Part shown: one piece after another, positions 1 through 64,000 of the stretch
Layout of the letters: every line of letters begins with the position of its first letter
Numbering within the stretch: the stretch's first letter is position 1
Source: Caldicellulosiruptor saccharolyticus DSM 8903
GTDB lineage: Bacteria; Bacillota; Thermoanaerobacteria; Caldicellulosiruptorales; Caldicellulosiruptoraceae
DNA: 64,000 nucleotides
Reading direction: 5' to 3'
NCBI RefSeq assembly: GCF_000016545.1
Contig: NC_009437.1
Coordinates: 909,501-973,500, forward strand
The notes under the pieces: model-generated
Told to the model about the DNA's origin: nothing
Databases searched by the model: none
The model's input: the letters and a program-made list of their open reading frames with translations, nothing else
Position numbers and translations under genes: made by a program

Positions 1-1356
1 GAATATCAACGAATAAATATCCTCATCAGTTAAATTATTTTTAGACTTAATTATTCCTTTTTCTAATGCTTTCTCCAATATCTTCTCTCTGTCAATTCCC
101 CTCCCATCATCTTGAATTGTTATTAGTACCTCTGAATTAGTACTTTTTGCGTGAATATAAAGATTTCCCTCTTCAGCTTTCCCCTGTTTTCTTCTCTCAT
201 CAGGTGTTTCTATCCCATGGTCTATGGCATTTCTTACTAAGTGTATGAGTGGGTCTGTTATGTGCTCAATCATCATTCTGTCAAGTTCAGTTTCTTCTCC
301 AGTAACGTAAACAGTTACTTTCTTATGGAGCTTTTCAGACACTTCAAGAGCGACCCTTCTTAACCTTTGGAATGTGTTCGAGAGAGACACCATTCGCATA
401 GACATTGCTATTTCTTGGAGTTCGTTTATTACTCTTGAAACTTTTGAGTAAGATTTTTTAAAGTCCTCCGAAGCAATTCCAAGTGATTCTACACTTAGAA
501 CCAATCCTGAAAAGTTGATTAAAAGTTCGCCTATTAAGTCTATTATTTTGTCAACTTTTTCAACATTAACGTTGATAATTTTTTGCCCGAGATTGGTATT
601 TCCACCTCCCAATTTGGAACCATTTTGAGAGAACTCTTCGTTAGACATGTTATCTGCAAATTCAATTTCTATATTAGATAAATAAAGAACATCATCAAAA
701 AGCTGAAAAACTTCATCTTTTTCAAGTACAGTTTCTATTACTAATTCGAATCCCTTTTTTTGTATTACATCTGCTGTGTTTGGGTCATTTTGTATATTCT
801 TTGGAGTATAATCAATAATATCACCCACATCTTTTAACTTCCAAATAACACCATAAGCTCTTACATTTTCCATGCCTGCTCCATCTTCAAAAAATACTTT
901 AATACGATACTTCTTTTTAGTTTTTTCAATATTGTCCACAGAGGCTGTGTTTTGATTTTCATTGATATTTTCTATTAACTGATCGATTAATTTCTGAGCA
1001 GTGCGGGAAGCAGAAAAATCTGTAGTTTCAATTGAGTCAATGTCGAGATTTAAGCAGTCTATAACTTTTAAAAAACAATTGATAAGCTGGTCAACAATAT
1101 TAGGTGTTATATGTATTGAGTTTAATTTTACAAATAAATCCTCTGCCTTGTGGCATACTTGGCTTATATCTGAATATTTCATAGCTGCTGATGATCCTTT
1201 GAGTGTATGGAAAATGCGCATAATGTCATTGTTTACATTTTTGAGTATTAACTTTCTTTCTTTAAGACAAATGAATATGTTTTCTAAGTCGTTAAGAAGT
1301 TGTTTTGACTCCGCAATGAAAATTTCAAATAGTGGGTCTTTAAACTTTTCTTCCAT
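1..1356 (-). CDS. cheA: Chemotaxis histidine kinase CheA, C-terminus beyond window edge
   Basis: Autophosphorylating kinase of a chemosensory array. The reverse strand reads open from an ATG at 1356 (another ATG at 1359) to the window edge. An Hpt domain is visible near residue 50 as HTLKGSSAAM, with the phosphoacceptor His. After a linker and dimerisation helices comes the ATPase N-box DPLIHLVRNAIDHG around nt 200-250, then the residues that precede the usual PGFST segment. The rest of the ATPase domain and the CheW-like domain lie outside. An AAGGTG site precedes the start. It lies 30 bp downstream of the HD-GYP gene, so both are probably one transcript under the c-di-GMP riboswitch. This is a complete-type CheA with its own Hpt, unlike the CheA at 7746. 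Confidence 0.9.
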   Translation of the reverse strand, partial: MEEKFKDPLFEIFIAESKQLLNDLENIFICLKERKLILKNVNNDIMRIFHTLKGSSAAMKYSDISQVCHKAEDLFVKLNSIHITPNIVDQLINCFLKVIDCLNLDIDSIETTDFSASRTAQKLIDQLIENINENQNTASVDNIEKTKKKYRIKVFFEDGAGMENVRAYGVIWKLKDVGDIIDYTPKNIQNDPNTADVIQKKGFELVIETVLEKDEVFQLFDDVLYLSNIEIEFADNMSNEEFSQNGSKLGGGNTNLGQKIINVNVEKVDKIIDLIGELLINFSGLVLSVESLGIASEDFKKSYSKVSRVINELQEIAMSMRMVSLSNTFQRLRRVALEVSEKLHKKVTVYVTGEETELDRMMIEHITDPLIHLVRNAIDHGIETPDERRKQGKAEEGNLYIHAKSTNSEVLITIQDDGRGIDREKILEKALEKGIIKSKNNLTDEDIYSLIF

Positions 1357-1388
1357 CATATCACCTTCTTGCCAGAAAATTCACTGGT

Positions 1389-3056
1389 TCATCTACTTGT
1401 ACAAACTTCTTCTATTCGTTTTTTTAGGTCAATATGTTTTCTAAAAATCTGCTTAAATAATCTTTCTTTTGTGGTGTCAGAAACCATTACAAATGCATAT
1501 TTGTAATAAGAGCTTTCTTTTGTTACTGGATAATTACACACAATTCGACCATTTAAGATTAGTTCTTCTCCATTTTCAAAAAGTACTTCCATTTTGTAAA
1601 GTTGTGACGTATCAAATTCACACATACTGTTGCATTCAAACAACAGATCCTCTTCCGATAATTTTCGAATATTAACACTTATTCTTCCTTCTTGAGTTAT
1701 TATGAATGCTTCTAAGTTCCATAGCATACAAACACAACTATTTTTCTCAACAGTTCTTATTTTTGAAATTAACCACGTTGTTTCGTCTAAAGGTATTGCA
1801 TGAACATTGTATTCATAAATTGAACTAAGTACTTCAATAACCAAATGTGCCGAAACTGAGTTTCTTAAATCTAGCTTATTTGTAACTATTTCAATTAGTT
1901 TAAAGTAACCCCTTGTTCCATCAAAGTAAAAGTATCCATTCAAACAACACACTTCTTTTCCTTCACCGAAATGTAGCAATAGCATCGCAGGGAATATTCT
2001 TCTCTCACTTACTCTCAATATATCTGTTGGAAGAACAACTTTTTCCTTAATCACTTCTATTGCTATATCTGCGACTTTGGGATCAAAGTCTTTACCTTTA
2101 CATCTATTTAACTCAGCAACTATTTTTTCAACAGGAACAGGAGTCTTGTAACTTCTGGGAGAATATAAAACATCAATTACATCTGCGACTTTAAGAATTC
2201 TGCTGGGAAGAGGAATCTCCTCTCCTTTCAATCCTTCAGGATATCCGCTTCCATCATACATCTCATGATGGTTTTTTACCCACACAGGAATGTCAGGATA
2301 TATGTCTCCTATTATTTCCTTTGCAATGACATATCCAAACTCTACATGACGTTTAACTTCCTCATATTCTTCATTTGTTAATGATCCTTTTTTGTTGATT
2401 ATCTCGCTTCTAATTTTAATCTTTCCTACATCATGCAATATCCCAGCTAAATAAAGTTTTTCTTGTTCTTTATTTGTAAAATTTAACTTTTTAGCGATCT
2501 CTACAGCCCAAAATGCTACATTAAATAAGTGTAACTGCAAAGATGGAAAATTGACCTTTATCATATCTTCAAGTGTTACAAAAACGTTCAAAAAATTTCT
2601 TAATTTTATTAATTTGCAATACATTAGAAACGCATATAAGTAAATTTCAGCTAAATTAAACCTTCTCAAAAATGAAGATAACAAATTTTTTACATCGACT
2701 TCTTTGTTAGTAAGGCCAAAATAAACACACACATCTATATTGCTATACTTTTCTCCTCTTATGGGGATACAGATTTCAATCATTAAATTTTCGTTCAAAA
2801 AGGGAAAAGTGTTCTTCCCATCAACAATATGGTACGTAACCTTCCCATGACTACAAGCTATATGAATGAGATTACTGTTTATTAACCCATTTATAGGTCG
2901 GCAGATATTAGTTTCTTTCTGGCTGCAATCTTCTAATGCATAAATTTTATTTCCGTTAACGATAAAAATGTCAAGAAAGCTTATATTAAACTCTTCTTTA
3001 AACTTCCAAAGCTCTTCTGGGATTTTTTGATTAATTTTAGGTTTGTCTAATAACAT
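1389..3056 (-). CDS. HD-GYP domain c-di-GMP phosphodiesterase
   Basis: Predicted to hydrolyse c-di-GMP. The 555-residue protein carries an HD-GYP domain at about 175-320: LHDVGK (H208, D209), the HHEMYDGSGYP motif at 263-273 and a metal-binding ADVIDVL stretch. The N-terminal 140 residues have spaced Cys/His residues (C44, C52, C68, H70) and may be a small sensory domain, loosely PocR-like. The C-terminal 120 residues have a beta-rich pattern that could be a degenerate PilZ-like domain; both assignments are inference. No membrane segment is seen. The SD (GAGGG) is rather far, 13 bp, from the chosen ATG. It is the first gene after the c-di-GMP riboswitch and its terminator, and cheA follows it. 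Confidence 0.88.
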   Translation of the reverse strand: MLLDKPKINQKIPEELWKFKEEFNISFLDIFIVNGNKIYALEDCSQKETNICRPINGLINSNLIHIACSHGKVTYHIVDGKNTFPFLNENLMIEICIPIRGEKYSNIDVCVYFGLTNKEVDVKNLLSSFLRRFNLAEIYLYAFLMYCKLIKLRNFLNVFVTLEDMIKVNFPSLQLHLFNVAFWAVEIAKKLNFTNKEQEKLYLAGILHDVGKIKIRSEIINKKGSLTNEEYEEVKRHVEFGYVIAKEIIGDIYPDIPVWVKNHHEMYDGSGYPEGLKGEEIPLPSRILKVADVIDVLYSPRSYKTPVPVEKIVAELNRCKGKDFDPKVADIAIEVIKEKVVLPTDILRVSERRIFPAMLLLHFGEGKEVCCLNGYFYFDGTRGYFKLIEIVTNKLDLRNSVSAHLVIEVLSSIYEYNVHAIPLDETTWLISKIRTVEKNSCVCMLWNLEAFIITQEGRISVNIRKLSEEDLLFECNSMCEFDTSQLYKMEVLFENGEELILNGRIVCNYPVTKESSYYKYAFVMVSDTTKERLFKQIFRKHIDLKKRIEEVCTSR

Positions 3057-3130
3057 AAGAATTTCAGATCCCTCTCTTCTTTTGTTTTTTCACAAGAGGT
3101 AGAATTACCGACATTAATTTTATTAACTAA

Positions 3131-3163
3131 AAAGGCACCTGACTTGTTTCGCCAGGTGCCTTT
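3131..3163 (-). terminator. Intrinsic terminator between riboswitch and HD-GYP gene
   Basis: An 11-bp perfect stem (3131-3141 with 3153-3163) has an 11-nt loop and is followed on the minus strand by a T5 tract. It lies between the c-di-GMP aptamer and the HD-GYP start, so it is the likely expression platform. A GGCACC upstream (complement of 3176-3181) could pair with the GGTGCC of the 3' arm and act as an antiterminator. That alternative pairing is inference. Confidence 0.8.
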
Positions 3164-3286
3164 CAATATCAAATTGGTGCCGACAAAGTAAAATTTTTAC
3201 ATGATACTCCGTCAAAGAAGCTATATCACCATTTTCACTGAAACTTTTTGTCTTAGCAGCTTATTAACTTTATAATTGTCAGACAC

Positions 3287-3407
3287 CTTGATATATGTTT
3301 CGGCAGCCTGGCGATCATAGGAAAAGGTCCTCTATACCTTTTCCGACAGACCCATGGCTTTGCGCCCCTGCCTTTCGACAGGTTTGCCTTTGTCGACATA
3401 TATCAAG
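3287..3407 (-). promoter_or_regulatory. c-di-GMP-I (GEMM) riboswitch aptamer
   Basis: On the minus strand the sequence shows the hallmark core of class I c-di-GMP aptamers: AGGCAAACC, then a GAAA-capped helix, GGGGCGCAAAGCC, a long second hairpin (GGAAAAGG paired with CCTTTTCC) and GCCAGGCTGCCG. A perfect 12-bp P1 joins 3396-3407 to 3287-3298. It starts a few bases after the predicted transcription start and reads into the HD-GYP and cheA genes. Identification is by recall of the consensus, not by a covariance search, but the match is extensive. Confidence 0.93.
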
Positions 3408-3420
3408 TTTTAACAACTGT

Positions 3421-3450
3421 ATTATACACTCCATTCTCTACTTTTTTCAA
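3421..3450 (-). promoter_or_regulatory. Sigma-A-type promoter for riboswitch-HD-GYP-cheA
   Basis: Minus strand: TTGAAA (3445-3450), 18-bp spacer, TATAAT (3421-3426). The predicted start near 3414 is about 7 nt upstream of the riboswitch P1 stem, which fits a transcript beginning with the aptamer. Confidence 0.75.
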
Positions 3451-3500
3451 GATCTTTATTAATAACAAATATTTTCTATGGTATAAAATTATAACAAAAC

Positions 3501-3524
3501 AAAAAAAAAAAAAAAAAAAAAAAA
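3501..3524. repeat. Homopolymer tract A24
   Basis: Twenty-four uninterrupted A residues lie about 50 bp upstream of the minus-strand promoter. It is one of two such tracts between the divergent chemosensory arms. Confidence 0.95.
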
Positions 3525-4011
<487 letters not shown>

Positions 4012-4087
4012 TTAAAGAAACAACAACTTTATGGTATTATATAATAGAAAGCAAAAAAATCTAAGTAACAAAGGAGGTATGAGAGTG

Positions 4088-6040
4088 ATGGAGCTGTCTA
4101 AAATGAAAACGCCGAGAAATCCAGCAAAAGTTAGTTCCCAAGTTAATGAGGCCAACCAATTTCAAAATTTCAATGAGGTTCAAGGTAACAATCCTGGGGT
4201 TTTTGATGCAACAAAGAGGAAAGAAAGAAGAGACGAACTGAGGAGAAATACAATCATTGAAAGACTTGCTGCAACAACGAGCGAGACTCAGGCGGCGGTG
4301 TCGCAGGCTACGCGTAATGTAAATGAGTTACAGGTAGCAGTTCAAGAGATTGCTGCCTCAGCGCAAGAGGCATCCAAAGCAGCTCAAGAATCATTAAGAG
4401 CAATTCAAGAGATTGAAAAGGTAGCGAAGGTTGCGGATGAGAGGACAGGCGAGCTTTTAAATTCCATTACGAACCTTCAAGCACTTATTCAAAGTGTATC
4501 AGATGAGATTGAAGAGATGATCCGTGGGATTGAAGCAGCTGCTCAGGTTTCACTTGAGTCTGCTGAGAACGTTTTACAGCTTGAAAAACAAGCAAATGAA
4601 ATTGGTACTACAGTTCAGGCTGTAATGGAGGTAGCTGACCAGACAAATCTTTTGGCTCTCAATGCAGCAATTGAGGCTGCGAGAGCAGGTAAACATGGTC
4701 GAGGCTTTGCAGTAGTGGCAGATGAGGTAAGAAGCTTAGCGGAAACAACCAACAAAGCTGCTATAGAGATTCAAAGCATTATTGAGGAAATTCAAAGGGA
4801 TGTAAATGTAGTAGCAGAAGACATCAGGGGTGTTGGCACACTTGTGAGAGGAGAAGCTGAAAAAGCAAAAGGTGTTACAGAAGATTTGAGGAAGATAGAG
4901 GATTCAATTAATACGATTGTTGAAGCTATGAAAGAGATAAAGGTTTTGTCCCGCAATATGATGAACGCATCCAGCGAGGTCAGAGGCGGAAGCCAGCAGA
5001 TTGCCGCAGCAGCGGAAGAGGCGGCAGCAGCTACTGAGGAATCAAATGCATCGTTGATTGAGCAGACTAAAGCATTAAATGAAATTAACAACGCGATGAC
5101 CATGCTTGCTGAAATGGCAGATGAACTAAAATCCACCTCTATCACTCAAAAGAATGCAGAGGAACTTGCAGCGGCATCAGCTGAGCTTGCTGCTATGGTA
5201 GAACAGTCCCATAAAGCCAGCTATCAGATTTCTTCAGCACTTGAGCAGATAATGCAAGCGGCAGAAGAACAGGCTGCTGCATGTGAAGAGTCACAGAGAG
5301 CAACAGAGAATCTCAAAAATATGCAGAAAGACATAGTTGAAAGATTAGAAAACACAACGAAACTAGCAAGAGAGCTTCAAGAGATTTTGAGCAAGAATAA
5401 GAAGGATGTTGAAGGTTTAATTGAAGGGGTTGCTCAATCTGTTGAGAAAAACAAACAGTCGTTAGAAAGTGTGAGAGTATTGGAGAAAAGGATAAGAAAT
5501 ATTGAAAAGATAATAGATACTATTTCCAATGTCACAACAAAAATAGATTTACTGTCATTGAATGGTTCTATTGAGGCAGCGCGCTCTGGAAAATATGGAA
5601 AAGGATTCGCCGTTGTGGCAGGAGACATAAAACAGCTTGCTCAGCAGTCAAGTGACGCAATAGGAAATATAAAAGAAATGGTTAGAAACATTAATGACCA
5701 AGTAAGAATTGTATATGAAGATGTAGAAACTGCTGTAAAAACGGCGATTGAGGAAAATGAAAAAGCCCAAAAAATAACTTTTTCGCTTGAGAGAGTGAGA
5801 GGAGCTACTGAAAAAGTTATTACAGAAGGTAATCAACTGCTTGCAAGTGCCCAGGATGCAGAAAGTGCCTTGACTCAGATAGCAGCTGGAACAGTACAGA
5901 TTGCAAAGGGTGCAGAAGAAGCATCGCAAGCGGCCCAGAGTGCAGCAACTCAAGCTCAGGAACAGCTCAAGGCAATTTCCCAAATTGCCGAGGCTACACA
6001 AGAGATTGCAAATCTTGCAGAGGAGCTTAAAAATGTTTGA
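4088..6040 (+). CDS. Soluble methyl-accepting chemotaxis protein with two signalling tips
   Basis: Chemoreceptor-like protein of about 650 residues without any membrane segment. It is almost all heptad-patterned helix, rich in Ala, Glu and Gln. Two separate receptor hairpin tips are visible. One is near residue 190 ([10 protein letters not shown], then [16 protein letters not shown]). The other is near residue 487 ([10 protein letters not shown], then [16 protein letters not shown]). Ordinary MCPs have one tip, which binds CheA and CheW. AAGGAGG at 4071-4077 favours GTG 4085 or ATG 4088; an upstream frame from 4031 lacks a better SD. First gene of the chemosensory operon, preceded by the A48 tract. 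Likely a cytoplasmic input or array-organising protein; the signal is unknown. Confidence 0.9.
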
Positions 6041-6093
6041 TTAGTTTATAAAAAAATTGAAGCAACCTTTTTAAGAAAGGAGGAAAGATTTAA

Positions 6094-6633
6094 ATGATTG
6101 ATGAAGAAAGAGTAAAATTATTAAAAGCAACAGAGGAGGAATTTGAAGAAGAAGATGAGTTAACAGACGAGAGACAACTTGTGATTTTTAAATTAGGGGA
6201 AGAAGAATACGGTGTTGATATAATGCAGGTCAAAGAGATTATTAGAACAACAAATATAACAAAGATACCACAAGTACCATCTTTTGTAGAAGGGATAATA
6301 AGTCTAAGAGGTGAGATATTACCTATAATAGATATGCGTAAAAAATTTAGTTTACCTGAGAAAGAAAAAACGAGACAAACACGAATTCTTGTTATAAATC
6401 TTGATAACATGACCATAGGTGGAATTGTTGACGAAGTAACAGAAGTGCTTAGAATTCCAAATGATGCTATAACTCCACCACCACCTGTAATTAAAGGAGT
6501 TAATACAGAGTATTTACAGGGGGTTGGGCAGATTAACGGAAGAATAATAATTCTTCTTGACATGTCCAAGATATTGACCTCTAACGAGATAATACAAATT
6601 GAGGAATTGAAAGAAGAACTGATGAACAAGTAA
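6094..6633 (+). CDS. cheW: CheW coupling protein
   Basis: Scaffold that links receptors to CheA in the array. The 179-residue protein has a 30-residue acidic N-terminal extension, then a full CheW domain: QLVIFKLGEEEYGVDIMQV, the VKEIIR segment, IPQVPSFVEGIISLRG and ILPIIDMRKKF, and a second half with GGIVDEVTEV. The SD AAAGGAGG precedes the ATG. It sits 53 bp after the double-tip receptor gene. Confidence 0.95.
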   Translation: MIDEERVKLLKATEEEFEEEDELTDERQLVIFKLGEEEYGVDIMQVKEIIRTTNITKIPQVPSFVEGIISLRGEILPIIDMRKKFSLPEKEKTRQTRILVINLDNMTIGGIVDEVTEVLRIPNDAITPPPPVIKGVNTEYLQGVGQINGRIIILLDMSKILTSNEIIQIEELKEELMNK

Positions 6634-6686
6634 AGATACCATTAGTTTGTGCAAAATATATTCAAAAATAGGGGTTTGAACTTAGG

Positions 6687-7718
6687 ATGGTCAGAGTTTT
6701 GGTGGTAGAAGATTCTCCACTTATGAGAAGGGTTTTAATTAGAATATTACAAAAAAGCCCTTTTATAAAGGTAATAGACTATGCGACAAATGGCGAGGAG
6801 GCAATCGAAAAGGTTGCCTCCTTGCGTCCTAATGTAGTAACAATGGATGTTGAAATGCCTGTTTTAAATGGCATTGAGGCACTAGAAAAAATAATGCAAA
6901 CATGCCCAACGCCTGTTGTAATGATATCAACTCTTACCCAAAAGAGTGCTGAAGTTACTCTGAAGGCTTTGAGTTTGGGTGCAGTGGATTTTATTCCCAA
7001 GCCATCTAATTATTCAAGTGAGCTTGAAAACGTTGAAAATGAAATTATAACTAAAGTTTTGAATGCAGCAAAAGCAAATGTGTTTTTTAAAAAAGGTAAT
7101 TCTTCAGCAAAACGAATAACCTCACAACTAACAAAGAAACCGTTAGTAAGACCACATGCAGTATTTATAGGGGTTTCGACAGGTGGCCCTAAAACATTGG
7201 GTGAAATAATTCCATATATAAAGCCTGACATAGGTGTGCCAATATTTATTGTGCAACACATGCCACCAAATTTTACAAAGCAGCTTGCTGTGACTCTTTC
7301 GGAAAGGAGTTCACTTTTTATTAAAGAAGCTGAAAAAGGTGAGATTATAAAACCTAATACAGTTTACATAGCACCAGGTGGCAAACAAATGGAGATAAAT
7401 GTTATTTCTAACAAAGCTTTTATTAACATAGTGGATGGACCACCTGACTTGATCTATAAGCCTTCTGTTGATTATGTGGGCTTTTCGCTTGCACAATATT
7501 ACAAAGACAGGCTTGTAGCAATAATGCTTACCGGTATGGGTAATGATGGTGCAAAAGCGTTTGCGTTTATCAAAAAGCTTGGTGGTTTTATAATAGCGGA
7601 AGATCAATCAACCGCGGTTATATTTGGCATGCCCAAGGCGGTAATTGACCAAGGTATTGCTAACTTGATTTTGCCTTCGACAAGTATCGCAGATACTATA
7701 AATTCCATATTTGCATAA
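6687..7718 (+). CDS. cheB: CheB protein-glutamate methylesterase/response regulator
   Basis: Demethylates receptor glutamates when phosphorylated. A receiver domain occupies residues 1-125 with phosphoacceptor D54 (VTMDVEMP) and the K of FIPKPS. After a linker, the catalytic domain at about 155-343 shows the triad S164 (GVSTGGPKT), H191 (VQHMPPNF) and D287 (LTGMGNDGAKA). The length of 343 is normal for CheB. With CheR encoded at 10914, the operon has a full adaptation pair, so its receptors are probably methylated. Confidence 0.96.
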   Translation: MVRVLVVEDSPLMRRVLIRILQKSPFIKVIDYATNGEEAIEKVASLRPNVVTMDVEMPVLNGIEALEKIMQTCPTPVVMISTLTQKSAEVTLKALSLGAVDFIPKPSNYSSELENVENEIITKVLNAAKANVFFKKGNSSAKRITSQLTKKPLVRPHAVFIGVSTGGPKTLGEIIPYIKPDIGVPIFIVQHMPPNFTKQLAVTLSERSSLFIKEAEKGEIIKPNTVYIAPGGKQMEINVISNKAFINIVDGPPDLIYKPSVDYVGFSLAQYYKDRLVAIMLTGMGNDGAKAFAFIKKLGGFIIAEDQSTAVIFGMPKAVIDQGIANLILPSTSIADTINSIFA

Positions 7719-7745
7719 AATAGATTATCGAGGCAGGGTTGAGAG

Positions 7746-9398
7746 ATGAATTATGAAGAAAGAAAGTTTTTGATGGAACTTTTGGACGAGGGGAAAAAGA
7801 TATATAAGATAGAATTTCTACTAAAGCCCGAAGGGGAGTTCAAAGCACCTACAGTAGCAAAGATATATAAAAATCTGAGTATAAAATACAATATTTTTCT
7901 CACAATTCCAGATATGCAACAAGAACATATAGGCGAGGATATAAGTGAATACTTATTCTTTGTTGAAGGAGATATTGACATAAATACTTTGCGACAAGAT
8001 GTGGAAGAGGCTTGTAAAGATGAGGAAGTTATTGACATTTTCTTTATTCAAAAGCTATTGAAAGAAGATTTAGAGGTTACTGAAGTAATAGGAACAAATG
8101 ATATTCAGCAAAAAGAAGAAATTCAAACTTATTCCAATACAGAGCAAATAAAAGAGTTGAGAACAAAAGAAAATGAACAAGAGAACAAAAAAATTGATTC
8201 TGTGAGAATTGATATTTACAAATTAAATAATCTTACAAATCTTGCAGGTGAACTTATTACTTGTAAATCTCAACTAAGTCAAATATTGAATGGTTTTAAA
8301 GAGATAAACGTAAAAGATAAAGAGATTAGTAATTTGATTTCGAACCTTGAAAAAGGAATTTTAAGGTTAGAAAGGATTTCTTTTGAGCTTCAGGAAGGAA
8401 TAACAAGTTTGAGACTTTTACCCATAAAGAATGTATTTAGAAAACTTCCGAGAATTGTACGAGAAGTTGCTCAAAAAGAAGATAAAGAGGTAGAACTAAT
8501 TATAAAAGGTGAGGAAACAGAGATTGATAAACTTATATTAGAAAAGATTACTGACCCTTTAGTACATATAGTAAGAAATTGTGTAAATCATGGAATTGAA
8601 AAGCCAGAAGAGAGGATTGCCAAGGGCAAAAAACCTCAAGGGAGAATTACAATAGAAGCCTATGCAGAGGGTGAGCATATTTATATCTCCATTACGGATG
8701 ATGGAAGAGGTATTGACATAGATAAAATAAAAGCAAAAGCTTTGGAAAAGGGTATTGTTACAAGTGATGAGCTTCTGAGTATGTCTGAAAAAGATGTAAT
8801 TGACCTGATTTTCTTACCAGGTTTCTCTACAGCTGATAGAGTTGATGATATTGCTGGCAGAGGAGTTGGAATGGACGTTGTCAAAAAGAATATTGCAGAG
8901 CTAAAGGGTGAAATAAAGGTTGAGACACAAAAAGATAAAGGTACAAGCTTTTTAATAGTTATCCCACTCACTGTTGCTATAATAAAGACATTATTGGTTT
9001 TGGCCGGTGAAAGATTGTATCTTCTACCGCTTGAAAAAATAATTGAGACAGTAAAGATTAATAAAAACTTGATAAAATCAATTACAGGTAAAAAAATATA
9101 CAGCATCAAAGGAGAAATAATTCCGTTCTTTAGTCTTAATGAAATACTCGGAAATGAAGAAGATGAAGATACCAGAAATTACTATTTTGGGATAATAGTG
9201 AGATATAACAACAGCAAAGTAGGAATAATAGTGGACAAGCTGATAGGTGAATATGATGTTGTTGTAAAGCCTTTAGACCAATTTGTAGGGAATATAAAAG
9301 GAATAGTTGGTTCTACAATCTTGGGTGATGGCAGGGTTGTCTTGTTGCTTGAACCAGAACAATTGATTGGAAGAATTGTTTGCAAAGCTAAACAATGA
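7746..9398 (+). CDS. cheA: CheA-type histidine kinase lacking the Hpt (P1) domain
   Basis: Kinase core of the array. The 550-residue protein opens with a P2-like domain (LLDEGKKIYKIEFLLKPEG) and has no HxxKG phosphotransfer motif anywhere. From about 155 come dimerisation helices (NLAGELITCKSQL). Then comes the ATPase domain with N-box DPLVHIVRNCVNHG, G1 DDGRGID, PGFSTADRV and G2 GRGVGMDVV. A CheW-like domain ends the protein. The usual CheA is about 650-700 residues, and the missing part corresponds to P1. A stand-alone Hpt fused to CheW is encoded 2.8 kb downstream (12176), so phosphorylation is probably in trans. Its stop overlaps the HEAT gene start by 4 bp. Confidence 0.93.
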   Translation: MNYEERKFLMELLDEGKKIYKIEFLLKPEGEFKAPTVAKIYKNLSIKYNIFLTIPDMQQEHIGEDISEYLFFVEGDIDINTLRQDVEEACKDEEVIDIFFIQKLLKEDLEVTEVIGTNDIQQKEEIQTYSNTEQIKELRTKENEQENKKIDSVRIDIYKLNNLTNLAGELITCKSQLSQILNGFKEINVKDKEISNLISNLEKGILRLERISFELQEGITSLRLLPIKNVFRKLPRIVREVAQKEDKEVELIIKGEETEIDKLILEKITDPLVHIVRNCVNHGIEKPEERIAKGKKPQGRITIEAYAEGEHIYISITDDGRGIDIDKIKAKALEKGIVTSDELLSMSEKDVIDLIFLPGFSTADRVDDIAGRGVGMDVVKKNIAELKGEIKVETQKDKGTSFLIVIPLTVAIIKTLLVLAGERLYLLPLEKIIETVKINKNLIKSITGKKIYSIKGEIIPFFSLNEILGNEEDEDTRNYYFGIIVRYNNSKVGIIVDKLIGEYDVVVKPLDQFVGNIKGIVGSTILGDGRVVLLLEPEQLIGRIVCKAKQ

Positions 9399-10897
9399 GA
9401 AGGAGTGAAAAACCAAGGATGAATTCCGCTGAAGAATTACTTAATATGCTAAGCTCAGATGACTATGTGATTCAAAAAGGAGCGATAGAGAATGCATTAC
9501 ATTTTAAAGAGCCTGTAGTAATTGATAAATTGATAGAACTTTTTATAAGCACTAATAACAAAATGATAGAAGAGCATATTGCAAAAGCATTAAAACAAAT
9601 AGGAGGAGAATATACAGTCGAGAAACTATTAAGGCTTTTAGACCATGATGAAGCAAGAGTAAGGACTTTTGCATACGAGGTCTTGTGCGAAATAGGATCA
9701 CATAATCTTCACGCTATCATAGCTGAAGCAGAAAATCCGGATAAGAACGTTAGAAAATTTATAGTTGATATATTAGGCGCTTTAAAAAACAAAGATGCAG
9801 TGCCAGCTTTACTAAAAAGGTTATCAGACGATGATGTAAATGTTATTCAAGGTGCGGTTGAAGCATTGGGGAACATCGGAGATGTTGAGGCACTAAAGAA
9901 AGTAGTGGAGTTTTTACCTTCGGCTCATTTGTGGGTGCAGTGGACAATCATTGAGAGCATAAAAAAAGTAAACGATGGTCAATTAGTTTCACAAGTTTTG
10001 AATCTGCCATGGGAAATTGAAAATGTCATATTTGATAGTATATTTGATATGGTAAGGGAAAGTGGTAATGTTGAAAATGTAGAGGATGCAATAAAGTTAT
10101 ATTTAAAACTTTCAACTCAGTTAAGGATAAAAGTGTTAGATACTATACACTCTATTTATCTAAGATCTGATAAGAGGAAACTTGAAGGTATTCTTACTGA
10201 TAGCAAGCTCTTTGATGAGATAAAAGGTATATTAATATATGGAACAAATTTACAAAAATATACAATCCTTAAATATCTTGGAGAGATAGAAGATGAAGAT
10301 TTTATTAACTTTATTAAAAACAAAGTGTTCGATGAAACGATTGAGATGAATATTATAAAGCTCTATTATACAGCGAATACTTTGAAAAAAAGAGAGTTGA
10401 TCAAGGTGTTCAAATATTTTAATAGACCAAAATTAGTGGAGCACATTAAAGAAATATTTAAAGGTGATGACAATATATTGAAGCTAAGTGCTTTGAGGAT
10501 TATGAGGAGAAATGGTATCAGGGAGGTAGCAGATATGTTACCTGAGGTTATGAAAGAAGAAGAACTTTTATCTGAGGTATTGAAGACTATCATTGAGCTT
10601 GATTTAAAGGAGCTATTCGAACAAGTTTACGACGAATATTTTAAAGCTGAAAGTGAAGATAAAAAACTTTTGATGCTTGAGTGTATGGTTGAACTAAGAC
10701 CAGATGATCCCAAAGTTATGGCTCTTATTAAAGATGAACTTACAAATGAATCGTTGGATGACAGCCAGATACTTAAGCTGTTACAGTTAATAGGAAAGAC
10801 TAACAATATGGAAGTATTTAGGGCACAACTTGAGTACTTGGTTAACCACCCTAATATGGAAGTTTCTATCGAAGCTCAAAGCCTTTTAACTAAATAG
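9395..10897 (+). CDS. HEAT-repeat protein of the chemosensory operon
   Basis: A 500-residue alpha-solenoid. HEAT/PBS-lyase-type repeats are clearest at residues 40-190, for example DKNVRKFIVDILGALKNKDA and VIQGAVEALGNIGDVEALKK. The rest is helical, with weaker repeats. There is no catalytic motif, signal peptide or membrane segment. The start overlaps the cheA stop (ATGA); an ATG at 9419 is an alternative. Translational coupling to cheA suggests it binds CheA or an array partner as a scaffold. That role is inference. Confidence 0.8.
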   Translation: MRRSEKPRMNSAEELLNMLSSDDYVIQKGAIENALHFKEPVVIDKLIELFISTNNKMIEEHIAKALKQIGGEYTVEKLLRLLDHDEARVRTFAYEVLCEIGSHNLHAIIAEAENPDKNVRKFIVDILGALKNKDAVPALLKRLSDDDVNVIQGAVEALGNIGDVEALKKVVEFLPSAHLWVQWTIIESIKKVNDGQLVSQVLNLPWEIENVIFDSIFDMVRESGNVENVEDAIKLYLKLSTQLRIKVLDTIHSIYLRSDKRKLEGILTDSKLFDEIKGILIYGTNLQKYTILKYLGEIEDEDFINFIKNKVFDETIEMNIIKLYYTANTLKKRELIKVFKYFNRPKLVEHIKEIFKGDDNILKLSALRIMRRNGIREVADMLPEVMKEEELLSEVLKTIIELDLKELFEQVYDEYFKAESEDKKLLMLECMVELRPDDPKVMALIKDELTNESLDDSQILKLLQLIGKTNNMEVFRAQLEYLVNHPNMEVSIEAQSLLTK

Positions 10898-10913
10898 CTC
10901 GAGGAGGAAAAAT

Positions 10914-11762
10914 ATGTTAACAGAAATTGTTCTTAACACTCATGAATGGAATACTGTGAGAGACTTTATATACCAAACAACAGGCCTATATTTTTCAGAC
11001 GACAAAAAGAGCTATATTCAAAAGAGATTAAAAATTGCAATGGATAATTTAGGTATAGCTGATTTTTGGGGATATTTAAAAAAACTCGAAACAGATAAAA
11101 ATGTTTTCAACAGGTTGTTAGAGCTAATTACAACGAATGAAACCTATTTTTTTAGAGACCTGGCCCAGCTTGATATGTTTTCAAAGGATGTTTTGCCTGA
11201 GCTTTTGAATAGGAAAGCTGCCCAAAAAGGTGACTTTAGATTAAAAATCTGGAGTGCAGGGTGCTCAACTGGTGAAGAACCATATACAATTGCAATCATT
11301 TTAAAAGAACGACTTGAGTATTTTGATGATTGGGATATTGAGATATTGGGAAGTGACATTTCAGAAAGAGTATTAAAGTTTGCTCAAGAGGCTGTGTATA
11401 TGCCAAGGTCTTTAAAGGATGTTCCAGAGTATATTCGGTTAAAATATTTTGAATATAATCCTTCACAGAAGGTGTATAAGCTCAAGGATAAAATAAAGAG
11501 ATTGGTCACGTTCAGATATTTAAATCTATATGACGAACATAAAATGAGGTTGATGAGAAACTATGATGTGATATTTTGCAGAAACGTCCTTATTTACTTT
11601 GATGAAGAATCCAGAAGAAAAGTGGTTGAATATTTCTATGATGCATTGAATCCTGGTGGTTATATCTTTTTGGGACATTCCGAGAGTATATTGCGAATTA
11701 CAAAAGCGTTTGAGATTGTTTATTTTGAGAATAATATAGCTTTTAGAAAACCTATAGCTTAA
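10914..11762 (+). CDS. cheR: CheR chemoreceptor methyltransferase
   Basis: Transfers methyl groups from S-adenosylmethionine to receptor glutamates. The 282-residue protein has the N-terminal helical domain, then TTNETYFFRD, the SAM-binding WSAGCSTGEEPYTIAI, a conserved VIFCRNVLIYFDEE and the C-terminal GGYIFLGHSES. The length is typical. The SD GAGGAGG is 7 bp before the ATG. Confidence 0.96.
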   Translation: MLTEIVLNTHEWNTVRDFIYQTTGLYFSDDKKSYIQKRLKIAMDNLGIADFWGYLKKLETDKNVFNRLLELITTNETYFFRDLAQLDMFSKDVLPELLNRKAAQKGDFRLKIWSAGCSTGEEPYTIAIILKERLEYFDDWDIEILGSDISERVLKFAQEAVYMPRSLKDVPEYIRLKYFEYNPSQKVYKLKDKIKRLVTFRYLNLYDEHKMRLMRNYDVIFCRNVLIYFDEESRRKVVEYFYDALNPGGYIFLGHSESILRITKAFEIVYFENNIAFRKPIA

Positions 11763-11788
11763 AAAATTATGGAGGGTGGAAATGAATT

Positions 11789-12160
11789 ATGCCAAAGATT
11801 TTAGTGGTTGATGATTCGCCTGTTGTAAAGAAAATTGTTACAACAACTCTTGTAAAAAAGGGATTTGAAGTAAGAGAAGCTTTAGACGGTGTGGCTGCGC
11901 TAGAGGTTCTACTAAATGAAAAAATTGATCTTGTTATTACAGACCTAAATATGCCAAAGATGGATGGCTTGCAGCTAACACGAGAAATAAGAAAAAATCC
12001 TGCTTATAAGAGAATTCCTGTTATAATGCTAACCACAAATCCTTCAGAGGAGCAAAAAGCCTTGGAGGCAGGGGCAAATCTGTATTTGAAAAAACCTGTC
12101 ACAAGTGAGGAATTGATTTCACATGTTCAGAAATTTTTGGGCATTGAAGTAAAGAGTTAA
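11789..12160 (+). CDS. cheY: CheY-like single-domain response regulator
   Basis: A 123-residue receiver domain only. It shows the acidic pocket VVDDS at residues 6-10, phosphoacceptor D52 (VITDLNMPKMDG), the conserved T of IMLTT and the K of LKKPV. It is followed 15 bp later by the Hpt-CheW gene, its probable phosphodonor partner along with CheA. Whether it acts on a flagellar motor, pili or another output cannot be told from this window. Confidence 0.94.
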   Translation: MPKILVVDDSPVVKKIVTTTLVKKGFEVREALDGVAALEVLLNEKIDLVITDLNMPKMDGLQLTREIRKNPAYKRIPVIMLTTNPSEEQKALEAGANLYLKKPVTSEELISHVQKFLGIEVKS

Positions 12161-12175
12161 GAAGGTGGGATTATT

Positions 12176-13180
12176 ATGTCTGATCAATTGTTTAGTAGTT
12201 CAGAACTTGAAGAGCTAAAAAAAGAGTTTGTTGTTGAGACGTATGAACATCTTGAGAACGCACAAGATGCTCTTTTGCAGCTTGAGAAGGACCCAGGCAA
12301 TTACGAAATCCTAAACTTTCTATTCAGGGAGATTCATTCAATAAAGGGTGGAGCAAATTTTTTGGGGTTGCAGGATATAATTAATGTATCTCACGAAATG
12401 GAGAGCGTCTTAGACAAGATGCGAAATTATGAGATATATCCTTCGAGTGATGTTGTTAATACTATTTTTGAAGGTATTGATATTATTAAGAAGTTAGTAA
12501 ATAATCTGGAGAATAATACAGAAGATAATATTGATCACATTTCCTATATAGAACGGTTAAGATTGATAAATAGCTTAAATCAACCACCAATTGAAAATGA
12601 TAATAGAAAATTAGAAAACAAAGAAGGCTTTAAGGCGTTTGGGGAATTTCAAACTCCAGAAATGTTAACAGATCCTAAAAGGAAAGATAGTGAATTTGAA
12701 AATTCTATCTACAGCGGGAATGATAATAGTATTGATGAAAACTCTTACTTAATGATTGTTTCGTTCGAATATGGAAATGTTACATATGGAATTGAAGTTG
12801 ACTTTGTAAAGGAGATAGTAAAACCAACAGACATTACATCTATACCTTTTGCGAATGACCATATAATGGGCCTTATGAACTTGCGGGGAGATGTTGTAAC
12901 AGTAGTTGATTTTGGAAAACTCTTGGGAGTTAAAAAAAGTGAAGCAGTTCATCATAAAGTTTTGATAATTAATTACCGTAATTTAACGTTTGGACTTTAT
13001 GTTGATAATGTTAAAGAGGTGATAAGCATACTTCCTGAGAATATTAAAGAACCAAATGTGGATCTTATTTCTTTAAGTGATATTTTAAAAGGAGTAGTTG
13101 AGAAAAATGGTGAGTTTATTCAGTTAATAGATCTTCAACAATTAGTAGACAAGTCAAGAGAAGATGCGGAGTTGGTATAA
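12176..13180 (+). CDS. Hpt-CheW fusion protein (detached CheA P1 module)
   Basis: Residues 1-125 form an Hpt domain with phosphoacceptor H54 in FREIHSIKGGANFLG. Residues about 190-325 form a CheW domain (MIVSFEYGNVTYGIEVDFV, MGLMNLRGDVVTVVDFGKLL). A polar linker joins them. There is no kinase domain. It supplies what the CheA at 7746 lacks, and the CheW domain would dock it in the same array. By domain logic CheA phosphorylates H54 in trans, and the CheY proteins at 11789 and 14200 take the phosphate. Split CheA proteins are known in Rhodobacter; the Hpt-CheW arrangement here is a distinct layout. Confidence 0.9.
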   Translation: MSDQLFSSSELEELKKEFVVETYEHLENAQDALLQLEKDPGNYEILNFLFREIHSIKGGANFLGLQDIINVSHEMESVLDKMRNYEIYPSSDVVNTIFEGIDIIKKLVNNLENNTEDNIDHISYIERLRLINSLNQPPIENDNRKLENKEGFKAFGEFQTPEMLTDPKRKDSEFENSIYSGNDNSIDENSYLMIVSFEYGNVTYGIEVDFVKEIVKPTDITSIPFANDHIMGLMNLRGDVVTVVDFGKLLGVKKSEAVHHKVLIINYRNLTFGLYVDNVKEVISILPENIKEPNVDLISLSDILKGVVEKNGEFIQLIDLQQLVDKSREDAELV

Positions 13181-14173
13181 ATGGAATGGTATCTAATTGT
13201 GATTATTGGGTTGTTAGTGATAACCATTTGTGAAGGATTATTGCTTGTAAAAAGGTCAAATGAAATAAATAAAATGATTGAATTTGTAAAATCGGAGAAG
13301 TATACAAATAGTATATCAGATACTTTTATTAGTGCCTATAAAAACAGAGTTGAATTAATAGAACAGAATTTTAAAGAGGAAATACTAAAGGTAAAAACTG
13401 AAAATGATTTCTTAAAAGAGGAATTAACAAAAATAAAAAAATTATCCTATGAGAAAGAAAGAGAGTTATTGGATCAATTAAAAACTGTTTTTGAGTCAAT
13501 TAAAGAATTAAAAGAGGCATTTAAGATAGTAGTTGATGAAATTAATAAGTCTTTGTTTACAAATTTAGAAGATATGAATCAACGGTCAAATAAAATCGGG
13601 GAGGATATTAAAAAAGGTAAAGAGCAAGTATCTAAGTCAGGAGAGGATATAAACGAACTATTAACCACAATACAAGGGTTATCAGAAAATGTTAGGAGTT
13701 TGTCAACACATATAGAGAGTATAAGCAAAATTACACAGATTATACACAATATAGTAAAAGAAATTTCTTTTATATCATTAAACGCTCAAATTGAGGCACG
13801 TAAGATAGAGAATTCTACAACGTTCAGCTTATTAGCATCTGAGATGAGAAGGCTTGCTGAAAGTGGCAAACAAAGCCTCAAAGAAGCAAATGATATTATT
13901 ACGAATATTATTACGAATATTAATTTAAATTGTGAACAAATAAGTGGCTTTGTTGACAAGGTTGAAGAGTTGAAAAAAAGGACTCATAAAATAACTGATG
14001 AGTTTGAATCTGTTTACCAGCTTGTTAGTTCTGTGTTGGATTATCAGGCTAAACTTTCAGAGCAAATAAAACAACATTTTGCAGGTATTCAAGAGATGGT
14101 CAGCATATTAGAGAATGTTTACAATGAAGGTATTAAGATTGTAGAAAATGCATCATTGATGGAAAAACAATAG
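13181..14173 (+). CDS. Membrane-anchored MCP-like protein with degenerate signalling tip
   Basis: The 330-residue protein has one N-terminal membrane segment (residues 4-22, LIVIIGLLVITICEGLLLV). Coiled coil follows to the end. A short receptor hairpin has the tip ISLNAQIEARKIE, then a degraded form of the [16 protein letters not shown] segment (LLASEMRRLAESG). There is no periplasmic sensor domain. The ATG directly abuts the TAA of the Hpt-CheW gene, so the two are probably translationally coupled. It may tether the array to the membrane or act as a minimal receptor. Confidence 0.8.
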   Translation: MEWYLIVIIGLLVITICEGLLLVKRSNEINKMIEFVKSEKYTNSISDTFISAYKNRVELIEQNFKEEILKVKTENDFLKEELTKIKKLSYEKERELLDQLKTVFESIKELKEAFKIVVDEINKSLFTNLEDMNQRSNKIGEDIKKGKEQVSKSGEDINELLTTIQGLSENVRSLSTHIESISKITQIIHNIVKEISFISLNAQIEARKIENSTTFSLLASEMRRLAESGKQSLKEANDIITNIITNINLNCEQISGFVDKVEELKKRTHKITDEFESVYQLVSSVLDYQAKLSEQIKQHFAGIQEMVSILENVYNEGIKIVENASLMEKQ

Positions 14174-14199
14174 AAGCTTTTTATGAAGTGAGGTTTGAT

Positions 14200-14658
14200 A
14201 TGAGAAAAGTAACTTTCCTTATTGTAGATGACTCACCTATGTGGAGAAAGGTAATAAAAAGATTTATTGAAGAAAAACTTGGTGGCAATATAGTTGGAGA
14301 GGCAAAGGATGGGATTGAAGCAATAGTGCTTTATAAAAAGTTAAAGCCTGATATCGTGACGATGGACATCGAAATGCCAAATTTAGACGGCATAAAGGCA
14401 CTTGAGGAGATATTAAATTTTGACAAGGATGCAAAAGTAATTATGATAAGCTCAAAAGGAGAAGAAGATGTAGTAAGAAAGGCTCTTTTAAAAGGTGCTC
14501 AGGATTTTATACGGAAAGATTTAAAACTTGAGAAGTGGGTAAAGAGATTTGAGAAGGTTATTAGAGAAATTAAAGGGAAAAAAGAGAATATGACATATAA
14601 TGTGTTTTCTGTTATTATCAGTTATATTAACAAACTTAAAAACAATAATAAGTCTTAA
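14200..14658 (+). CDS. CheY-like response regulator
   Basis: Receiver domain of 152 residues: VDDSP pocket, phosphoacceptor D56 (VTMDIEMPNLDG), S of MISSK, K of FIRKD, and about 25 extra basic residues at the C-terminus. The closest visible relative is the CheB receiver rather than the CheY at 11789. The start is ATG 14200 behind GTGAGG; a GTG 12 bp upstream is an alternative. It overlaps no gene but ends 25 bp before the GGDEF/EAL gene, to which it may pass the signal. Confidence 0.9.
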   Translation: MRKVTFLIVDDSPMWRKVIKRFIEEKLGGNIVGEAKDGIEAIVLYKKLKPDIVTMDIEMPNLDGIKALEEILNFDKDAKVIMISSKGEEDVVRKALLKGAQDFIRKDLKLEKWVKRFEKVIREIKGKKENMTYNVFSVIISYINKLKNNNKS

Positions 14659-14683
14659 ACAGCAAACAACAGGTGATGGTTAT

Positions 14684-16525
14684 ATGAGTTTTGGAAATGA
14701 GAAAGGTCAAGATATAATTCATAGAAAAGAGGTAGAGTTTTTTGTAAAAAATTTGAAGGATTATTTCAGTAACATAAATAAGTATGTAGTGATTTTATGG
14801 GATGAAGAAGGAATTATTTTGGAATTTAAAGAGAATGGTGGCAACTTACTGGGCTATACACCTGAGCAGATTGAAGGAAAAAAATGGCCAGATATCTTAA
14901 CGGACGGCAAAGACAAAGAACAAACTACAGAAATTAACAAAAAATTAGTAAATAGTAAGATAGTGAGATACTATATAAATTCCATAAAAGATGTAAATGG
15001 TACAAGCAAAATATTTTTATGGTGTAACTTGAAATTAGAGAACGTTCAAAGTGACAAGAAAATTTTTCTTTCAGTAGGTTTTAATTTGGATTCAATAGAC
15101 AATCTAAAAGAAAAAACTGATGAAAGTAAATTTGAGCTTGATACCCTCAATGAAAAAAAAGAAAACCTCGAATTCAAAGTAACTAAGGACGATTTAATTT
15201 TAAAGCAGAAAGATGATACAATAAGAGATTACAAGAGCAAATTAGAATTTTTAGCTTTTTATGATGAACTTACTGGATTGCCAAATAAAAACTCACTTAT
15301 TCGATGGTTGAATTTAAAGGTCAGTCAAATGGACTGTATTGACACATATTTGATATTTCTTGAAGTAAGAGATTTAGAAAAATTAAATGTCACGTATGGA
15401 TATGATTTAGTTGATGAATTAATTATACATATTAGCAAAAGAATAAAGGATATAGCAGGGGAAGGGAACAAAGCTTTTAAAATAGGATTTGATAGATTCG
15501 CAATAATTTGTAAAAGCGAGAACATTTCTGATTTTATTGAAAGGATGCTATCACAACTTTTGCTACCCTACAATGTGAATGGAAATTTAATAAGAGTAAA
15601 TTTCAATATAGGAGCTGCTCAAATTGAAAATTCAAATGAAGCCGCAGCAAACCTTATGAGAAGATGTGACTTAGCTTTAATCAAAGCGAAGGAGGAAGGA
15701 TTAAATGAATATGTGATATTTAAGCCGTCGATAGAAATTCAAACTTTAAAAGAGGGAATACTTGAAAGAGAACTTCGAAATGGAATAGAGTTAAATGAGT
15801 TTATTGTATTTTATCAACCGTTTGTAAAATTAGAAAATGATAAAATTTGTGGTTTTGAAGCTCTACTAAGATGGTATTATCTAAAGTCAGTATTTGTATC
15901 GCCTTTAGAATTTATTCCAGTGGCTGAAAAGTATGGCTTGATTATTGATTTAGGGAATATGGTATTAAAACAATCGTTGAAAGCTGGCAAAATTTTAAAG
16001 AAATATTATGATGATGAGTTTACAATTTCTATAAATATTTCTCCGAAACAATTTATTGACAAAAGATTTGTCAAAAATACAATTGAAATTCTGGAAAATG
16101 AAAAATTGCAGGACATACGGTTACGGTTTGAAATAACTGAGAAAGTGGCAATTGAAAATATTGACTATACAATCAGGATTATGAATGAATTTAAAAAATA
16201 CAATGTAACGTTTGCATTAGATGATTTTGGCGTGGAGTATTCGTCCTTAAACTATTTAAGGAAGTTACCAATAGAAGCTGTTAAAATTGATAAATCATTT
16301 GTTCAAGATATAAATGACCATGATACATATTTCATAGTTGAAACAATTGTTAAGCTTTGCAAAAAACTAAATTTAAAAACTGTTATAGAAGGAGTTGAAA
16401 CACAAAGGCAATATCAGATAATAAAAGAACTTGGTTGTGACTATGCACAAGGTTATTTTATAGCTAAGCCATTACCTATCAATGAATTGATAAATCTTGT
16501 CGGAAAATATAAAATATTGGAGTAG
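14684..16525 (+). CDS. PAS-GGDEF(degenerate)-EAL c-di-GMP phosphodiesterase
   Basis: A PAS-like sensor lies at residues 25-125 (LLGYTPEQIEGKKWPDIL), then a coiled coil. The GGDEF domain has YDELTGLPNK intact, but its active site reads GFDRF instead of GGDEF, so diguanylate cyclase activity is unlikely. The EAL domain is intact: FEALLRW, NISPKQF, EITE, DDFG, KIDKSF, EGVET and QGYF. Expected activity is cleavage of c-di-GMP to pGpG, perhaps with GTP as allosteric ligand of the GGDEF relic. ATG 14684 has an AGGTGAT SD; an upstream frame from 14600 overlaps the cheY gene and is less likely. Last gene of the operon. Confidence 0.9.
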   Translation: MSFGNEKGQDIIHRKEVEFFVKNLKDYFSNINKYVVILWDEEGIILEFKENGGNLLGYTPEQIEGKKWPDILTDGKDKEQTTEINKKLVNSKIVRYYINSIKDVNGTSKIFLWCNLKLENVQSDKKIFLSVGFNLDSIDNLKEKTDESKFELDTLNEKKENLEFKVTKDDLILKQKDDTIRDYKSKLEFLAFYDELTGLPNKNSLIRWLNLKVSQMDCIDTYLIFLEVRDLEKLNVTYGYDLVDELIIHISKRIKDIAGEGNKAFKIGFDRFAIICKSENISDFIERMLSQLLLPYNVNGNLIRVNFNIGAAQIENSNEAAANLMRRCDLALIKAKEEGLNEYVIFKPSIEIQTLKEGILERELRNGIELNEFIVFYQPFVKLENDKICGFEALLRWYYLKSVFVSPLEFIPVAEKYGLIIDLGNMVLKQSLKAGKILKKYYDDEFTISINISPKQFIDKRFVKNTIEILENEKLQDIRLRFEITEKVAIENIDYTIRIMNEFKKYNVTFALDDFGVEYSSLNYLRKLPIEAVKIDKSFVQDINDHDTYFIVETIVKLCKKLNLKTVIEGVETQRQYQIIKELGCDYAQGYFIAKPLPINELINLVGKYKILE

Positions 16526-16677
16526 AAGTACCTTTTATTCAATATGCATATTTTACATATAAGGGAATATCTGCACTTTTAAAAAAGTATTGTTTTGGTT
16601 AAATAAATAGTAGGTGTTCTTTTGCTCATTTTTTTATTTTAAAATGAGTAATTGTAATTAAGGAAGTGAATTTAAAA

Positions 16678-17304
16678 ATGTACTTCAAAGATAGAGTTGA
16701 TGCAGGAAAGAAATTAGCAGAAAAACTAAGATCATTTACTGAAAGGCAAGACGTGACACTTTTTGCTGTTCCAAGAGGTGGGATAGTTGTTGCAAAAGTG
16801 ATTGCAGACCAGCTTAAACTGCCTTTAGATATTGTCTTAGCAAAGAAGATTGGAGCACCTTTCAACAGAGAGTTTGCTATTGCAGCGGTTGATATAAACG
16901 GAGATATAGTTTTAAACACTGAGTACGTAGAATATTTTTCAATGAAAAAGGAATATATAGAACACCAAAAGAAAAGGGTTTTGAACAGCCTCAAACAACA
17001 GCTTATTAAGTACAGAGGAAAGCTGGAGTATGAGAGCTTGGAAAGCAAAATAGCAATAATAGTTGATGATGGCATAGCAACAGGGGCAACCACAAAAGCT
17101 TGCATAAGATTTCTTTCCAAATTGAATCCTAAACACATTTATATCGCAACTCCAGTGATTGCTCCATCAACACTAAAAGAATTTGAAAAAGAGTGTGATG
17201 GTATTTTTTATCTTATCAGCAGAGAACCTTTCTATGCAGTTGGTCAGTTTTATGTTGACTTTTCAGAAGTTTCAGAAGATAGTATTAAAAAGCTTTTGAG
17301 CTAA
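16678..17304 (+). CDS. Phosphoribosyltransferase family protein
   Basis: Type I PRTase fold of about 208 residues. The PRPP-binding loop is IIVDDGIATGATT near residue 120. The N-terminal loop is FAVPRGGIVVAKVIADQL, with LDIVLAKKIGAP after it. The sequence resembles the stand-alone phosphoribosyltransferases often placed next to dienelactone hydrolase-like genes rather than a purine salvage enzyme, so the substrate is unknown. ATG 16678 follows an AAGGAAG SD at 11 bp; a GTG at 16666 overlaps the SD. Probably monocistronic. Confidence 0.85.
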   Translation: MYFKDRVDAGKKLAEKLRSFTERQDVTLFAVPRGGIVVAKVIADQLKLPLDIVLAKKIGAPFNREFAIAAVDINGDIVLNTEYVEYFSMKKEYIEHQKKRVLNSLKQQLIKYRGKLEYESLESKIAIIVDDGIATGATTKACIRFLSKLNPKHIYIATPVIAPSTLKEFEKECDGIFYLISREPFYAVGQFYVDFSEVSEDSIKKLLS

Positions 17305-17334
17305 AAATTTTTAAGAGTTGTGTGCACAAAAATG

Positions 17335-17364
17335 TTAACATAAAGAAGGTTTTTGTGGTATTAT
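17335..17364 (+). promoter_or_regulatory. Candidate promoter for the HTH regulator operon
   Basis: TTAACA (17335-17340), 18-bp spacer, TATTAT (17359-17364), about 40 bp before the gene at 17404. Confidence 0.4.
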
Positions 17365-17403
17365 AGAATCAACAAGACTATGTTGTTAAAGTGGGATGAA
17401 AAG

Positions 17404-17928
17404 ATGGATTTTTATAGGATAGGTGATAAAGTCATAAGCCTTCAGAAGATAATTGATGAGGTTAAAAGAATTCTTGATCTGCGGCAAAAGGGGTTTTCAC
17501 AAATAGAGGTTGCTGAAAAGCTGAAAATTGATAGGTCATTTATTTCAAAGCTTGAGGGTCTGGGTGAGGTTAGAAAAGGCAAAAATATAGCAGCAATAGG
17601 TTTTCCTATAAAGAACAAACAAGAGGTTGAAGAAGTTTTGCAAAGTTATGGAATAAACTACTATCTATTGATGACAGAAGAAGAGAGAAATAATTTCATA
17701 AATTCACTTTCGGCAGCACAGCTTCTGAATATTATGGGAGAGTATATTAACAACTTTAAGAGTTTTGACATTGTAATTGCAATGGGTTCAGATTTCAGGC
17801 TCAATTGGTTCAAAGCTTTTTTGGATTGTGAGGTCATAACAATTCCCCTTGGGAAATCTCCTTTAAAGTATGATGTTGAAGTAGATATAGAGACTCTTAA
17901 GAAGATTTTGGATACAATTACACAGTAG
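17404..17928 (+). CDS. HTH-domain regulator, function unknown
   Basis: A 174-residue protein with an HTH at residues 23-50 (GFSQIEVAEKLKIDRSFISK), like the XRE/Trp-type fold. A C-terminal domain of about 110 residues has IAAIGFPIKNKQEVEEVL and FDIVIAMGSDFR, and could bind a small ligand. It lies 20 bp upstream of the quinate dehydrogenase-like gene and probably regulates or partners it. ATG 17404 is chosen over an upstream start at 17353, which lies inside the predicted -10 region. Confidence 0.75.
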   Translation: MDFYRIGDKVISLQKIIDEVKRILDLRQKGFSQIEVAEKLKIDRSFISKLEGLGEVRKGKNIAAIGFPIKNKQEVEEVLQSYGINYYLLMTEEERNNFINSLSAAQLLNIMGEYINNFKSFDIVIAMGSDFRLNWFKAFLDCEVITIPLGKSPLKYDVEVDIETLKKILDTITQ

Positions 17929-17948
17929 AAAAGAGGCGATGATTTTTA

Positions 17949-18860
17949 ATGAAGAGGGTAGTAAGTGTCAGTATTGGTTCAAGTAAAAGGAACCACAAAG
18001 TTTTTGCAAATATCAAAGGGGTGGAATTTGAAATAGAGAGAATTGGGACAGATGGAGATATAAAAAAAGCAATTGAGATTATAAAAAGTCTTGATGGAAA
18101 AGTAGACGCATTTGGCATGGGCGGAATTGACATTGTACTTTATGGTGGGGGGAAAAACTACGTAATCAGAGAGGCTATTCCTATAAAAAATGCTGCAAAA
18201 AAGACACCACTTGTCGATGGTACAGGTGTTAAAAATACATTTGAAAAATGGGTAATAAAATACCTTCAAGAAAACAATATCATAGATTTCAAAGGGAAAA
18301 CTGCTCTTGTTGTATGTGCGCTTGACAGGTACAAACTTGCAGAAGGGCTTTATGAGGCAGGTTGCAAACTCTTGCTTGGTGATGCACTTTTTGCGCTTGG
18401 AATTCCTTTTATGATAAAAAGCTTAAAGACCTTTTACTATCTGGCTGCCTTGCTTGTTCCGTTTATTATTAAACTTCCGTTCAGTATGCTATATCCTAAT
18501 GACGATAAAAAAGAGCAAGATCCCAAAAATTTGCAGAAGTATTGGAAATACTACGAAATTGCAGATATTATAGCAGGTGATTATAAATACATTCAAAAGT
18601 ACATGCCAGATAGTTTAGAAGGCAAGATAATAATTACTAATACTATTACAAAAGAGGATGTTGAGGACCTTAAAGTAAGAAAACTCAAAATGCTTGTTAC
18701 AACAACACCGGAGTTTGATGGCAGGTCATTTGGTACAAATGTTGTTGAGGCAATACTTGTTGCCTTAACTGGGAAGCGGTTAGAAGAAATGAGCCAGCAA
18801 GAAGTAGAAAAGCTTATAAAAGAGATTGATTTTAAACCAAGAGTGGAAATATTCTATTAA
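17949..18860 (+). CDS. Conserved protein of the family labelled 'quinate 5-dehydrogenase'
   Basis: A 303-residue protein beginning VVSVSIGSSKRNHKV, with GTDGDIKKAIEII and the glycine-rich DAFGMGGIDIVLYGGGKNY. I recognise the family by its N-terminus. Database entries commonly call it quinate 5-dehydrogenase, but I know of no direct biochemical support and see no clear NAD-binding Rossmann motif. A hydrophobic stretch FYYLAALLVPFIIKLPF lies at about 160-180. It is in an operon with the HTH gene (20 bp upstream) and the Rossmann-like gene at 18884. Confidence 0.65.
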   Translation: MKRVVSVSIGSSKRNHKVFANIKGVEFEIERIGTDGDIKKAIEIIKSLDGKVDAFGMGGIDIVLYGGGKNYVIREAIPIKNAAKKTPLVDGTGVKNTFEKWVIKYLQENNIIDFKGKTALVVCALDRYKLAEGLYEAGCKLLLGDALFALGIPFMIKSLKTFYYLAALLVPFIIKLPFSMLYPNDDKKEQDPKNLQKYWKYYEIADIIAGDYKYIQKYMPDSLEGKIIITNTITKEDVEDLKVRKLKMLVTTTPEFDGRSFGTNVVEAILVALTGKRLEEMSQQEVEKLIKEIDFKPRVEIFY

Positions 18861-18883
18861 TAGATAAAAAATTATGGTTTGGG

Positions 18884-19750
18884 TTGATTGAAATTTTTAC
18901 AGTGACATTTTTATTATATGGTGATGAAGAAATATTTTTAAAGGGATCCCCTAAATACTTTCCTAAAATATTAAAAAAGATTCTTCTCAGAAGATCTCTG
19001 CCAAAATATGAGGAGTATGTAAGATATATAAACAGCATAGAGGTAAAACTTGAATTTTTTATTTTTCCGAAGATAGAAAAGATGACAAAAAAATCTTCGA
19101 GGATATACAACTATATTCATCGTCAGAGGTCAAATAGCATAGTATTTCTTGACAAGTATTATCATACAAATATCTACATAAACTGTTATCTTACATATTA
19201 TGTACTAAGGAGCATTTTGAGAAAATATGGATCAACTTTAAAAAATAAGAAAATAGGTGTAATGGGGATTGAAAAGGCAAGAAAAACAGGTTTTCTCTAT
19301 GAGATTGCAGAGCAGGTTGAAGTTTTATATGTCTTAAGTACTACTCAGCGATTTGAAAGGATAGCCGATGAGCTTTTGGGCGAGTTTGGGACTGTGTTAG
19401 TAAAGGCTTATAACTGTGAAGAGATTCTGAATAAAATGGATATTGTTTTTGTGTTTGAGAATATGGAATGTCAGCCTCATCAAGAAAGGATTATAGTATG
19501 TTATCCTGAACAAGGAATTATTAAAGATGGGATATTTACAAAAAGATTTATCTCATTAGATAATGTCAAGGTTGATTTTCTGCCTTTAAAAGAGATTGTT
19601 GTGTATGATAAAACGCCTTTTTGCAGTCTTTCACCGGCTATGATAGGAGTTTTGAGTGAGAAACTTCTTTTTACTTATATTACCAGCTTTTCAGAAGCTA
19701 AGAGTGTATTTACAAAAAGCTTTTTTGATGTTAAAATAGAATTCAAGTGA
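18884..19750 (+). CDS. Uncharacterised protein with a possible Rossmann-like core
   Basis: I do not recognise a family. The 288 residues contain a hydrophobic strand, then a possible nucleotide-binding region (NKKIGVMGIEKARKTGFLYE), and a later strand plus acidic turn (MDIVFVFENMEC). The N-terminal half is basic. The chosen TTG start has only a weak SD; no in-frame ATG is nearby. Its place in the HTH/quinate-dehydrogenase-like operon suggests a shared pathway. Confidence 0.6.
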   Translation: MIEIFTVTFLLYGDEEIFLKGSPKYFPKILKKILLRRSLPKYEEYVRYINSIEVKLEFFIFPKIEKMTKKSSRIYNYIHRQRSNSIVFLDKYYHTNIYINCYLTYYVLRSILRKYGSTLKNKKIGVMGIEKARKTGFLYEIAEQVEVLYVLSTTQRFERIADELLGEFGTVLVKAYNCEEILNKMDIVFVFENMECQPHQERIIVCYPEQGIIKDGIFTKRFISLDNVKVDFLPLKEIVVYDKTPFCSLSPAMIGVLSEKLLFTYITSFSEAKSVFTKSFFDVKIEFK

Positions 19751-19776
19751 AAGTAAATAAAGTAAAAAGTGGTCAG

Positions 19777-19888
19777 AAAAGAGCAAAAAGTTTGCTCTTT
19801 TCGGGCCTGAGCAAAATCAGGCAGCAGGAGAGAAAAGCCTGCGGGACCCATGTTTTTATTAAAACATGAGTCTTCGCAGGATTTTTTT
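19777..19888 (+). ncRNA. Structured leader with antiterminator/terminator switch before the CDF gene
   Basis: Elements in order: a perfect 11-bp hairpin (19777-19787 with 19791-19801); a 6-bp hairpin GCCTGA/TCAGGC (19805-19822); GCAGG (19824-19828) able to pair with CCTGC (19838-19842); and a terminator whose 5' arm uses the same CCTGCG. The two pairings exclude each other, as in an attenuator. It ends 60 bp before a cation-efflux gene, so a metal-responsive riboswitch is possible. Short stretches resemble the NiCo/czcD consensus, but the four-way junction is not evident. The first hairpin could simply close the upstream operon. Confidence 0.5.
19838..19888 (+). terminator. Intrinsic terminator upstream of the CDF gene
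   Basis: Interrupted stem: CCTGCG/CGCAGG outside, GAC/GTC in the middle, CATGTTTT/AAAACATG inside, followed by T7 (19882-19888). Confidence 0.8.
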
Positions 19889-19947
19889 ATTCTAAAGCCT
19901 CCATTTATAAAAAAGCTAATTTTAGAAAGGAGTTTGAAGAATAGTTT

Positions 19948-20805
19948 ATGGATAAGCAGGGAGCTGCACTTTTGTCAGTTTTTTCAAACACCACATTGAT
20001 TTTATTTAAACTGATTGCAGGAGTAGTAATGGGGTCGGTCTCTGTTATTTCAGAGGCTATTCACTCAGGGATTGACCTATTGGCAAGTATTATTGCATAT
20101 TTTTCAATAAGACAGGCAAAAAAACCTGCAGATAGCGACCATCCTTTTGGGCACGGCAAATTTGAAAACGTCTCGGGTGCCTTTGAGGCCATTTTGATAT
20201 TCTTGGCAGCTACTCTGATAATTTATGAAGCCATAAAGAAAATAATACACAAGGGGGAGATTGAGAGTATAGAGGCAGGTATTGGGGTTATGCTAATTTC
20301 AGCCATTGTCAATCTTTTTATATCTTCAAAACTTTTTAAGATTGCAAAAAAAACCGACTCTGTTGCTTTAGAAGCTGATGCAATGCATCTTTTTACTGAT
20401 GTATTTACTTCATTTGGTGTATTCTTAGGACTTATTGTAATCAAATTTACACATATATACATCTTAGACCCAATAATAGCTATAATTGTTGCACTGATGA
20501 TAATAAAGGCTTCTGTAGAGCTTACGCAAAAAGCTTTGTGTGACCTTGTTGACAAGAGTCTTCCTCAAGAGGAGGTAAAAGTGATAGAAGATATCATCAA
20601 GAAATACTCGCAGGTGACAAGTTATCACAAGCTCAGAACAAGAAAGAGCGGCGATAGAAGAGAGATTGATGTTCATATACGAATGGAGAACTCAACAACT
20701 TTGATTGATGCACACAATCTTTGTAATATGATTGAGGATGAGATTAAAAATGCCCTGCCAAACTCTTATATAACAATTCATATAGAGCCAGAGGATGAAA
20801 AGTGA
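19948..20805 (+). CDS. Cation diffusion facilitator family efflux protein
   Basis: Proton- or cation-coupled exporter of divalent metals in the cytoplasmic membrane. The 285 residues have about six membrane helices, with metal-site residues in HSGIDLLAS (TM2) and DAMHLFTDVFTS (TM5), the DSDHPFGHGKFE loop, and a cytoplasmic C-terminal domain with Asp/His-containing strands. The length is normal. The SD GAAAGGAG lies before ATG 19948. The terminator-bearing leader just upstream suggests attenuation by its substrate or a related signal. Confidence 0.93.
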   Translation: MDKQGAALLSVFSNTTLILFKLIAGVVMGSVSVISEAIHSGIDLLASIIAYFSIRQAKKPADSDHPFGHGKFENVSGAFEAILIFLAATLIIYEAIKKIIHKGEIESIEAGIGVMLISAIVNLFISSKLFKIAKKTDSVALEADAMHLFTDVFTSFGVFLGLIVIKFTHIYILDPIIAIIVALMIIKASVELTQKALCDLVDKSLPQEEVKVIEDIIKKYSQVTSYHKLRTRKSGDRREIDVHIRMENSTTLIDAHNLCNMIEDEIKNALPNSYITIHIEPEDEK

Positions 20806-20823
20806 AATCTCAACTTTTCTTTC

Positions 20824-20852
20824 TTGACATAAAAAGTCCTTTGATTTATAAT
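20824..20852 (+). promoter_or_regulatory. Sigma-A promoter for greA-lysS
   Basis: Consensus TTGACA (20824-20829), 17-bp spacer, TATAAT (20847-20852). A second TTGACA at 20852-20857 lacks a good -10. Confidence 0.8.
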
Positions 20853-20955
20853 TGACAAAAGTTAAAATGTTCAAGCATAAATTATATATCAATAAACTAA
20901 AATTAATCTTAAAAATGAGATTTCAATTTTCTTCATAAAAAAAGGGGAGGAAAAA

Positions 20956-21444
20956 ATGGCAAGAGAAATGGATACAGCAAAGTTTCAACTTTCACGTGAG
21001 GCTTATGAAAAGTACTTAAAAGAGCTTGAAAATCTAAAAACTGTTAAAAGAAAAGAGGTTGCTGAAAAGATAAAGATTGCACGTTCATTTGGTGACCTTT
21101 CCGAAAACTCTGAGTACGATGAAGCAAAAGCAGAACAGGCAGCTTTGGAAGAGAGGATTGCATACTTAGAAAAGCTTATAAACAATGCAAAGATAATTGA
21201 CAAAGATGAAGTTTCAACTGACTTTGTGGGGATTGGTACAAATGTAAAGATTCAAAATGTAGATACAGGTGAGATTGTTGAGTATTCCATTGTTGGCTCA
21301 AAAGAGGCAAATCCCTTTGAGTTTAAGATTTCTGATGAGTCACCTGTTGGCAAAGCACTAATTGGCAAAAAAGTTGGAGAAGTTGTGGAAGTTACTGTTC
21401 CTGCTGGAAAGTTCAGATATAAGATACTTGAAATATCGAAATAA
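20956..21444 (+). CDS. greA: Transcription elongation factor GreA
   Basis: Rescues backtracked RNA polymerase by stimulating transcript cleavage. The 162 residues are the usual length: N-terminal antiparallel coiled coil with [20 protein letters not shown], whose acidic tip enters the secondary channel, then the C-terminal FKBP-like domain ([20 protein letters not shown]). The SD is GGGGAGG. Co-transcribed with lysS, 23 bp apart, as in many Firmicutes. Confidence 0.97.
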
Positions 21445-21461
21445 AAAGACGGAGTTGGTGA

Positions 21462-22955
<1,494 letters not shown>

Positions 22956-22962
22956 ACCAAAG

Positions 22963-22999
22963 AGGGGCAGTTATGTTAAAAAACGGCTGCCCCTTTTTT
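22963..22999 (+). terminator. Intrinsic terminator after lysS
   Basis: Stem AGGGGCAG (22963-22970) with CTGCCCCT (22987-22994), then T5A. Confidence 0.9.
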
Positions 23000-23027
23000 A
23001 GACACATATTTTGGATTATGCTATAAT
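22998..23027 (+). promoter_or_regulatory. Promoter for the CoA-dehydratase activase-type operon
   Basis: TTAGAC (22998-23003), 18-bp spacer, TATAAT (23022-23027), 38 bp before the gene at 23065. Confidence 0.6.
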
Positions 23028-23064
23028 AGTAAAGGATACAATAGAGGTTAAAGGAGATTAATCT

Positions 23065-24066
23065 ATGAAGATAGCGATTCCACATGCACTTTTATATTAC
23101 TATTATTTTCCGCTGTGGGATACCTTGTTTAAAGAGCTTGGTTTTGAAGTAGTTGACACTGGAATAACAAATAAAGACATTCTTGACAAAGGCTCCAAAG
23201 CTGCTGTGTCTGATATTTGTGCACCAATTAAGATTTTTACCGGACATGTAATAGAGGGCCTTGAAAAGGCAGATTATGTATTTGTACCAAGATTTGCACG
23301 AATAAGAAAACCGGAGTATTTTTGTCCCAAATTTATGGGACTTCCTGATATAATTGAAGGAACTGTTGAGGGAATTTATGGAAGAATTATTTCGCCAATA
23401 ATAAATGAAAAAAACAATGAAGATATTAGTTCACCAAAAACATATGATGTGTTGACAGATATATTTGGGTTTTCACACAGAGAAATAAGACTCGCCTTAA
23501 AAAAGGCTGAAGAGGTATTTTTAAGGTTTAAAAATTTGCTTCACAGTGGACTTAGCTGTGACAAAGCACTTGAAAGCTATAAGCTACAGCGATGGGAAAA
23601 GGATTTGGGAAAGGTCAAAAAAGATGGAGAAGTGACAATTGCTGTTTTAGGATATGTCTATGATGTCTATGACTCATTTATAAGTATGGATATAATAAAA
23701 AAGCTGGAAGCAATGAATGTGAATATAAAAACCTTTGAAATGGTGCCAATAGATATTGCATATGAAAACCTTAGACACTACAGAAAAAGGCTATTCTGGA
23801 CATTTTCAAACAGGGTACTTGGCGCAGGTCTTTTCTATCTCAAAGACACAGAGGTTGATGGTTTAATTCACGTGACAGCGTTTGGGTGTGGCCCTGATGC
23901 CATTGTTGGTAGGTTTTTGCAGTATGAAAGCGATGTTGCAGGGAAGCCTTTTACGACCTTGAGGGTGGATGAGCACACAGGCGAAGGGCATATGATAACA
24001 AGATTAGAGGCATTTGTGGATATGCTAAAGAGAAAGAAATGGGCAAGTGTTTCGCGTGGAATTTAG
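23065..24066 (+). CDS. Acyl-CoA dehydratase activase-related protein (DUF2229/HgdB-like)
   Basis: A 333-residue member of the family related to the 2-hydroxyacyl-CoA dehydratase D component. Conserved Cys-containing segments are SDICAPIKIFTGH and YFCPKFMGLP (possible Fe-S ligands), with FGCGPDAIVGR and RVDEHTGEGHMITRLEAF at the C-terminus. It forms a set with the paralogue at 26117 and the activase at 27265. The substrate is unknown; such sets are common in clostridia without the dehydratase itself. An IS607-like element now lies directly after its stop codon. Confidence 0.8.
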   Translation: MKIAIPHALLYYYYFPLWDTLFKELGFEVVDTGITNKDILDKGSKAAVSDICAPIKIFTGHVIEGLEKADYVFVPRFARIRKPEYFCPKFMGLPDIIEGTVEGIYGRIISPIINEKNNEDISSPKTYDVLTDIFGFSHREIRLALKKAEEVFLRFKNLLHSGLSCDKALESYKLQRWEKDLGKVKKDGEVTIAVLGYVYDVYDSFISMDIIKKLEAMNVNIKTFEMVPIDIAYENLRHYRKRLFWTFSNRVLGAGLFYLKDTEVDGLIHVTAFGCGPDAIVGRFLQYESDVAGKPFTTLRVDEHTGEGHMITRLEAFVDMLKRKKWASVSRGI

Positions 24067-24131
24067 TGCGGAGGTCGCAACAGTTGAAAATAACAATGCA
24101 AAAAGGAATAATTTTGACTAGGTGACATTGA

Positions 24132-24494
24132 ATGTTGCTAAGTGTGCAAAAAGTTAAAGAGATATATGCTATCTGTCGAAGAACACTAATAAACTGGGAG
24201 AAGGAAGGGTTAATAACACCTCTCAGGCTACCTATGGGAAGGAGAAGTTATAAAAAAGAAGACATAGAAAAACTACTTGGCATGATAGAGGAAAAACCAA
24301 AACCAACAGTTGTTTTGTATGCAAGAGTCTCCACTAAAAAGCAAGAAGAGTACCTTAAAAACCAAAATTAGAAGACTTGAAGAATATGCCAAGGCAAGGT
24401 TAGCAGTATGAAGTTATATCTAAGATAGATAGCGGAGTGAATGAAAACAGGAGAGGACTATTAAAACTTTTGAACAAAATCAAAAAAGGTGCTA
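24132..24494 (+). pseudogene. Truncated IS607-type serine recombinase (tnpA relic)
   Basis: The N-terminus is a MerR-type DNA-binding domain (CRRTLINWEKEGLITPLRLP), then the serine recombinase start VLYARVSTKKQ with its nucleophile Ser. The frame breaks at 24365 (extra A), giving a 79-residue open frame. Shifted frames continue with RRLEEYAKAR and then YEVISKIDSGVNENRRGLLK. The catalytic domain then stops and tnpB begins, so the C-terminal third is deleted. Not functional; the element depends on recombinase supplied elsewhere, or is fixed in place. Confidence 0.85.
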
Positions 24495-24500
24495 AGAGAC

Positions 24501-25964
24501 ATGGTAACAGTCCATAGCAAGCTAATTTTTAACAGCAGGAAAGATAAGCAAAAGGTATTAGACCTTATGAGAAGATGGTCCTCTTGTATGAGGTATGCAT
24601 ACAAGAGGTTACTGGAAGGGCATAAAAGGAATGAACTCAAAAGAGAGCTGCAAGGAATTTTTAATCTTAATTCCCGATACGTTGATGATGCAATAATGAA
24701 AGCAAACAGTGTTTTAAACTCATGCAAAGAAAGAGGAGAAAATCATGAAAAGGTCATTTTTGGTGGTAGGCAACTTTTTGAAAAACTAAAGAGGCGACAC
24801 ATAAACGGCAAGGTATATAGGAAACTACAACGAGAGTGGCAGGAGAAGAGGAAGGGGAATCTGTACTCAAGAGGAGACAGGAGCAAGAAAGGTAATCTCA
24901 ATACAAGGATTGAGATAGATGAAGATTGTACAAGACTTAGAATCAACGTAGGAGAAAGGGAGTATGTATATGTGAGAATACAGCCTGGATGGAAGATAAA
25001 AGATGGAAGGTACATTGATAGAAATCAACTTCTTGAGGCGATAAGTATTTCTGGACAGCCTTATTCTGCTGAGCTGAAACTTAAAAGTGGTATAGTATAT
25101 GCCTACTTTGCTATTGAGGAAGTTTTCCCAAAACCTGCAATAACGAGAGCGAATGGGGTTATAGGGATAGACACTAATGCATATCCAAAGAATGTTGCAT
25201 GGGTAGAAACAGATGAGCACGGACAGCTTCTGGGATATGGCAGAATACCACTTGAGAAGCTTGAGAGTGGGAGCTCAAGCAAGAGAGAGTATTACAGGTG
25301 GCAGTATGCACGCATGATAGTACAAATGGCGAAAGAGAAGCAAAAAGCCATAGTGATTGAGAGCCTCAGCATACAGGACAGGGGCAGAAGAGGAGACTTT
25401 TCAGGCAGAAAATCAAGACGGATAAGGCACTACTTTGTGAGCAGGTCACTTTTGGAGAAGGTAAAACTTTTAGCAAAGAGAGAAGGTATAGAGGTTGTAG
25501 AAGTAGACCCTGCATACACTTCTGTAATAGGAATTTTAAAGTATGCGCCGCAGTTTATGGTGACAAAGGGTATTGCGGCAGCGTATGTAATAGCGCGAAG
25601 AGGACTTGGCTTGAGAGAAAGGATACCGCACAATTATATGCTGCTTCTTGGTAGTCTTGATACAAATAGCCTGGAGGAGCTAAAAGAATACGTAAAGAAG
25701 GTAGTTAAGAACCCGAACGTTAGGAGAAAGCAACTCAGAGAGATAGATAGGGTGATATGGATTTTACAAAGCTCTGGGAGTGAGCCAGGGAGGCTATCCG
25801 TACCTCTGGATGGAACAAGTGCGGGTAGTCGTGGCAAAAACCACAATTCCTGGCAAGTTCTCAGGGTAGCGGTGGTAACGCCACTCTCCCCTGACAGAGT
25901 CCTGCGTGATATGTCTGTCTTGAAATCGCTTTTGATTTCAGGGCAAGTGGGGAGACCCGGCTAA
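24501..25964 (+). CDS. tnpB: TnpB-like RuvC nuclease of the IS607/IS605 group, zinc finger absent
   Basis: RNA-guided nuclease family associated with IS elements. RuvC motifs seen: GIDTN for the first Asp and VIESLS for the Glu. The region that normally holds the CxxC...CxxC zinc ribbon and final DxNAA motif reads VDPAYTSVIGILKYA, then TKGIAAAYVIARRG. It has no cysteines and no acidic residue at the usual third position. About 485 residues, longer than a typical TnpB (about 400). The last 70 codons are GC-rich and overlap the predicted guide-RNA region. ATG 24501 is chosen; a GTG at 24489 is possible. It is intact although tnpA is broken. Confidence 0.85.
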   Translation: MVTVHSKLIFNSRKDKQKVLDLMRRWSSCMRYAYKRLLEGHKRNELKRELQGIFNLNSRYVDDAIMKANSVLNSCKERGENHEKVIFGGRQLFEKLKRRHINGKVYRKLQREWQEKRKGNLYSRGDRSKKGNLNTRIEIDEDCTRLRINVGEREYVYVRIQPGWKIKDGRYIDRNQLLEAISISGQPYSAELKLKSGIVYAYFAIEEVFPKPAITRANGVIGIDTNAYPKNVAWVETDEHGQLLGYGRIPLEKLESGSSSKREYYRWQYARMIVQMAKEKQKAIVIESLSIQDRGRRGDFSGRKSRRIRHYFVSRSLLEKVKLLAKREGIEVVEVDPAYTSVIGILKYAPQFMVTKGIAAAYVIARRGLGLRERIPHNYMLLLGSLDTNSLEELKEYVKKVVKNPNVRRKQLREIDRVIWILQSSGSEPGRLSVPLDGTSAGSRGKNHNSWQVLRVAVVTPLSPDRVLRDMSVLKSLLISGQVGRPG

Positions 25965-26106
25965 AAAGGGCGCGAGTTCCTGTTTCTTGGGGCAGGGGCT
26001 ATGGCTTTCCCAAATACCGCCTGCTGGGGCTGGGAAAGCCTGAAAGGCGGACTACAAATACCCCAGCCGCCAATACTGTGCAATTTTGCACAGTTTGGTT
26101 GACCAG
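25780..26106 (+). ncRNA. Candidate omega-RNA at the right end of the TnpB element
   Basis: In TnpB systems the guide RNA scaffold spans the 3' end of tnpB and the element's right end. This stretch is much more GC-rich than its surroundings and has strong helices: GGCTTTCCC with GGGAAAGCC (26003-26040), GCTGGGG with CCCCAGC across 26020-26070, and CTGTGCAA/TTGCACAG (26076-26093) close to the element end. The guide would then read from about 26108 into the flanking gene leader. Position and structure are seen; the RNA itself is inferred. Confidence 0.5.
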
Positions 26107-26116
26107 GTAATTTAAA

Positions 26117-27268
26117 ATGAAGGTATCGTTTCCGTATATGGGTTCGGCGATTGTATATAAAAAACTTTTTGAGTTTTTAGAGCATGAGGTTATAATGCCC
26201 CCAAAACCAACGCAGAGGACAATGGACCTTGGTGTAAAGTACTCACCCGAGTTTGCTTGTATTCCTTTAAAAATGGTCATGGGCACATACTTAGAGGCTA
26301 TTGAAAAGGGTGCAAAGGTGCTTGTGACCTCTGGCGGGCACGGACCTTGCAGAGCAGGTTTTTATGGTGACACTCACAGGAACATTTTAAAGTCGCTTGG
26401 TTATGATGATGTTGAACTCATAATATTTGACGCACCACAGGATAACTGGAAAGCATTTTGGAGAAATGTCCAAAAAATCCGAAATGGTGTTCCATGGCCT
26501 AAAGTAATAAGCAGAATGTATACATTATACAGGTTTGTCCAGAAATTAGATGAGCTTGAAAAGATGGTTCAAAAGATAAGACCTTATGAAATCAATAAAG
26601 GTCAGACAACTCAAGTGTGGAATGAGATCCAAGAAAAGTTTGACAAGATAAAGACACGAAAAGATCTTTATAAGGTATATGAAGAGTGCAAAAAAATGCT
26701 ACTTAGCATTCCAACAAAAGAGGTTGATGAAAAAGATAAAATTAGAGTTGGAATTGTTGGTGAGATTTACGTTGTTATGGAAAGTTCAATTAATTTTGGC
26801 ATAGAAGAGATTTTAGGTAATCTTGGTGTTGAGGTTGAAAGAAGCTTATATCTTTTTGAGTGGATAAACGACAATTTGGTTCCTTGGGCACTTCGACCAA
26901 AGAGGTTTAAAGAGATAATTAAAAAAGGACAAAGATATATAAAGATTCTAATTGGTGGGCATGCAGTTGAAACAGTTGGACATATTATAGACTTTAAAGA
27001 AAGAGGGTTTGATGGAATTGTACACCTAATGCCGTTTGCATGCTTGCCTGAGCTTGTGACACAAAGCTTGATTCCAAAGATTTCAAAAGAGGTTGATATT
27101 CCAATCCTATCTTTGCCAATTGATGAGCAAACAGGAAAAGCAAATATGCTAACAAGAATAGAAGCCTTTGTTGACCTTTTGAGAAATAGAAAGAAAGGAA
27201 AGACAAATGAGGTCCTTATAAATAATATCCAACAACATGCTGATGAAGAAAGGGTTGTCATGGTATGA
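26117..27268 (+). CDS. Acyl-CoA dehydratase activase-related protein (DUF2229 paralogue)
   Basis: A 383-residue relative of the 23065 product. SFPYMGSAIVYKKLFEFL opens it; LGVKYSPEFACIPLKMVMG, TSGGHGPCRAGFYGD and HLMPFACLPELV carry conserved cysteines, and DEQTGKANMLTRIEAFVDLL is the family C-terminus. Its stop overlaps the activase start (ATGA), so the two are coupled. There is no SD directly upstream of ATG 26117, because the IS607-like insertion moved it away; expression may be reduced or driven from within the element. Confidence 0.8.
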   Translation: MKVSFPYMGSAIVYKKLFEFLEHEVIMPPKPTQRTMDLGVKYSPEFACIPLKMVMGTYLEAIEKGAKVLVTSGGHGPCRAGFYGDTHRNILKSLGYDDVELIIFDAPQDNWKAFWRNVQKIRNGVPWPKVISRMYTLYRFVQKLDELEKMVQKIRPYEINKGQTTQVWNEIQEKFDKIKTRKDLYKVYEECKKMLLSIPTKEVDEKDKIRVGIVGEIYVVMESSINFGIEEILGNLGVEVERSLYLFEWINDNLVPWALRPKRFKEIIKKGQRYIKILIGGHAVETVGHIIDFKERGFDGIVHLMPFACLPELVTQSLIPKISKEVDIPILSLPIDEQTGKANMLTRIEAFVDLLRNRKKGKTNEVLINNIQQHADEERVVMV

Positions 27269-28224
27269 AGAGTATTTACATAGGCGTTGATGTTGGTTCT
27301 GTGTCTACAAATGTTGTTGCGATTGACAAAGATGTAAATGTCCTTTTTAAGACATATATCAGGACAAATGGGCAACCAATTGATTCTGTTAAAGAGGGAA
27401 TACGACAGCTAAAAGAGAGTCTTGGAGATGTTGAGGTCTTAGGGGTTGGCACAACTGGTTCAGGCAGACAGCTTGCAGGAGCAATCTTGGGTGCGGATGT
27501 TATAAAAAACGAAATCACAGCACATGCGACAGCCACAATCCATTTTGTTCCAAATGTTAGGACAATCTTTGAGATAGGAGGACAGGACTCAAAAATAATA
27601 ATTATCAAAGACCAGATGGTTGTGGACTTTGCAATGAACACTGTATGTGCAGCTGGTACGGGTTCTTTTTTGGACCATCAGGCAGAAAGGCTAAAAATTC
27701 CAATTGAGCAGTTTGGTGACTTGGCACTGTCAGCAAAAAATTCTGTCAGAATTGCAGGAAGGTGTACTGTGTTTGCAGAATCAGATATGATTGCAAAGCA
27801 GCAATTTGGATTTTCAAAGGCTGAGATTATAAGAGGACTTTGCGATGCGCTTGTGAGAAATTACCTGAACAATGTTGGAAGAGGCAAAAACTTAGAGCCG
27901 CCATATGTTTTCCAAGGCGGAGTTGCAGCAAACAAAGGCATAAAAGCTGCGTTTGAAAGAGAGCTAAAAAGCGAAATTATTGTTCCCGAACACTTTAACG
28001 TTATGGGGGCAATAGGTAGCGCAATATTGGCAAAAGATTATATTGAGAAAACCAAAGCAAAGACAAAATTCAGAGGCTTTGATGCAGCAGATATTGAATT
28101 TACAACCTCATCTTTTGAGTGCAAAGGATGTTCTAACAGGTGTGAGGTTGTAAAAGTCTCAATGGAAGGAAAGGTTATTGCAATGTGGGGTGACAGGTGT
28201 GGTAAGTGGACAAATTCTTTATAA
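27265..28224 (+). CDS. 2-hydroxyacyl-CoA dehydratase-type activase (BcrAD/BadFG ATPase family)
   Basis: An ASKHA-fold ATPase that in known members drives an electron from a [4Fe-4S] cluster into a dehydratase. The 319 residues show the phosphate-1 motif GVDVGSVSTNVVAID, GTTGSGRQLAGAILG, EIGGQDSKIIII, the cluster-ligand regions NTVCAAGTGSFLD and GRCTVFAESDMI, and VFQGGVAANKGI. A C-terminal extension has CKGCSNRC and RCGKW, possibly another metal site. It pairs with the two DUF2229 proteins; no recognisable dehydratase alpha/beta pair is in the window. Confidence 0.87.
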   Translation: MKSIYIGVDVGSVSTNVVAIDKDVNVLFKTYIRTNGQPIDSVKEGIRQLKESLGDVEVLGVGTTGSGRQLAGAILGADVIKNEITAHATATIHFVPNVRTIFEIGGQDSKIIIIKDQMVVDFAMNTVCAAGTGSFLDHQAERLKIPIEQFGDLALSAKNSVRIAGRCTVFAESDMIAKQQFGFSKAEIIRGLCDALVRNYLNNVGRGKNLEPPYVFQGGVAANKGIKAAFERELKSEIIVPEHFNVMGAIGSAILAKDYIEKTKAKTKFRGFDAADIEFTTSSFECKGCSNRCEVVKVSMEGKVIAMWGDRCGKWTNSL

Positions 28225-28252
28225 AATATTTTCTCAATAAAGTATTTTTTCA

Positions 28253-28278
28253 GCCATGGGCGAATCCCATGGTTTTTT
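28253..28278 (+). terminator. Intrinsic terminator after the activase gene
   Basis: Stem CCATGGG/CCCATGG with a 5-nt loop and T6. Confidence 0.88.
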
Positions 28279-28400
28279 AGTTTTCCATGAAAAATTTTTA
28301 TATATTCTCACCAAAAAAGTGATATAATAAAAATAAAGAAACATTTAAGAAGGTACCATGCCATGTCCGAGGGGTAAGAGATTATATAAGGTCACTTCTT

Positions 28401-29129
28401 TTGAAGATGTGCGCGATAGAGTCCTACCCTGGCAAAGAGGAAGAGCTGAAAGAGTTTGTAGAAAATGAACTGAGTGAGATGCTGGTTTTCTATGATGATG
28501 ACAGGCAAAACAATCTATTTGGTGAAAGAGGAAAAAATCCAAAGGTACTTTTAAATGCCCATCTTGACTCTGTAGGAAGTGAAGAGATGGGCAAAAACTG
28601 GATGATGGAAGTAGTTTACGATGAAAAAACGGATAGAATTGAAGGAAACGGTACAAGACCAATAGGTGCTGATGACAGATGCGGAATTGCAATAATTTTA
28701 GCTCTTTTGAGATTTACCAACTACCAATTCAAATTTCTCTTCACAACTTCCTGCGAAGACGAACATAGAGGAGTAAAATTTTTTATTGAAAACCATCCAG
28801 AGTTTTTCAAAGGTGTAAATCTTGTGATTGGCCTTGACAGACGGGGTTTTGGCGATGTTGTCTGCAACTATGGTGGCAAAGATGTATGTTTTAAGAAAGA
28901 ATGCATTGACAAGGTAATTGAAATAGGCAAAAGTTTAGGAATTCCAGCAAAGAAAGAAAAAAGTCCTCACATTGCCGATATAAGATACATCGCTGACAGG
29001 TTTGGAATAAGCAGCTTTTGTCTTTCTGTTGGTTATTACAATCCTCACACCCCATCTGAATATGCAGTGTTGGATGAGGTTGTCGAGACGTACAAGTGGA
29101 TGTGCAGAATTTTAGAATTTATACAGTAA
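28401..29129 (+). CDS. M20/M28-type metallopeptidase-like protein
   Basis: Predicted zinc aminopeptidase or deacylase, 242 residues. Likely metal ligands are in AHLDSVG, IGADDRCGIA, CEDEHRG, LDRRG and NPHTPSEYA, which match the His-Asp-Glu-Asp-His order of the clan. Shorter than usual M20 enzymes (350-450) because the dimerisation domain is absent. The start is uncertain: TTG 28401 has AAGG 9 bp upstream, ATG 28407 has none. Monocistronic between two terminators. Confidence 0.78.
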   Translation: MKMCAIESYPGKEEELKEFVENELSEMLVFYDDDRQNNLFGERGKNPKVLLNAHLDSVGSEEMGKNWMMEVVYDEKTDRIEGNGTRPIGADDRCGIAIILALLRFTNYQFKFLFTTSCEDEHRGVKFFIENHPEFFKGVNLVIGLDRRGFGDVVCNYGGKDVCFKKECIDKVIEIGKSLGIPAKKEKSPHIADIRYIADRFGISSFCLSVGYYNPHTPSEYAVLDEVVETYKWMCRILEFIQ

Positions 29130-29137
29130 AGCTTTTT

Positions 29138-29163
29138 AGGACCTCAGTTTTGAGGTCTTTTTT
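29138..29163 (+). terminator. Intrinsic terminator
   Basis: GACCTCA (29140-29146) pairs with TGAGGTC (29151-29157), followed by T6. Confidence 0.85.
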
Positions 29164-29167
29164 ATTA

Positions 29168-29196
29168 TTGTCTTTCTAATTTCTCTTAGGTATAAT
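29168..29196 (+). promoter_or_regulatory. Promoter for ilvE-ilvD-ilvB
   Basis: TTGTCT (29168-29173), 17-bp spacer, TATAAT (29191-29196). It leaves a leader of about 175 nt before ilvE. In it I see no T-box specifier/GGTGG pattern and no leucine- or valine-rich leader peptide. Confidence 0.65.
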
Positions 29197-29377
29197 GTAT
29201 AAAAATAACTTCAACTTTTTATATAGTCTCTTCTCAGAAGAAAAAATCATTAAAAAAATGCAAAGTGGTACAAAAAAACATGTCGACATAAGTTTTTAAG
29301 TGTTATACAATAAATAATTAATCATCTTTTAGTTTTTCCTGAAAAAATTAATAATGCACATAGGGGGAAATGTTTCG

Positions 29378-30259
29378 ATGGAAGAAAAACTAATATACAT
29401 CGATGGGGAGTTTTATAAAAAATCAGAGGCAAAAGTGTCAGTGTTTGACCATGGGTTTTTGTACGGCGATGGGGTGTTTGAAGGGATAAGAGTTTACAAT
29501 GGAAAGATTTTTAAATGCAAAGAACATGTGGACAGGCTATATCAAGCAGCAAAGGCTATTTACATGGAAATTCCAATATCAAAGGAAGAGATGATTGAGG
29601 CTTTAAAGAAGACATGCAGAGTTAATAACATAAAAGATGGGTATATAAGGCTTGTTGTGTCACGCGGTGTTGGTGATTTAGGCCTCTCCCCCACTAAGTG
29701 TCCAAAACCAACTATTGTTATTATTGCTGATTCTATTGTCTTATATCCACAGGAAATGTATGAAAAGGGAATGAAGGTTATTACTGCTTCAACAAGAAGG
29801 AATAGTCCTCAGTGTTTAGACCCTCAGATAAAGTCATTGAACTATCTAAATAACATCTTAGCAAAGATTGAGGCAAACATGGCAGGTGTACCAGAGGCTA
29901 TAATGCTCACACAAGATGGTTATGTTACAGAGTGCACGGGTGATAATATCTTCATTGTAAAGGATGGCGAGCTTATCACACCACCTGTTTATCTTGGAGC
30001 TTTGGATGGTATTACAAGAAGAACTGTGATGAAACTTGCAAAAGACCTTGGTATTCCTGTGTATGAAAAAGTGTTCACACTATTTAACCTTTACAATGCA
30101 GATGAGTGTTTCTTTACAGGCACGGCAGCAGAGGTTATAGCAGTCACAGAGGTTGATGGAAGAAAAATAGGCAATGGCGAGGTCGGACCGATTACAAAAA
30201 AACTAATGGAAGAGTTCAAAAAACTTACACTTGTTGATGGTGTTGATATATATGACTAA
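29378..30259 (+). CDS. ilvE: Branched-chain amino acid aminotransferase
   Basis: PLP enzyme that performs the last step of Val, Leu and Ile synthesis. Fold-type IV motifs: FDHGFLYGDGVFEGIRVYNG near the N-terminus, the PLP lysine in DPQIKSLNYLNNILAK, and VTECTGDNIF. About 293 residues from ATG 29378, which has AGGGGG upstream; an ATG at 29354 precedes the SD. First gene of ilvE-ilvD-ilvB. D-amino acid transaminases share the fold; the operon favours IlvE. Confidence 0.92.
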   Translation: MEEKLIYIDGEFYKKSEAKVSVFDHGFLYGDGVFEGIRVYNGKIFKCKEHVDRLYQAAKAIYMEIPISKEEMIEALKKTCRVNNIKDGYIRLVVSRGVGDLGLSPTKCPKPTIVIIADSIVLYPQEMYEKGMKVITASTRRNSPQCLDPQIKSLNYLNNILAKIEANMAGVPEAIMLTQDGYVTECTGDNIFIVKDGELITPPVYLGALDGITRRTVMKLAKDLGIPVYEKVFTLFNLYNADECFFTGTAAEVIAVTEVDGRKIGNGEVGPITKKLMEEFKKLTLVDGVDIYD

Positions 30260-30289
30260 AGTATTCTTTTAAAGGAGCTGTGAAAAATA

Positions 30290-31948
30290 ATGAGGAGTGA
30301 CATTGTAAAAAAAGGTTTTGAAAAAGCGCCTCAGCGCTCGCTTTTCAAGGCAATGGGATACACTGATGAAGAGATAAGAAGACCACTTATTGCAGTTGTA
30401 AATTCATGGAACGAGGTTGTTCCAGGGCACATTCATCTTGATAAGATTGCAGAGGCAGTGAAAGCGGGTATCAGGCTTGCCGGTGCAACTCCAATGGAGT
30501 TTAACGTCATAGGTGTGTGTGATGGAATTGCAATGGGTCATATTGGAATGAAGTACTCTCTCATCACAAGAGAACTGATTGCGGACTCAATTGAAGCAAT
30601 GGTAATGGCACATCAGTTTGATGGCATGGTCTTGATTCCAAACTGCGACAAGATTGTACCAGGAATGCTGATGGCTGCAGCAAGAGTGAATATCCCAAGC
30701 ATACTTATAAGCGGCGGTCCAATGCTTGCTGGTAGGGTAGATAATAAGGTATGTGATTTGAATTCTGTGTTTGAAGCAGTAGGTGCGTACTCTGCTGGCA
30801 AGATTACCGATGAGGAGCTTTTTGCTCTGGAAGAGAATGCATGCCCTGGTTGTGGTTCTTGTTCTGGCATGTTCACAGCAAACACAATGAACTGTTTGAG
30901 CGAAGTACTTGGAATGGCTCTTCCTGGGAATGGCACAATTCCGGCTGTGATGGCAGCACGAATCCGCCTTGCTAAAATGGCCGGGATGAAGATAGTTGAG
31001 CTTGTAGAAAGAGACATAAAACCATCTGATATTTTAACAATTGAAGCATTTGAAAATGCCTTGACAGTTGATATGGCGCTTGGTGGGTCAACAAACACTA
31101 TCTTGCATCTTCCTGCTATTGCGAATGAATTAGGGATAAAACTTAACCTTGATATTATAAACGATATCAGTGACAAAACACCCAACCTTTGCAAGCTCTC
31201 ACCAGCAGGGCATTACCACATCGAGGACCTTTACTTTGCGGGCGGCGTTCAAGCTGTTATGAATGAGCTTTCTAAAAAAGGTTTGATTCATTTAGATCTT
31301 TTGACAGTTACAGGGAAAAGTGTGGGAGAGAATATCAAAGATGCAAAAGTTAAAGATTACAATGTTATCAGGCCAATCGACAATCCATATTCTGAAACAG
31401 GTGGGCTTGTGATTGTAAGAGGCAACCTTGCACCAGATGGTGCTGTTGTCAAGAAAAGTGCTGTGCCGCCAAAGCTAATGAGGCACAGAGGACCTGCGCG
31501 TGTGTTTGAAAGTGGTGAAGAAGTGTTTGAGGCAATCTTGAAAGGGAAAATTCAAAAGGGCGATGTGATTGTTATAAGATACGAAGGTCCCAAAGGCGGA
31601 CCGGGGATGAGAGAGATGCTCTCACCCACATCAGCACTGGCAGGTGTTGGACTAATTGAAGATGTTGCGCTGATAACTGATGGCAGATTTTCAGGGGCGA
31701 CAAGAGGCGCATGTTTTGGTCATGTATCACCAGAGGCAGCAGAGAGAGGTCCGATTGCAGCTGTGCAAGATGGAGATATCATCTCGATTGACATAGAAAA
31801 TAAAACTCTTACCTTAGAGGTGCCTGAAGAAGAAATAAAAAGAAGACTTGAAAGTCTTGGGCCATTTGAGCCAAAAGTGAAAAAGGGGTATCTTTACAGA
31901 TACTCAAAACTTGTAAGGTCAGCATCAACTGGTGCTATACTTGAATAA
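30290..31948 (+). CDS. ilvD: Dihydroxy-acid dehydratase
   Basis: Fe-S enzyme that dehydrates 2,3-dihydroxy-isovalerate and -methylvalerate to the keto acids used by IlvE. The 552 residues have the cluster ligands in [10 protein letters not shown] and [18 protein letters not shown], the active-site region [14 protein letters not shown], and the C-terminal [14 protein letters not shown] and [11 protein letters not shown]. Full length; SD AAAGGAG. It lies 30 bp after ilvE. Confidence 0.97.
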
Positions 31949-31975
31949 AAATCTTGTTTTGGGGGTTGTGGTATT

Positions 31976-33634
31976 TTGAAGCTGACAGGTGCAGAGATTA
32001 TTATTGAGTGTTTAAAAGAACAAGGGGTAAAAGAGGTATTTGGATATCCTGGTGGTGCTGCCCTGAATATCTACGATGCTCTTTATAAACATCAAAATGA
32101 AATAAAACATTATCTAACATCGCACGAACAGCACGCTTCCCATGCAGCAGACGGGTATGCTCGTGCCTCTGGCAAGGTTGGGGTTGTGTTTACAACCTCA
32201 GGCCCCGGTGCAACAAATATTGTTACAGGTATTGCAACAGCTTACATGGACTCAGTACCAGTTGTTGCAATAACAGGTCAGGTGCCAACAAACTTGCTTG
32301 GCAAAGACTCGTTCCAAGAAGTTGATATCACAGGTATTACTATGCCAATTACAAAGCACAATTTTATTGTAAAAGATGTAAATGTTTTAGCCGATACTAT
32401 TCGACGTGCATTTGAGATTGCACAAAGTGGAAGACCGGGACCTGTTTTGGTTGACGTATGCAAGGATGTGACAGCAGCATATGCTGAATATGAGAAAAAG
32501 GAGCCAAAGAAGATTAAGAAAAAGGTTTTTGCAACACAAGAAGAGATAGAAAAAGCGATTGAGCTTATAAATTCAAGTCAAAGACCTTTTATCTGCTCAG
32601 GCGGTGGGGTTATTTCGTCAGAGGCATCAGAAGAGCTCATTCAATTTGCAGAAAAGATAAATGCACCTGTTGCCACAACTTTGATGGGTGTTGGTGGATT
32701 CCCATCAACTCATCCAAACTATACAGGGCTTGTTGGAATGCATGGAAGTCGTGCTTCTAACTATGCAGTTTCACACTGTGACCTTTTGATTGCTGTTGGT
32801 GCGAGGTTTTCAGACAGAGTAATAAGCAAGGTAGACAGGTTTGCGCCAAATGCCAAGATTATTCACATAGATATTGACCCTGCTGAAATAGACAAGAATG
32901 TGAGCACAGATATTGCTTTGATTGGTGATGTAAAGCAGATATTAAAAATCTTGGTTGAAAATGTACAGAAGAAGACTATCACAGACTGGATAGAGATGAT
33001 TTATGAATGGAAGAAAAACTATCCTTTGAGCTATCCTCAAGATGGCAAGCTTCATCCACAGTATGTTGTTGAGAGAATTTCTGCTCTTACCAACAACGAT
33101 GCAATAATCACAACAGAGGTTGGACAAAACCAGATTTGGGCAGCACAGTTTTACAAATACCAAAGACCAAGACAGTTTATTTCTTCTGGTGGTCTTGGTA
33201 CAATGGGTTATGGTCTTGGTGCAGCAATTGGAGCAAAGATAGCAAGACCAGACAAAGTAGTAATTGATATTGCAGGAGATGGAAGTTTTAGAATGAACTG
33301 TGGTGAGCTTGCAACAGCTGTTCATTACAATATACCTGTGATAGTTGCGCTGCTTAATAATGGTGTGTTGGGCATGGTTCGCCAGTGGCAGGACCTTTTC
33401 TATGGAAAAAGATTTTCTCAAACAACCCTTGACAGGCCTCCAGATTTTGTAAAGCTTGCAGATGCATACGGTGCACTTGGCATAAGAGTTACATCACCGG
33501 ATGAGGTTGACGGGGCTATTTTAAAAGCGTTAGAGGCAGGAAGACCAACTGTAATTGACTTTGTAATTGACAAAGACGAAAAAGCGCTGCCAATTGTCCC
33601 ACCCGGCGCGCCAATTGATGAGATTATTGATTAG
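31976..33634 (+). CDS. ilvB: Acetolactate synthase, catalytic subunit
   Basis: TPP-dependent carboligase that commits pyruvate to branched-chain synthesis. The 552 residues show the TPP glutamate in TSHEQHASHAADGYAR, the central domain, and the TPP motif GDGSFRMN. The start is a TTG behind GGGGGTTG. It ends the ilvEDB cluster. No small regulatory subunit (ilvN/ilvH) or ilvC follows, so those are elsewhere or the enzyme works alone. Confidence 0.95.
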   Translation: MKLTGAEIIIECLKEQGVKEVFGYPGGAALNIYDALYKHQNEIKHYLTSHEQHASHAADGYARASGKVGVVFTTSGPGATNIVTGIATAYMDSVPVVAITGQVPTNLLGKDSFQEVDITGITMPITKHNFIVKDVNVLADTIRRAFEIAQSGRPGPVLVDVCKDVTAAYAEYEKKEPKKIKKKVFATQEEIEKAIELINSSQRPFICSGGGVISSEASEELIQFAEKINAPVATTLMGVGGFPSTHPNYTGLVGMHGSRASNYAVSHCDLLIAVGARFSDRVISKVDRFAPNAKIIHIDIDPAEIDKNVSTDIALIGDVKQILKILVENVQKKTITDWIEMIYEWKKNYPLSYPQDGKLHPQYVVERISALTNNDAIITTEVGQNQIWAAQFYKYQRPRQFISSGGLGTMGYGLGAAIGAKIARPDKVVIDIAGDGSFRMNCGELATAVHYNIPVIVALLNNGVLGMVRQWQDLFYGKRFSQTTLDRPPDFVKLADAYGALGIRVTSPDEVDGAILKALEAGRPTVIDFVIDKDEKALPIVPPGAPIDEIID

Positions 33635-34215
33635 AAAAGACCAATGAATGGAGTGTGATTTTTTACAGCGTTTTTTGTATTAATTATTATAGCGCGGAAA
33701 TATATCAAAAAATAATAAGGTAGGAGAAGAATGGTAGAATATTATATTACCGGTATTTTTTATCTTTTTGGTTTTGGGAATTATAGATTAATTTGACTTG
33801 AAAAAAGTACTTTTAATGAGATAGCAGTATTCTTATTTGTTTTATATTTATTATATTTAAACACAGTAATAACATACAAATACAAAAAAGAATAAATACA
33901 TTAAAATGTAAAGTTAGAAAATCAAGTTCAAAATAAAAATAAAGATAAGAGGGGCTTTTCACAAAAAATTTGAAAAGCCCCTCTTTTAACTATTAAATAT
34001 CCAAAAAGATTGTTGTCGATATTATCATTTTAACGATGAATTGATTGCTTACAAAACAAATTAGTTGCATATTTTGGTTTAACCCTCTCGGTAGTTCAAT
34101 CATGGCAATTTGTTGGCACGAAGAACAAAATATCAAAAAGAGGTTAAGAAATATTGCGAAGAGTATTGTTCTGCGGTAAAAAATATATTCAAAATTTTTT
34201 AAAAACTTCTTGCTT
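33635..34215. other. Intergenic region after ilvB with a possible gene relic
   Basis: Mostly AT-rich. A bidirectional terminator lies at 33947-33986. At about 34078-34180 a plus-strand open stretch reads NPLGSSIMAICWHEEQNIKK and ends in TAA; it has no start or SD and looks like a leftover coding fragment of unknown origin. Confidence 0.4.
33947..33986. terminator. Bidirectional intrinsic terminator
   Basis: A 14-bp perfect stem, AAGAGGGGCTTTTC with GAAAAGCCCCTCTT, with T-rich flanks on the plus side. It separates ilvB from the convergent vanZ-like gene. Confidence 0.85.
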
Positions 34216-34803
34216 TTAATTAAGCTGGTCTTTTTTTGTTATTAAAAAGTTTTTTATTTGGGGTATGTTGAATATCAAGATTCCTGTAAGATAACCAAGT
34301 AAATTAATTATAATGTCTAAAATATCAAATACACCCCTTTTTGTTAAAAACTGTAACAATTCAACTACTATAATCCATACTAAAAAAATAAAAATTGTGA
34401 TTTTTGGTTTATTTTTTATTCTAAAAGAAAGGTAAAAACCAGCTGGCAAATACAAAATGAAGTTTTCAATTATTTGAGATAAACTATAATTAATTATTTC
34501 ATTTAAATTAAAGTTTATGTAATGTTCTGATCTGCTTATCCGGAAAAAGCTAAGCGAAATAACTAAAACAATATAACTGGTAAATAAAATATCTAACATG
34601 AAATAATATAATTTTCCGTTAAATATAAGATGCAAAAGAGAAAACAATAAAATAGCTACAAAAACTCTCAAAAATATAAAGCTAAATGCTTCAATTGAAA
34701 AATGTAACCAGATATCATCTAAAACATAATAACATAAAAATATTGACAAAACGAGAGAACATATAACTATAAATGCATTTTTTAAGATTTCTTTAAGTTT
34801 CAT
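34216..34803 (-). CDS. VanZ-like membrane protein
   Basis: A 195-residue protein with about five membrane helices. The family signature is in the C-terminal half: ENFILYLPAGFYLSF, VVELLQFLTKRGVFDILD, IIINLLGYLTGI. VanZ relatives are linked to teicoplanin resistance or cell-envelope functions, but most are uncharacterised. The ATG at 34803 has AGGGGGG upstream. It follows a disrupted secreted-protein gene by 28 bp; the IS21 insertion in that gene cuts it off from the original promoter at 42433-42461. Confidence 0.8.
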   Translation of the reverse strand: MKLKEILKNAFIVICSLVLSIFLCYYVLDDIWLHFSIEAFSFIFLRVFVAILLFSLLHLIFNGKLYYFMLDILFTSYIVLVISLSFFRISRSEHYINFNLNEIINYSLSQIIENFILYLPAGFYLSFRIKNKPKITIFIFLVWIIVVELLQFLTKRGVFDILDIIINLLGYLTGILIFNIPQIKNFLITKKDQLN

Positions 34804-34831
34804 AATGGTCCCCCTGCTAAAATTTCTAATA

Positions 34832-34958
34832 TTACTTATCGTCATATACAATACCATCAAAATCTACATTATCTTTATAAGTGGACTGGAAGTATATTTT
34901 ATAAGTTGCGTCAGAAAGCTCAGTAAATGGAAGTGTATAATATGATGTATCATTTGGA
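34832..34958 (-). pseudogene. C-terminal fragment of the IS21-interrupted secreted-protein gene
   Basis: Reads NDTSYYTLPFTELSDATYKI and ends DGIVYDDK-stop. Joined to the fragment at 42058-42377 after removing IS21 and one target copy, it stays in frame (VSPNDTSYY). Confidence 0.85.
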
Positions 34959-35024
34959 TGTTATTGTCAATACCTTTTCCCCACTTTTGATAATATTTTT
35001 TCCCCACCTGTTTTCAAAAAAAAT

Positions 35025-35816
35025 TTAATTATCATTATTTAACTGATTTGAGTCATTCTTGGAATCATATGTTAAAGCTTTTATAGCACCCTCCCTTTGC
35101 TTCATCCTATAACTTTCACCTTTGATAACCACAAAATGACAATGATGTACAAATCTATCTAAAATCGCTGTCGCTAAAACTGGATCATAAAATATCCTCG
35201 CCCACTCTTCAAATACTTTGTTTGTGGTTATTATTATCGATCCTCTCTCATATCTCTTTGATATTATCTCATAAAAATCATCTACACTGCTTTGATTAAA
35301 TTTCCTTAAGCCCAGCTCATCTATTATTAACAAATCCACATTAACATAGTTTTTTAGCTTTTGTTGATACGAATTATCCGCTCTTGAAATATACAACTCT
35401 TCTAACATCTCATTTGCTGTGGTAAACAAAACTCTATATCCAAGTGCTACAGCTTTAAGTCCTATCGCTATTGCAAGATGTGTCTTCCCTGTCCCTGGCG
35501 GTCCTATGAAGGCCACATTCTCCCTTTTTCGGACAAATTCACAGGTCGCCAAATTGTATATAAACCTTTTATTAATTGAAGGCTGATAATTAAAATTGTA
35601 TTCTTCTAACGTCTTGTGCCATGGAAACTTCGCTTTGCTTATCCTCTTTTGATTACTGTTTATTCTCCTGTTACTCACTTCATCATTTATCAATATCTCA
35701 AAAAACTCTTGATATGAAAAGTTATTCTTAATAGCTTCCTCTACTCTTAAATCAAAACTTTTTATTATCCCGGATAATTTCAAATCCTTTAACTTCCCCA
35801 ACAAAAGATCATTCAT
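35025..35816 (-). CDS. istB: IS21 helper ATPase IstB
   Basis: AAA+ ATPase that assists the IS21 transposase with target selection. The 263 residues include Walker A GPPGTGKTHLA near residue 105 and Walker B VDLLIIDELG, followed by a Ser/Thr sensor (IIITTN). Intact. Its ATG overlaps the istA stop, the normal IS21 arrangement. Confidence 0.95.
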   Translation of the reverse strand: MNDLLLGKLKDLKLSGIIKSFDLRVEEAIKNNFSYQEFFEILINDEVSNRRINSNQKRISKAKFPWHKTLEEYNFNYQPSINKRFIYNLATCEFVRKRENVAFIGPPGTGKTHLAIAIGLKAVALGYRVLFTTANEMLEELYISRADNSYQQKLKNYVNVDLLIIDELGLRKFNQSSVDDFYEIISKRYERGSIIITTNKVFEEWARIFYDPVLATAILDRFVHHCHFVVIKGESYRMKQREGAIKALTYDSKNDSNQLNNDN

Positions 35817-36181
35817 CTTTGCAATTCTCCTATCTCAAGCAATTTGTCATATTCCCTGATATCCCTGTAAAGCTCTGTTCTTTCCTCATTAATATAGCTC
35901 TCATCTTCATACTCAGGTAAATCGCTTATCCCTTTTTCACATATATTCTTCACAAGCTTGTAACTCAATCCTCTGAATTTTAAAGCCCTCTTACACGCAT
36001 TGTCTACCATCTTTGATCCATATCTTTCTTTTAATGCTATTATCCCACTTATGCTTCTGTAGTCATACTTCTTAAATCCTTCTTGCTCGGTAAATTCTTC
36101 AAAAAACTTCAACGCCCACTCCCCAATTTCTGCCATTTGCTCCCTCTGTCTTGACATTATATCCTCAATTGTTATATTCTT
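35813..36181 (-). pseudogene. istA: IstA transposase, C-terminal fragment
   Basis: About 123 codons, starting KNITIEDIMSRQREQM and ending GELQR-stop. It joins the N-terminal fragment (40809-41915) in frame as HYPS-KNITIED once the IS110 element is removed. An internal ATG at 36157 could start a 114-residue peptide, unlikely to be functional. Confidence 0.88.
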
Positions 36182-36319
36182 AGACGAGCATTCCTGTAAT
36201 GAACGAAAATGAGTGAAAATGAAGAGAAATGAGATTTGAAGAGATAAGGTACCTCCTGGTAAAATACAGAATGTAAGTTGTACAACTTACGACAAAACAC
36301 AACAAAGGAGGTACCCTCT

Positions 36320-36419
36320 TTGAAGTATACACAAAATGAAAAGATATTACAAGTAACAGAGAGAACTTTAGTTGTAGGAGTAGATATAGCAAAGGAAAGG
36401 CATGTAGGCAGAGCATTTG
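36320..36419 (+). pseudogene. IS110-type transposase, N-terminal piece (1 of 3)
   Basis: A TTG start behind AAAGGAGG. It encodes the beginning of the RuvC-like DEDD domain, VVGVDIAKERHVGRAF, with the first catalytic Asp. Interrupted at GAGCATTTG by IS256 copy A and continued in frame at 37737. Confidence 0.88.
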
Positions 36420-37727
36420 AGACTTGTCAAGAATTTTGTGTTTCCATTTCATAGCGTATATTGTAGAGCTGTAATATATTGTAACTACATTTTTTAAGAA
36501 TAGGTACTCCGTTTTTCCACTTGCCCCGACGCAAGTTTTCTCTTTGTAAATATATGTTTATCTCTAAAACTTCTACAGATTGAAAATAACCACCGGAGTT
36601 TATTCTTATCTTTTCAATCATACTGTTTACGCTTTCTACAGCATTAGTAGTATAAATGTACTTTCTTAAATCTTCAGGATACCTCATATGTGCAAGATAG
36701 AACTCTGCTTTTTCGCAAATACCTTTTATGAATCGAGGATATTTTGAGGAGTATTGCTCACAAAGAAGTTTGAACTTTGAAATAGCTTCGTCAAAATCAG
36801 CAGAGGAAGTTCTTAGTTTATCAAGCTCTTTGTTGAAAACGGAAGCATCATCTTTTGCCATATGTTTTCTGACATTGCGTTGAAGGTGAACAAAACATAG
36901 TTGATGGTCGGCAAGGGGATAAGCGAGTCTAACAGCATCGATAATGCCTGGAAAATCATCGCTTACAACTATTAAGACTTTTTTAAGACCTCTTGTAATT
37001 AAGTCGTCAAAGACTCTCATCCAATCGGCTTTGTTTTCTTTGCCGAAGAAAGTGTAGATACCGAAGATATCTTTTTTGCCTTCTAAATCAATGCCAAGCA
37101 CGACATAGCAAGTAGCTTGTTTAACTTTTGAGTTATCTTTAATTTCGCAATGGTAACCGTCAATGATAAGAGCAAAAGCACTTTCAGGAAGTTCTCTTTG
37201 TTTGAAAAGTTGAAGCTCGTTTTTAAGATCGTTTTTGATTTTTTCGATTTCGTCTTCAGAATAAGGCAGATTCATGCTTTTAAGAGTTTGGACAAGAGAA
37301 CTTTCTGAGTAACCATTGGCGACTAAAGACATGAGCAGGTCAGTGTATGAGCTGTCAACCCTTTTGTAGCGGTCAGGGAGAATGGAAGGTCGAAAGTTAC
37401 CAGAGCGTGTGCGAGGAACAGAAATTTCAAGGCTGCCAACAGGTGTTGCAAGTTTTCTGCCGTAAAAACCATTGCCTTTATCGTTTTCGTTTTTAGCAAG
37501 GTAAACAGTTCTTTCTGATAACATAAAGCAATCGAGCAAGTTTTCCAAAAGCTGTTTTAAAGCTGGGCGAGTAGGATCATCTTTGGAGCAATACATATTT
37601 AATACTTGCTCGATAGCCATATTTTTAGCGGTTTCAAAAATTTCATTTTTCTCCATAATCGTGAGCCCCCCTTTGGTGATTATTTCAACACTAATTATAC
37701 AGTGGACACAATTTTATTTTAACTCCC
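36420..37727 (-). mobile_element. IS256-family element, copy A
   Basis: 1,308 bp. Inverted ends GGGAGTTAAAATAAAATTG and AGACTTGTCAAGAATTTTG share an imperfect repeat ending in TGTGT(T)TCC. Perfect 9-bp target duplication GAGCATTTG (36411-36419 and 37728-37736). Identical to copy B in every stretch compared, opposite orientation. Confidence 0.93.
36427..37656 (-). CDS. IS256-family transposase, copy A
   Basis: A 409-residue DDE transposase of the Mutator type. Catalytic residues appear as D166 (LIIDGYHCE), D233 (VVSDDFPGI) and E341 (NAVESVNSMIEKI), with the family C/H motif HQLCFVHLQRNVRKHM between the second D and the E. Intact and identical at protein level to copy B, so both are probably recent and active. 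SD GGGGGG before the ATG. Confidence 0.95.
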   Translation of the reverse strand: MEKNEIFETAKNMAIEQVLNMYCSKDDPTRPALKQLLENLLDCFMLSERTVYLAKNENDKGNGFYGRKLATPVGSLEISVPRTRSGNFRPSILPDRYKRVDSSYTDLLMSLVANGYSESSLVQTLKSMNLPYSEDEIEKIKNDLKNELQLFKQRELPESAFALIIDGYHCEIKDNSKVKQATCYVVLGIDLEGKKDIFGIYTFFGKENKADWMRVFDDLITRGLKKVLIVVSDDFPGIIDAVRLAYPLADHQLCFVHLQRNVRKHMAKDDASVFNKELDKLRTSSADFDEAISKFKLLCEQYSSKYPRFIKGICEKAEFYLAHMRYPEDLRKYIYTTNAVESVNSMIEKIRINSGGYFQSVEVLEINIYLQRENLRRGKWKNGVPILKKCSYNILQLYNIRYEMETQNS

Positions 37728-37736
37728 GAGCATTTG

Positions 37737-38553
37737 ATTTTAGAGGAGTGGAGCTTGGCAAGAGAATAGAGTTTGAGAATAGGAAAGAAGGTATGGAGAA
37801 ATTTTTGGATTGGGCAAATAAGATAATGAAAGCAAATGGCAAAGACAACATGATAGTAGGGATAGAGCCTACAGGGCATTACTGGCTGTGCTTTGAGCAG
37901 TATCTGAGAGAGAATGGCATAAAAGTGGTTTTAGTGAATCCTTTTCACGTGAAGAGGAGCAAGGAGCTTGATGATAATACGCAAACTAAGAGCGATATAA
38001 AGGATCCGAAGACGATAGCGATGCTTGTGAAGGATGGAAGATATACAGAGCCAAATATACCCGAGGGTATATATGCTGAGATGAGAGTAGCGATGAACAT
38101 ATATGAAAGGCTTCAAAAACAGCTGAACGTTTTAAAAAATCAAATAATCAACTGGCTCGATATGTATTTTCCAGAGTTTTTAGAAGTATTTTCTGATTGG
38201 GAAGGCAAGGTAGCGCTATTGACCCTAAAAGAGATGCCATTGCCTTGTGATGTAGTGGAAAATGAAGTGGAAGGGATTATAGAGTACTGGCGTGACAAAG
38301 TAGATAGGCGAGCGGTTAGTCGCAGGAGGGCGATGGATTTAGTAGAGGCTGCCAAAAGGAGTATAGGTAAAAAAGAAGGGAGAAAGCTGGCAAGACAAGA
38401 GATAAAATATTTGCTGAGTCAATATGAGCTTTTAAAGAAGCAGATAGAAGAGATAGAAGCCGAGATGGCAGAGCTTTTGAGAGAGGTGCCGAATGGAGAG
38501 GAACTGCTTAAAATAAAAGGTGTTGGTGTAAAAACGGCAGTTGGCTTTATTTC
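37737..38553 (+). pseudogene. IS110-type transposase, middle piece (2 of 3)
   Basis: Continues the DEDD domain: MIVGIEPTGHYWLCFEQYL with the catalytic Glu, then KSDIKDPKTIAMLVKDGRY with the later Asp residues, a long coiled region, and GVGVKTAVGFIS, the start of the Tnp20 region. Frame-consistent with pieces 1 and 3 once the IS256 copies are removed. Interrupted at CTTTATTTC by copy B. Confidence 0.9.
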
Positions 38554-39861
38554 GGGAGTTAAAATAAAATTGTGTCCACTGTATAATTAGTGTTGAAATA
38601 ATCACCAAAGGGGGGCTCACGATTATGGAGAAAAATGAAATTTTTGAAACCGCTAAAAATATGGCTATCGAGCAAGTATTAAATATGTATTGCTCCAAAG
38701 ATGATCCTACTCGCCCAGCTTTAAAACAGCTTTTGGAAAACTTGCTCGATTGCTTTATGTTATCAGAAAGAACTGTTTACCTTGCTAAAAACGAAAACGA
38801 TAAAGGCAATGGTTTTTACGGCAGAAAACTTGCAACACCTGTTGGCAGCCTTGAAATTTCTGTTCCTCGCACACGCTCTGGTAACTTTCGACCTTCCATT
38901 CTCCCTGACCGCTACAAAAGGGTTGACAGCTCATACACTGACCTGCTCATGTCTTTAGTCGCCAATGGTTACTCAGAAAGTTCTCTTGTCCAAACTCTTA
39001 AAAGCATGAATCTGCCTTATTCTGAAGACGAAATCGAAAAAATCAAAAACGATCTTAAAAACGAGCTTCAACTTTTCAAACAAAGAGAACTTCCTGAAAG
39101 TGCTTTTGCTCTTATCATTGACGGTTACCATTGCGAAATTAAAGATAACTCAAAAGTTAAACAAGCTACTTGCTATGTCGTGCTTGGCATTGATTTAGAA
39201 GGCAAAAAAGATATCTTCGGTATCTACACTTTCTTCGGCAAAGAAAACAAAGCCGATTGGATGAGAGTCTTTGACGACTTAATTACAAGAGGTCTTAAAA
39301 AAGTCTTAATAGTTGTAAGCGATGATTTTCCAGGCATTATCGATGCTGTTAGACTCGCTTATCCCCTTGCCGACCATCAACTATGTTTTGTTCACCTTCA
39401 ACGCAATGTCAGAAAACATATGGCAAAAGATGATGCTTCCGTTTTCAACAAAGAGCTTGATAAACTAAGAACTTCCTCTGCTGATTTTGACGAAGCTATT
39501 TCAAAGTTCAAACTTCTTTGTGAGCAATACTCCTCAAAATATCCTCGATTCATAAAAGGTATTTGCGAAAAAGCAGAGTTCTATCTTGCACATATGAGGT
39601 ATCCTGAAGATTTAAGAAAGTACATTTATACTACTAATGCTGTAGAAAGCGTAAACAGTATGATTGAAAAGATAAGAATAAACTCCGGTGGTTATTTTCA
39701 ATCTGTAGAAGTTTTAGAGATAAACATATATTTACAAAGAGAAAACTTGCGTCGGGGCAAGTGGAAAAACGGAGTACCTATTCTTAAAAAATGTAGTTAC
39801 AATATATTACAGCTCTACAATATACGCTATGAAATGGAAACACAAAATTCTTGACAAGTCT
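38554..39861 (+). mobile_element. IS256-family element, copy B
   Basis: 1,308 bp, same ends as copy A, opposite orientation. Perfect 9-bp target duplication CTTTATTTC (38545-38553 and 39862-39870). Confidence 0.93.
38625..39854 (+). CDS. IS256-family transposase, copy B
   Basis: 409 residues, identical to the copy A protein (D166, D233, E341). The untranslated DNA on both sides is also identical to copy A. With copy A it forms a pair of inverted 1.3-kb repeats around 37728-38553, which allows inversion or deletion by recombination. Confidence 0.95.
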   Translation: MEKNEIFETAKNMAIEQVLNMYCSKDDPTRPALKQLLENLLDCFMLSERTVYLAKNENDKGNGFYGRKLATPVGSLEISVPRTRSGNFRPSILPDRYKRVDSSYTDLLMSLVANGYSESSLVQTLKSMNLPYSEDEIEKIKNDLKNELQLFKQRELPESAFALIIDGYHCEIKDNSKVKQATCYVVLGIDLEGKKDIFGIYTFFGKENKADWMRVFDDLITRGLKKVLIVVSDDFPGIIDAVRLAYPLADHQLCFVHLQRNVRKHMAKDDASVFNKELDKLRTSSADFDEAISKFKLLCEQYSSKYPRFIKGICEKAEFYLAHMRYPEDLRKYIYTTNAVESVNSMIEKIRINSGGYFQSVEVLEINIYLQRENLRRGKWKNGVPILKKCSYNILQLYNIRYEMETQNS

Positions 39862-39870
39862 CTTTATTTC

Positions 39871-40240
39871 TGAGGTTGGAGATATAAAGAGGTATGAGGA
39901 TGCGAGACAGATACAGAAATTGGCGGGACTCAATATAGTTGAGAATAGTTCTGGCAAGTACAAGGGTCAGACGTGTATAAGTAAAAGAGGGCGAGGGAGG
40001 CTCAGAAGTAGCTTGTTCAAGGCCATGATTACAATAGTAGCAAAGAATGAAGAATTTAAGCAGCTGCACAGGTATTACACCACGCGAGAGAACAATCCCT
40101 TGAAGAAGAAGCAATCATTAATAGCACTGTGTTGTAAATTGATAAGGGTATTTTATGCGATTTTGAAAAAAGGCGTAAAGTATGATGGGAACAAGATGTT
40201 GAGCGATATAAAGAGAGAGGCTTTAGCAAGGACAGCGTGA
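39871..40240 (+). pseudogene. IS110-type transposase, C-terminal piece (3 of 3)
   Basis: Encodes EVGDIKRYEDARQIQKLAGL, then SKRGRGRLRSSLFKAM with the conserved Ser of the Tnp20 domain, and ends ALARTA-stop. The three pieces rejoin to 1,287 nt (428 codons plus stop) without any other defect. Confidence 0.9.
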
Positions 40241-40811
40241 AGTGAAGTGAGAAAAATTGCTTGAACATTCTTAGTTTAAAGCAGGAGAAATAGTTTGAGT
40301 GATTCACATCTTGAGGGGGTAAAGAAATTCTTAGCTTTGCGAGGAGATTAAGTCATGTCGAGTAGCAAAGCGCCCCTTTTGGTAGGAGTTCACATCTTAA
40401 ACAATGTATAAAGAGTAACAAGTGAAGAAAGAAGGATAAAATGATTCTTTATAAAAAGTAAGTAGATTGGAAAATGTGAGCGGGTGGTCAGAGTACATCC
40501 CCCATACGGGCGAAGACCCTGCATACGAGCATAACTGACGTCCACGCCATGGTAGATGGGACGAGGGAATTGAGGGCAAGTGAGAAAAGACCCTGAGAGA
40601 CATGAGAGGGTAAACGCCATGGTTATTGTGGATAAATACCCGCCGTAATATGGTAGAATAACAAGATAAATACAAGATGGAGGCCAATTCTAAGTTGGGC
40701 ATGGTAGAATAAAGCAATAATAACAATATCAAGAACAAAATTGTTTGTTTCGATAACGAAATTTAAAGAAACCGTGAGATATTTTGAGAAAATCAAAGGT
40801 ATATTGAGAGA
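40241..40811 (+). ncRNA. Candidate bridge/seekRNA in the IS110-type right end
   Basis: Non-coding DNA of about 570 bp after the transposase gene, the place where IS1111-type elements encode their guide RNA. One clear fold: GGGG (40314-40319) and GCTTTGC (about 40334) pair with GCAAAGC and CCCC (about 40366-40377), leaving a 5' internal loop with AAATTCTTA. The 8-mer ATTCTTAG occurs twice here (40266-40273, 40327-40334) and is also the left target flank in istA (36176-36183). TTCACATCTT is repeated at about 40302 and 40390. Location and motifs are seen; the RNA is inferred. Confidence 0.5.
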
Positions 40812-41915
40812 GGGATAGTGTTCTTTGTTGGTTACGTATTTGCCCTTCTCATTGTTTTTGACAATCTGATGAAGGGCTATTTCTTTACCCTCAAAGAACA
40901 CCCTCAAAAAACTGCCAATCTCAACTACCTCTACTTCACCTCCTGCATACTCATATGGCACTGAATAATAGTTCCCTTTGTATATGAGATGACAGTTAGT
41001 AGCTACTTTATGAATTGAACTTCTTGATATGTAATATTCCTCAACAGGAAGAGCTATTAACTTCTCTTTCTCTTCTGAGATGAAAACTTCTTTGGGAACT
41101 TTCTTGGTTGTGCCATGTACTCTCACATTTGCTACATTGTCAAGCCAGTTTTTTAAATACTCCCTCGCCTCATCAATATCCTTAAATTCTTCCCCAGAAA
41201 AACAATTTTGCTTAACATACTTAATTGCTGATTCTACTTTGCCTTTATCAGTCGGTGTGTATACCCTACATGGCTGAGGTAAAAATCCATAGTGGCTTGC
41301 AAAACTTGCATAATCTTTTTGTATTTGCGCCTCATAAAAATCAACATTCAATACACCTGCTTTTAAGTTGTCTATCTTTACAACTTCTACTACCCCACCA
41401 AAATACTTAAATGCGTTCTTATGACACTGTATAAATGTTTCAACTGTCTGCTCAAATACTATCTCTGCATACATATATCTTGAATAACTTAAAACCATTG
41501 TAAATACCCATGCTTTTTTGAATTTGCCATCAACTTTTATCTTGCCTATATATCCAAAATCAACTTGAGCTTCTTCTGCAGGCAGTGTTGTTAAAACCAT
41601 GTACACCTTTGAATTTGCTATCTTTTGTTTTACCTTTTGGACATATCTTCTTACATTCGAGTAGCTTCCTTCAAAACCAAATTCCGCTTTCAAGTCTTGA
41701 TGTATTTTCTTTGCTGAAAGTCCTTTATTAACCTTTACCTCAATGAACTCCCTGTAATTATCTAATACAGAACCTTTTGATTTTCTCTCGACTTCTCCTT
41801 TCTGTTCAATGTCATGGATTACTTTTCTAACAGTTTTTCTATCCACGTCTAACAATCTTGCTATTTGACTTTTGTTGTATCCCCGTTTGAAAAGTGTGTA
41901 GATTGTTGTGTGCAT
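40809..41915 (-). pseudogene. istA: IstA transposase, N-terminal fragment
   Basis: About 369 codons from an ATG with GGGGG 5 bp upstream. An HTH comes first (YNKSQIARLLDVDRKTVRKV), then the DDE core: D in QVDFGYIG, D in KIDNLKAG, E in GKVESAIKYV. After HYPS the frame runs into IS110 DNA and stops at 40623. The rejoined protein would be about 491 residues, the normal size. Confidence 0.9.
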
Positions 41916-42057
41916 TGCAACCCCCAACATTTTCTTGTTATCTTCTCCTTCTGTAGTTTTCCCATACTTTCCATTCTACACTACAGAAGGCTTCTTTTTA
42001 AGTGGCAGGTGGGGAATTTTTAGTGTCATTTCTGATGATTTTATTTTATCATTAACA

Positions 42058-42377
42058 TTTGGACTAACTTGAATTGTTTGAGCTTTATTACTTACAGCCT
42101 TGTATTCCAACCATTCTTTTTTAAGAGGAGTTAATTTCACTTCAGCATATGTCCCAGTATTCCATCGAGTTTATTTAGTTATTCTGTGATAACAATAAAA
42201 ATCACCTTTTGTAATTGTAAAACTGTCAACAGATTCTTTGCCGACATCAGTAAATCCTGTTCCATGATAAGTGTCTAATTTATTTGATAGTGCAAAGACA
42301 ATGTTGGTCATTAATGGTAAGCAAAATATTGCAGTTAAAGTAAGAATAATAAGATATACTTGTTTCTTGTTATACAT
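42058..42377 (-). pseudogene. N-terminal fragment of the interrupted secreted-protein gene
   Basis: Starts MYNKKQVYLIILTLTAIFCL, a clear signal peptide. After HRITK an in-frame TAA (42171-42173) interrupts the frame. The same frame then continues TRWNTGTYAEVKLTPL to the IS21 site. The original product was about 145 residues, secreted, of unknown family. It is broken twice, by a nonsense codon and by IS21. Upstream of the vanZ-like gene in the ancestral order. Confidence 0.82.
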
Positions 42378-42432
42378 TGGCAATCATGCACCTTTCTATT
42401 TTTAGTTATTATAAAAAATTTTTGTTGCTATT

Positions 42433-42461
42433 ATTATATACTCTAATATTGATGAGGTCAA
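42433..42461 (-). promoter_or_regulatory. Promoter of the interrupted secreted-protein/vanZ-like operon
   Basis: Minus strand TTGACC (42456-42461), 17-bp spacer, TATAAT (42433-42438). Confidence 0.7.
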
Positions 42462-43215
42462 CAATATATACCAGTGACCTGGCAACAACGCTGTAAGAAT
42501 GTATAAATATCTATCTAAGTATATTAAACTAAATCAATACATTGTGTAAAAAATATTATTCTGTTAGGTTATAACAGGAATTTGGAAATAAAATACAGTT
42601 TTAATGATAAACCATTTACAATTGAATTTTCAAAATTTCAAATGTGATAAACTAACAAATAATTATAGATTGCTCTATAAAAAATAATTATTTTTATCTT
42701 TCAGTTAGGAGAAAGCTAATTTATTATGTTTCAACAACAGAAATGAGTGTTAATAGCAAACGACAAAGTAGTAGAATGGTATTTAATGTAAAGATTTTAA
42801 GAAACAAAAAATATTTAAATTAGTTTTTTCAGAAAAAATTAAAACAAGAAAAAACTAATAATACAAAATTAAAAGTTAAATTTGCAACTATTAATAAAAT
42901 TTTCTGTACATACGGGAAAGATGCAAAAATAGTTAAAAAGTAACCTTATCTTTAACCTATTTTAGTATTTTCTGAGAAAGCCATTACAGAAGATGAAGCA
43001 GTGGCTACTTTTGATGTAGTTGTTTCAGATATTGAATATTAATAAAGGGACTTCCATAAGCGATAAGTTTGATATGCTCTACTTTTAGTAAGCAATAAAG
43101 AGACAAAACTTTTGATTAAAAGGGAGCATATTTTTTTAGTAAAAGTATTTAAATTAATTTTTAATTTTAAAAATCGAGAAAATCGAAGAGATTTAAAGTT
43201 AATTAAAGAAATATG
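42462..43215. other. AT-rich region with a decayed gene remnant
   Basis: No intact gene. Plus-strand traces of coding are visible at about 42965-43041 (FSEKAITEDEAVATFDVVVS, ending in TAA) with stops and shifts upstream, so a small gene has decayed here. A terminator-like hairpin follows at 43072-43147. Confidence 0.5.
43072..43147 (+). terminator. Terminator-like hairpin
   Basis: ATATGCTC (43072-43079) pairs with GAGCATAT (43134-43141), extended by CTTTT/AAAAG inside, followed by a T7 tract. It is a long-loop terminator for the decayed gene. Confidence 0.6.
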
Positions 43216-43219
43216 TATT

Positions 43220-43677
43220 TTTTGCTCAAAATTTAGCTAAAAATTGGCTAAAAAAAAGAAAAAGCGGGATTGACAAGGAGAAAATATATAAGATATGATT
43301 TACATAGAAATTCCAAGAAGAGATTTACAGAAGAAATAATTTAAGTATATAATAGTCTTAAAAGAAAATAAAAGAATGAATATATAAAAAAACAAGTTGA
43401 TTGAAAAAAATAAAAAGAAGATACTATTATATAAGGTACAAGATATAACAGACTGTGCTCAAGAAGGCTTATCAACAATTTGTTTGCAGTGTAGGGGAAA
43501 TAGATGAGCTAAGAAATGTATGAGATGCAGATAGAGTTTTAAATAGGCAACGTATGATATTTGAAAAAACTTTAGAATAAAAAGATTAGAATTTTTTAAA
43601 TCTAAGCTCTAACCTTTTATCAACCGGCTGAAAAAGGTTGAGATAAATATCAAAACAAAAAGGAGGAGGAACATTTT
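43220..43677 (+). repeat. Duplicated leader, copy 1
   Basis: About 450 bp that align along their length with 47083-47536. Shared landmarks in order: CTCAAAATTTA, GGGATTGACA, GAAATTCCAAGAA, AAAAAAACAAGTT, AAGAAGATACTATT, TGTGCTCAA, CAACAATTTGTTT, CCGGCTGA and ATCAAAACAA before the SD. A hairpin at 43616-43647 (TTTATC-AACC with GGTT-GA-GATAAA) keeps its pairing in copy 2 by different bases. Reads into the frameshifted gene at 43678. Confidence 0.8.
43270..43299 (+). promoter_or_regulatory. Promoter in leader copy 1
   Basis: TTGACA (43270-43275), 18-bp spacer, TATGAT (43294-43299). The same elements are conserved in copy 2. It leaves a 5' UTR of about 370 nt. Confidence 0.7.
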
Positions 43678-44536
43678 ATGAAAAAAAATTAAAAAGAATA
43701 TTTGTTTACTTTTAATTATATGCTCATTATCTATATTATTCAATGTAGTTAATACCGATACGGGTTATGGAGAAGTATACAACCAAACTAAAAATCAGAA
43801 TAAAACAGAAAAGATTGACGTTTTTTCAATAACAGATATAGATACATTAGATTGTCAAAGGCTTAACATTGTCAAAGAAAAAATACTATCTTTTGATACG
43901 GATGAATTTGTACGTTTCATTAACAATTATATAAGACTTCATATGGACAATAAACAAAAAATAAAGGATGATTTAGAAAAAATAGGGGTATACATTGAAT
44001 TTGCTAACAATGAACAAAACATATCTATCCAAAAAATAGAAGCTTATGAAATGGAGCATGAAATTGCCATAGCAAGAAGAGCAGGTTCACAACTCTATTA
44101 TGTTAGTTATATGTTTAAATTTAACAAAAAAGAGACGTGCCCTGGTTCGTATGATGTTTTGGGTCTTTTTTGGGATAGTGACAGATTATCCTATGATAAC
44201 TACAGTACATCTGAAACAAAATATGTGGATTTAAGAGATAACACTAACAAAAAGAAAGGCACATTGGTATTTAATGTTTTTGATAAAAATATAGAAGTTG
44301 GTAAATATTATTATGCAACTGTTGTTCTTGCTCCAAAAGTTGTTGATGGCAATTGGTATGAAGTTGGTGCCAAGTATACTCATACTTTTACAACTACACA
44401 GACATCTATTAGTTTATCTAACAAAATTGATTACGGAGGTAGCGGAGTAGTGAGTGGCTCAATTGGTTATACAGTAACAATAAATCAAATAGAGCAGATG
44501 TGGGAAAAAGCAGCTGACAATGCTTTCAAATACTAG
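43678..44536 (+). pseudogene. Frameshifted secreted protein, unknown family
   Basis: ATG 43678 follows AGGAGGAGG but is followed by eight A residues that throw the frame into a stop. With seven A the frame runs open through a signal peptide (KKNICLLLIICSLSILFNVV) to 44536, about 285 residues. The present open frame starts only at ATG 43943 (197 residues) and has no SD. The C-terminal part is beta-rich with many Tyr/Thr (YATVVLAPKVVDGNWYEVG). It may be a pseudogene, a phase-variable gene or a sequencing error in a homopolymer. Followed 20 bp later by 44556. Confidence 0.75.
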
Positions 44537-44555
44537 TAAGGGGGTTATTCGTTAA

Positions 44556-45143
44556 TTGAAAAAAACTTATTTGTGCAATATTTTAGTAATTATTTTTTTA
44601 GCGTATTTAATTTTGAGCGTGATTATAGGAGGCTTTTTGTTTAGTAGAATAAAAAAATTGGAAGTGTTTAAAGTCAATTATAATGCAAAAATTATTAATA
44701 TATTTTTTGTAGAATATTCCCATAAACTCTCTGATGCAAGTGATATTCTGAAATACCTCATCAAAGATGAAGATATAGATTTTTCATATTTAAACGGAAG
44801 ACTTGAGGAATATTTTCTAAATAATACATTGACGATGTTAATTGCAAAAGAGCCAAACATATTTGAAGATAAGGAAATAGGTAAAATAATTAACTCAAGA
44901 TATAGATTAATTATCAAAATTGTTGATTTTCTTAAGAAAATTAAGACAAAAATAGTTGACCAAAAAAATAAAGAAAAAATTATTTATATTAAACCTGATA
45001 TTGAAAAAACAATATTTTTATTAAATGCTTTAAACGAAGATTTGCAGTCATTCAGAAACTCAAAAACCAAAAAAGTATATGAAGAATATGAAAAAGAACT
45101 CTTAGAATGTTTAGCAAGAGTTGAGAAAAATATTTCTCAATAA
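44556..45143 (+). CDS. Single-pass membrane protein, function unknown
   Basis: A 195-residue protein with one N-terminal membrane helix (ILVIIFLAYLILSVIIGGFL) and a Lys/Glu-rich, mainly helical soluble part. I recognise no family. TTG start with AAGGGGG 11 bp upstream. It pairs with the preceding frameshifted secreted protein as the secreted protein at 48162 pairs with the amidase, suggesting two related two-gene units. Confidence 0.6.
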   Translation: MKKTYLCNILVIIFLAYLILSVIIGGFLFSRIKKLEVFKVNYNAKIINIFFVEYSHKLSDASDILKYLIKDEDIDFSYLNGRLEEYFLNNTLTMLIAKEPNIFEDKEIGKIINSRYRLIIKIVDFLKKIKTKIVDQKNKEKIIYIKPDIEKTIFLLNALNEDLQSFRNSKTKKVYEEYEKELLECLARVEKNISQ

Positions 45144-45236
45144 CTTTGATGCAGTCATAGAATTAAAGTTAAAAAATGATAATTAGGCTAAGAAGCTTTC
45201 TATCTTTCTGAATGAAGGTTTTTATAATATTTTTCA

Positions 45237-45562
45237 GGTTCTATGTCAAGAGTTGGGGTGGGTATTCTGAATGTCCACTTCTTTAGTTTTATCAAGAATA
45301 CATTTAATGTTATATATACCTCTTATAGAAAAATGATTCTAAAAACACAATACAACCTTTACCCACCTCCCCGGCGGGTTTTTAATTATTCTCTTTCTAT
45401 CTCCTAACTACCACAACTGTATAAAATCCTTTTCCTAAACCTCTCAAAATTCCTATATCCATAAGCATTCCTCTTTAATACCTTTATCTTGTTGTTAAAA
45501 CCTTCTGTTACACTATTTGTATACGGAACATCAAAAGAATTAACTATCTCTGAAAACCAGAG
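45237..45562 (-). mobile_element. ISL3-family remnant
   Basis: The minus strand at 45405-45562 encodes an ISL3 transposase C-terminus (NSVTEGFNNKIKVLKRNAYG, YRNFERFRKRIL). An ISL3-like end, GGTTCTATGTCAAGAGTTGG, sits at 45237. The rest of the transposase is gone; the IS256-like relic abuts the break at 45559. Confidence 0.7.
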
Positions 45563-45661
45563 TTAAGTCTTATATAATTGTGTAAAAAGGTGTTAAGCCA
45601 TTCCCCTCTGGTTAGAATAGAAATAGAAACAAACCAAAAGATCTAACTGGAGGGATGAGAA

Positions 45662-46863
45662 ATGGCTCAATATAATATTACCATAGATTCTGAGATTTTC
45701 GTTACCTTTTTGTGCAATGGACTAAGGATGAAAAGCTAGGTAAGTTGTTAGAATCTGTACTTAATCAAATTTTAGCAGCTCAGGCTACTGAACAAGTTAA
45801 AGCTGCACCATATGAAAGGACAGAAGAAAGACAGGATTATTGTAATGGCTATTATTCAAGAAGATTAATTACCAGAGTTGGAACTCTCACCTTAAAAGTA
45901 CCAAGGCTCCGCAATGGCAAGTTTACCACTGATCTTTTTAACCGTTACCAGAGAAGTGAGCAGGCCCTTTTGTTGGCATTAATGGAGATGGTGATCAATG
46001 GAGTATCTACCCGAAAAATCGAAAAAATTACTTATGAACTTTGTGGAACTGAATTTTTAAAATCCACAATTTCCGAGCTTTGCAAAAACCTCGATCCTAT
46101 TATTACAGCGCGGAATTCAAGACCTTTAAGAGAAAAGAGCTTTCCCTTTGTTATGGTTGATGCAATGGTTGATAATAGTAAGAGAAGAGGAACGTGTTCG
46201 TCAATGCACCGTATTAATTGCTGTAGGCATAAATGAGGACGGCTATAGGGAAGTATAAGCCTTATGATAAGACACAGTGAATCAGAAAACAGCTGGAGTG
46301 AATTCTTTTCATGGCTGAAGCACAGAGGGCTACATGGAGTTGATTTGGTAGTTTCTGATCATCACAGTGGACTTGTGCTAGCTATTTGTCAGTACTTTCA
46401 GGGAGCTACATGGCAAAGGTGCCAAACACATTTTATGAGAAATATCCTTGATAAGACTCCAAAAGTTTTACAAAAAGAATTACATGCCAAACTAAGAGCC
46501 ATATTTTAAGCACCGGATTCCAAAACAGCGAGAATGCTATTAAATCAAATATTAGATGAATATATAGATAAAGTTCCTAAAGAAATGGAGATATTAGAAG
46601 AAGGGTCTGAAGATGCAATAGCGGTTTTAGAACTTCCTGAGTCTTATCGAAGGAGACTTCGTACTACTAATATGTTAGAGCGTCTAAATGAAAAAATTCG
46701 TCGTCGTGAAAGAGTTGTAAGAATATTCCCAAGTCGAGAATCTGGCATTCGTCTAATAGGAGCATTGTTAATGGAACAAGATGAGAAAGGGTTTTCAGGG
46801 AGGAAGTATTTAGATATGGCTGAGTATTTCGAGTGGCAAAAGGAAATTTCAAATAAAATCTAA
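45662..46863 (+). pseudogene. IS256-like transposase with several frameshifts and stops
   Basis: Four readable segments: an N-terminus from ATG 45662 (MAQYNITIDSEI) that shifts near 45705; 45712-46236 with FVMVDAMVDN (first Asp); 46264-46509 with LVVSDHHSG (second Asp) and WQRCQTHFMRNIL; and, after a TAA at 46507, 46534-46863 with NMLERLNEKIRRRERVVR (the Glu). Together about 400 codons. Clearly inactive and divergent from the intact IS256 copies. Confidence 0.85.
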
Positions 46864-46894
46864 AGATAAAGTTATTTCAATAAAGTAACCTTAA

Positions 46895-47016
46895 TCACCA
46901 CCGTAAGTTTTTGATAACTGCTGAAGCCCCATGGTGTCAAGGATACGCAAAAGCCTGACGTTGTGTATCCTTGAGCCCATGGAACGGAAGTGGTACAATG
47001 AATTAAATGGTGGTGA
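46895..47016. repeat. Nested inverted repeat downstream of the IS256-like relic
   Basis: Three paired blocks in register: TCACCACC (46895) with GGTGGTGA (47009), CCATGG (46929) with CCATGG (46977), and TCAAGGATAC (46938) with GTATCCTTGA (46964). It would fold to one long hairpin. It lies between the transposase stop and the right end, and is unexplained by the IS itself. Confidence 0.6.
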
Positions 47017-47082
47017 TAAAGAACGTTCATCTTCTAACAACTAACCAGGGGTATTTTACACAAAAATTTGGACTTGACCAGC

Positions 47083-47536
47083 ATATTCTGAGCTCAAAAT
47101 TTAATTGAAAATAGACTAAAAAAACGGGATTGACAGTGTGAAGATATATAAGATAAAATTTGTTTAGAAATTCCAAGAAAAAGTTTACAGAAAAAATATT
47201 TTGATAATAAAATACCCAAATAAGAGAATAAAGAAACTGAGATATAAAAAAACAAGTTAGATGAAGAAATGATAAGAAGATACTATTGTGTAAAGTAGCA
47301 TAACAGATTGTGCTCAAAGAGATATGGCAACAATTTGTTTTGAGTATGGATAAGGAAATATCAATTACATAAATAAGAAGTGTAACAGGGACAGATAGGT
47401 TTAGAGGAACTGGCATATGATGTTTGAAAGAGTTTTAGAAAATGGAGATTGAAGTTAGGGAAATAAGCAACAGCCTTTCATCAGCCGGCTGAGAAGGGTT
47501 GTGATAAACATCAAAACAAGAGAAGGAGATGAGAAA
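47083..47536 (+). repeat. Duplicated leader, copy 2
   Basis: Counterpart of 43220-43677, diverged but collinear. The terminal hairpin TTTCATC-AGCC with GGTT-GT-GATAAA (47476-47508) shows a compensatory or wobble-tolerant change against copy 1. Reads into the amidase gene. Confidence 0.8.
47130..47159 (+). promoter_or_regulatory. Promoter in leader copy 2
   Basis: TTGACA (47130-47135), 18-bp spacer, TAAAAT (47154-47159). 5' UTR of about 370 nt. Confidence 0.65.
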
Positions 47537-48142
47537 ATGATAGTTACTAAAAAAGTTAAAAGATACGTTACCTTAAGTTTGATTTTAACTTTATTTTTGA
47601 GTTTTTTTAATTGTGTTAAAGTAAATGCATATTACTCCTCTGGCGGAGCTGTAAATTATGCAGATACATGGGCGTTAAGCAGAAATCCTGATTATCCTAA
47701 TTTTAGCAAAGACTGTACAAATTTTGTTTCTCAGGCATTACATGAAGGTGGACTTATCCCATTTGATAAACAACGAGGTTGGTATTGTGAAAAAGTACTT
47801 TGGTGGTGGAATTGGGGACAGGCTTGGAGTGTTGCCGATAGTCTAAGATATTGGTTGCTTAGTGCAAATAATGCTATGTATATTGGGAGATGGGATTATA
47901 GTTCTCAGTCAGACTTTAACTTTTCCCTAAAACCAGGAGATATATTATTTTATGATTGGGATTCTGATGGAACATATGATCATTCTGCTATTGTAGTGGT
48001 TTATGCCAGAGACCCTGATTCTGGGATAAACGGTGTTTTGCAAGATCAACACACAACAGATAGAAAATGGGCAATATGGCATTTAAAGCCATATAATCTT
48101 AATCCTCTGTCTACAATCATAAGTGCTGTTAGACCACAATAA
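47537..48142 (+). CDS. Secreted putative amidase (Amidase_6-type cysteine hydrolase)
   Basis: The N-terminus is a signal peptide (YVTLSLILTLFLSFFNCVKV, likely cut after VNA). The mature part matches the putative amidase domain: DTWALSRNPDYPNFSKDCTN with the nucleophile Cys in DCTNFVSQALHEGG, KPGDILFYDW, and the His in TYDHSAIVV. 201 residues from ATG 47537 (SD AGAAGGAG). Probably acts on peptides or cell-wall material outside the cell. A SH3-like or wall-binding domain is absent. It ends 19 bp before the secreted partner at 48162. Confidence 0.85.
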   Translation: MIVTKKVKRYVTLSLILTLFLSFFNCVKVNAYYSSGGAVNYADTWALSRNPDYPNFSKDCTNFVSQALHEGGLIPFDKQRGWYCEKVLWWWNWGQAWSVADSLRYWLLSANNAMYIGRWDYSSQSDFNFSLKPGDILFYDWDSDGTYDHSAIVVVYARDPDSGINGVLQDQHTTDRKWAIWHLKPYNLNPLSTIISAVRPQ

Positions 48143-48161
48143 GATGGGGAGGTCAAATTTT

Positions 48162-48833
48162 ATGAAAAAGAGAAAATTATTTGTATTAGGTTTATTGGTA
48201 CTTATTACAATAGTTGCAGCTATAATTGGTTATAATGCAGAAAGTATTCAGCAATTGAATAATGAGGAGGGAATAAAAGGAGTGGTGAAGAGTGCACTAA
48301 ATATTTATAGTAAAAGTGTGTATCCATCAGAGTATACAAAATCACCAGATATTAAAATTCCTTCACAGCTTATAGAAAAAAAGATAAATGAAATTACCCA
48401 GGAATGTGAGAAATATTACAGTGCAAAGTCAGGAATTTTAGCAAATAAAATAAAAGTTTTTCAAACGGCTGTTTTAGGAGAAGCTTATTCACCCTCAGAT
48501 ATAAGGACTGTTGAATGGAAAATAAATGATATAAAATTTTTAGAAACAAGGATTGAAGGTGATACAGCAACAGTAATAGCAGATGTATATTGCGAAAACA
48601 AAATGGTTGCGTTGATTCCAATTGATAATAAAATAAATGGAAGCATAAAGCCTGAAGAAATGACAATAGAATATCAGAAAAGGCTGTATGAAGAAACGCA
48701 ACAACTTCCCAAAAAATTGGTGACATATAATCCAAAAGGTGTAATAAGATATTATTTTAACTTATCAAAAGAAAACGGAAAATGGAAAATTACTTCAGAA
48801 AACTTCAGTTATCTACCAGGTTATGAGCCTTAA
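48162..48833 (+). CDS. Secreted or membrane-anchored protein, unknown function
   Basis: A 223-residue protein with an N-terminal hydrophobic segment (LFVLGLLVLITIVAAIIGYN). The C-terminal part has a strand-rich layout (TRIEGDTATVIADVYCENKM, PKGVIRYYFNLSKENGKWKI) resembling small NTF2-like or DUF4829-like extracellular domains; I am not sure of the family. SD GGGGAGG with a 9-bp spacing to ATG 48162. In operon with the amidase; perhaps its inhibitor, chaperone or wall partner. Confidence 0.7.
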   Translation: MKKRKLFVLGLLVLITIVAAIIGYNAESIQQLNNEEGIKGVVKSALNIYSKSVYPSEYTKSPDIKIPSQLIEKKINEITQECEKYYSAKSGILANKIKVFQTAVLGEAYSPSDIRTVEWKINDIKFLETRIEGDTATVIADVYCENKMVALIPIDNKINGSIKPEEMTIEYQKRLYEETQQLPKKLVTYNPKGVIRYYFNLSKENGKWKITSENFSYLPGYEP

Positions 48834-48964
48834 TTTTATTTAAACTTCCATTTTGTTGTAGAAAAAGTTTCTATTTAATGTATGTTATAAGTTTGTGTTA
48901 AAATTCAGGCTTCCTTTGGTGATAAAAAGAAAAAAGAAATGATTAAAAAGTTTCTATTAATCTA

Positions 48965-49024
48965 GCTCTTTGTCAAAAGAGAGGTTGATATTTAGAATGT
49001 TCACCCCAACTTTTGACAAAGAGC
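48965..49024. repeat. 60-bp palindromic element with ISL3-like ends
   Basis: GCTCTTTGTCAAAAG (48965-48979) and CTTTTGACAAAGAGC (49010-49024) are perfect 15-bp inverted repeats. The inner right side, CACCCCAAC, matches the ISL3-like end at 45237 in inverted orientation. Probably a collapsed ISL3 element; it may also terminate both converging genes. Confidence 0.65.
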
Positions 49025-49033
49025 CTTTATCTT

Positions 49034-49984
49034 CTATTTTACCTGCAAATCCCCTTCAATAAGAATAGACAAAATTTGGTCAATCTCAGCAAATGCCAAG
49101 GCTATGCAAGAGTCAGCAGCGCCATAGTAAAGATAGATTTGATTATCTTCAACAATTGCACCGCAGGTAAACACAACATTGTTCACATCACCAATTCTTT
49201 CGTATACCTCTTGCGGGGATAAGAGCCACTCAGGACATCTTTTCTTGACTTTTGCCGGATTTTCTAAATCCAAAAGCGCAGCACCAAGCCTGTAAATTGG
49301 TCCTGATGGCATCATTTTAACACCGTGATAGATTATGAGCCAGCCCTCTTGAGTTTTTATTGGTACAGCTCCTGCACCGACTTTAAAGCCGTCCCACCAC
49401 GGGCCTCCTTTTTCAACAAGCACAACCTCATGGTTTCCCCAGTGAATTAAGTCTGTCGAATATGCAATCCAGATGTGTTCAATATCACCTGCAACAGGTC
49501 GGTGCAGCATTGCATATTTTCCGTTTATCTTTTCAGGGAACAAAACCGCATCTTTGTTATTTGGGGGACAAATAAGCCCTAATTTTTCTACCTTTTTGAA
49601 GTTTTTAGTTCTTGCAAGAGCAACAGCAGGACCATAACGGGAGTATGCAGTATAGGTTATATAGTAATAGTCATCTTCAGGAATATAGGTTATTCGTGGG
49701 TCTTCGCACCCAAACTCTTCGTATATGAAGACTGTTGGTTGAGGATATATGAGGGGTGACTTTTCAATCTTCCAGTTGGTCTTTCCATCACTACTTCGAG
49801 CAACAGTTAAATGTGATTTTCCTTGTCTGTCTTCAACTCTCAAAAGTAATAAGTACTCGTTCTTATATTTTATTGCACCAGCGTTAAACACTGCATTTGC
49901 AGAATATGGTATATCATATACTGTGATTATTGGATTTCCACTGTAGCGCGTAAATATATCCTTTTTTGCAAAGACCTTCTTCAT
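49034..49984 (-). CDS. Glycoside hydrolase family 130 beta-mannoside phosphorylase-like enzyme
   Basis: A 316-residue five-bladed propeller enzyme. GH130 members phosphorolyse beta-1,4- or beta-1,2-mannosides to mannose 1-phosphate. Features: NPIITVYDIPYSANAVFNAG, LLLRVEDRQGKSHL, EEFGCEDPRITYI with the catalytic Asp, HRPVAGDIEHIWIAYS, GAGAVPIKTQEGWLIIYHG and YYGAADSCIALA at the end. No signal peptide, so intracellular. ATG 49984 has GGGGGGA upstream. The exact substrate cannot be assigned. Confidence 0.88.
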   Translation of the reverse strand: MKKVFAKKDIFTRYSGNPIITVYDIPYSANAVFNAGAIKYKNEYLLLLRVEDRQGKSHLTVARSSDGKTNWKIEKSPLIYPQPTVFIYEEFGCEDPRITYIPEDDYYYITYTAYSRYGPAVALARTKNFKKVEKLGLICPPNNKDAVLFPEKINGKYAMLHRPVAGDIEHIWIAYSTDLIHWGNHEVVLVEKGGPWWDGFKVGAGAVPIKTQEGWLIIYHGVKMMPSGPIYRLGAALLDLENPAKVKKRCPEWLLSPQEVYERIGDVNNVVFTCGAIVEDNQIYLYYGAADSCIALAFAEIDQILSILIEGDLQVK

Positions 49985-50127
49985 GTAAAATCCCCCCACA
50001 ATGATTTATCTATACAATGAAATATACCACATTTTCTGTTGAATCATTACAAAAAAATTATTAAAATATTTTTAAAAAACTGTCAAGGACAAAGAAAAAC
50101 AAAAATTTAGCGGGGTGATTTTTGAAA

Positions 50128-50544
50128 ATGAAGTCATATAGAAAAGAACTCTGGTTTGAAATTCCAACAAGAAGGGCTTTTGTGAACATCACAGATACAC
50201 TACAAAAGTGTGTGGACGAAAGTGGTATAAAAGAAGGACTTTTACTTTGCAATGCCATGCACATAACTGCAAGCGTGTTTGTGAACGACGATGAGCCAGG
50301 TCTTCATAAAGATTTTGAAATCTGGCTTGAAAAGCTGGCACCTGAAAAACCATATTCTCAGTATCACCACAACGTCGGTGAGGACAATGCTGATGCACAC
50401 CTAAAAAGGACAATCATGGGCAGGGAAGTTGTTGTTGCAATTACAAATGGTAAGCTTGATTTGGGTCCATGGGAGCAAATCTTCTATGGCGAGTTTGACG
50501 GTAAGAGAAAGAAAAGAGTGCTAGTTAAGATTATTGGCGAGTAA
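50128..50544 (+). CDS. YjbQ/UPF0047 family protein
   Basis: 138 residues of the conserved YjbQ fold: [20 protein letters not shown], then [20 protein letters not shown] and [16 protein letters not shown], with a His cluster, [20 protein letters not shown], and [16 protein letters not shown]. Some members show weak thiamine phosphate synthase activity, but the cellular role is unclear. ATG 50128 behind GGGGTG. Confidence 0.9.
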
Positions 50545-50612
50545 TGCTGTAATTACTAATCTTGAGCAATGAATTTTTGATAACTAATTTGCAAGCAGAG
50601 GAGTGAAATTGA

Positions 50613-50945
50613 ATGAGCTTATCCGCAAAAGTGACAGGGATTTTGTTGTTTATACTTACAATTGTTGACCCGATTTTATTACTGTTTTCATACTATGTCT
50701 TTGCAGGGTTAGGTGATTATCCAATTGTAAATATTCTTTTAGGGTATCTTATTGCGTTAGGACTAATTGGTATTCCAGCACTTTTTATAGGGAGATGGAA
50801 TGCAAAGAGAGTAGAAGATGGCTCTGGATACAACTTACCATTTTTTTTAGCATGTGTTGTTTTTGTGGGAAACATACTTGCAGCAACTTTAGTGGGGATA
50901 GTTTCTTCAAAGATAAAACCAATGCCAGAGGAGCGTTTGCATTAA
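50613..50945 (+). CDS. Small membrane protein, function unknown
   Basis: 110 residues with three hydrophobic segments (VTGILLFILTIVDPILLLFS; NILLGYLIALGLIGIPALFI; FFLACVVFVGNILAATLVGI). I recognise no family. SD GAGGAG before the ATG. It lies upstream of the MCP pseudogene, in the same direction. Confidence 0.65.
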   Translation: MSLSAKVTGILLFILTIVDPILLLFSYYVFAGLGDYPIVNILLGYLIALGLIGIPALFIGRWNAKRVEDGSGYNLPFFLACVVFVGNILAATLVGIVSSKIKPMPEERLH

Positions 50946-51040
50946 GATTTAGTGGAGCAATTGCTGTAAATATGGATATAGTTGCTCTTTTACTTTTTAT
51001 TTATTCTAAAGTATTGTCTAAAAAGGAATTTGCAAAGAAT

Positions 51041-52109
51041 ATGGAAAAGACAAAGATTTCTATTTCTACAAAGCTTACAGTTTGAGTTTTATCTCTTACT
51101 CTCTGGATTGGTCCTTTATTGTTGAAATATATTACACTTAGAGTAAATCTTAATAACATTACAAAAATAAATCTTGCTTTAATAAGTATTTCTATTAACA
51201 TAATTATTGCATTTGTTTTATGGGTAATAAATAAGAGTGTTTTATTGCCAGTTCCTGTACTTTCCAGATTGTTTTCAAGAGTATCGGAGGGTTATTTAAT
51301 TACTGAAAAAATTAAATATTCTAATGATGAATTTGGCATCATTACCTACAAATTAATTGAGACTGTGAAATCAATAAAAAAACTTATAATCAGTGTAAAA
51401 AATGCAGTGGATAATTCTATAGAGATATTCGAACTAGCTCAAAAGCTATTTAGTAGATTAGAGAAGGATTCTTCGGAAAATGCGAAAATAATTGAAAAAC
51501 AACAATCTGATATACAAAGAGTAGCAGCTTCGGTTGAGGAAATTAATGCTAGCATTGAGCAATTAGCTGCTCAAGCTCAGGACCTCAATAGTTTGGCGTC
51601 CACAGTGCTTTCAACTTCTAAAAACTTAGTGGATAAATCAGAGTTAGGACAAACAGCGGTTCAAATCATTTTAAAAACAAGCGAGAATCTTGTAGAAAGG
51701 TATGGTCAGTTGAGAGAAGGTGTAAAGCAATTAGCTCAAGCAACTCAGAACATCAGTGAGGTTGTTAAGTTTGTAAGACAAATTGCTGAAGAGACAAATT
51801 TGTTAGCCTTGAATGCTTCGATTGAGGCTACTAAGGCAGGAGAAAGCGGAAAAGGTTTTTCTGTTGTTGCTTATGAAATAAGGAAATTAGCTGAACAGAC
51901 AAAAAATTCGACTACTAATATAAGTAGAACAATTTCAACTGTGAATTTGTATTCAAAACAATTTGAAGACCAGATAGAAGTTCTTTACCATGAAGTAGAA
52001 GAAAATAGGAAAAATATACTGAACTTTTAGGAATTTCTATCAATATGATTGAGAAAATAAGGGATTTAAATTCACTTGTTGATAGTCTGCTTGCTCATTC
52101 TGAAGGTAC
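51041..52109 (+). pseudogene. Truncated methyl-accepting chemotaxis protein
   Basis: Frame starts MEKTKISISTKLTV; an in-frame TGA (51083-51085) follows, then the same frame continues with a membrane helix, HAMP-like region and the tip [16 protein letters not shown] with [17 protein letters not shown] frameshift near 52027 precedes the last helix (MIEKIRDLNSLVDSLLAHSE), where the IS481-like element begins. The periplasmic sensor domain is missing, and the coding N-terminus may extend upstream. The unbroken part from 51119 could still encode a 303-residue protein, but function is unlikely. Confidence 0.8.
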
Positions 52110-53197
52110 GTGGTGAAGACATATTTACCACCAAATTTATTACAGAACAGAGAATAGAAGGTGCCTACTTTTTTCATAATATCCTCAAGAAGTAATGTAG
52201 GAAATTGAAATATATGGGAGGAGACCAGAGATTTTGAAGCTATGAATTTTTCGAATGGTGTCCTCCCGTTCATTCCTTTACCATTATGAGGTCTGAAAAA
52301 GTTCCATGTATCTTGCCATTTCTGGGCTCTTTGAATAAATTCATCTTTTGTTTTACATCTTTCAGCATGAATCATTAAAAAATACTCATCATCAGCTCTA
52401 TGTGAATTTTCAATTATACCCATTAAATGCTTTGCTTTTGGTGGAATAGGATTTAGTTCTACACCCAAAAATGACAGCATCTCATTCCACTGCTTTAACT
52501 TTCTTTCGCTTCCTCCACAAAATTCTGCTCCATTGTCTAATCGGATCTTTATTATATTTCTTACATTATGAGTTCTTAACCATAATGCAACTAAGGATAT
52601 GAACATAAATCCAAAAGCGGATGAAAGTTCGTAAGAATAGGCTGTAAATCTTGTTCTTGTTGCAACATCTATTATGTTCCACTCATAGCAAGGCAAATTG
52701 TATCTTTTCATATGTTCATATACCTCCTTGGGAAGACTTTCTTTGTCTAAAAGATGTTTTGTATCAAGCTGAAATTCAGAAAATGGGATAAGAGTTTCAT
52801 AATCGTATAGACTTCTTTCACCTTTTTTTGTTCTTTTTGTTTTTCGAGCTACAGAGTTTCTTCTAAGAATTGACTTTATTGTGTTTTCACTTATTTTGAT
52901 ACCATATTTTCTGAGAAGATAAAAAGACAAACGTCTATATCTAAAACCAGTTTTTTTAGACTCTTCGACAATAAAATTTTCGAGTTCAGAAGAAAGCTTT
53001 TTGGGAGAAGATTTAGGTTTTTTTGATTTATCTTCAAGAGGACCGTAGACAGCTCTTCTTACGGTATGTCTTGATACACCTAATATTTTAGCAGTTTTTG
53101 ATACGTTTTTGTTATTTGATTCAAAGACTTTTCGAACTAATTCTCTAGCTTTTTGAGGGGATATTTTTCTTAGTTCGTGGTATGATATAATATTCAT
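52040..53197 (-). CDS. IS481-like DDE transposase
   Basis: An N-terminal HTH (NVSKTAKILGVSRHTVRRAV), then an integrase core: D in FSEFQLDTKHL, D in KIRLDNGAEFCGG, E in LMGIIENSHRADDEYF. About 385 residues. The last 25 codons run past the left IS end into antisense MCP sequence, so the native stop may be lost or was never inside the element. ATG 53197 has GGGAGG 11 bp upstream. Confidence 0.85.
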   Translation of the reverse strand: MNIISYHELRKISPQKARELVRKVFESNNKNVSKTAKILGVSRHTVRRAVYGPLEDKSKKPKSSPKKLSSELENFIVEESKKTGFRYRRLSFYLLRKYGIKISENTIKSILRRNSVARKTKRTKKGERSLYDYETLIPFSEFQLDTKHLLDKESLPKEVYEHMKRYNLPCYEWNIIDVATRTRFTAYSYELSSAFGFMFISLVALWLRTHNVRNIIKIRLDNGAEFCGGSERKLKQWNEMLSFLGVELNPIPPKAKHLMGIIENSHRADDEYFLMIHAERCKTKDEFIQRAQKWQDTWNFFRPHNGKGMNGRTPFEKFIASKSLVSSHIFQFPTLLLEDIMKKVGTFYSLFCNKFGGKYVFTTYLQNEQADYQQVNLNPLFSQSY

Positions 53198-53354
53198 AGT
53201 AGGCTGTCCTCCCATCCTGGTAGTTTTTCTATTTTTCTTTTGAATATTAGATTACACTTTTTAATTATATCAAACAGGAGGGAGGCAGCCTCAACTCTTT
53301 TTATGAAATTTTCTTCTTCGTACATTCTTTCGCTGTGGTAAATATCTCTACACC
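52111..53354 (-). mobile_element. IS481-like element
   Basis: Inverted ends of about 21 bp: TGGTGAAGACATATTTACCA at 52111 and its diverged complement TGTGGTAAATATCTCTACAC at 53334. About 1.24 kb. It truncates the MCP pseudogene; I found no clear target duplication. Confidence 0.75.
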
Positions 53355-53381
53355 TATTCGAGATATGAGTAATTATTTTTA

Positions 53382-53410
53382 TTGACAATACCAATTTGTT
53401 TTGTTAATAT
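53382..53410 (+). promoter_or_regulatory. Promoter for metK
   Basis: TTGACA (53382-53387), 17-bp spacer, TAATAT (53405-53410). Start expected near 53417, about 40 nt before the SAM aptamer. Confidence 0.75.
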
Positions 53411-53454
53411 AATTGAGGCAAATTTAAAAATTGAATAATGAAAAAATGATAAGG

Positions 53455-53600
53455 TTATCCTTATCAAGAGAGGTGGAGGGAAAAAGGCCCGATGAAGCCC
53501 GGCAACCGGCAAGGCTTTTTTAAAGCTTTGCAATGGTGCCAACTCCGTCAGAAAGCTTAAAAAGTTTATATATTTTAAGCTTTCTGAGAGATGAGGATAA
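53455..53600 (+). promoter_or_regulatory. SAM-I (S-box) riboswitch
   Basis: Core sequence AGAGAGGTGGAGGG, GGCCCGATGAAGCCCGGCAA, then GCAATGGTGCCAACTCC and CTTTCTGAGAGATGAGGATAA. P1 is TTATCCTTATC (53455-53465) with GATGAGGATAA (53590-53600). Binding of S-adenosylmethionine should turn metK off through the terminator just downstream. Confidence 0.96.
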
Positions 53601-53621
53601 AACTTTTTACAAGAAAGTTTT

Positions 53622-53654
53622 GCCTCTTCTTTTCAGAAGGGGCTTTAAATTTTA
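53622..53654 (+). terminator. SAM riboswitch terminator
   Basis: GCCTCTTCT (53622-53630) pairs with AGAAGGGGC (53635-53643), one G-U pair, followed by TTTAAATTTT. Complementary AAACTTT/AAAGTTT just upstream may be part of the antiterminator. Confidence 0.7.
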
Positions 53655-53713
53655 TATAAAGTTTTAATTTTAAATGAGTTTCCATTTTACTTAAAAGGAG
53701 GTACAAAGAGCAG

Positions 53714-54904
53714 ATGAGAAAGCTATTTACATCCGAGTCTGTAACAGAGGGTCATCCAGACAAAATTTGTGACCAAATTTCAGATGCTGTTTTAGATGCC
53801 ATTTTAGAAAAAGACCCGTACGCAAGAGTTGCATGTGAGGTTGCAGTTACAACAGGGCTTGTTCTTGTGATGGGTGAGATAACAACAAAATGTTATGTGG
53901 ACATACCAAAGATAGCAAGAGATACAATAAGAGAAATTGGGTATACACGTGCAAAATACGGGTTTGATGCTGACACATGTGCGGTGATAACATCAATTGA
54001 TGAGCAGTCACCTGACATTGCAATGGGCGTTGACAAAGCATTAGAGGCAAAGCTTGGTGAGATGACAGATGATGAAATAGAGGCAATTGGTGCAGGCGAC
54101 CAAGGGATGATGTTTGGGTTTGCGTGTGACGAGACACCTGTTTTGATGCCAATGCCAATCTATCTTGCTCACAAACTTGCAAGAAGGCTTGCATATGTCA
54201 GAAAAGGGGGTATTTTGCCATATTTGCGACCTGATGGCAAGACTCAGGTCACAGTTGAGTATGAAGATGACAGGCCAATAAGAGTGGATACAATTGTTGT
54301 TTCAACTCAGCACAGCCCAGAGGTTACACATGCCCAGATTGAAGCAGATGTGATTGAACATGTTATAAAGCCAATTATCCCAGAAGGTATGCTTGACAAG
54401 AACACAAAGATATATATAAACCCGACAGGAAGATTTGTAATTGGTGGTCCACAAGGCGACTCAGGACTTACAGGAAGAAAGATTATTGTTGACACCTACG
54501 GTGGCTATGCACGCCATGGTGGTGGAGCATTTTCTGGAAAAGATCCGACAAAGGTTGACAGGTCTGCAACATATGCAGCGAGGTATGTTGCAAAGAACAT
54601 TGTTGCAGCAGGACTTGCTAAAAAGTGCGAGGTTCAACTTTCATATGCAATAGGTGTTGCAAGACCACTCTCAATCAGGGTGGATACATTTGGAACAGGA
54701 AAGATTGATGATGAAAAAATTGCCGAGATTGTAAAGAGAGTATTTGACCTAAGACCAGCTGCTATAATAAGAGACTTGGATTTAAGAAGACCGATTTACA
54801 AGAAGGTTGCTGCATATGGTCACTTTGGAAGAGAAGATTTGGACTTGCCATGGGAGAGAACTGATAAGGTAGACATAATCTTAAAAGAGGCTCAGAATAT
54901 ATAA
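53714..54904 (+). CDS. metK: S-adenosylmethionine synthetase
   Basis: Makes SAM from methionine and ATP. 396 residues with [30 protein letters not shown], the P-loop-like [16 protein letters not shown], and [18 protein letters not shown]. Full length; SD AAGGAGGT. Controlled by the SAM-I riboswitch upstream. Confidence 0.98.
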
Positions 54905-54987
54905 GAAGTAGAGCTTGTGTTCTAACTTTTTGTGAGTTTTAATAATGTTTAATAGAGCATCTTTTTTAAAAGGATTATCAGGCTATT

Positions 54988-55392
54988 ATGAATAAGAAGA
55001 CTGAAGACGCAAGTCTTTCTCAGTATGTTTGGATAGTAGTAAAGTCACTATTTTTGATTTGCTTTTTAATTCTTATAGTATCTCTTTTTGTGATGTATTT
55101 TTCAATGCCGGATAAAATTGCACAGTATCTTACTATATTTTCAATGTTTGTAGGAATAGCATTGTGTGGATATGAGGCTGCTGAAATTAGCCCTACCAGA
55201 AAAAAAATAGCTGCATTTGTAGTTTCGCTTTTTGTTTCGATTATTTTGGTTGTGTTATCCATTGTTTTAAAAAGAAGTGTTAACATTTCAAAGTACCAAT
55301 TATATTTAATAATCTTTGGTCCAATTTTGGGCTTTGGGATGGGCGCTTTGAATGCAGAGAAGAGCAGAAAACCTCGACCAAAAAGAAGGTAG
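54988..55392 (+). CDS. TIGR04086-type small membrane protein
   Basis: 134 residues with four hydrophobic helices in two pairs and a basic tail (KSRKPRPKRR). It resembles the four-helix TIGR04086/YrzE-type proteins of Firmicutes, function unknown. It lies 83 bp after metK and ends at a strong terminator. Confidence 0.65.
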   Translation: MNKKTEDASLSQYVWIVVKSLFLICFLILIVSLFVMYFSMPDKIAQYLTIFSMFVGIALCGYEAAEISPTRKKIAAFVVSLFVSIILVVLSIVLKRSVNISKYQLYLIIFGPILGFGMGALNAEKSRKPRPKRR

Positions 55393-55417
55393 AAAAACGC
55401 AGATATAAGCTATCCGT

Positions 55418-55460
55418 ATCCCCTTTTGCAGCTGGCATAAGCAAAAGGGGATTTATTTTT
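55418..55460 (+). terminator. Intrinsic terminator
   Basis: A 12-bp perfect stem, ATCCCCTTTTGC with GCAAAAGGGGAT, followed by TTATTTTT. Confidence 0.9.
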
Positions 55461-55488
55461 GCCTTTACATCCAATTATGGTGTATAAT
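55459..55488 (+). promoter_or_regulatory. Promoter for the 55529-63150 gene group
   Basis: TTGCCT (55459-55464), 18-bp spacer, TATAAT (55483-55488), 40 bp before the gene at 55529. Confidence 0.55.
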
Positions 55489-55528
55489 TAACTCAAGGAA
55501 GAAATTAAACTTTTTGGGGGAAGACTTT

Positions 55529-56113
55529 ATGAGGGAAAAAATTGCATATCTTATAAGCAGCATTTTTACAGTTCCAATGGTTGCACTGATTGTATTTACA
55601 ATTATGTGGCTTGATGACAAGATGGCAAACTATGATGGAAATTTAAGCTATTATCTGAATTCAATTATCTTTTTCACAATCATACCCCTTTTAGCATATA
55701 TTGTTGCAAGAATGGTCCCAAAGTTTAAAGCAGGTGGAAGAGAAAAAGAACGAAAACTTGCTTTTATCTTTGGGATAGTTGGATATATCTTAGGGAATTT
55801 GAGTTTGCTGACTATAGAAAAGCCTACAAAAGCAATGATAGGGCTTTACTTGTCATATCTCATATCAAGTTTAATCTTGGCCTTTATTAATAAGGTTTTA
55901 AAATTTAAAGCAAGTGGCCACGCTTGTGGTATAACTGGTCCAATTGTTGCAATCAACTTTATTGCTGGGCTAAAAATGTTATTTTTAGCTTTACTTATTC
56001 CGCTTGTTATGTGGTCAAGACTTATACTCAAAAGGCATGATATTAAACAGCTTATAGTTGGTGCTGCAACATCATTCTTTGTAACTTTGATAGTAATGAT
56101 ATGGATATTTTGA
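55529..56113 (+). CDS. Integral membrane protein with a PAP2-like SGH motif
   Basis: 194 residues and about six membrane helices. KFKASGHACGITGPIVAIN resembles the SGH motif of PAP2 phosphatases, and a later RLILKRHDIKQLIVGA resembles their distal R...H motif, so a lipid phosphatase is possible. The first PAP2 motif is not evident. ATG 55529 behind GGGGGAAG. It lies 54 bp before recJ. Confidence 0.6.
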   Translation: MREKIAYLISSIFTVPMVALIVFTIMWLDDKMANYDGNLSYYLNSIIFFTIIPLLAYIVARMVPKFKAGGREKERKLAFIFGIVGYILGNLSLLTIEKPTKAMIGLYLSYLISSLILAFINKVLKFKASGHACGITGPIVAINFIAGLKMLFLALLIPLVMWSRLILKRHDIKQLIVGAATSFFVTLIVMIWIF

Positions 56114-56167
56114 CAATTAACATATTTTTAGACTACTTTTTTAAATTGAGGGGGCTTTTTTTGAGGG

Positions 56168-58579
56168 ATGATTTTTCAAAAAAAACGATGGGTGCTAAAA
56201 GAGTGTGAGAATTTTGATGATTTTGACATCCAAATAGATGGTAGAAAAATAAGACCGCAAATAATCAAAGTTTTAAAAAACAGAGGAATTGTTCAAAAGG
56301 ATGATATTGAAAAGTTTTTAGCTCCAGCAATCAAAAATCTTCACAATCCCTTTTTACTCAATGATATGAAAGAGGCGATAAATATTGTTCACAATGCTAT
56401 TTTACACAAGAAAAGGGTATTAATTTACGGAGATTATGATTGTGATGGTGTAACAAGTACATATCTTCTTTATTCAAACTTGAAAAAGTTTTTGCCAACA
56501 AGTTACTATATTCCTAATAGATTCAAAGATGGATATGGACTCAACCTTGATATCTTAAAGAGATTAGAAGATACATTTGACATCTTAATAACAGTTGACA
56601 CAGGAATAAGTGCTATTAATGAGATTGAATATCTAAAACAAAAAGGAAAAATAGTCATTGTCACAGACCACCATGAACCAAAAGATAAGCTACCAATAGC
56701 CGATGCCATTATAAATCCCAAGAGACGTGATAGTACATACCCTTTTAGGGATTTAGCAGGGGTTGGGGTTGCATTCAAGCTACTTCATGCACTAAAGCTT
56801 TCTGGGCTTGAAATTAAACTTTCTAAGTATCTTGACATTGTGGCAATTGGCACAATTGCAGACGTCATGCCACTTGTTGATGAAAACAGGATTTTTGCTA
56901 AGTTTGGTCTAAAACTTTTAAAGTATACGAGGAATATAGGACTGAAAAAACTTATAGAAGTTGCTGGACTTTCCTCAAAGGAAGAGCTAAAACCTTTCGA
57001 TGTTTCATTTATCATAGGGCCAAGACTGAATGCGGCAGGCAGAATTTCGGATGCTAATTTAGCCATGTCGCTTCTTTTAAGTGACTCTTTAGTAGAAGCA
57101 GAAAAGATTGCAAGAAGGTTAGATGAGGAAAATAGAAAACGTCAGGAGATAGAAGAAAAAACTATCAAAGAGGCTCAAAAGATAATTACATTGAATAAAG
57201 ATATCCTAAGGAAAAAGATTTTTGTGCTAAGCTCTCAAAGCTGGCACCCTGGTGTTGTTGGGATTGCTTCATCAAAGATAACAGAAAAGTATTACAGACC
57301 TTCGCTTCTGTTTACGTTCACAGATGAGGGAATTTTAAAAGGTTCTGGACGGTCAATAAAAGGTTTTAATCTGTTTGAGGCGTTGAAAAACTGCTCTGAT
57401 ATTCTTCTAAAGTTTGGTGGGCATGAACATGCAGCTGGGCTTTCGCTTGTAAGCGATAATTTTGACAAACTTGATGAGATTCTAAATGCTATTGCTCAGG
57501 AATATCATTTTATGATTTTCAAACCAGCTGTTGAAATTGACCTTGTTTTAAGCTTAAACGAGATTGATGATGAGTTAATTGACCAAGTTTATCTTTTAGA
57601 ACCATTTGGTGTAGGGAATCCTGAGCCAACCTTTCTTATAAAGAACATTATTGTTGAAAATTTTAGATTCATGGGTGAGGACAATAAGTATTATAAATTC
57701 TTTACAGGAAATGGTACAAAGTATGATGTTGTATGTTTTTCAAACTTAGAAGATGAAGATGAGCTTGTTACAATGAAAAAGGTTGATATTGTTTGTAAGC
57801 TTGAAAAAAATATATTTAACTCTACAAGGCGAAATCAGTTTAATCTGATTGACATTTGTGAAAATATCAGTTTTGGTGTTATAAAAGACCTTTACAATAA
57901 CTTAAAAACTGTGCGGCAAAAAGGATGTAGCTTTAAGAAATTTGAAATTGAGACATGTAATCTTTCTGAACTTGTTGACAAAAAATGTATCTTTACAGCT
58001 TTTTATCCTCATATTGTTTTAGATTTTTTAAAGTTTTTAAAAGATGAAGAGGTAGAAAATGATCTTTTTAAGTTTTTAGATAACCATGGCCGGATTGTGC
58101 AGCACCAGAGTTCATTAAAAGAGGTATATTTTGATGACATATTTGCACCGAGGATTGACAAGATAGAAAATATGAAAGAGGATTTTGATGTTATAGTTGC
58201 ACTTGACATTCCTTCATATCAGCTTGTAAAAAATCTCTATCAAGATGCAAAAGTTTTGATTTTTGACTTAGACAAGAAATTTAAGGATTTTAATCTACAA
58301 ATAAATGATGAGGTGGTCAATGTTTATAAAACACTTAGAGATTGTGAGTTTATCTCATACAATTTTTCGGGTATAAATGAATCAGACCCATTTAAAAGGG
58401 TTGTAAAACTTTTATTTATACTTTCAATGTTTGAAGAAAAAAATCTTCTTTGTTCAGAGGTTACACACGAAGGCGTGGAGGTAAAGGAGTTTTACAAGCT
58501 ATCTGAGAAGGTAAACTTGAAACAGACATCAATCTACAAATTTTTCCAGATCATTAAAAAGGATGAAGGGGGAATTTGA
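56168..58579 (+). CDS. recJ: Single-stranded-DNA exonuclease RecJ
   Basis: 5'-3' ssDNA exonuclease of recombination and mismatch repair. 803 residues. DHH motifs: IYGDYDCDGVTSTYLL, ITVDTGIS, VTDHHEPKDKLP, and the DHHA1 domain with GSGRSIKGFNLFEAL and KFGGHEHAAGLS. The OB-like C-terminal half extends beyond the common 570-residue core, as in many Firmicutes. The stop overlaps the next gene's ATG. Confidence 0.94.
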   Translation: MIFQKKRWVLKECENFDDFDIQIDGRKIRPQIIKVLKNRGIVQKDDIEKFLAPAIKNLHNPFLLNDMKEAINIVHNAILHKKRVLIYGDYDCDGVTSTYLLYSNLKKFLPTSYYIPNRFKDGYGLNLDILKRLEDTFDILITVDTGISAINEIEYLKQKGKIVIVTDHHEPKDKLPIADAIINPKRRDSTYPFRDLAGVGVAFKLLHALKLSGLEIKLSKYLDIVAIGTIADVMPLVDENRIFAKFGLKLLKYTRNIGLKKLIEVAGLSSKEELKPFDVSFIIGPRLNAAGRISDANLAMSLLLSDSLVEAEKIARRLDEENRKRQEIEEKTIKEAQKIITLNKDILRKKIFVLSSQSWHPGVVGIASSKITEKYYRPSLLFTFTDEGILKGSGRSIKGFNLFEALKNCSDILLKFGGHEHAAGLSLVSDNFDKLDEILNAIAQEYHFMIFKPAVEIDLVLSLNEIDDELIDQVYLLEPFGVGNPEPTFLIKNIIVENFRFMGEDNKYYKFFTGNGTKYDVVCFSNLEDEDELVTMKKVDIVCKLEKNIFNSTRRNQFNLIDICENISFGVIKDLYNNLKTVRQKGCSFKKFEIETCNLSELVDKKCIFTAFYPHIVLDFLKFLKDEEVENDLFKFLDNHGRIVQHQSSLKEVYFDDIFAPRIDKIENMKEDFDVIVALDIPSYQLVKNLYQDAKVLIFDLDKKFKDFNLQINDEVVNVYKTLRDCEFISYNFSGINESDPFKRVVKLLFILSMFEEKNLLCSEVTHEGVEVKEFYKLSEKVNLKQTSIYKFFQIIKKDEGGI

Positions 58580-59010
58580 TGAATGTAAGCATTTATGATT
58601 TTATCTGGCTTGTGATAGCTCTTGCTTTTTTAATAGCTGATACCTTTATTGGTTTTGTCTTTTTTCCTATTTATATTTCAGCTTTTATAATTTTCATTTT
58701 AGATTTATTTGTAAACAATCTATTTGTAGAAGTTGGTCTATTTATTATTCTCAGCTTAGCAATATTTTTAGTATTTAAACCCAAGATTAAAAAATTTATG
58801 CAAAACATGCCAAAGATAGAAAACAGAAGCTTTGTAAACGTGGGAGAGGAATTTTTTGTTGAAGAGGTATCAGAAGATAGGTATTCTGGCAAAATAAAAA
58901 AGGACGGAATATTTTACAACATTTTCTGTGACAAAAAGTTAGGAAAAGGTGACAGAGTAAAGGTTAAAAAAGTGGATGGGTTGAGAATTTTTGTTGAAAA
59001 AATGGAATAA
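58579..59010 (+). CDS. NfeD-like protein
   Basis: 143 residues: three N-terminal membrane helices, then an OB-fold (VNVGEEFFVEEVSEDRYSGK; LGKGDRVKVKKVDGLRIFVE). NfeD proteins partner SPFH/stomatin proteins, and such a gene follows directly at 59052, so they probably form a membrane microdomain unit. Confidence 0.88.
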   Translation: MNVSIYDFIWLVIALAFLIADTFIGFVFFPIYISAFIIFILDLFVNNLFVEVGLFIILSLAIFLVFKPKIKKFMQNMPKIENRSFVNVGEEFFVEEVSEDRYSGKIKKDGIFYNIFCDKKLGKGDRVKVKKVDGLRIFVEKME

Positions 59011-59051
59011 AAAAACAAGAGTATTTTGAAAAATGGGAGGAGGAAGCTTGT

Positions 59052-59987
59052 ATGCCGACAATTGGATGGGTCATTTTGATAATTGCGCTGTTTTTAATCT
59101 TCTTCTTTTCAAGTGTAAAAGTTGTTCGGACAAAATACTGCTATGTTGTGGAGAGAATTGGCCAGTTTCATAGGATTTTAGAGCCAGGCGTTCATCTTAT
59201 TATTCCTTTTATTGACAACATAAGAGCAAAAGTTAATATGCAAGAAAGAATTTTAGATGTACCACCGCAAGATGTTATAACTAAGGATAACGTCAGAATA
59301 AAGATTGACTCTGTTGTATTTTTTGAGGTATTCGACGCAAAGATGTGTACTTACAATGTACAAAATTATCAAGCAGCGATTATGTATTCAGTATTAACTA
59401 ATCTCAGAGATGTCATTGGTAGCATGACTCTTGATGAAGTATTCTCCTCCAGGGAAATTATAAATTCAAAGTTGACAACTGTGCTTGACCAAATTACAGA
59501 TAACTATGGGGTAAAGATAAAAAGAGTTGAAATAAAAGACATTATCCCACCTGCTGAAATAACACAGGCAATGGAAAAACAGATGAAGGCAGAAAGAGAC
59601 AAGCGTGCAATGATACTTGAGGCAGAAGGTGTGAGAGAAAGTGAGATTGCTAAAGCAGAAGGGTACAAGCAAGCTCTTATAAAAAGGGCAGAAGGTGAAA
59701 AGCAGCAAAAGATTTTGCAGGCGGAAGGTCAGGCTCAGGCAATTGAGATGGTAGCAAAAGCACAGGCAAACGCTATTGCATATGTCAACAGGGCTATTAA
59801 GGAAAGTGGCACAGATGCAGTTGTACTTGCGATGAGGCAGATAGAGGCTGCAATTGAAATTGCAAAAAATCCGGCAAATAAGGTATACATTCCAACTGAT
59901 GCATTTAAAAATCTTGGTACTTTAATTGGCGCCTCAGAGCTTTTAAAGACAAATGAAAATGTTAATAATCAAGACAAGAGTCCTTAA
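59052..59987 (+). CDS. SPFH/stomatin (slipin) family protein
   Basis: 311 residues: one N-terminal membrane helix (GWVILIIALFLIFFFSSV), then the SPFH/band 7 domain (VVERIGQFHRILEPGVHLII; MTLDEVFSSREIINSKL) and a coiled coil with repeated AEG motifs (EAEGVRESEIAKAEGYKQAL). Oligomeric membrane scaffold, likely with the upstream NfeD protein. SD GGGAGGAGG. Confidence 0.94.
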   Translation: MPTIGWVILIIALFLIFFFSSVKVVRTKYCYVVERIGQFHRILEPGVHLIIPFIDNIRAKVNMQERILDVPPQDVITKDNVRIKIDSVVFFEVFDAKMCTYNVQNYQAAIMYSVLTNLRDVIGSMTLDEVFSSREIINSKLTTVLDQITDNYGVKIKRVEIKDIIPPAEITQAMEKQMKAERDKRAMILEAEGVRESEIAKAEGYKQALIKRAEGEKQQKILQAEGQAQAIEMVAKAQANAIAYVNRAIKESGTDAVVLAMRQIEAAIEIAKNPANKVYIPTDAFKNLGTLIGASELLKTNENVNNQDKSP

Positions 59988-60032
59988 AAATAAAATAATC
60001 AAATATCCACAAAAGGGGTGAGTATACAAAAG

Positions 60033-60395
60033 ATGAGAAATGTTTACGACATTGCGTACGAGCTTGCAAATGCTCTAAAAGAGTCAAATGAGTTTAAAAG
60101 GTTTAAAGCTGCAAAAGAAAAGATTGAAAAGGACGAGAAGCTCAAACAGATGGTTATGGACTTTAAAAAGAAACAACTTGAGCTTGAGCAAAAACGCTTG
60201 CAAGGACAAGAGGTTACAAGCTCTGATGTATATTCTTTGCAGCAGCTTTACCAGATAATAAGCCTAAACCCAGACATTGAAGAATATCTCTCATCTGAGA
60301 TGATGCTTGCAAAAATTTTGGCTGATATTTCAAAGATAATAGCAGAAGCAGTAGATTTAAAAGATGAAATGTTTGGACTTTTAGAGAGCAAATAA
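60033..60395 (+). CDS. YlbF-family protein
   Basis: About 120 residues, entirely helical (ANALKESNEFKRFKAAKEKI; VMDFKKKQLELEQKRLQGQE), typical of the Com_YlbF family. Relatives in Bacillus form the Y-complex that modulates RNase Y. Start ATG 60033; an upstream GTG at 60018 overlaps the GGGGTG SD. Confidence 0.85.
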   Translation: MRNVYDIAYELANALKESNEFKRFKAAKEKIEKDEKLKQMVMDFKKKQLELEQKRLQGQEVTSSDVYSLQQLYQIISLNPDIEEYLSSEMMLAKILADISKIIAEAVDLKDEMFGLLESK

Positions 60396-60423
60396 AAAAA
60401 TAAAGTGAGGGACAGGATTTAGG

Positions 60424-63150
60424 ATGGCAGATAGAATTTACGATTATAAAAGAGAGAAAACTAAAAGAGTGGTTAAAAAAGTGGGTTTTGTTATTTCAAT
60501 ACTGGTAATATTAGCTATAGTTTTTTCAATTGCTTTTGATTTATTTTTAGAACTCATCCAGATAAAAGAAATTGGTAGAAACTTTGTAAGTGTATTCTGG
60601 AAGAATTTCTATGTAAAGCTTTCAGTACAGGTTGTTTCATTTATGATTTTGTTCTTTGTGTTTTTTGTAAACAATGCCGTTATTAAGAGAAATATTGAAA
60701 GAATTGTTGGAAAAATTAGTTTGCTTAAGAAGAACATTCTCAATGTTATTGTCTCTGTGTTATTGGCGCTGATAGCAAGCAGGTATTTGGAAAACAACCT
60801 CTACATCAAATTTTTGACCTTCAAGCATTCAAAGCCGTTTAATATAAAAGACCCGATCTTTAACAAAGATGTAGGATACTATGTGTTTGAAAGACCATTT
60901 TTTCTTTCAATTGTAAATTTTCTATTCTATTTAGTGATATTTGTATGTATCTATACAGTGGTATTATACATTGTTCTCTATGGTTTTGCATTTGTTAGCA
61001 GGGTAAATTCATGGGGTGTGCTTTATGACAAAAAGGTAAGAAGTCATATATTTTTCAATCTGATACTCATATTTGTGATTAAGATATTCACACTAAAATA
61101 TGAAATGGAAGGACTTTTGTACTCTTTCTTTGGTGAAGTTGTTGGTGTGGGATATACTGATTATTACATTAGGATGAACTATTTTAGGCTTTCGTATATA
61201 GTTTTGGTAGCTGTGATTCTACTCAGCATCTACTTTTTCATAAAAGGCAAGTATGCAAATATAGCCAAGGTAATGCTTTCTTATATTGGTTGGGCAGTTT
61301 TGGGTACCATAATCGCTACAGCTTTTCAGTATTTTGTAGTATCACCAAATGAACAGGTGTATGAAAGGTCTTTTTTAGAAAAAAACATTAAGTTTACACG
61401 CCTTGCTTACAATTTAGAAAACATTGAAGAAAAATATTTTCCTGTTGACACATCAGGTACCATCACAGCAGAGGATTTACAGAAAAACACAGGTACAATT
61501 GAAAATATTAGAATTACAGATTATCCCACAACCTTGGCTATTTTAAACCAAATTCAGCGTTTTAAACAGTACTATATTTTCAACGATGCTGATATTGCAA
61601 AGTATACAATAAATGGCAAAATAAAATCTGTATTCATCTCTGCAAGGGAGATAAACTATGATGGGATTCCAACAAAGACATATATCAATCAAAAATTTCA
61701 ATACACTCACGGCTATGGTGTTGTAATGAGCCTGATGACAGAAGTTACACCTGAGGGCCAGCCAAAGTTTATCATAAAAGATATTCCATTAAAGAGCTTA
61801 GACGGTGCACCAAAGGTGACTCAGCCACGGATATACTATGGAGAAAAGACAGACCCATATGTTATTGTCAACACAAAAGTTGACGAAATTGACTACCCAG
61901 AGGGTGATTCAAATAGGCTTTTTAGATATGACGGCAAGGGTGGAATAAGACTAACACCTTTGAATAGGCTGATCTTTTCATATGTGTATAAAGACTTTAG
62001 ACTTCTTGTCTCAACAGCTATAAATTCAAACAGCAAGATACTCATAAATAGAAGTATTATAGAAAGAGCTAAAAAAGTTGCTCCATTTTTTGACTATGAC
62101 ACCGATCCTTACATTTTGATTGACGGCAAAGGTCACTTAGTATGGGTTTTGGATGGTTATACAAAGACAAATTATTATCCATATTCAGAGCCGACAGAAG
62201 AAGGTTTTAATTATATTAGAAATTCGGTAAAGGTATTAATTGATGCATACAATGGAACGCTGAAATTTTACATTGTAGACAAAAACGACCCAATTGTAAA
62301 TGTCTATAAGAGTATTTATCCCGACCTTTTTGAAAATGGAGATATTCCAAGAGACATTGCTGAGCATATAAGATATCCGGAGTATATTTTCAAGGTTCAG
62401 GCAAGTGTGTTGAAAAGGTATCACATGACAAACCCGAATGTATTTTACAACAAGGAAGATTTGTGGGACTTTGGAAAACACAAGACGCCAGACGGTTCAA
62501 TTGACTATATCCCGCCATATTACAGTGTGATGAAGCTGCCAGACAGCCAAAAAGAAGAGATGATTTTGATGGTGCCTTTCACACCGCTAAAATACAACAC
62601 AATGATTGCATGGCTTGCAGCAAAAAGTAGCCAAGAAAATTATGGAAAGCTTGTGCTATACAAATTCCCGAAAGGTTCAACTGTCTACAGTCCACTGCAG
62701 GTTGAGAACATGATTGACCAAGACCCGCAGATATCAAAGGATTTGTCACTGTGGAATCAAGGCGGTTCAAAGGTTATAAGAGGGAACCTTTTAGCATTGC
62801 CAATAAACCAAAAGATTTTGTACATTGAGCCAATTTACATTGCTTCCGACAATGCTTCAGCCCTGCCAGAGGTAAAAAGAGTAATTGCTGCTTGCAATGG
62901 GAAGGTCGTTATGGGAAGCAGCTTAAATGATGCGTTATCGCAGCTCGTTGGGCAGCAGGTAACACCTGTAAAGGATCAGATGCAAACACCGTCTCAGAAA
63001 GAAAATATAACTCAGGTTCTACCATCGTCAGATCTATTAAAGATAAAGTCTTTGTTTGAAGATGCTAAAAAAGCTTTACAACAAGGCAATTGGGAAGAGT
63101 TTGGAAAGAAGTTCAAAGAGCTTGATGATATGATGAAGAATGTCAAATAG
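60424..63150 (+). CDS. UPF0182 family integral membrane protein
   Basis: 908 residues. Seven or so membrane helices occupy the first 300 residues. Then comes a large extracytoplasmic part with the family signature (IRITDYPTTLAILNQIQRFK; RFKQYYIFNDADIAKY; YTHGYGVVMS; QPRIYYGEKTD; YNTMIAWLAA). A Gln/Lys-rich C-terminal tail ends with a helix (AKKALQQGNWEEFGKKFKEL). Function is unknown across the family. SD GAGGGA precedes ATG 60424. A terminator follows. Confidence 0.93.
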   Translation: MADRIYDYKREKTKRVVKKVGFVISILVILAIVFSIAFDLFLELIQIKEIGRNFVSVFWKNFYVKLSVQVVSFMILFFVFFVNNAVIKRNIERIVGKISLLKKNILNVIVSVLLALIASRYLENNLYIKFLTFKHSKPFNIKDPIFNKDVGYYVFERPFFLSIVNFLFYLVIFVCIYTVVLYIVLYGFAFVSRVNSWGVLYDKKVRSHIFFNLILIFVIKIFTLKYEMEGLLYSFFGEVVGVGYTDYYIRMNYFRLSYIVLVAVILLSIYFFIKGKYANIAKVMLSYIGWAVLGTIIATAFQYFVVSPNEQVYERSFLEKNIKFTRLAYNLENIEEKYFPVDTSGTITAEDLQKNTGTIENIRITDYPTTLAILNQIQRFKQYYIFNDADIAKYTINGKIKSVFISAREINYDGIPTKTYINQKFQYTHGYGVVMSLMTEVTPEGQPKFIIKDIPLKSLDGAPKVTQPRIYYGEKTDPYVIVNTKVDEIDYPEGDSNRLFRYDGKGGIRLTPLNRLIFSYVYKDFRLLVSTAINSNSKILINRSIIERAKKVAPFFDYDTDPYILIDGKGHLVWVLDGYTKTNYYPYSEPTEEGFNYIRNSVKVLIDAYNGTLKFYIVDKNDPIVNVYKSIYPDLFENGDIPRDIAEHIRYPEYIFKVQASVLKRYHMTNPNVFYNKEDLWDFGKHKTPDGSIDYIPPYYSVMKLPDSQKEEMILMVPFTPLKYNTMIAWLAAKSSQENYGKLVLYKFPKGSTVYSPLQVENMIDQDPQISKDLSLWNQGGSKVIRGNLLALPINQKILYIEPIYIASDNASALPEVKRVIAACNGKVVMGSSLNDALSQLVGQQVTPVKDQMQTPSQKENITQVLPSSDLLKIKSLFEDAKKALQQGNWEEFGKKFKELDDMMKNVK

Positions 63151-63259
63151 GCAGTATAACTTTAAAATTTAATGAAGGTGTCTAAAAAATACAATTTTAT
63201 ATGTTCTGAAAGCACGTATAACAGGAACCAAACAATAGAAACTCCTAAATATTGAAATT

Positions 63260-63303
63260 AAAGGGGCTGTTACATCAACTTTTGAAACAGCCCCTTTTAT
63301 TTT
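63260..63303 (+). terminator. Intrinsic terminator
   Basis: AAAGGGGCTGTT (63260-63271) pairs with AACAGCCCCTTT (63286-63297), then a T-rich run. Confidence 0.88.
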
Positions 63304-63720
63304 GTGTCTATTTTATAGCTGTGTGTGGTGTTCCATTTTGCGTCCCCTTAGGTTAATTAATGAAGTTTAAGGGATTATTCAATTAGACTTTGAACGTTTA
63401 ACAAAAAGTATAATTTAGAGAGTTAGTAAATTCAATAGTGGATGTAGTTTTAACATATGAGTTGATTAGTTTTTTGTTTTCTTTGTATATATTTAATAAT
63501 TTCATGATCAATTTGTTAGTTTTGTAGAAACCACATTCGTTTAAAATATCAATAAATTATAATGACAAAACAGTGTGATTAGATTATAATAATTAATAAA
63601 AGACATCAAAAATAAATACAAATAAACATAAATCAAAAATTTTAAGTTATAGATACAAGCATCGTATAAGATCAGCCAAAACTGTAAAAATGTACCTTGT
63701 TTCAGAAAGGAGTATATATT
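63304..63720. other. AT-rich intergenic region before the aldolase gene
   Basis: No gene seen. A plausible promoter lies inside at 63562-63590, leaving a 5' UTR of about 120 nt. I saw no recognisable riboswitch or clear operator. Confidence 0.5.
63562..63590 (+). promoter_or_regulatory. Candidate promoter for the class II aldolase gene
   Basis: ATGACA (63562-63567), 17-bp spacer, TATAAT (63585-63590). Confidence 0.55.
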
Positions 63721-64000
63721 ATGAAATTTGAATTACTTCATCCAGCAGAACAAATAGTCATGATAATGGAAAGGATATATGGATATGGTATGACGACAAC
63801 CTCAGGTGGAAATATTTCCATAATGGACGAAAATGGCGATATATGGATTACACCATCTGGGATTGACAAAGGAAGTTTAAAGCCGGATGACATAGTGCTT
63901 GTAAGAAGCAATGGTGAGATTGTAGGAAAACACAAACCATCTGTTGAGCTTCCTTTTCATGAAGTGATTTACAGGTCAAGGCCAGATATTAAAGCTATAA
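63721..64000 (+). CDS. Class II aldolase/adducin family protein, 3' end beyond window
   Basis: Zn-dependent sugar-phosphate aldolase or epimerase family. 93 residues are visible: [20 protein letters not shown], with the Gly-Gly-Asn phosphate loop; then [20 protein letters not shown] and [20 protein letters not shown], with the expected Glu and first His of the metal site. The substrate (fuculose-, rhamnulose- or ribulose-phosphate) cannot be assigned. SD AGAAAGGAG before ATG 63721. Confidence 0.88.

Follow-up and report, generated by a model that had tools for sequence, protein, structure and literature searches.

We identified a class I c-di-GMP riboswitch on the minus strand of the window (the whole 64,000-nucleotide stretch analysed here) that, judging from predicted folds, is probably a transcriptional OFF switch of an operon encoding an HD-GYP domain protein, CheA and CheW (Table 1). 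The first-pass annotation of this DNA had proposed a class I aptamer on this strand, and the covariance-model check was positive: RF01051 (c-di-GMP-I) matched at 3397-3298(-) with 76.8 bits, above the gathering cut-off of 35. Using the residue numbering in the excerpt of PMC9049102, CGCAAAGC supplies C46 and A47 of the pocket, GGC supplies G20, G21 and C22, and the first C of UGCC is C92. Pocket bases G20, A47 and C92 are thus all present in the window aptamer; according to the same excerpt, A47 is the base stacked between the two guanines of the ligand. The RNA would therefore be expected to bind c-di-GMP.

Table 1. Positions of the riboswitch parts, the operon genes and the end of the opposite arm in the window.
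Feature	Coordinates	Strand	Basis or remark
Sigma-70-like promoter TTGAAA-18-TATAAT	3421..3450	-	11/12 consensus bases
P1 5' strand CUUGAUAUAUG (extended P1)	3397..3407	-	Folding
Class I c-di-GMP riboswitch aptamer	3298..3397	-	Covariance-model matches; complete
Switching strand UCGCCAGG-C-UGCC (aptamer P3/J 3' strand)	3302..3314	-	Pairs with terminator 5' arm
P1 3' strand CAUAUAUCAAG, shared with antiterminator	3287..3297	-	Folding
Spacer stem prolonging the antiterminator	3166..3294	-	Folding; contains GGCACC
GGCACCUGGCGA, terminator 5' arm and loop edge	3149..3160	-	Partner of switching strand
Intrinsic terminator hairpin and U tract	3129..3163	-	Minimum-energy fold
HD-GYP domain protein, 555 aa	1389..3056	-	HD_5 at residues 162-328
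CheA (Hpt, P2, dimer, HATPase, CheW)	1..1359	-	First 453 of 651 aa; runs past the window
GGDEF-EAL protein, end of opposite arm	14600..16525	+	GGDEF motif degenerate; EAL motifs look intact

The promoter and the terminator claimed by the same annotation were both recovered. The promoter is close to consensus, but a scan of the region returned five promoter-like sites against a chance expectation of 4.6. The terminator hairpin and its U tract are part of the minimum-energy fold. A rule-based terminator scan of the region detected none, in our opinion because the U residues of the tail pair into the stem.

Folding identified the switching strand (3314-3302) as the competitor for the terminator 5' arm (3160-3149). 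The two strands form 12 pairs with one bulge at -22.6 kcal/mol; shuffled downstream sequence gave -11.9 ± 2.2 kcal/mol, and 0 of 200 shuffles were as good as the window duplex. The antiterminator is prolonged by a spacer stem (3294-3288 with 3172-3166, 3287-3284 with 3179-3176, and 3282-3276 with 3186-3180) that is unique to the window copy among the copies compared, the others having shorter spacers. As a cellulase and a tapirin encoded in the own genome point to Caldicellulosiruptor as host, the RNA was also folded at 70 °C. Before the terminator 3' arm is included, the antiterminator ensemble was favored over the aptamer at 37 °C (-88.7 versus -81.2 kcal/mol, a gap of 7.5) and at 70 °C (-35.3 versus -30.1 kcal/mol, a gap of 5.2). 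In the full-length transcript the terminator was preferred (-102.5 versus -96.1 kcal/mol at 37 °C, -42.3 versus -40.0 kcal/mol at 70 °C), and the aptamer helices coexisted with it in the minimum-energy fold; aptamer plus terminator came to -101.3 kcal/mol, versus -102.6 kcal/mol for the free ensemble. These energies describe secondary structure only; ligand, tertiary contacts and kinetics lie outside the model. In a scan of the growing transcript at 37 °C, the P1 probability stayed at 0.92-1.00 up to 250 nt, the antiterminator reached 1.00 at 260-270 nt, and the terminator reached 1.00 at 280 nt. The order of aptamer, antiterminator and terminator was unchanged at 70 °C.

The predicted folds thus contain both a terminator and an antiterminator that is mutually exclusive with the aptamer, and on paper the element is predicted to be a kinetic OFF switch. 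Without ligand, once the polymerase has passed about 3150, strand 3314-3302 would leave the aptamer and pair with the emerging 3160-3149; in the window copy the pairing of the P1 3' strand would prolong this antiterminator. The terminator would then not form in time, and the operon would be transcribed. With c-di-GMP bound, the aptamer would keep its 3' strand, the terminator would form, and transcription in the cell would be expected to stop before the HD-GYP gene. This order of events, together with the same design elsewhere in the genus, indicates that c-di-GMP should turn the operon OFF.

A search of the genus found 30 copies of the riboswitch, four in the own genome and 26 in 11 other species. 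We analyzed 29 of them (the four own copies and 25 of the 26 from other species, one G011 riboswitch being left out). In 26 of these 29, nothing downstream paired better with the aptamer 3' strand than the terminator 5' arm, with duplex energies between -17.4 and -22.6 kcal/mol in copies of this design; the other three (L074, L081 and L087) lack the terminator/antiterminator design. The shuffle test left out L094, whose aptamer motif was not found. The antiterminator beat the aptamer fold in all 26 exact-motif copies at 37 °C and in 21 at 70 °C, where the other five favored the aptamer; in CelA-type copies the enforced register was not the minimum. This fold comparison left out L074, L081, L087, L092 and L093 (no motif) and L094 (regular expression). 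Going by first residues and own-genome annotations, the genes downstream of the genus copies encode tapirin-like, CelA-type and small secreted proteins, and among the ORFs examined matches to the HD-GYP protein or CheA lay solely behind the window copy. In the own genome, class I riboswitches of the same OFF design precede tapirin (L011 6001-6090; gene at 6287-8245; PDB 6n2b match, E 5.9e-88) and CelA (L011 9668-9757; gene at 10295-15625), and the genome encodes a GH9-CBM3-GH48 cellulase. Some 540 nt, which include another hairpin, separate the CelA riboswitch from the listed ORF downstream of it. In L074 and L087 we noted, by eye, a repeat of the aptamer 3'-side sequence near the start codon, and the sequence suggests that these copies are translational switches.

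The loop from aptamer to terminator spans 140 nt in the window copy as against 35-78 nt in the 25 other copies of the design, so switching could be slower. This long spacer might also mean that the switch, as a recent duplicate, has decayed or always terminates. An insertion sequence (IS) element with a transposase has split the methyl-accepting chemotaxis protein (MCP) gene downstream of cheW (L009 6902-8039, genome about 906902-908039); it is flanked by 11-bp direct repeats GAAGTACTTTT at L009 6902 and 8029 and has inverted ends TTGTTGAATAAA. The excerpt of PMC6200980 records that duplicated class I riboswitches of C. difficile, Cdi-1-4 and Cdi-1-5, can be non-functional. We nevertheless consider both decay and constant termination highly unlikely: no copy has a stronger antiterminator than the window copy (L080 equals it at -22.6 kcal/mol), the promoter and pocket bases are preserved, and a new stem formed by the spacer is continuous with the antiterminator.

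The first-pass annotation had GGCACC competing for the terminator 3' arm, and an ON switch, in which the ligand frees this or another element to sequester that arm, would follow the opposite logic. The element is indeed present at 3181-3176, its complementarity to GGUGCC is perfect, and class I ON examples exist elsewhere, Vc2 of V. cholerae being termed gene-on in the excerpt of PMC12564702. Yet, compared with the free ensemble, forcing the GGCACC pairing carried a penalty of 15.0 kcal/mol at 37 °C (9.0 kcal/mol at 70 °C), and the aptamer fold and terminator are compatible, as described above. We rejected the GGCACC pairing with the terminator 3' arm, the element pairing instead inside the antiterminator/spacer stem, and we regard an ON switch as very improbable.

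A question of ligand arose from the Rfam scan of the window, which matched RF03167 (c-di-GMP-I-GGC) over the same interval, 3397-3298(-) (73.9 bits, E 1.2e-15, cut-off 59). In the own genome, scanned as a single contig of 2,970,275 bases, all four copies of the aptamer passed the RF03167 gathering score, and in the window scan clan competition in cmscan retained RF03167 over RF01051; in bit score, RF01051 was higher in all four copies. That the aptamer is a variant preferring another ligand, for example another cyclic dinucleotide, is hardly credible, for RF03167 has CGCGAAGCC as its consensus at position 47 whereas the window aptamer has CGCAAAGCC, and A47 was present in 32 of 32 sequences compared, with G in none. 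We infer that 'GGC' in the Rfam name stands for G20/G47/C92, and from the sequence the sub-label is probably misleading for the window aptamer. Because A47 is kept throughout, the variant reading was dropped and the window RNA was filed as canonical c-di-GMP-I.

Behind the canonical switch, an HD-GYP gene and then cheA had been proposed, and this order was found, continuing with cheW (164 aa) and a 4HB-MCP fragment. The HD-GYP gene is separated from cheA by 29 nt; cheA overlaps cheW by 4 nt. The HD-GYP protein carries the motifs HDVGK (at 208) and HHEMYDGSGYP (at 263), and matched PmGH (PDB 4mcw, E 2.5e-29) better than a cGAMP-specific HD-GYP enzyme (5z7c, E 7.1e-27). In the alignment to PmGH, seven of eight metal ligands and K225 are kept, whereas D183 is replaced by F170 and E185 by S172. 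According to the excerpt of PMC4159591, D183 is a putative catalytic residue in PmGH; the enzyme lost its activity with D183A and was less active with E185A, and the carboxylate of E185 is missing by nature from one HD-GYP subfamily. Given the retained ligands, the missing D183 and E185, and this subfamily, c-di-GMP phosphodiesterase activity appears plausible. A PilZ-like C-terminal domain suspected by eye is not claimed, as a Pfam search of the protein gave no match even with E values as high as 5, and the structure predicted from the sequence alone had a pLDDT of 37.6, too low to be of use. Named genomes scanned with a lone protein yielded a single remote match (34% across residues 107-336).

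The operon lies in inserted DNA of about 8.5 kb (genome about 904966-913461), which five sister species lack at this site. Three sister loci (L096, L097 and L098) were compared, and L106-L110 cover the five species together, the fetched stretch of L110 covering the cyclase-like gene only. In the sister loci, a threonyl/prolyl-type class II tRNA-synthetase gene and a cyclase-like gene (Pfam names) lead directly to the plus-arm MCP gene. Full-length relatives of the HD-GYP protein (E ≤ 1e-60) were found in seven of 398 sampled genomes of the phylum, including the own genome, where a second gene at 412 kb is 50% identical; G026 and G027 have such relatives as well. An Rfam scan of nine loci around HD-GYP homologues gave no match, and four larger loci gave nothing but a tRNA; on these scans we rejected the reading in which the riboswitch was ancestral to this gene. 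The window riboswitch is a diverged copy of one that is conserved in the genus: it shares 90-91% identity with the copy leading the gene for a 139-aa secreted protein and with the orthologues, and 78-81% with the tapirin and CelA types. With the operon inserted, the HD-GYP relatives devoid of an Rfam match in the loci scanned and this high identity, it is most likely that the riboswitch was copied within the genus and then put in front of a che operon that had been acquired.

An EAL protein stands at the end of the opposite arm, as had been reported, and this arm was present in all three sister loci compared. The proposal that c-di-GMP enzymes bracket the locus is true as an arrangement, but since the EAL arm is common to the genus and the HD-GYP arm is inserted here only, the bracketing looks like an accident of insertion. 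The plus-arm che operon (4031-16525) is conserved in sister species and has a split CheA, namely a 550-aa kinase (7746-9398) without an Hpt match and, apart from it, an Hpt-CheW fusion (12176-13180). The MCP of this operon carries two signalling stretches, and a HEAT-repeat protein sits between. Directly upstream of the MCP gene is a run of 48 A (3962-4009); an orthologous MCP was found in 6 of 12 genus genomes, all six with a long A run at this place (48, 23, 34, 25, 58 and 37). Counts of A runs of at least 25 in the own genome fit the 48-A run and one 26-base run only, and the 48-A run could be a phase-variable promoter element. Elsewhere in the window, ordinary riboswitches precede a cation-efflux gene (NiCo, 19759-19851(+), 44.1 bits; gene at 19948-20805) and the S-adenosylmethionine synthetase gene (SAM, 53458-53597(+), 78.5 bits; gene at 53714-54904), and two Mutator-family transposases that match in length and in Pfam score lie in opposite orientation (36427-37656(-) and 38625-39854(+)).

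The suggestion that c-di-GMP feeds back on its own breakdown had come without a polarity; because the predicted polarity is OFF, the feedback would be positive and not homeostatic, provided that the HD-GYP protein degrades c-di-GMP. Such a loop would reinforce itself, since at low signal the enzyme and the chemosensory kinase would be made and the signal would stay low. If so, c-di-GMP represses its probable degrading enzyme together with a chemotaxis kinase, and the loop would hold a decision and not act as a buffer. In C. difficile, elevated c-di-GMP lowers one phosphodiesterase transcript 5.1-fold (excerpt of PMC6200980), and that locus is absent from the riboswitch table of this paper. A broader proposal is that an OFF riboswitch, a phosphodiesterase and che genes make up a recurrent, independently assembled positive-feedback module giving a bistable motile/sessile decision, here with a riboswitch copied from a secreted-protein gene and with tapirin and CelA in one low-c-di-GMP regulon; we offer it as a doubtful, speculative reading. 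If the OFF switch itself is right, genes for cellulose attachment and cellulase may share the control. The genus set of 26 predicted OFF platforms, which would work at about 70 °C provided that the host has been assigned correctly, could then serve for tests of RNA switching.

The search took in one genome of the same family but of a different genus (G012); there, a class I riboswitch stands at the head of a che/HD-GYP operon (L111: MCP-CheW(x3)-CheB-CheY-CheX-CheX-CheR-CheA-[Cache-GGDEF-HD-GYP]). A second class I riboswitch (L111 14777-14863) lies past this operon, before an odd target, a gene with AddB and PD-(D/E)XK domains. Among 30 class I loci in relatives, 23 could be oriented by motif and seven were left out of the count; a che or HD-GYP gene was among the first two ORFs in five of the 23 (L034, L037, L049, L058 and L059). 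In L058, L059, L051 and L034, part of the downstream hairpin is again the partner of the aptamer 3' strand; no such site was found in L037, and L049, where the motif failed, was left out. These loci suggest that the window is ordinary in kind and that its theme recurs. A literature search returned no paper combining Caldicellulosiruptor, riboswitch and c-di-GMP, and 17 papers combining the first two; for a positive loop of riboswitch and phosphodiesterase, and for Thermoanaerobacter and chemotaxis, titles and abstract beginnings contained nothing on this point.

The window switch is of a known kind, but its placement is slightly unusual. It shares with the c-di-GMP-I (GEMM-I) family, RF01051, the aptamer fold, the pocket bases, the 5' leader position and downstream genes for motility and c-di-GMP turnover; nothing in the window aptamer differs, except that the GGC sub-label also matches without its diagnostic base. 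The own-genome copies before tapirin, CelA and the 139-aa secreted protein belong to the same aptamer family and have the same terminator/antiterminator design, the last being 91% identical to the window copy, but they precede genes for cellulose-binding or secreted proteins whereas the window copy precedes genes for signalling proteins. The operons of L111, L058 and L059 likewise combine a class I aptamer, a compatible OFF platform and downstream HD-GYP and che genes, but their GGDEF-HD-GYP proteins have another architecture and their gene order differs; independent assembly of these operons is likely. A further parallel in design is Cd1/Cdi-1-3 of the C. difficile flgB operon. Class I switches of that species are uniformly OFF according to the excerpt of PMC6200980, and Cd1 switches by an antiterminator built from an aptamer strand according to that of PMC9262584. 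As described in these excerpts, Cd1/Cdi-1-3 resembles the window switch in its transcriptional OFF logic, in an antiterminator drawn from the aptamer, in a terminator compatible with the bound aptamer and in motility genes being off at high c-di-GMP. By contrast, the window switch controls HD-GYP, cheA and cheW and not flagellar genes, and its host is probably a thermophile.

Follow-up and report, generated by a model that had tools for sequence, protein, structure and literature searches.

The chemotaxis kinase CheA is known to be split in Rhodobacter sphaeroides. There, one operon with soluble receptors encodes CheA4, a P3-P4-P5 core without an Hpt domain, and CheA3, a partner with an N-terminal Hpt and a C-terminal CheW fold (PMC2817712, PMC10782961). 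CheA4 phosphorylates CheA3 on H51, from which the phosphate passes to CheY and CheB (PMC2817712). CheA3 has about 794 residues between its Hpt and P5, including degenerate CheA domains and a CheY6-P phosphatase, and has been read as the relict of a complete CheA whose core lost function (PMC10782961). In the bipartite CheAs of Berry et al. 2023, the Hpt is likewise encoded apart from the rest of the protein, and a liberated Hpt is functional (PMC10782961). A single passage in the domain search of Hamer et al. 2010 mentions P1-P5 and P3-P4-P5 proteins in Caldicellulosiruptor saccharolyticus and a CheA3-like protein in Anaerocellum thermophilum (PMC2829493).

We analyzed a window of 64,000 nucleotides from C. 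saccharolyticus DSM 8903 (contig NC_009437.1, positions 909,501 to 973,500). The original prediction for this window proposed an operon in which a CheA lacks an Hpt and the only Hpt is fused to CheW in a separate protein, accompanied by CheB, CheR, two receivers, a HEAT protein and two receptors. Pfam searches recovered all of these genes (Table 1). A GGDEF-EAL protein that the prediction did not mention was also found in the downstream part of the operon. The genes between 4031 and 16525 share one orientation and are spaced by -59 to 53 bases, which is consistent with one operon; scans for promoters and terminators gave matches at chance level only.

Table 1 Features of the split-CheA operon (positions in the window).
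Feature	Position	Strand	Evidence
Soluble receptor, two MCP signalling tips	4031..6040	+	MCPsignal, two stretches; without hydrophobic segment
CheW, single domain	6094..6633	+	Pfam
CheB	6687..7718	+	Pfam
Hpt-less CheA, 550 aa, P2-like + P3 + P4 + P5	7746..9398	+	Pfam; PDB; conserved boxes
P2-like domain of CheA, residues 19-104	7800..8057	+	AlphaFold2; profile match; moderate evidence
P3 dimerisation domain of CheA	8199..8414	+	Pfam H-kinase_dim; profile
P4 ATPase domain of CheA	8418..8978	+	Pfam HATPase_c; profile
P5 domain of CheA	8988..9365	+	With other CheA P5 domains in CheW-domain tree
HEAT-repeat protein	9395..10897	+	Pfam; orthologs in same place in related operons
CheR	10914..11762	+	Pfam
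CheY-like receiver 1 (CheY1)	11789..12160	+	Pfam; 93-97% identity within genus
Hpt-CheW fusion, 334 aa	12176..13180	+	Pfam; kept in 7 genomes of genus and in G349
Hpt domain of Hpt-CheW, residues 13-108	12212..12499	+	Pfam; phmmer; helical bundle
H54 codon, predicted phosphorylation site	12335..12337	+	HSIKG motif; invariant
CheW domain of Hpt-CheW, residues 194-326	12755..13153	+	Pfam; CheW side of tree
Short receptor, divergent tip, one N-terminal hydrophobic segment	13181..14173	+	MCPsignal 53 bits; hydrophobicity peak residue 5
CheY-like receiver 2 (CheY2)	14188..14658	+	Pfam
PAS-GGDEF-EAL protein, operon end	14600..16525	+	Pfam; GFDRF replaces GGDEF; 14600 is the longest-ORF start

The domain set predicted for the CheA was borne out. 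Pfam matched H-kinase_dim (residues 152-221), HATPase_c (270-409) and CheW (416-542), and the best PDB matches were to the Thermotoga CheA core (E 1e-90). Pfam detected no Hpt in the protein at E<=0.1, a sequence scan found no HxxKG motif, and profile comparison of the N-terminus gave no Hpt-like match. By these comparisons, the N-terminal 110 residues are not an Hpt. The segments of the N, G1, F and G2 boxes were kept across 7 orthologs and, judged from these motifs, the kinase catalytic site is intact. In the AlphaFold2 model, the N-terminus has a strand-helix-strand-strand-helix-strand order (pLDDT about 43-79). The P2 profile matched with a score of 25.8; column shuffling, done 30 times, never exceeded 18.5, and non-P2 profiles gave 9-14. 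Pfam found P2 above the cut-off in the short-CheA ortholog of a genome from another family (G349, locus L082). The fold topology and the weak profile match are moderate evidence that residues 19-104 are P2-like.

The second protein was also confirmed as an Hpt-CheW fusion, with Pfam matches to Hpt (residues 13-89, 45.4 bits against a cut-off of 24.6) and CheW (104.5 bits). It matched the P1 domain of Thermotoga CheA (phmmer E 3e-22), and its Hpt was modelled by AlphaFold as a helical bundle with pLDDT of about 80-93. H54 lies in HSIKG, and H54, K57, G58, H73 and E76 were invariant in 8/8 Hpt-CheW proteins; the spacing of the H, K and E residues is that of the CheA P1 network. A linker of about 60 residues (about residues 134-191) leads to the CheW half, for which the AlphaFold model was poor and the alignment shallow. 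The fusion is under purifying selection, with dN/dS of about 0.13-0.20 in most pairs. The whole genome, a single contig of 2,970,275 bases, encodes three Hpt domains: that of Hpt-CheW, that of a CheA on the minus strand at 1-1359, partly inside the window, and that of a CheA at genome position 1445123.

Hpt-CheW fusions, which the original prediction had called uncommon, were identified in 8 of 398 genomes of the phylum, six of them from the genus Caldicellulosiruptor. Across 12 genomes of the genus, the short CheA never occurred without Hpt-CheW: six genomes had both, five had neither, and one (G003) had Hpt-CheW alone. The six pair-bearing genomes share the full operon in the same gene order. 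In G003, the genes from CheW through CheY1 are gone by an insertion/deletion beside a transposase-like gene, leaving Hpt-CheW, the short receptor, CheY2 and the GGDEF-EAL protein. G349 also encodes the pair in this operon, with 35% and 26% identity to the present proteins. Scanning genome contigs with a single protein gave no match. An alignment scan, which is not an exhaustive survey as its patterns covered the N-terminal Hpt region only, returned 17 loci, with no clear pair of Hpt-CheW and short CheA among them.

Relatives of the two-tip receptor were present in 42 of the 398 genomes (E<=1e-45), in a recurring operon that encodes this receptor, usually a triple-CheW protein, CheB, HEAT, CheR, CheY and CheA. 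The present operon matches this class, with the soluble two-tip receptor, CheB, HEAT, CheR and CheY in the same order. The triple-CheW protein is absent here and in L082, where a single CheW and Hpt-CheW are found instead. Three CheA states were observed across the loci: a complete CheA; a P3-P4-P5 protein with an Hpt-P2 gene directly downstream; and, in the present genus and G349, a P2 or P2-like CheA with a single CheW and Hpt-CheW. Where the CheA lacked an Hpt, a separate Hpt gene was present in 22 of 22 loci (including L117, a probable assembly break); where the CheA was complete, in 1 of 27. The loci are phylogenetically nested, so these counts represent a few independent events. The split in L117 was not accepted as genuine: its CheA barely differs from that of the unsplit L092, and a broken receptor gene lies next to it, pointing to a frameshift or assembly break. 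ORFs of ~500 aa with CheW matches in the relatives were likewise rejected as Hpt-less CheAs, being triple-CheW proteins. In four P3-P4-P5 proteins (L073, L074, L081 and L083), the N-terminus has a weak Hpt-like match with D, N or S in place of the histidine, and these segments are likely relicts.

In a tree of the CheA core, the Hpt-P2 splits formed one group (80/85). A single origin of all splits was rejected on this tree (p-AU 2.5e-8), while a constraint placing the present genus with G349 was not (p-AU 0.39). A concatenated tree of receptor, CheB and CheR united the present genus and G349 with G308, a genome in which CheA and Hpt-CheW are both absent at this locus (100% SH-aLRT). The p-AU values and the concatenated tree argue that the combination of Hpt-CheW with the short CheA probably had a single origin, distinct from that of the Hpt-P2 split. 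Because the CheA and Hpt-CheW of G349 form long branches, it is uncertain exactly where these two belong.

The source of the Hpt was not recovered from a tree of Hpt domains, this domain being too short. A quick-search tree of 99 CheW-fold domains, also short, in which CheA3 of R. sphaeroides was left out, separated all 27 P5 domains from all coupling-protein domains (SH-aLRT 99%) and placed every CheW domain of the Hpt-CheW proteins on the coupling-protein side. PDB matches of this domain were CheW chains and not P5. It also keeps an NLRG segment, although the LRG motif is a partial discriminator (102/154 CheW vs 12/48 P5). As its CheW domain clusters with coupling proteins, Hpt-CheW seems to be a CheW that acquired an Hpt. 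The most likely origin is that this gain and the loss of the Hpt of the CheA in the same operon took place once.

Co-occurrence, synteny, the intact catalytic site and the intact Hpt network lend good support to the central claim of the original prediction, a split kinase whose Hpt is supplied in trans on a coupling protein. Together with the domain assignments and the tree placement, they make it very probable that the two proteins form a bipartite CheA in which the core phosphorylates H54 of Hpt-CheW. The CheA core would dimerise through P3, bind ATP in P4 and join the receptor array through P5, with no histidine of its own. Hpt-CheW would use its CheW domain to enter the same array, and the flexible linker of ~60 residues would keep the Hpt within reach of P4. 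After phosphorylation of H54 by P4 in trans, the phosphate would pass to CheY1, CheY2 and CheB. The P2-like domain of the CheA would serve as the dock for CheY, which would put the dock and the phosphodonor on different polypeptides. The phosphorylation of CheA3 by CheA4 (PMC2817712) is a direct precedent for the in-trans step, by analogy expected here too, and the function of a liberated Hpt (Berry et al. 2023, PMC10782961) is a further precedent. The gene content also makes the proposed self-contained array plausible.

A further, tentative possibility is that the phosphorylatable histidine is itself a ring component, with Hpt-CheW occupying CheW positions. The composition of the array, and not the CheA dimer, would then set the number and placement of phosphodonors. 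As the P2 dock remains on the CheA, transfer to docked CheY would occur only where CheA and Hpt-CheW co-assemble.

Hpt-CheW could instead be phosphorylated mainly by another CheA, at 1-1359 or at genome position 1445123, linking two pathways. Both kinases are present in the genome, and isolated Hpts can accept phosphate from non-cognate CheAs. Hpt-CheW also persists in G003 without the short CheA; its changes there since the loss of the kinase (5 nonsynonymous, 3 synonymous) are too few to separate decay from function. However, G001 has retained the pair but lacks an ortholog of the CheA at 1-1359; its only two Hpts are those of a 667-aa CheA and of Hpt-CheW. The CheA at 1-1359 is therefore not the conserved partner. 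The CheA at 1445123 occurs in 12/12 genomes of the genus, Hpt-CheW in only 7. A non-cognate kinase would also leave the short CheA without a substrate, yet this protein is conserved with intact motifs. Overall, we consider such a link unlikely.

We regard it as more improbable still that the Hpt drains CheY-P as a phosphate sink or reverse-transfer module and is not a forward donor. Extra Hpts can serve as sinks in other chemotaxis systems, and in G150, from the phylum survey, Hpt-CheW lies beside a complete CheA, showing that the fusion is not the sole Hpt in every case. Here, however, it is the only Hpt in an operon whose CheA has none, and a sink requires another donor. That the CheA gene has decayed or is mis-annotated, with its N-terminal Hpt lost and its resemblance to a split accidental, is hardly credible: faulty assembly accounts for some of the Hpt-less CheAs in databases (Berry et al. 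2023, PMC10782961), but the same architecture occurs in six genomes, mostly single-contig, and in a distant family, with dN/dS of about 0.1.

These splits show that CheA was dismantled along at least two further, separate routes inside a single operon class, with the Hpt kept nearby in trans each time. With the Hpt on a coupling protein, the kinase:Hpt ratio would no longer be tied to the CheA dimer. The pair thus offers a natural construct for asking whether array co-assembly alone suffices for phosphotransfer from kinase to Hpt, a question usually approached with artificially liberated P1 domains.

Compared with known systems, the present pair is like CheA3/CheA4 in its Hpt-less P3-P4-P5 core, its partner with an N-terminal Hpt and a C-terminal CheW fold, and its operon with soluble receptors. 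The original prediction mentioned the R. sphaeroides split but missed that CheA3 itself carries an Hpt and a CheW-like domain. In contrast to CheA3, Hpt-CheW has only 334 residues and lacks the phosphatase-bearing linker, and its CheW domain sides with coupling proteins and is not a P5 remnant; the present CheA also has a P2-like domain. The two pairs would thus work alike but, judged from a tree without CheA3, were probably assembled from different parts. The bipartite CheAs of Berry et al. 2023 share the separately encoded Hpt in the same operon, whereas here it is fused to CheW. A nearer example of a separate Hpt gene, of separate origin, is the Hpt-P2 and P3-P4-P5 split in other genera of the phylum. 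The CheW-CheR-like protein of Treponema denticola is also a coupling protein with an extra domain and a third component of the CheA/CheW ring, but this domain is CheR-like and structural and is no phosphodonor (PMC7666581). The two proteins listed for C. saccharolyticus by Hamer et al. 2010, a listing that the original prediction missed, are very likely the present pair. Both odd architectures in this species (PMC2829493) and, from Rhodobacter, this kind of split kinase were thus already known; the listing came without analysis of operon, ancestry, co-occurrence or CheW versus P5 (PMC2829493). New here are the pairing at operon level, its conservation in a second family, the CheW and not P5 ancestry, the exclusion of the neighbouring CheA as a conserved partner, and a second, separate split in the same operon class. 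On the sequence evidence, the split CheA of this heat-loving bacterium is a rare, conserved and separately evolved variant.

In the Caldicellulosiruptor genome G003, the genes from CheW through CheY1 are replaced by a transposase-like ORF, which also truncates the double-tip receptor. The Hpt-CheW protein of this genome is thus left without its kinase, a natural case of kinase loss.

In genome G150 (locus L138), an Hpt-CheW protein adjoins a complete CheA that carries a receiver and two CheW domains, and the operon therefore has an Hpt besides that of the fusion. Among the P3-P4-P5 CheAs whose Hpt-P2 portion is encoded by its own gene, four (L073, L074, L081, and L083) keep a weak N-terminal Hpt-like match with D, N, or S in place of the histidine; this stretch is apparently a relict. 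At the deltaproteobacterial locus L125, a 937-aa Hpt protein is followed by a 515-aa P3-P4-P5 CheA, which could be another split or else a frameshift.

The cyclase half of the GGDEF-EAL protein ending the operon is probably inactive because GFDRF replaces GGDEF. This protein suggests an output towards c-di-GMP.

Features and their coordinates.
Feature	Position	Remark
Double-tip receptor	window 4031-6040	
GGDEF-EAL protein	window 14600-16525	GFDRF where GGDEF expected
Transposase-like ORF region, G003	L063:8379-11280	IS110-like by eye
Hpt protein and CheA	L125:2452-6941	

We found no description in the literature of the double-tip receptor/triple-CheW operon class. This chemosensory class, found repeatedly in many families of the phylum (the window; loci L072-L120), combines a soluble receptor bearing two signalling tips with HEAT, CheB, CheR, and CheY, and most of its operons in L072-L120 encode a three-CheW-domain protein. 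Operons with both a triple-CheW and a HEAT protein were also observed at the SAR324 loci L128 and L132.
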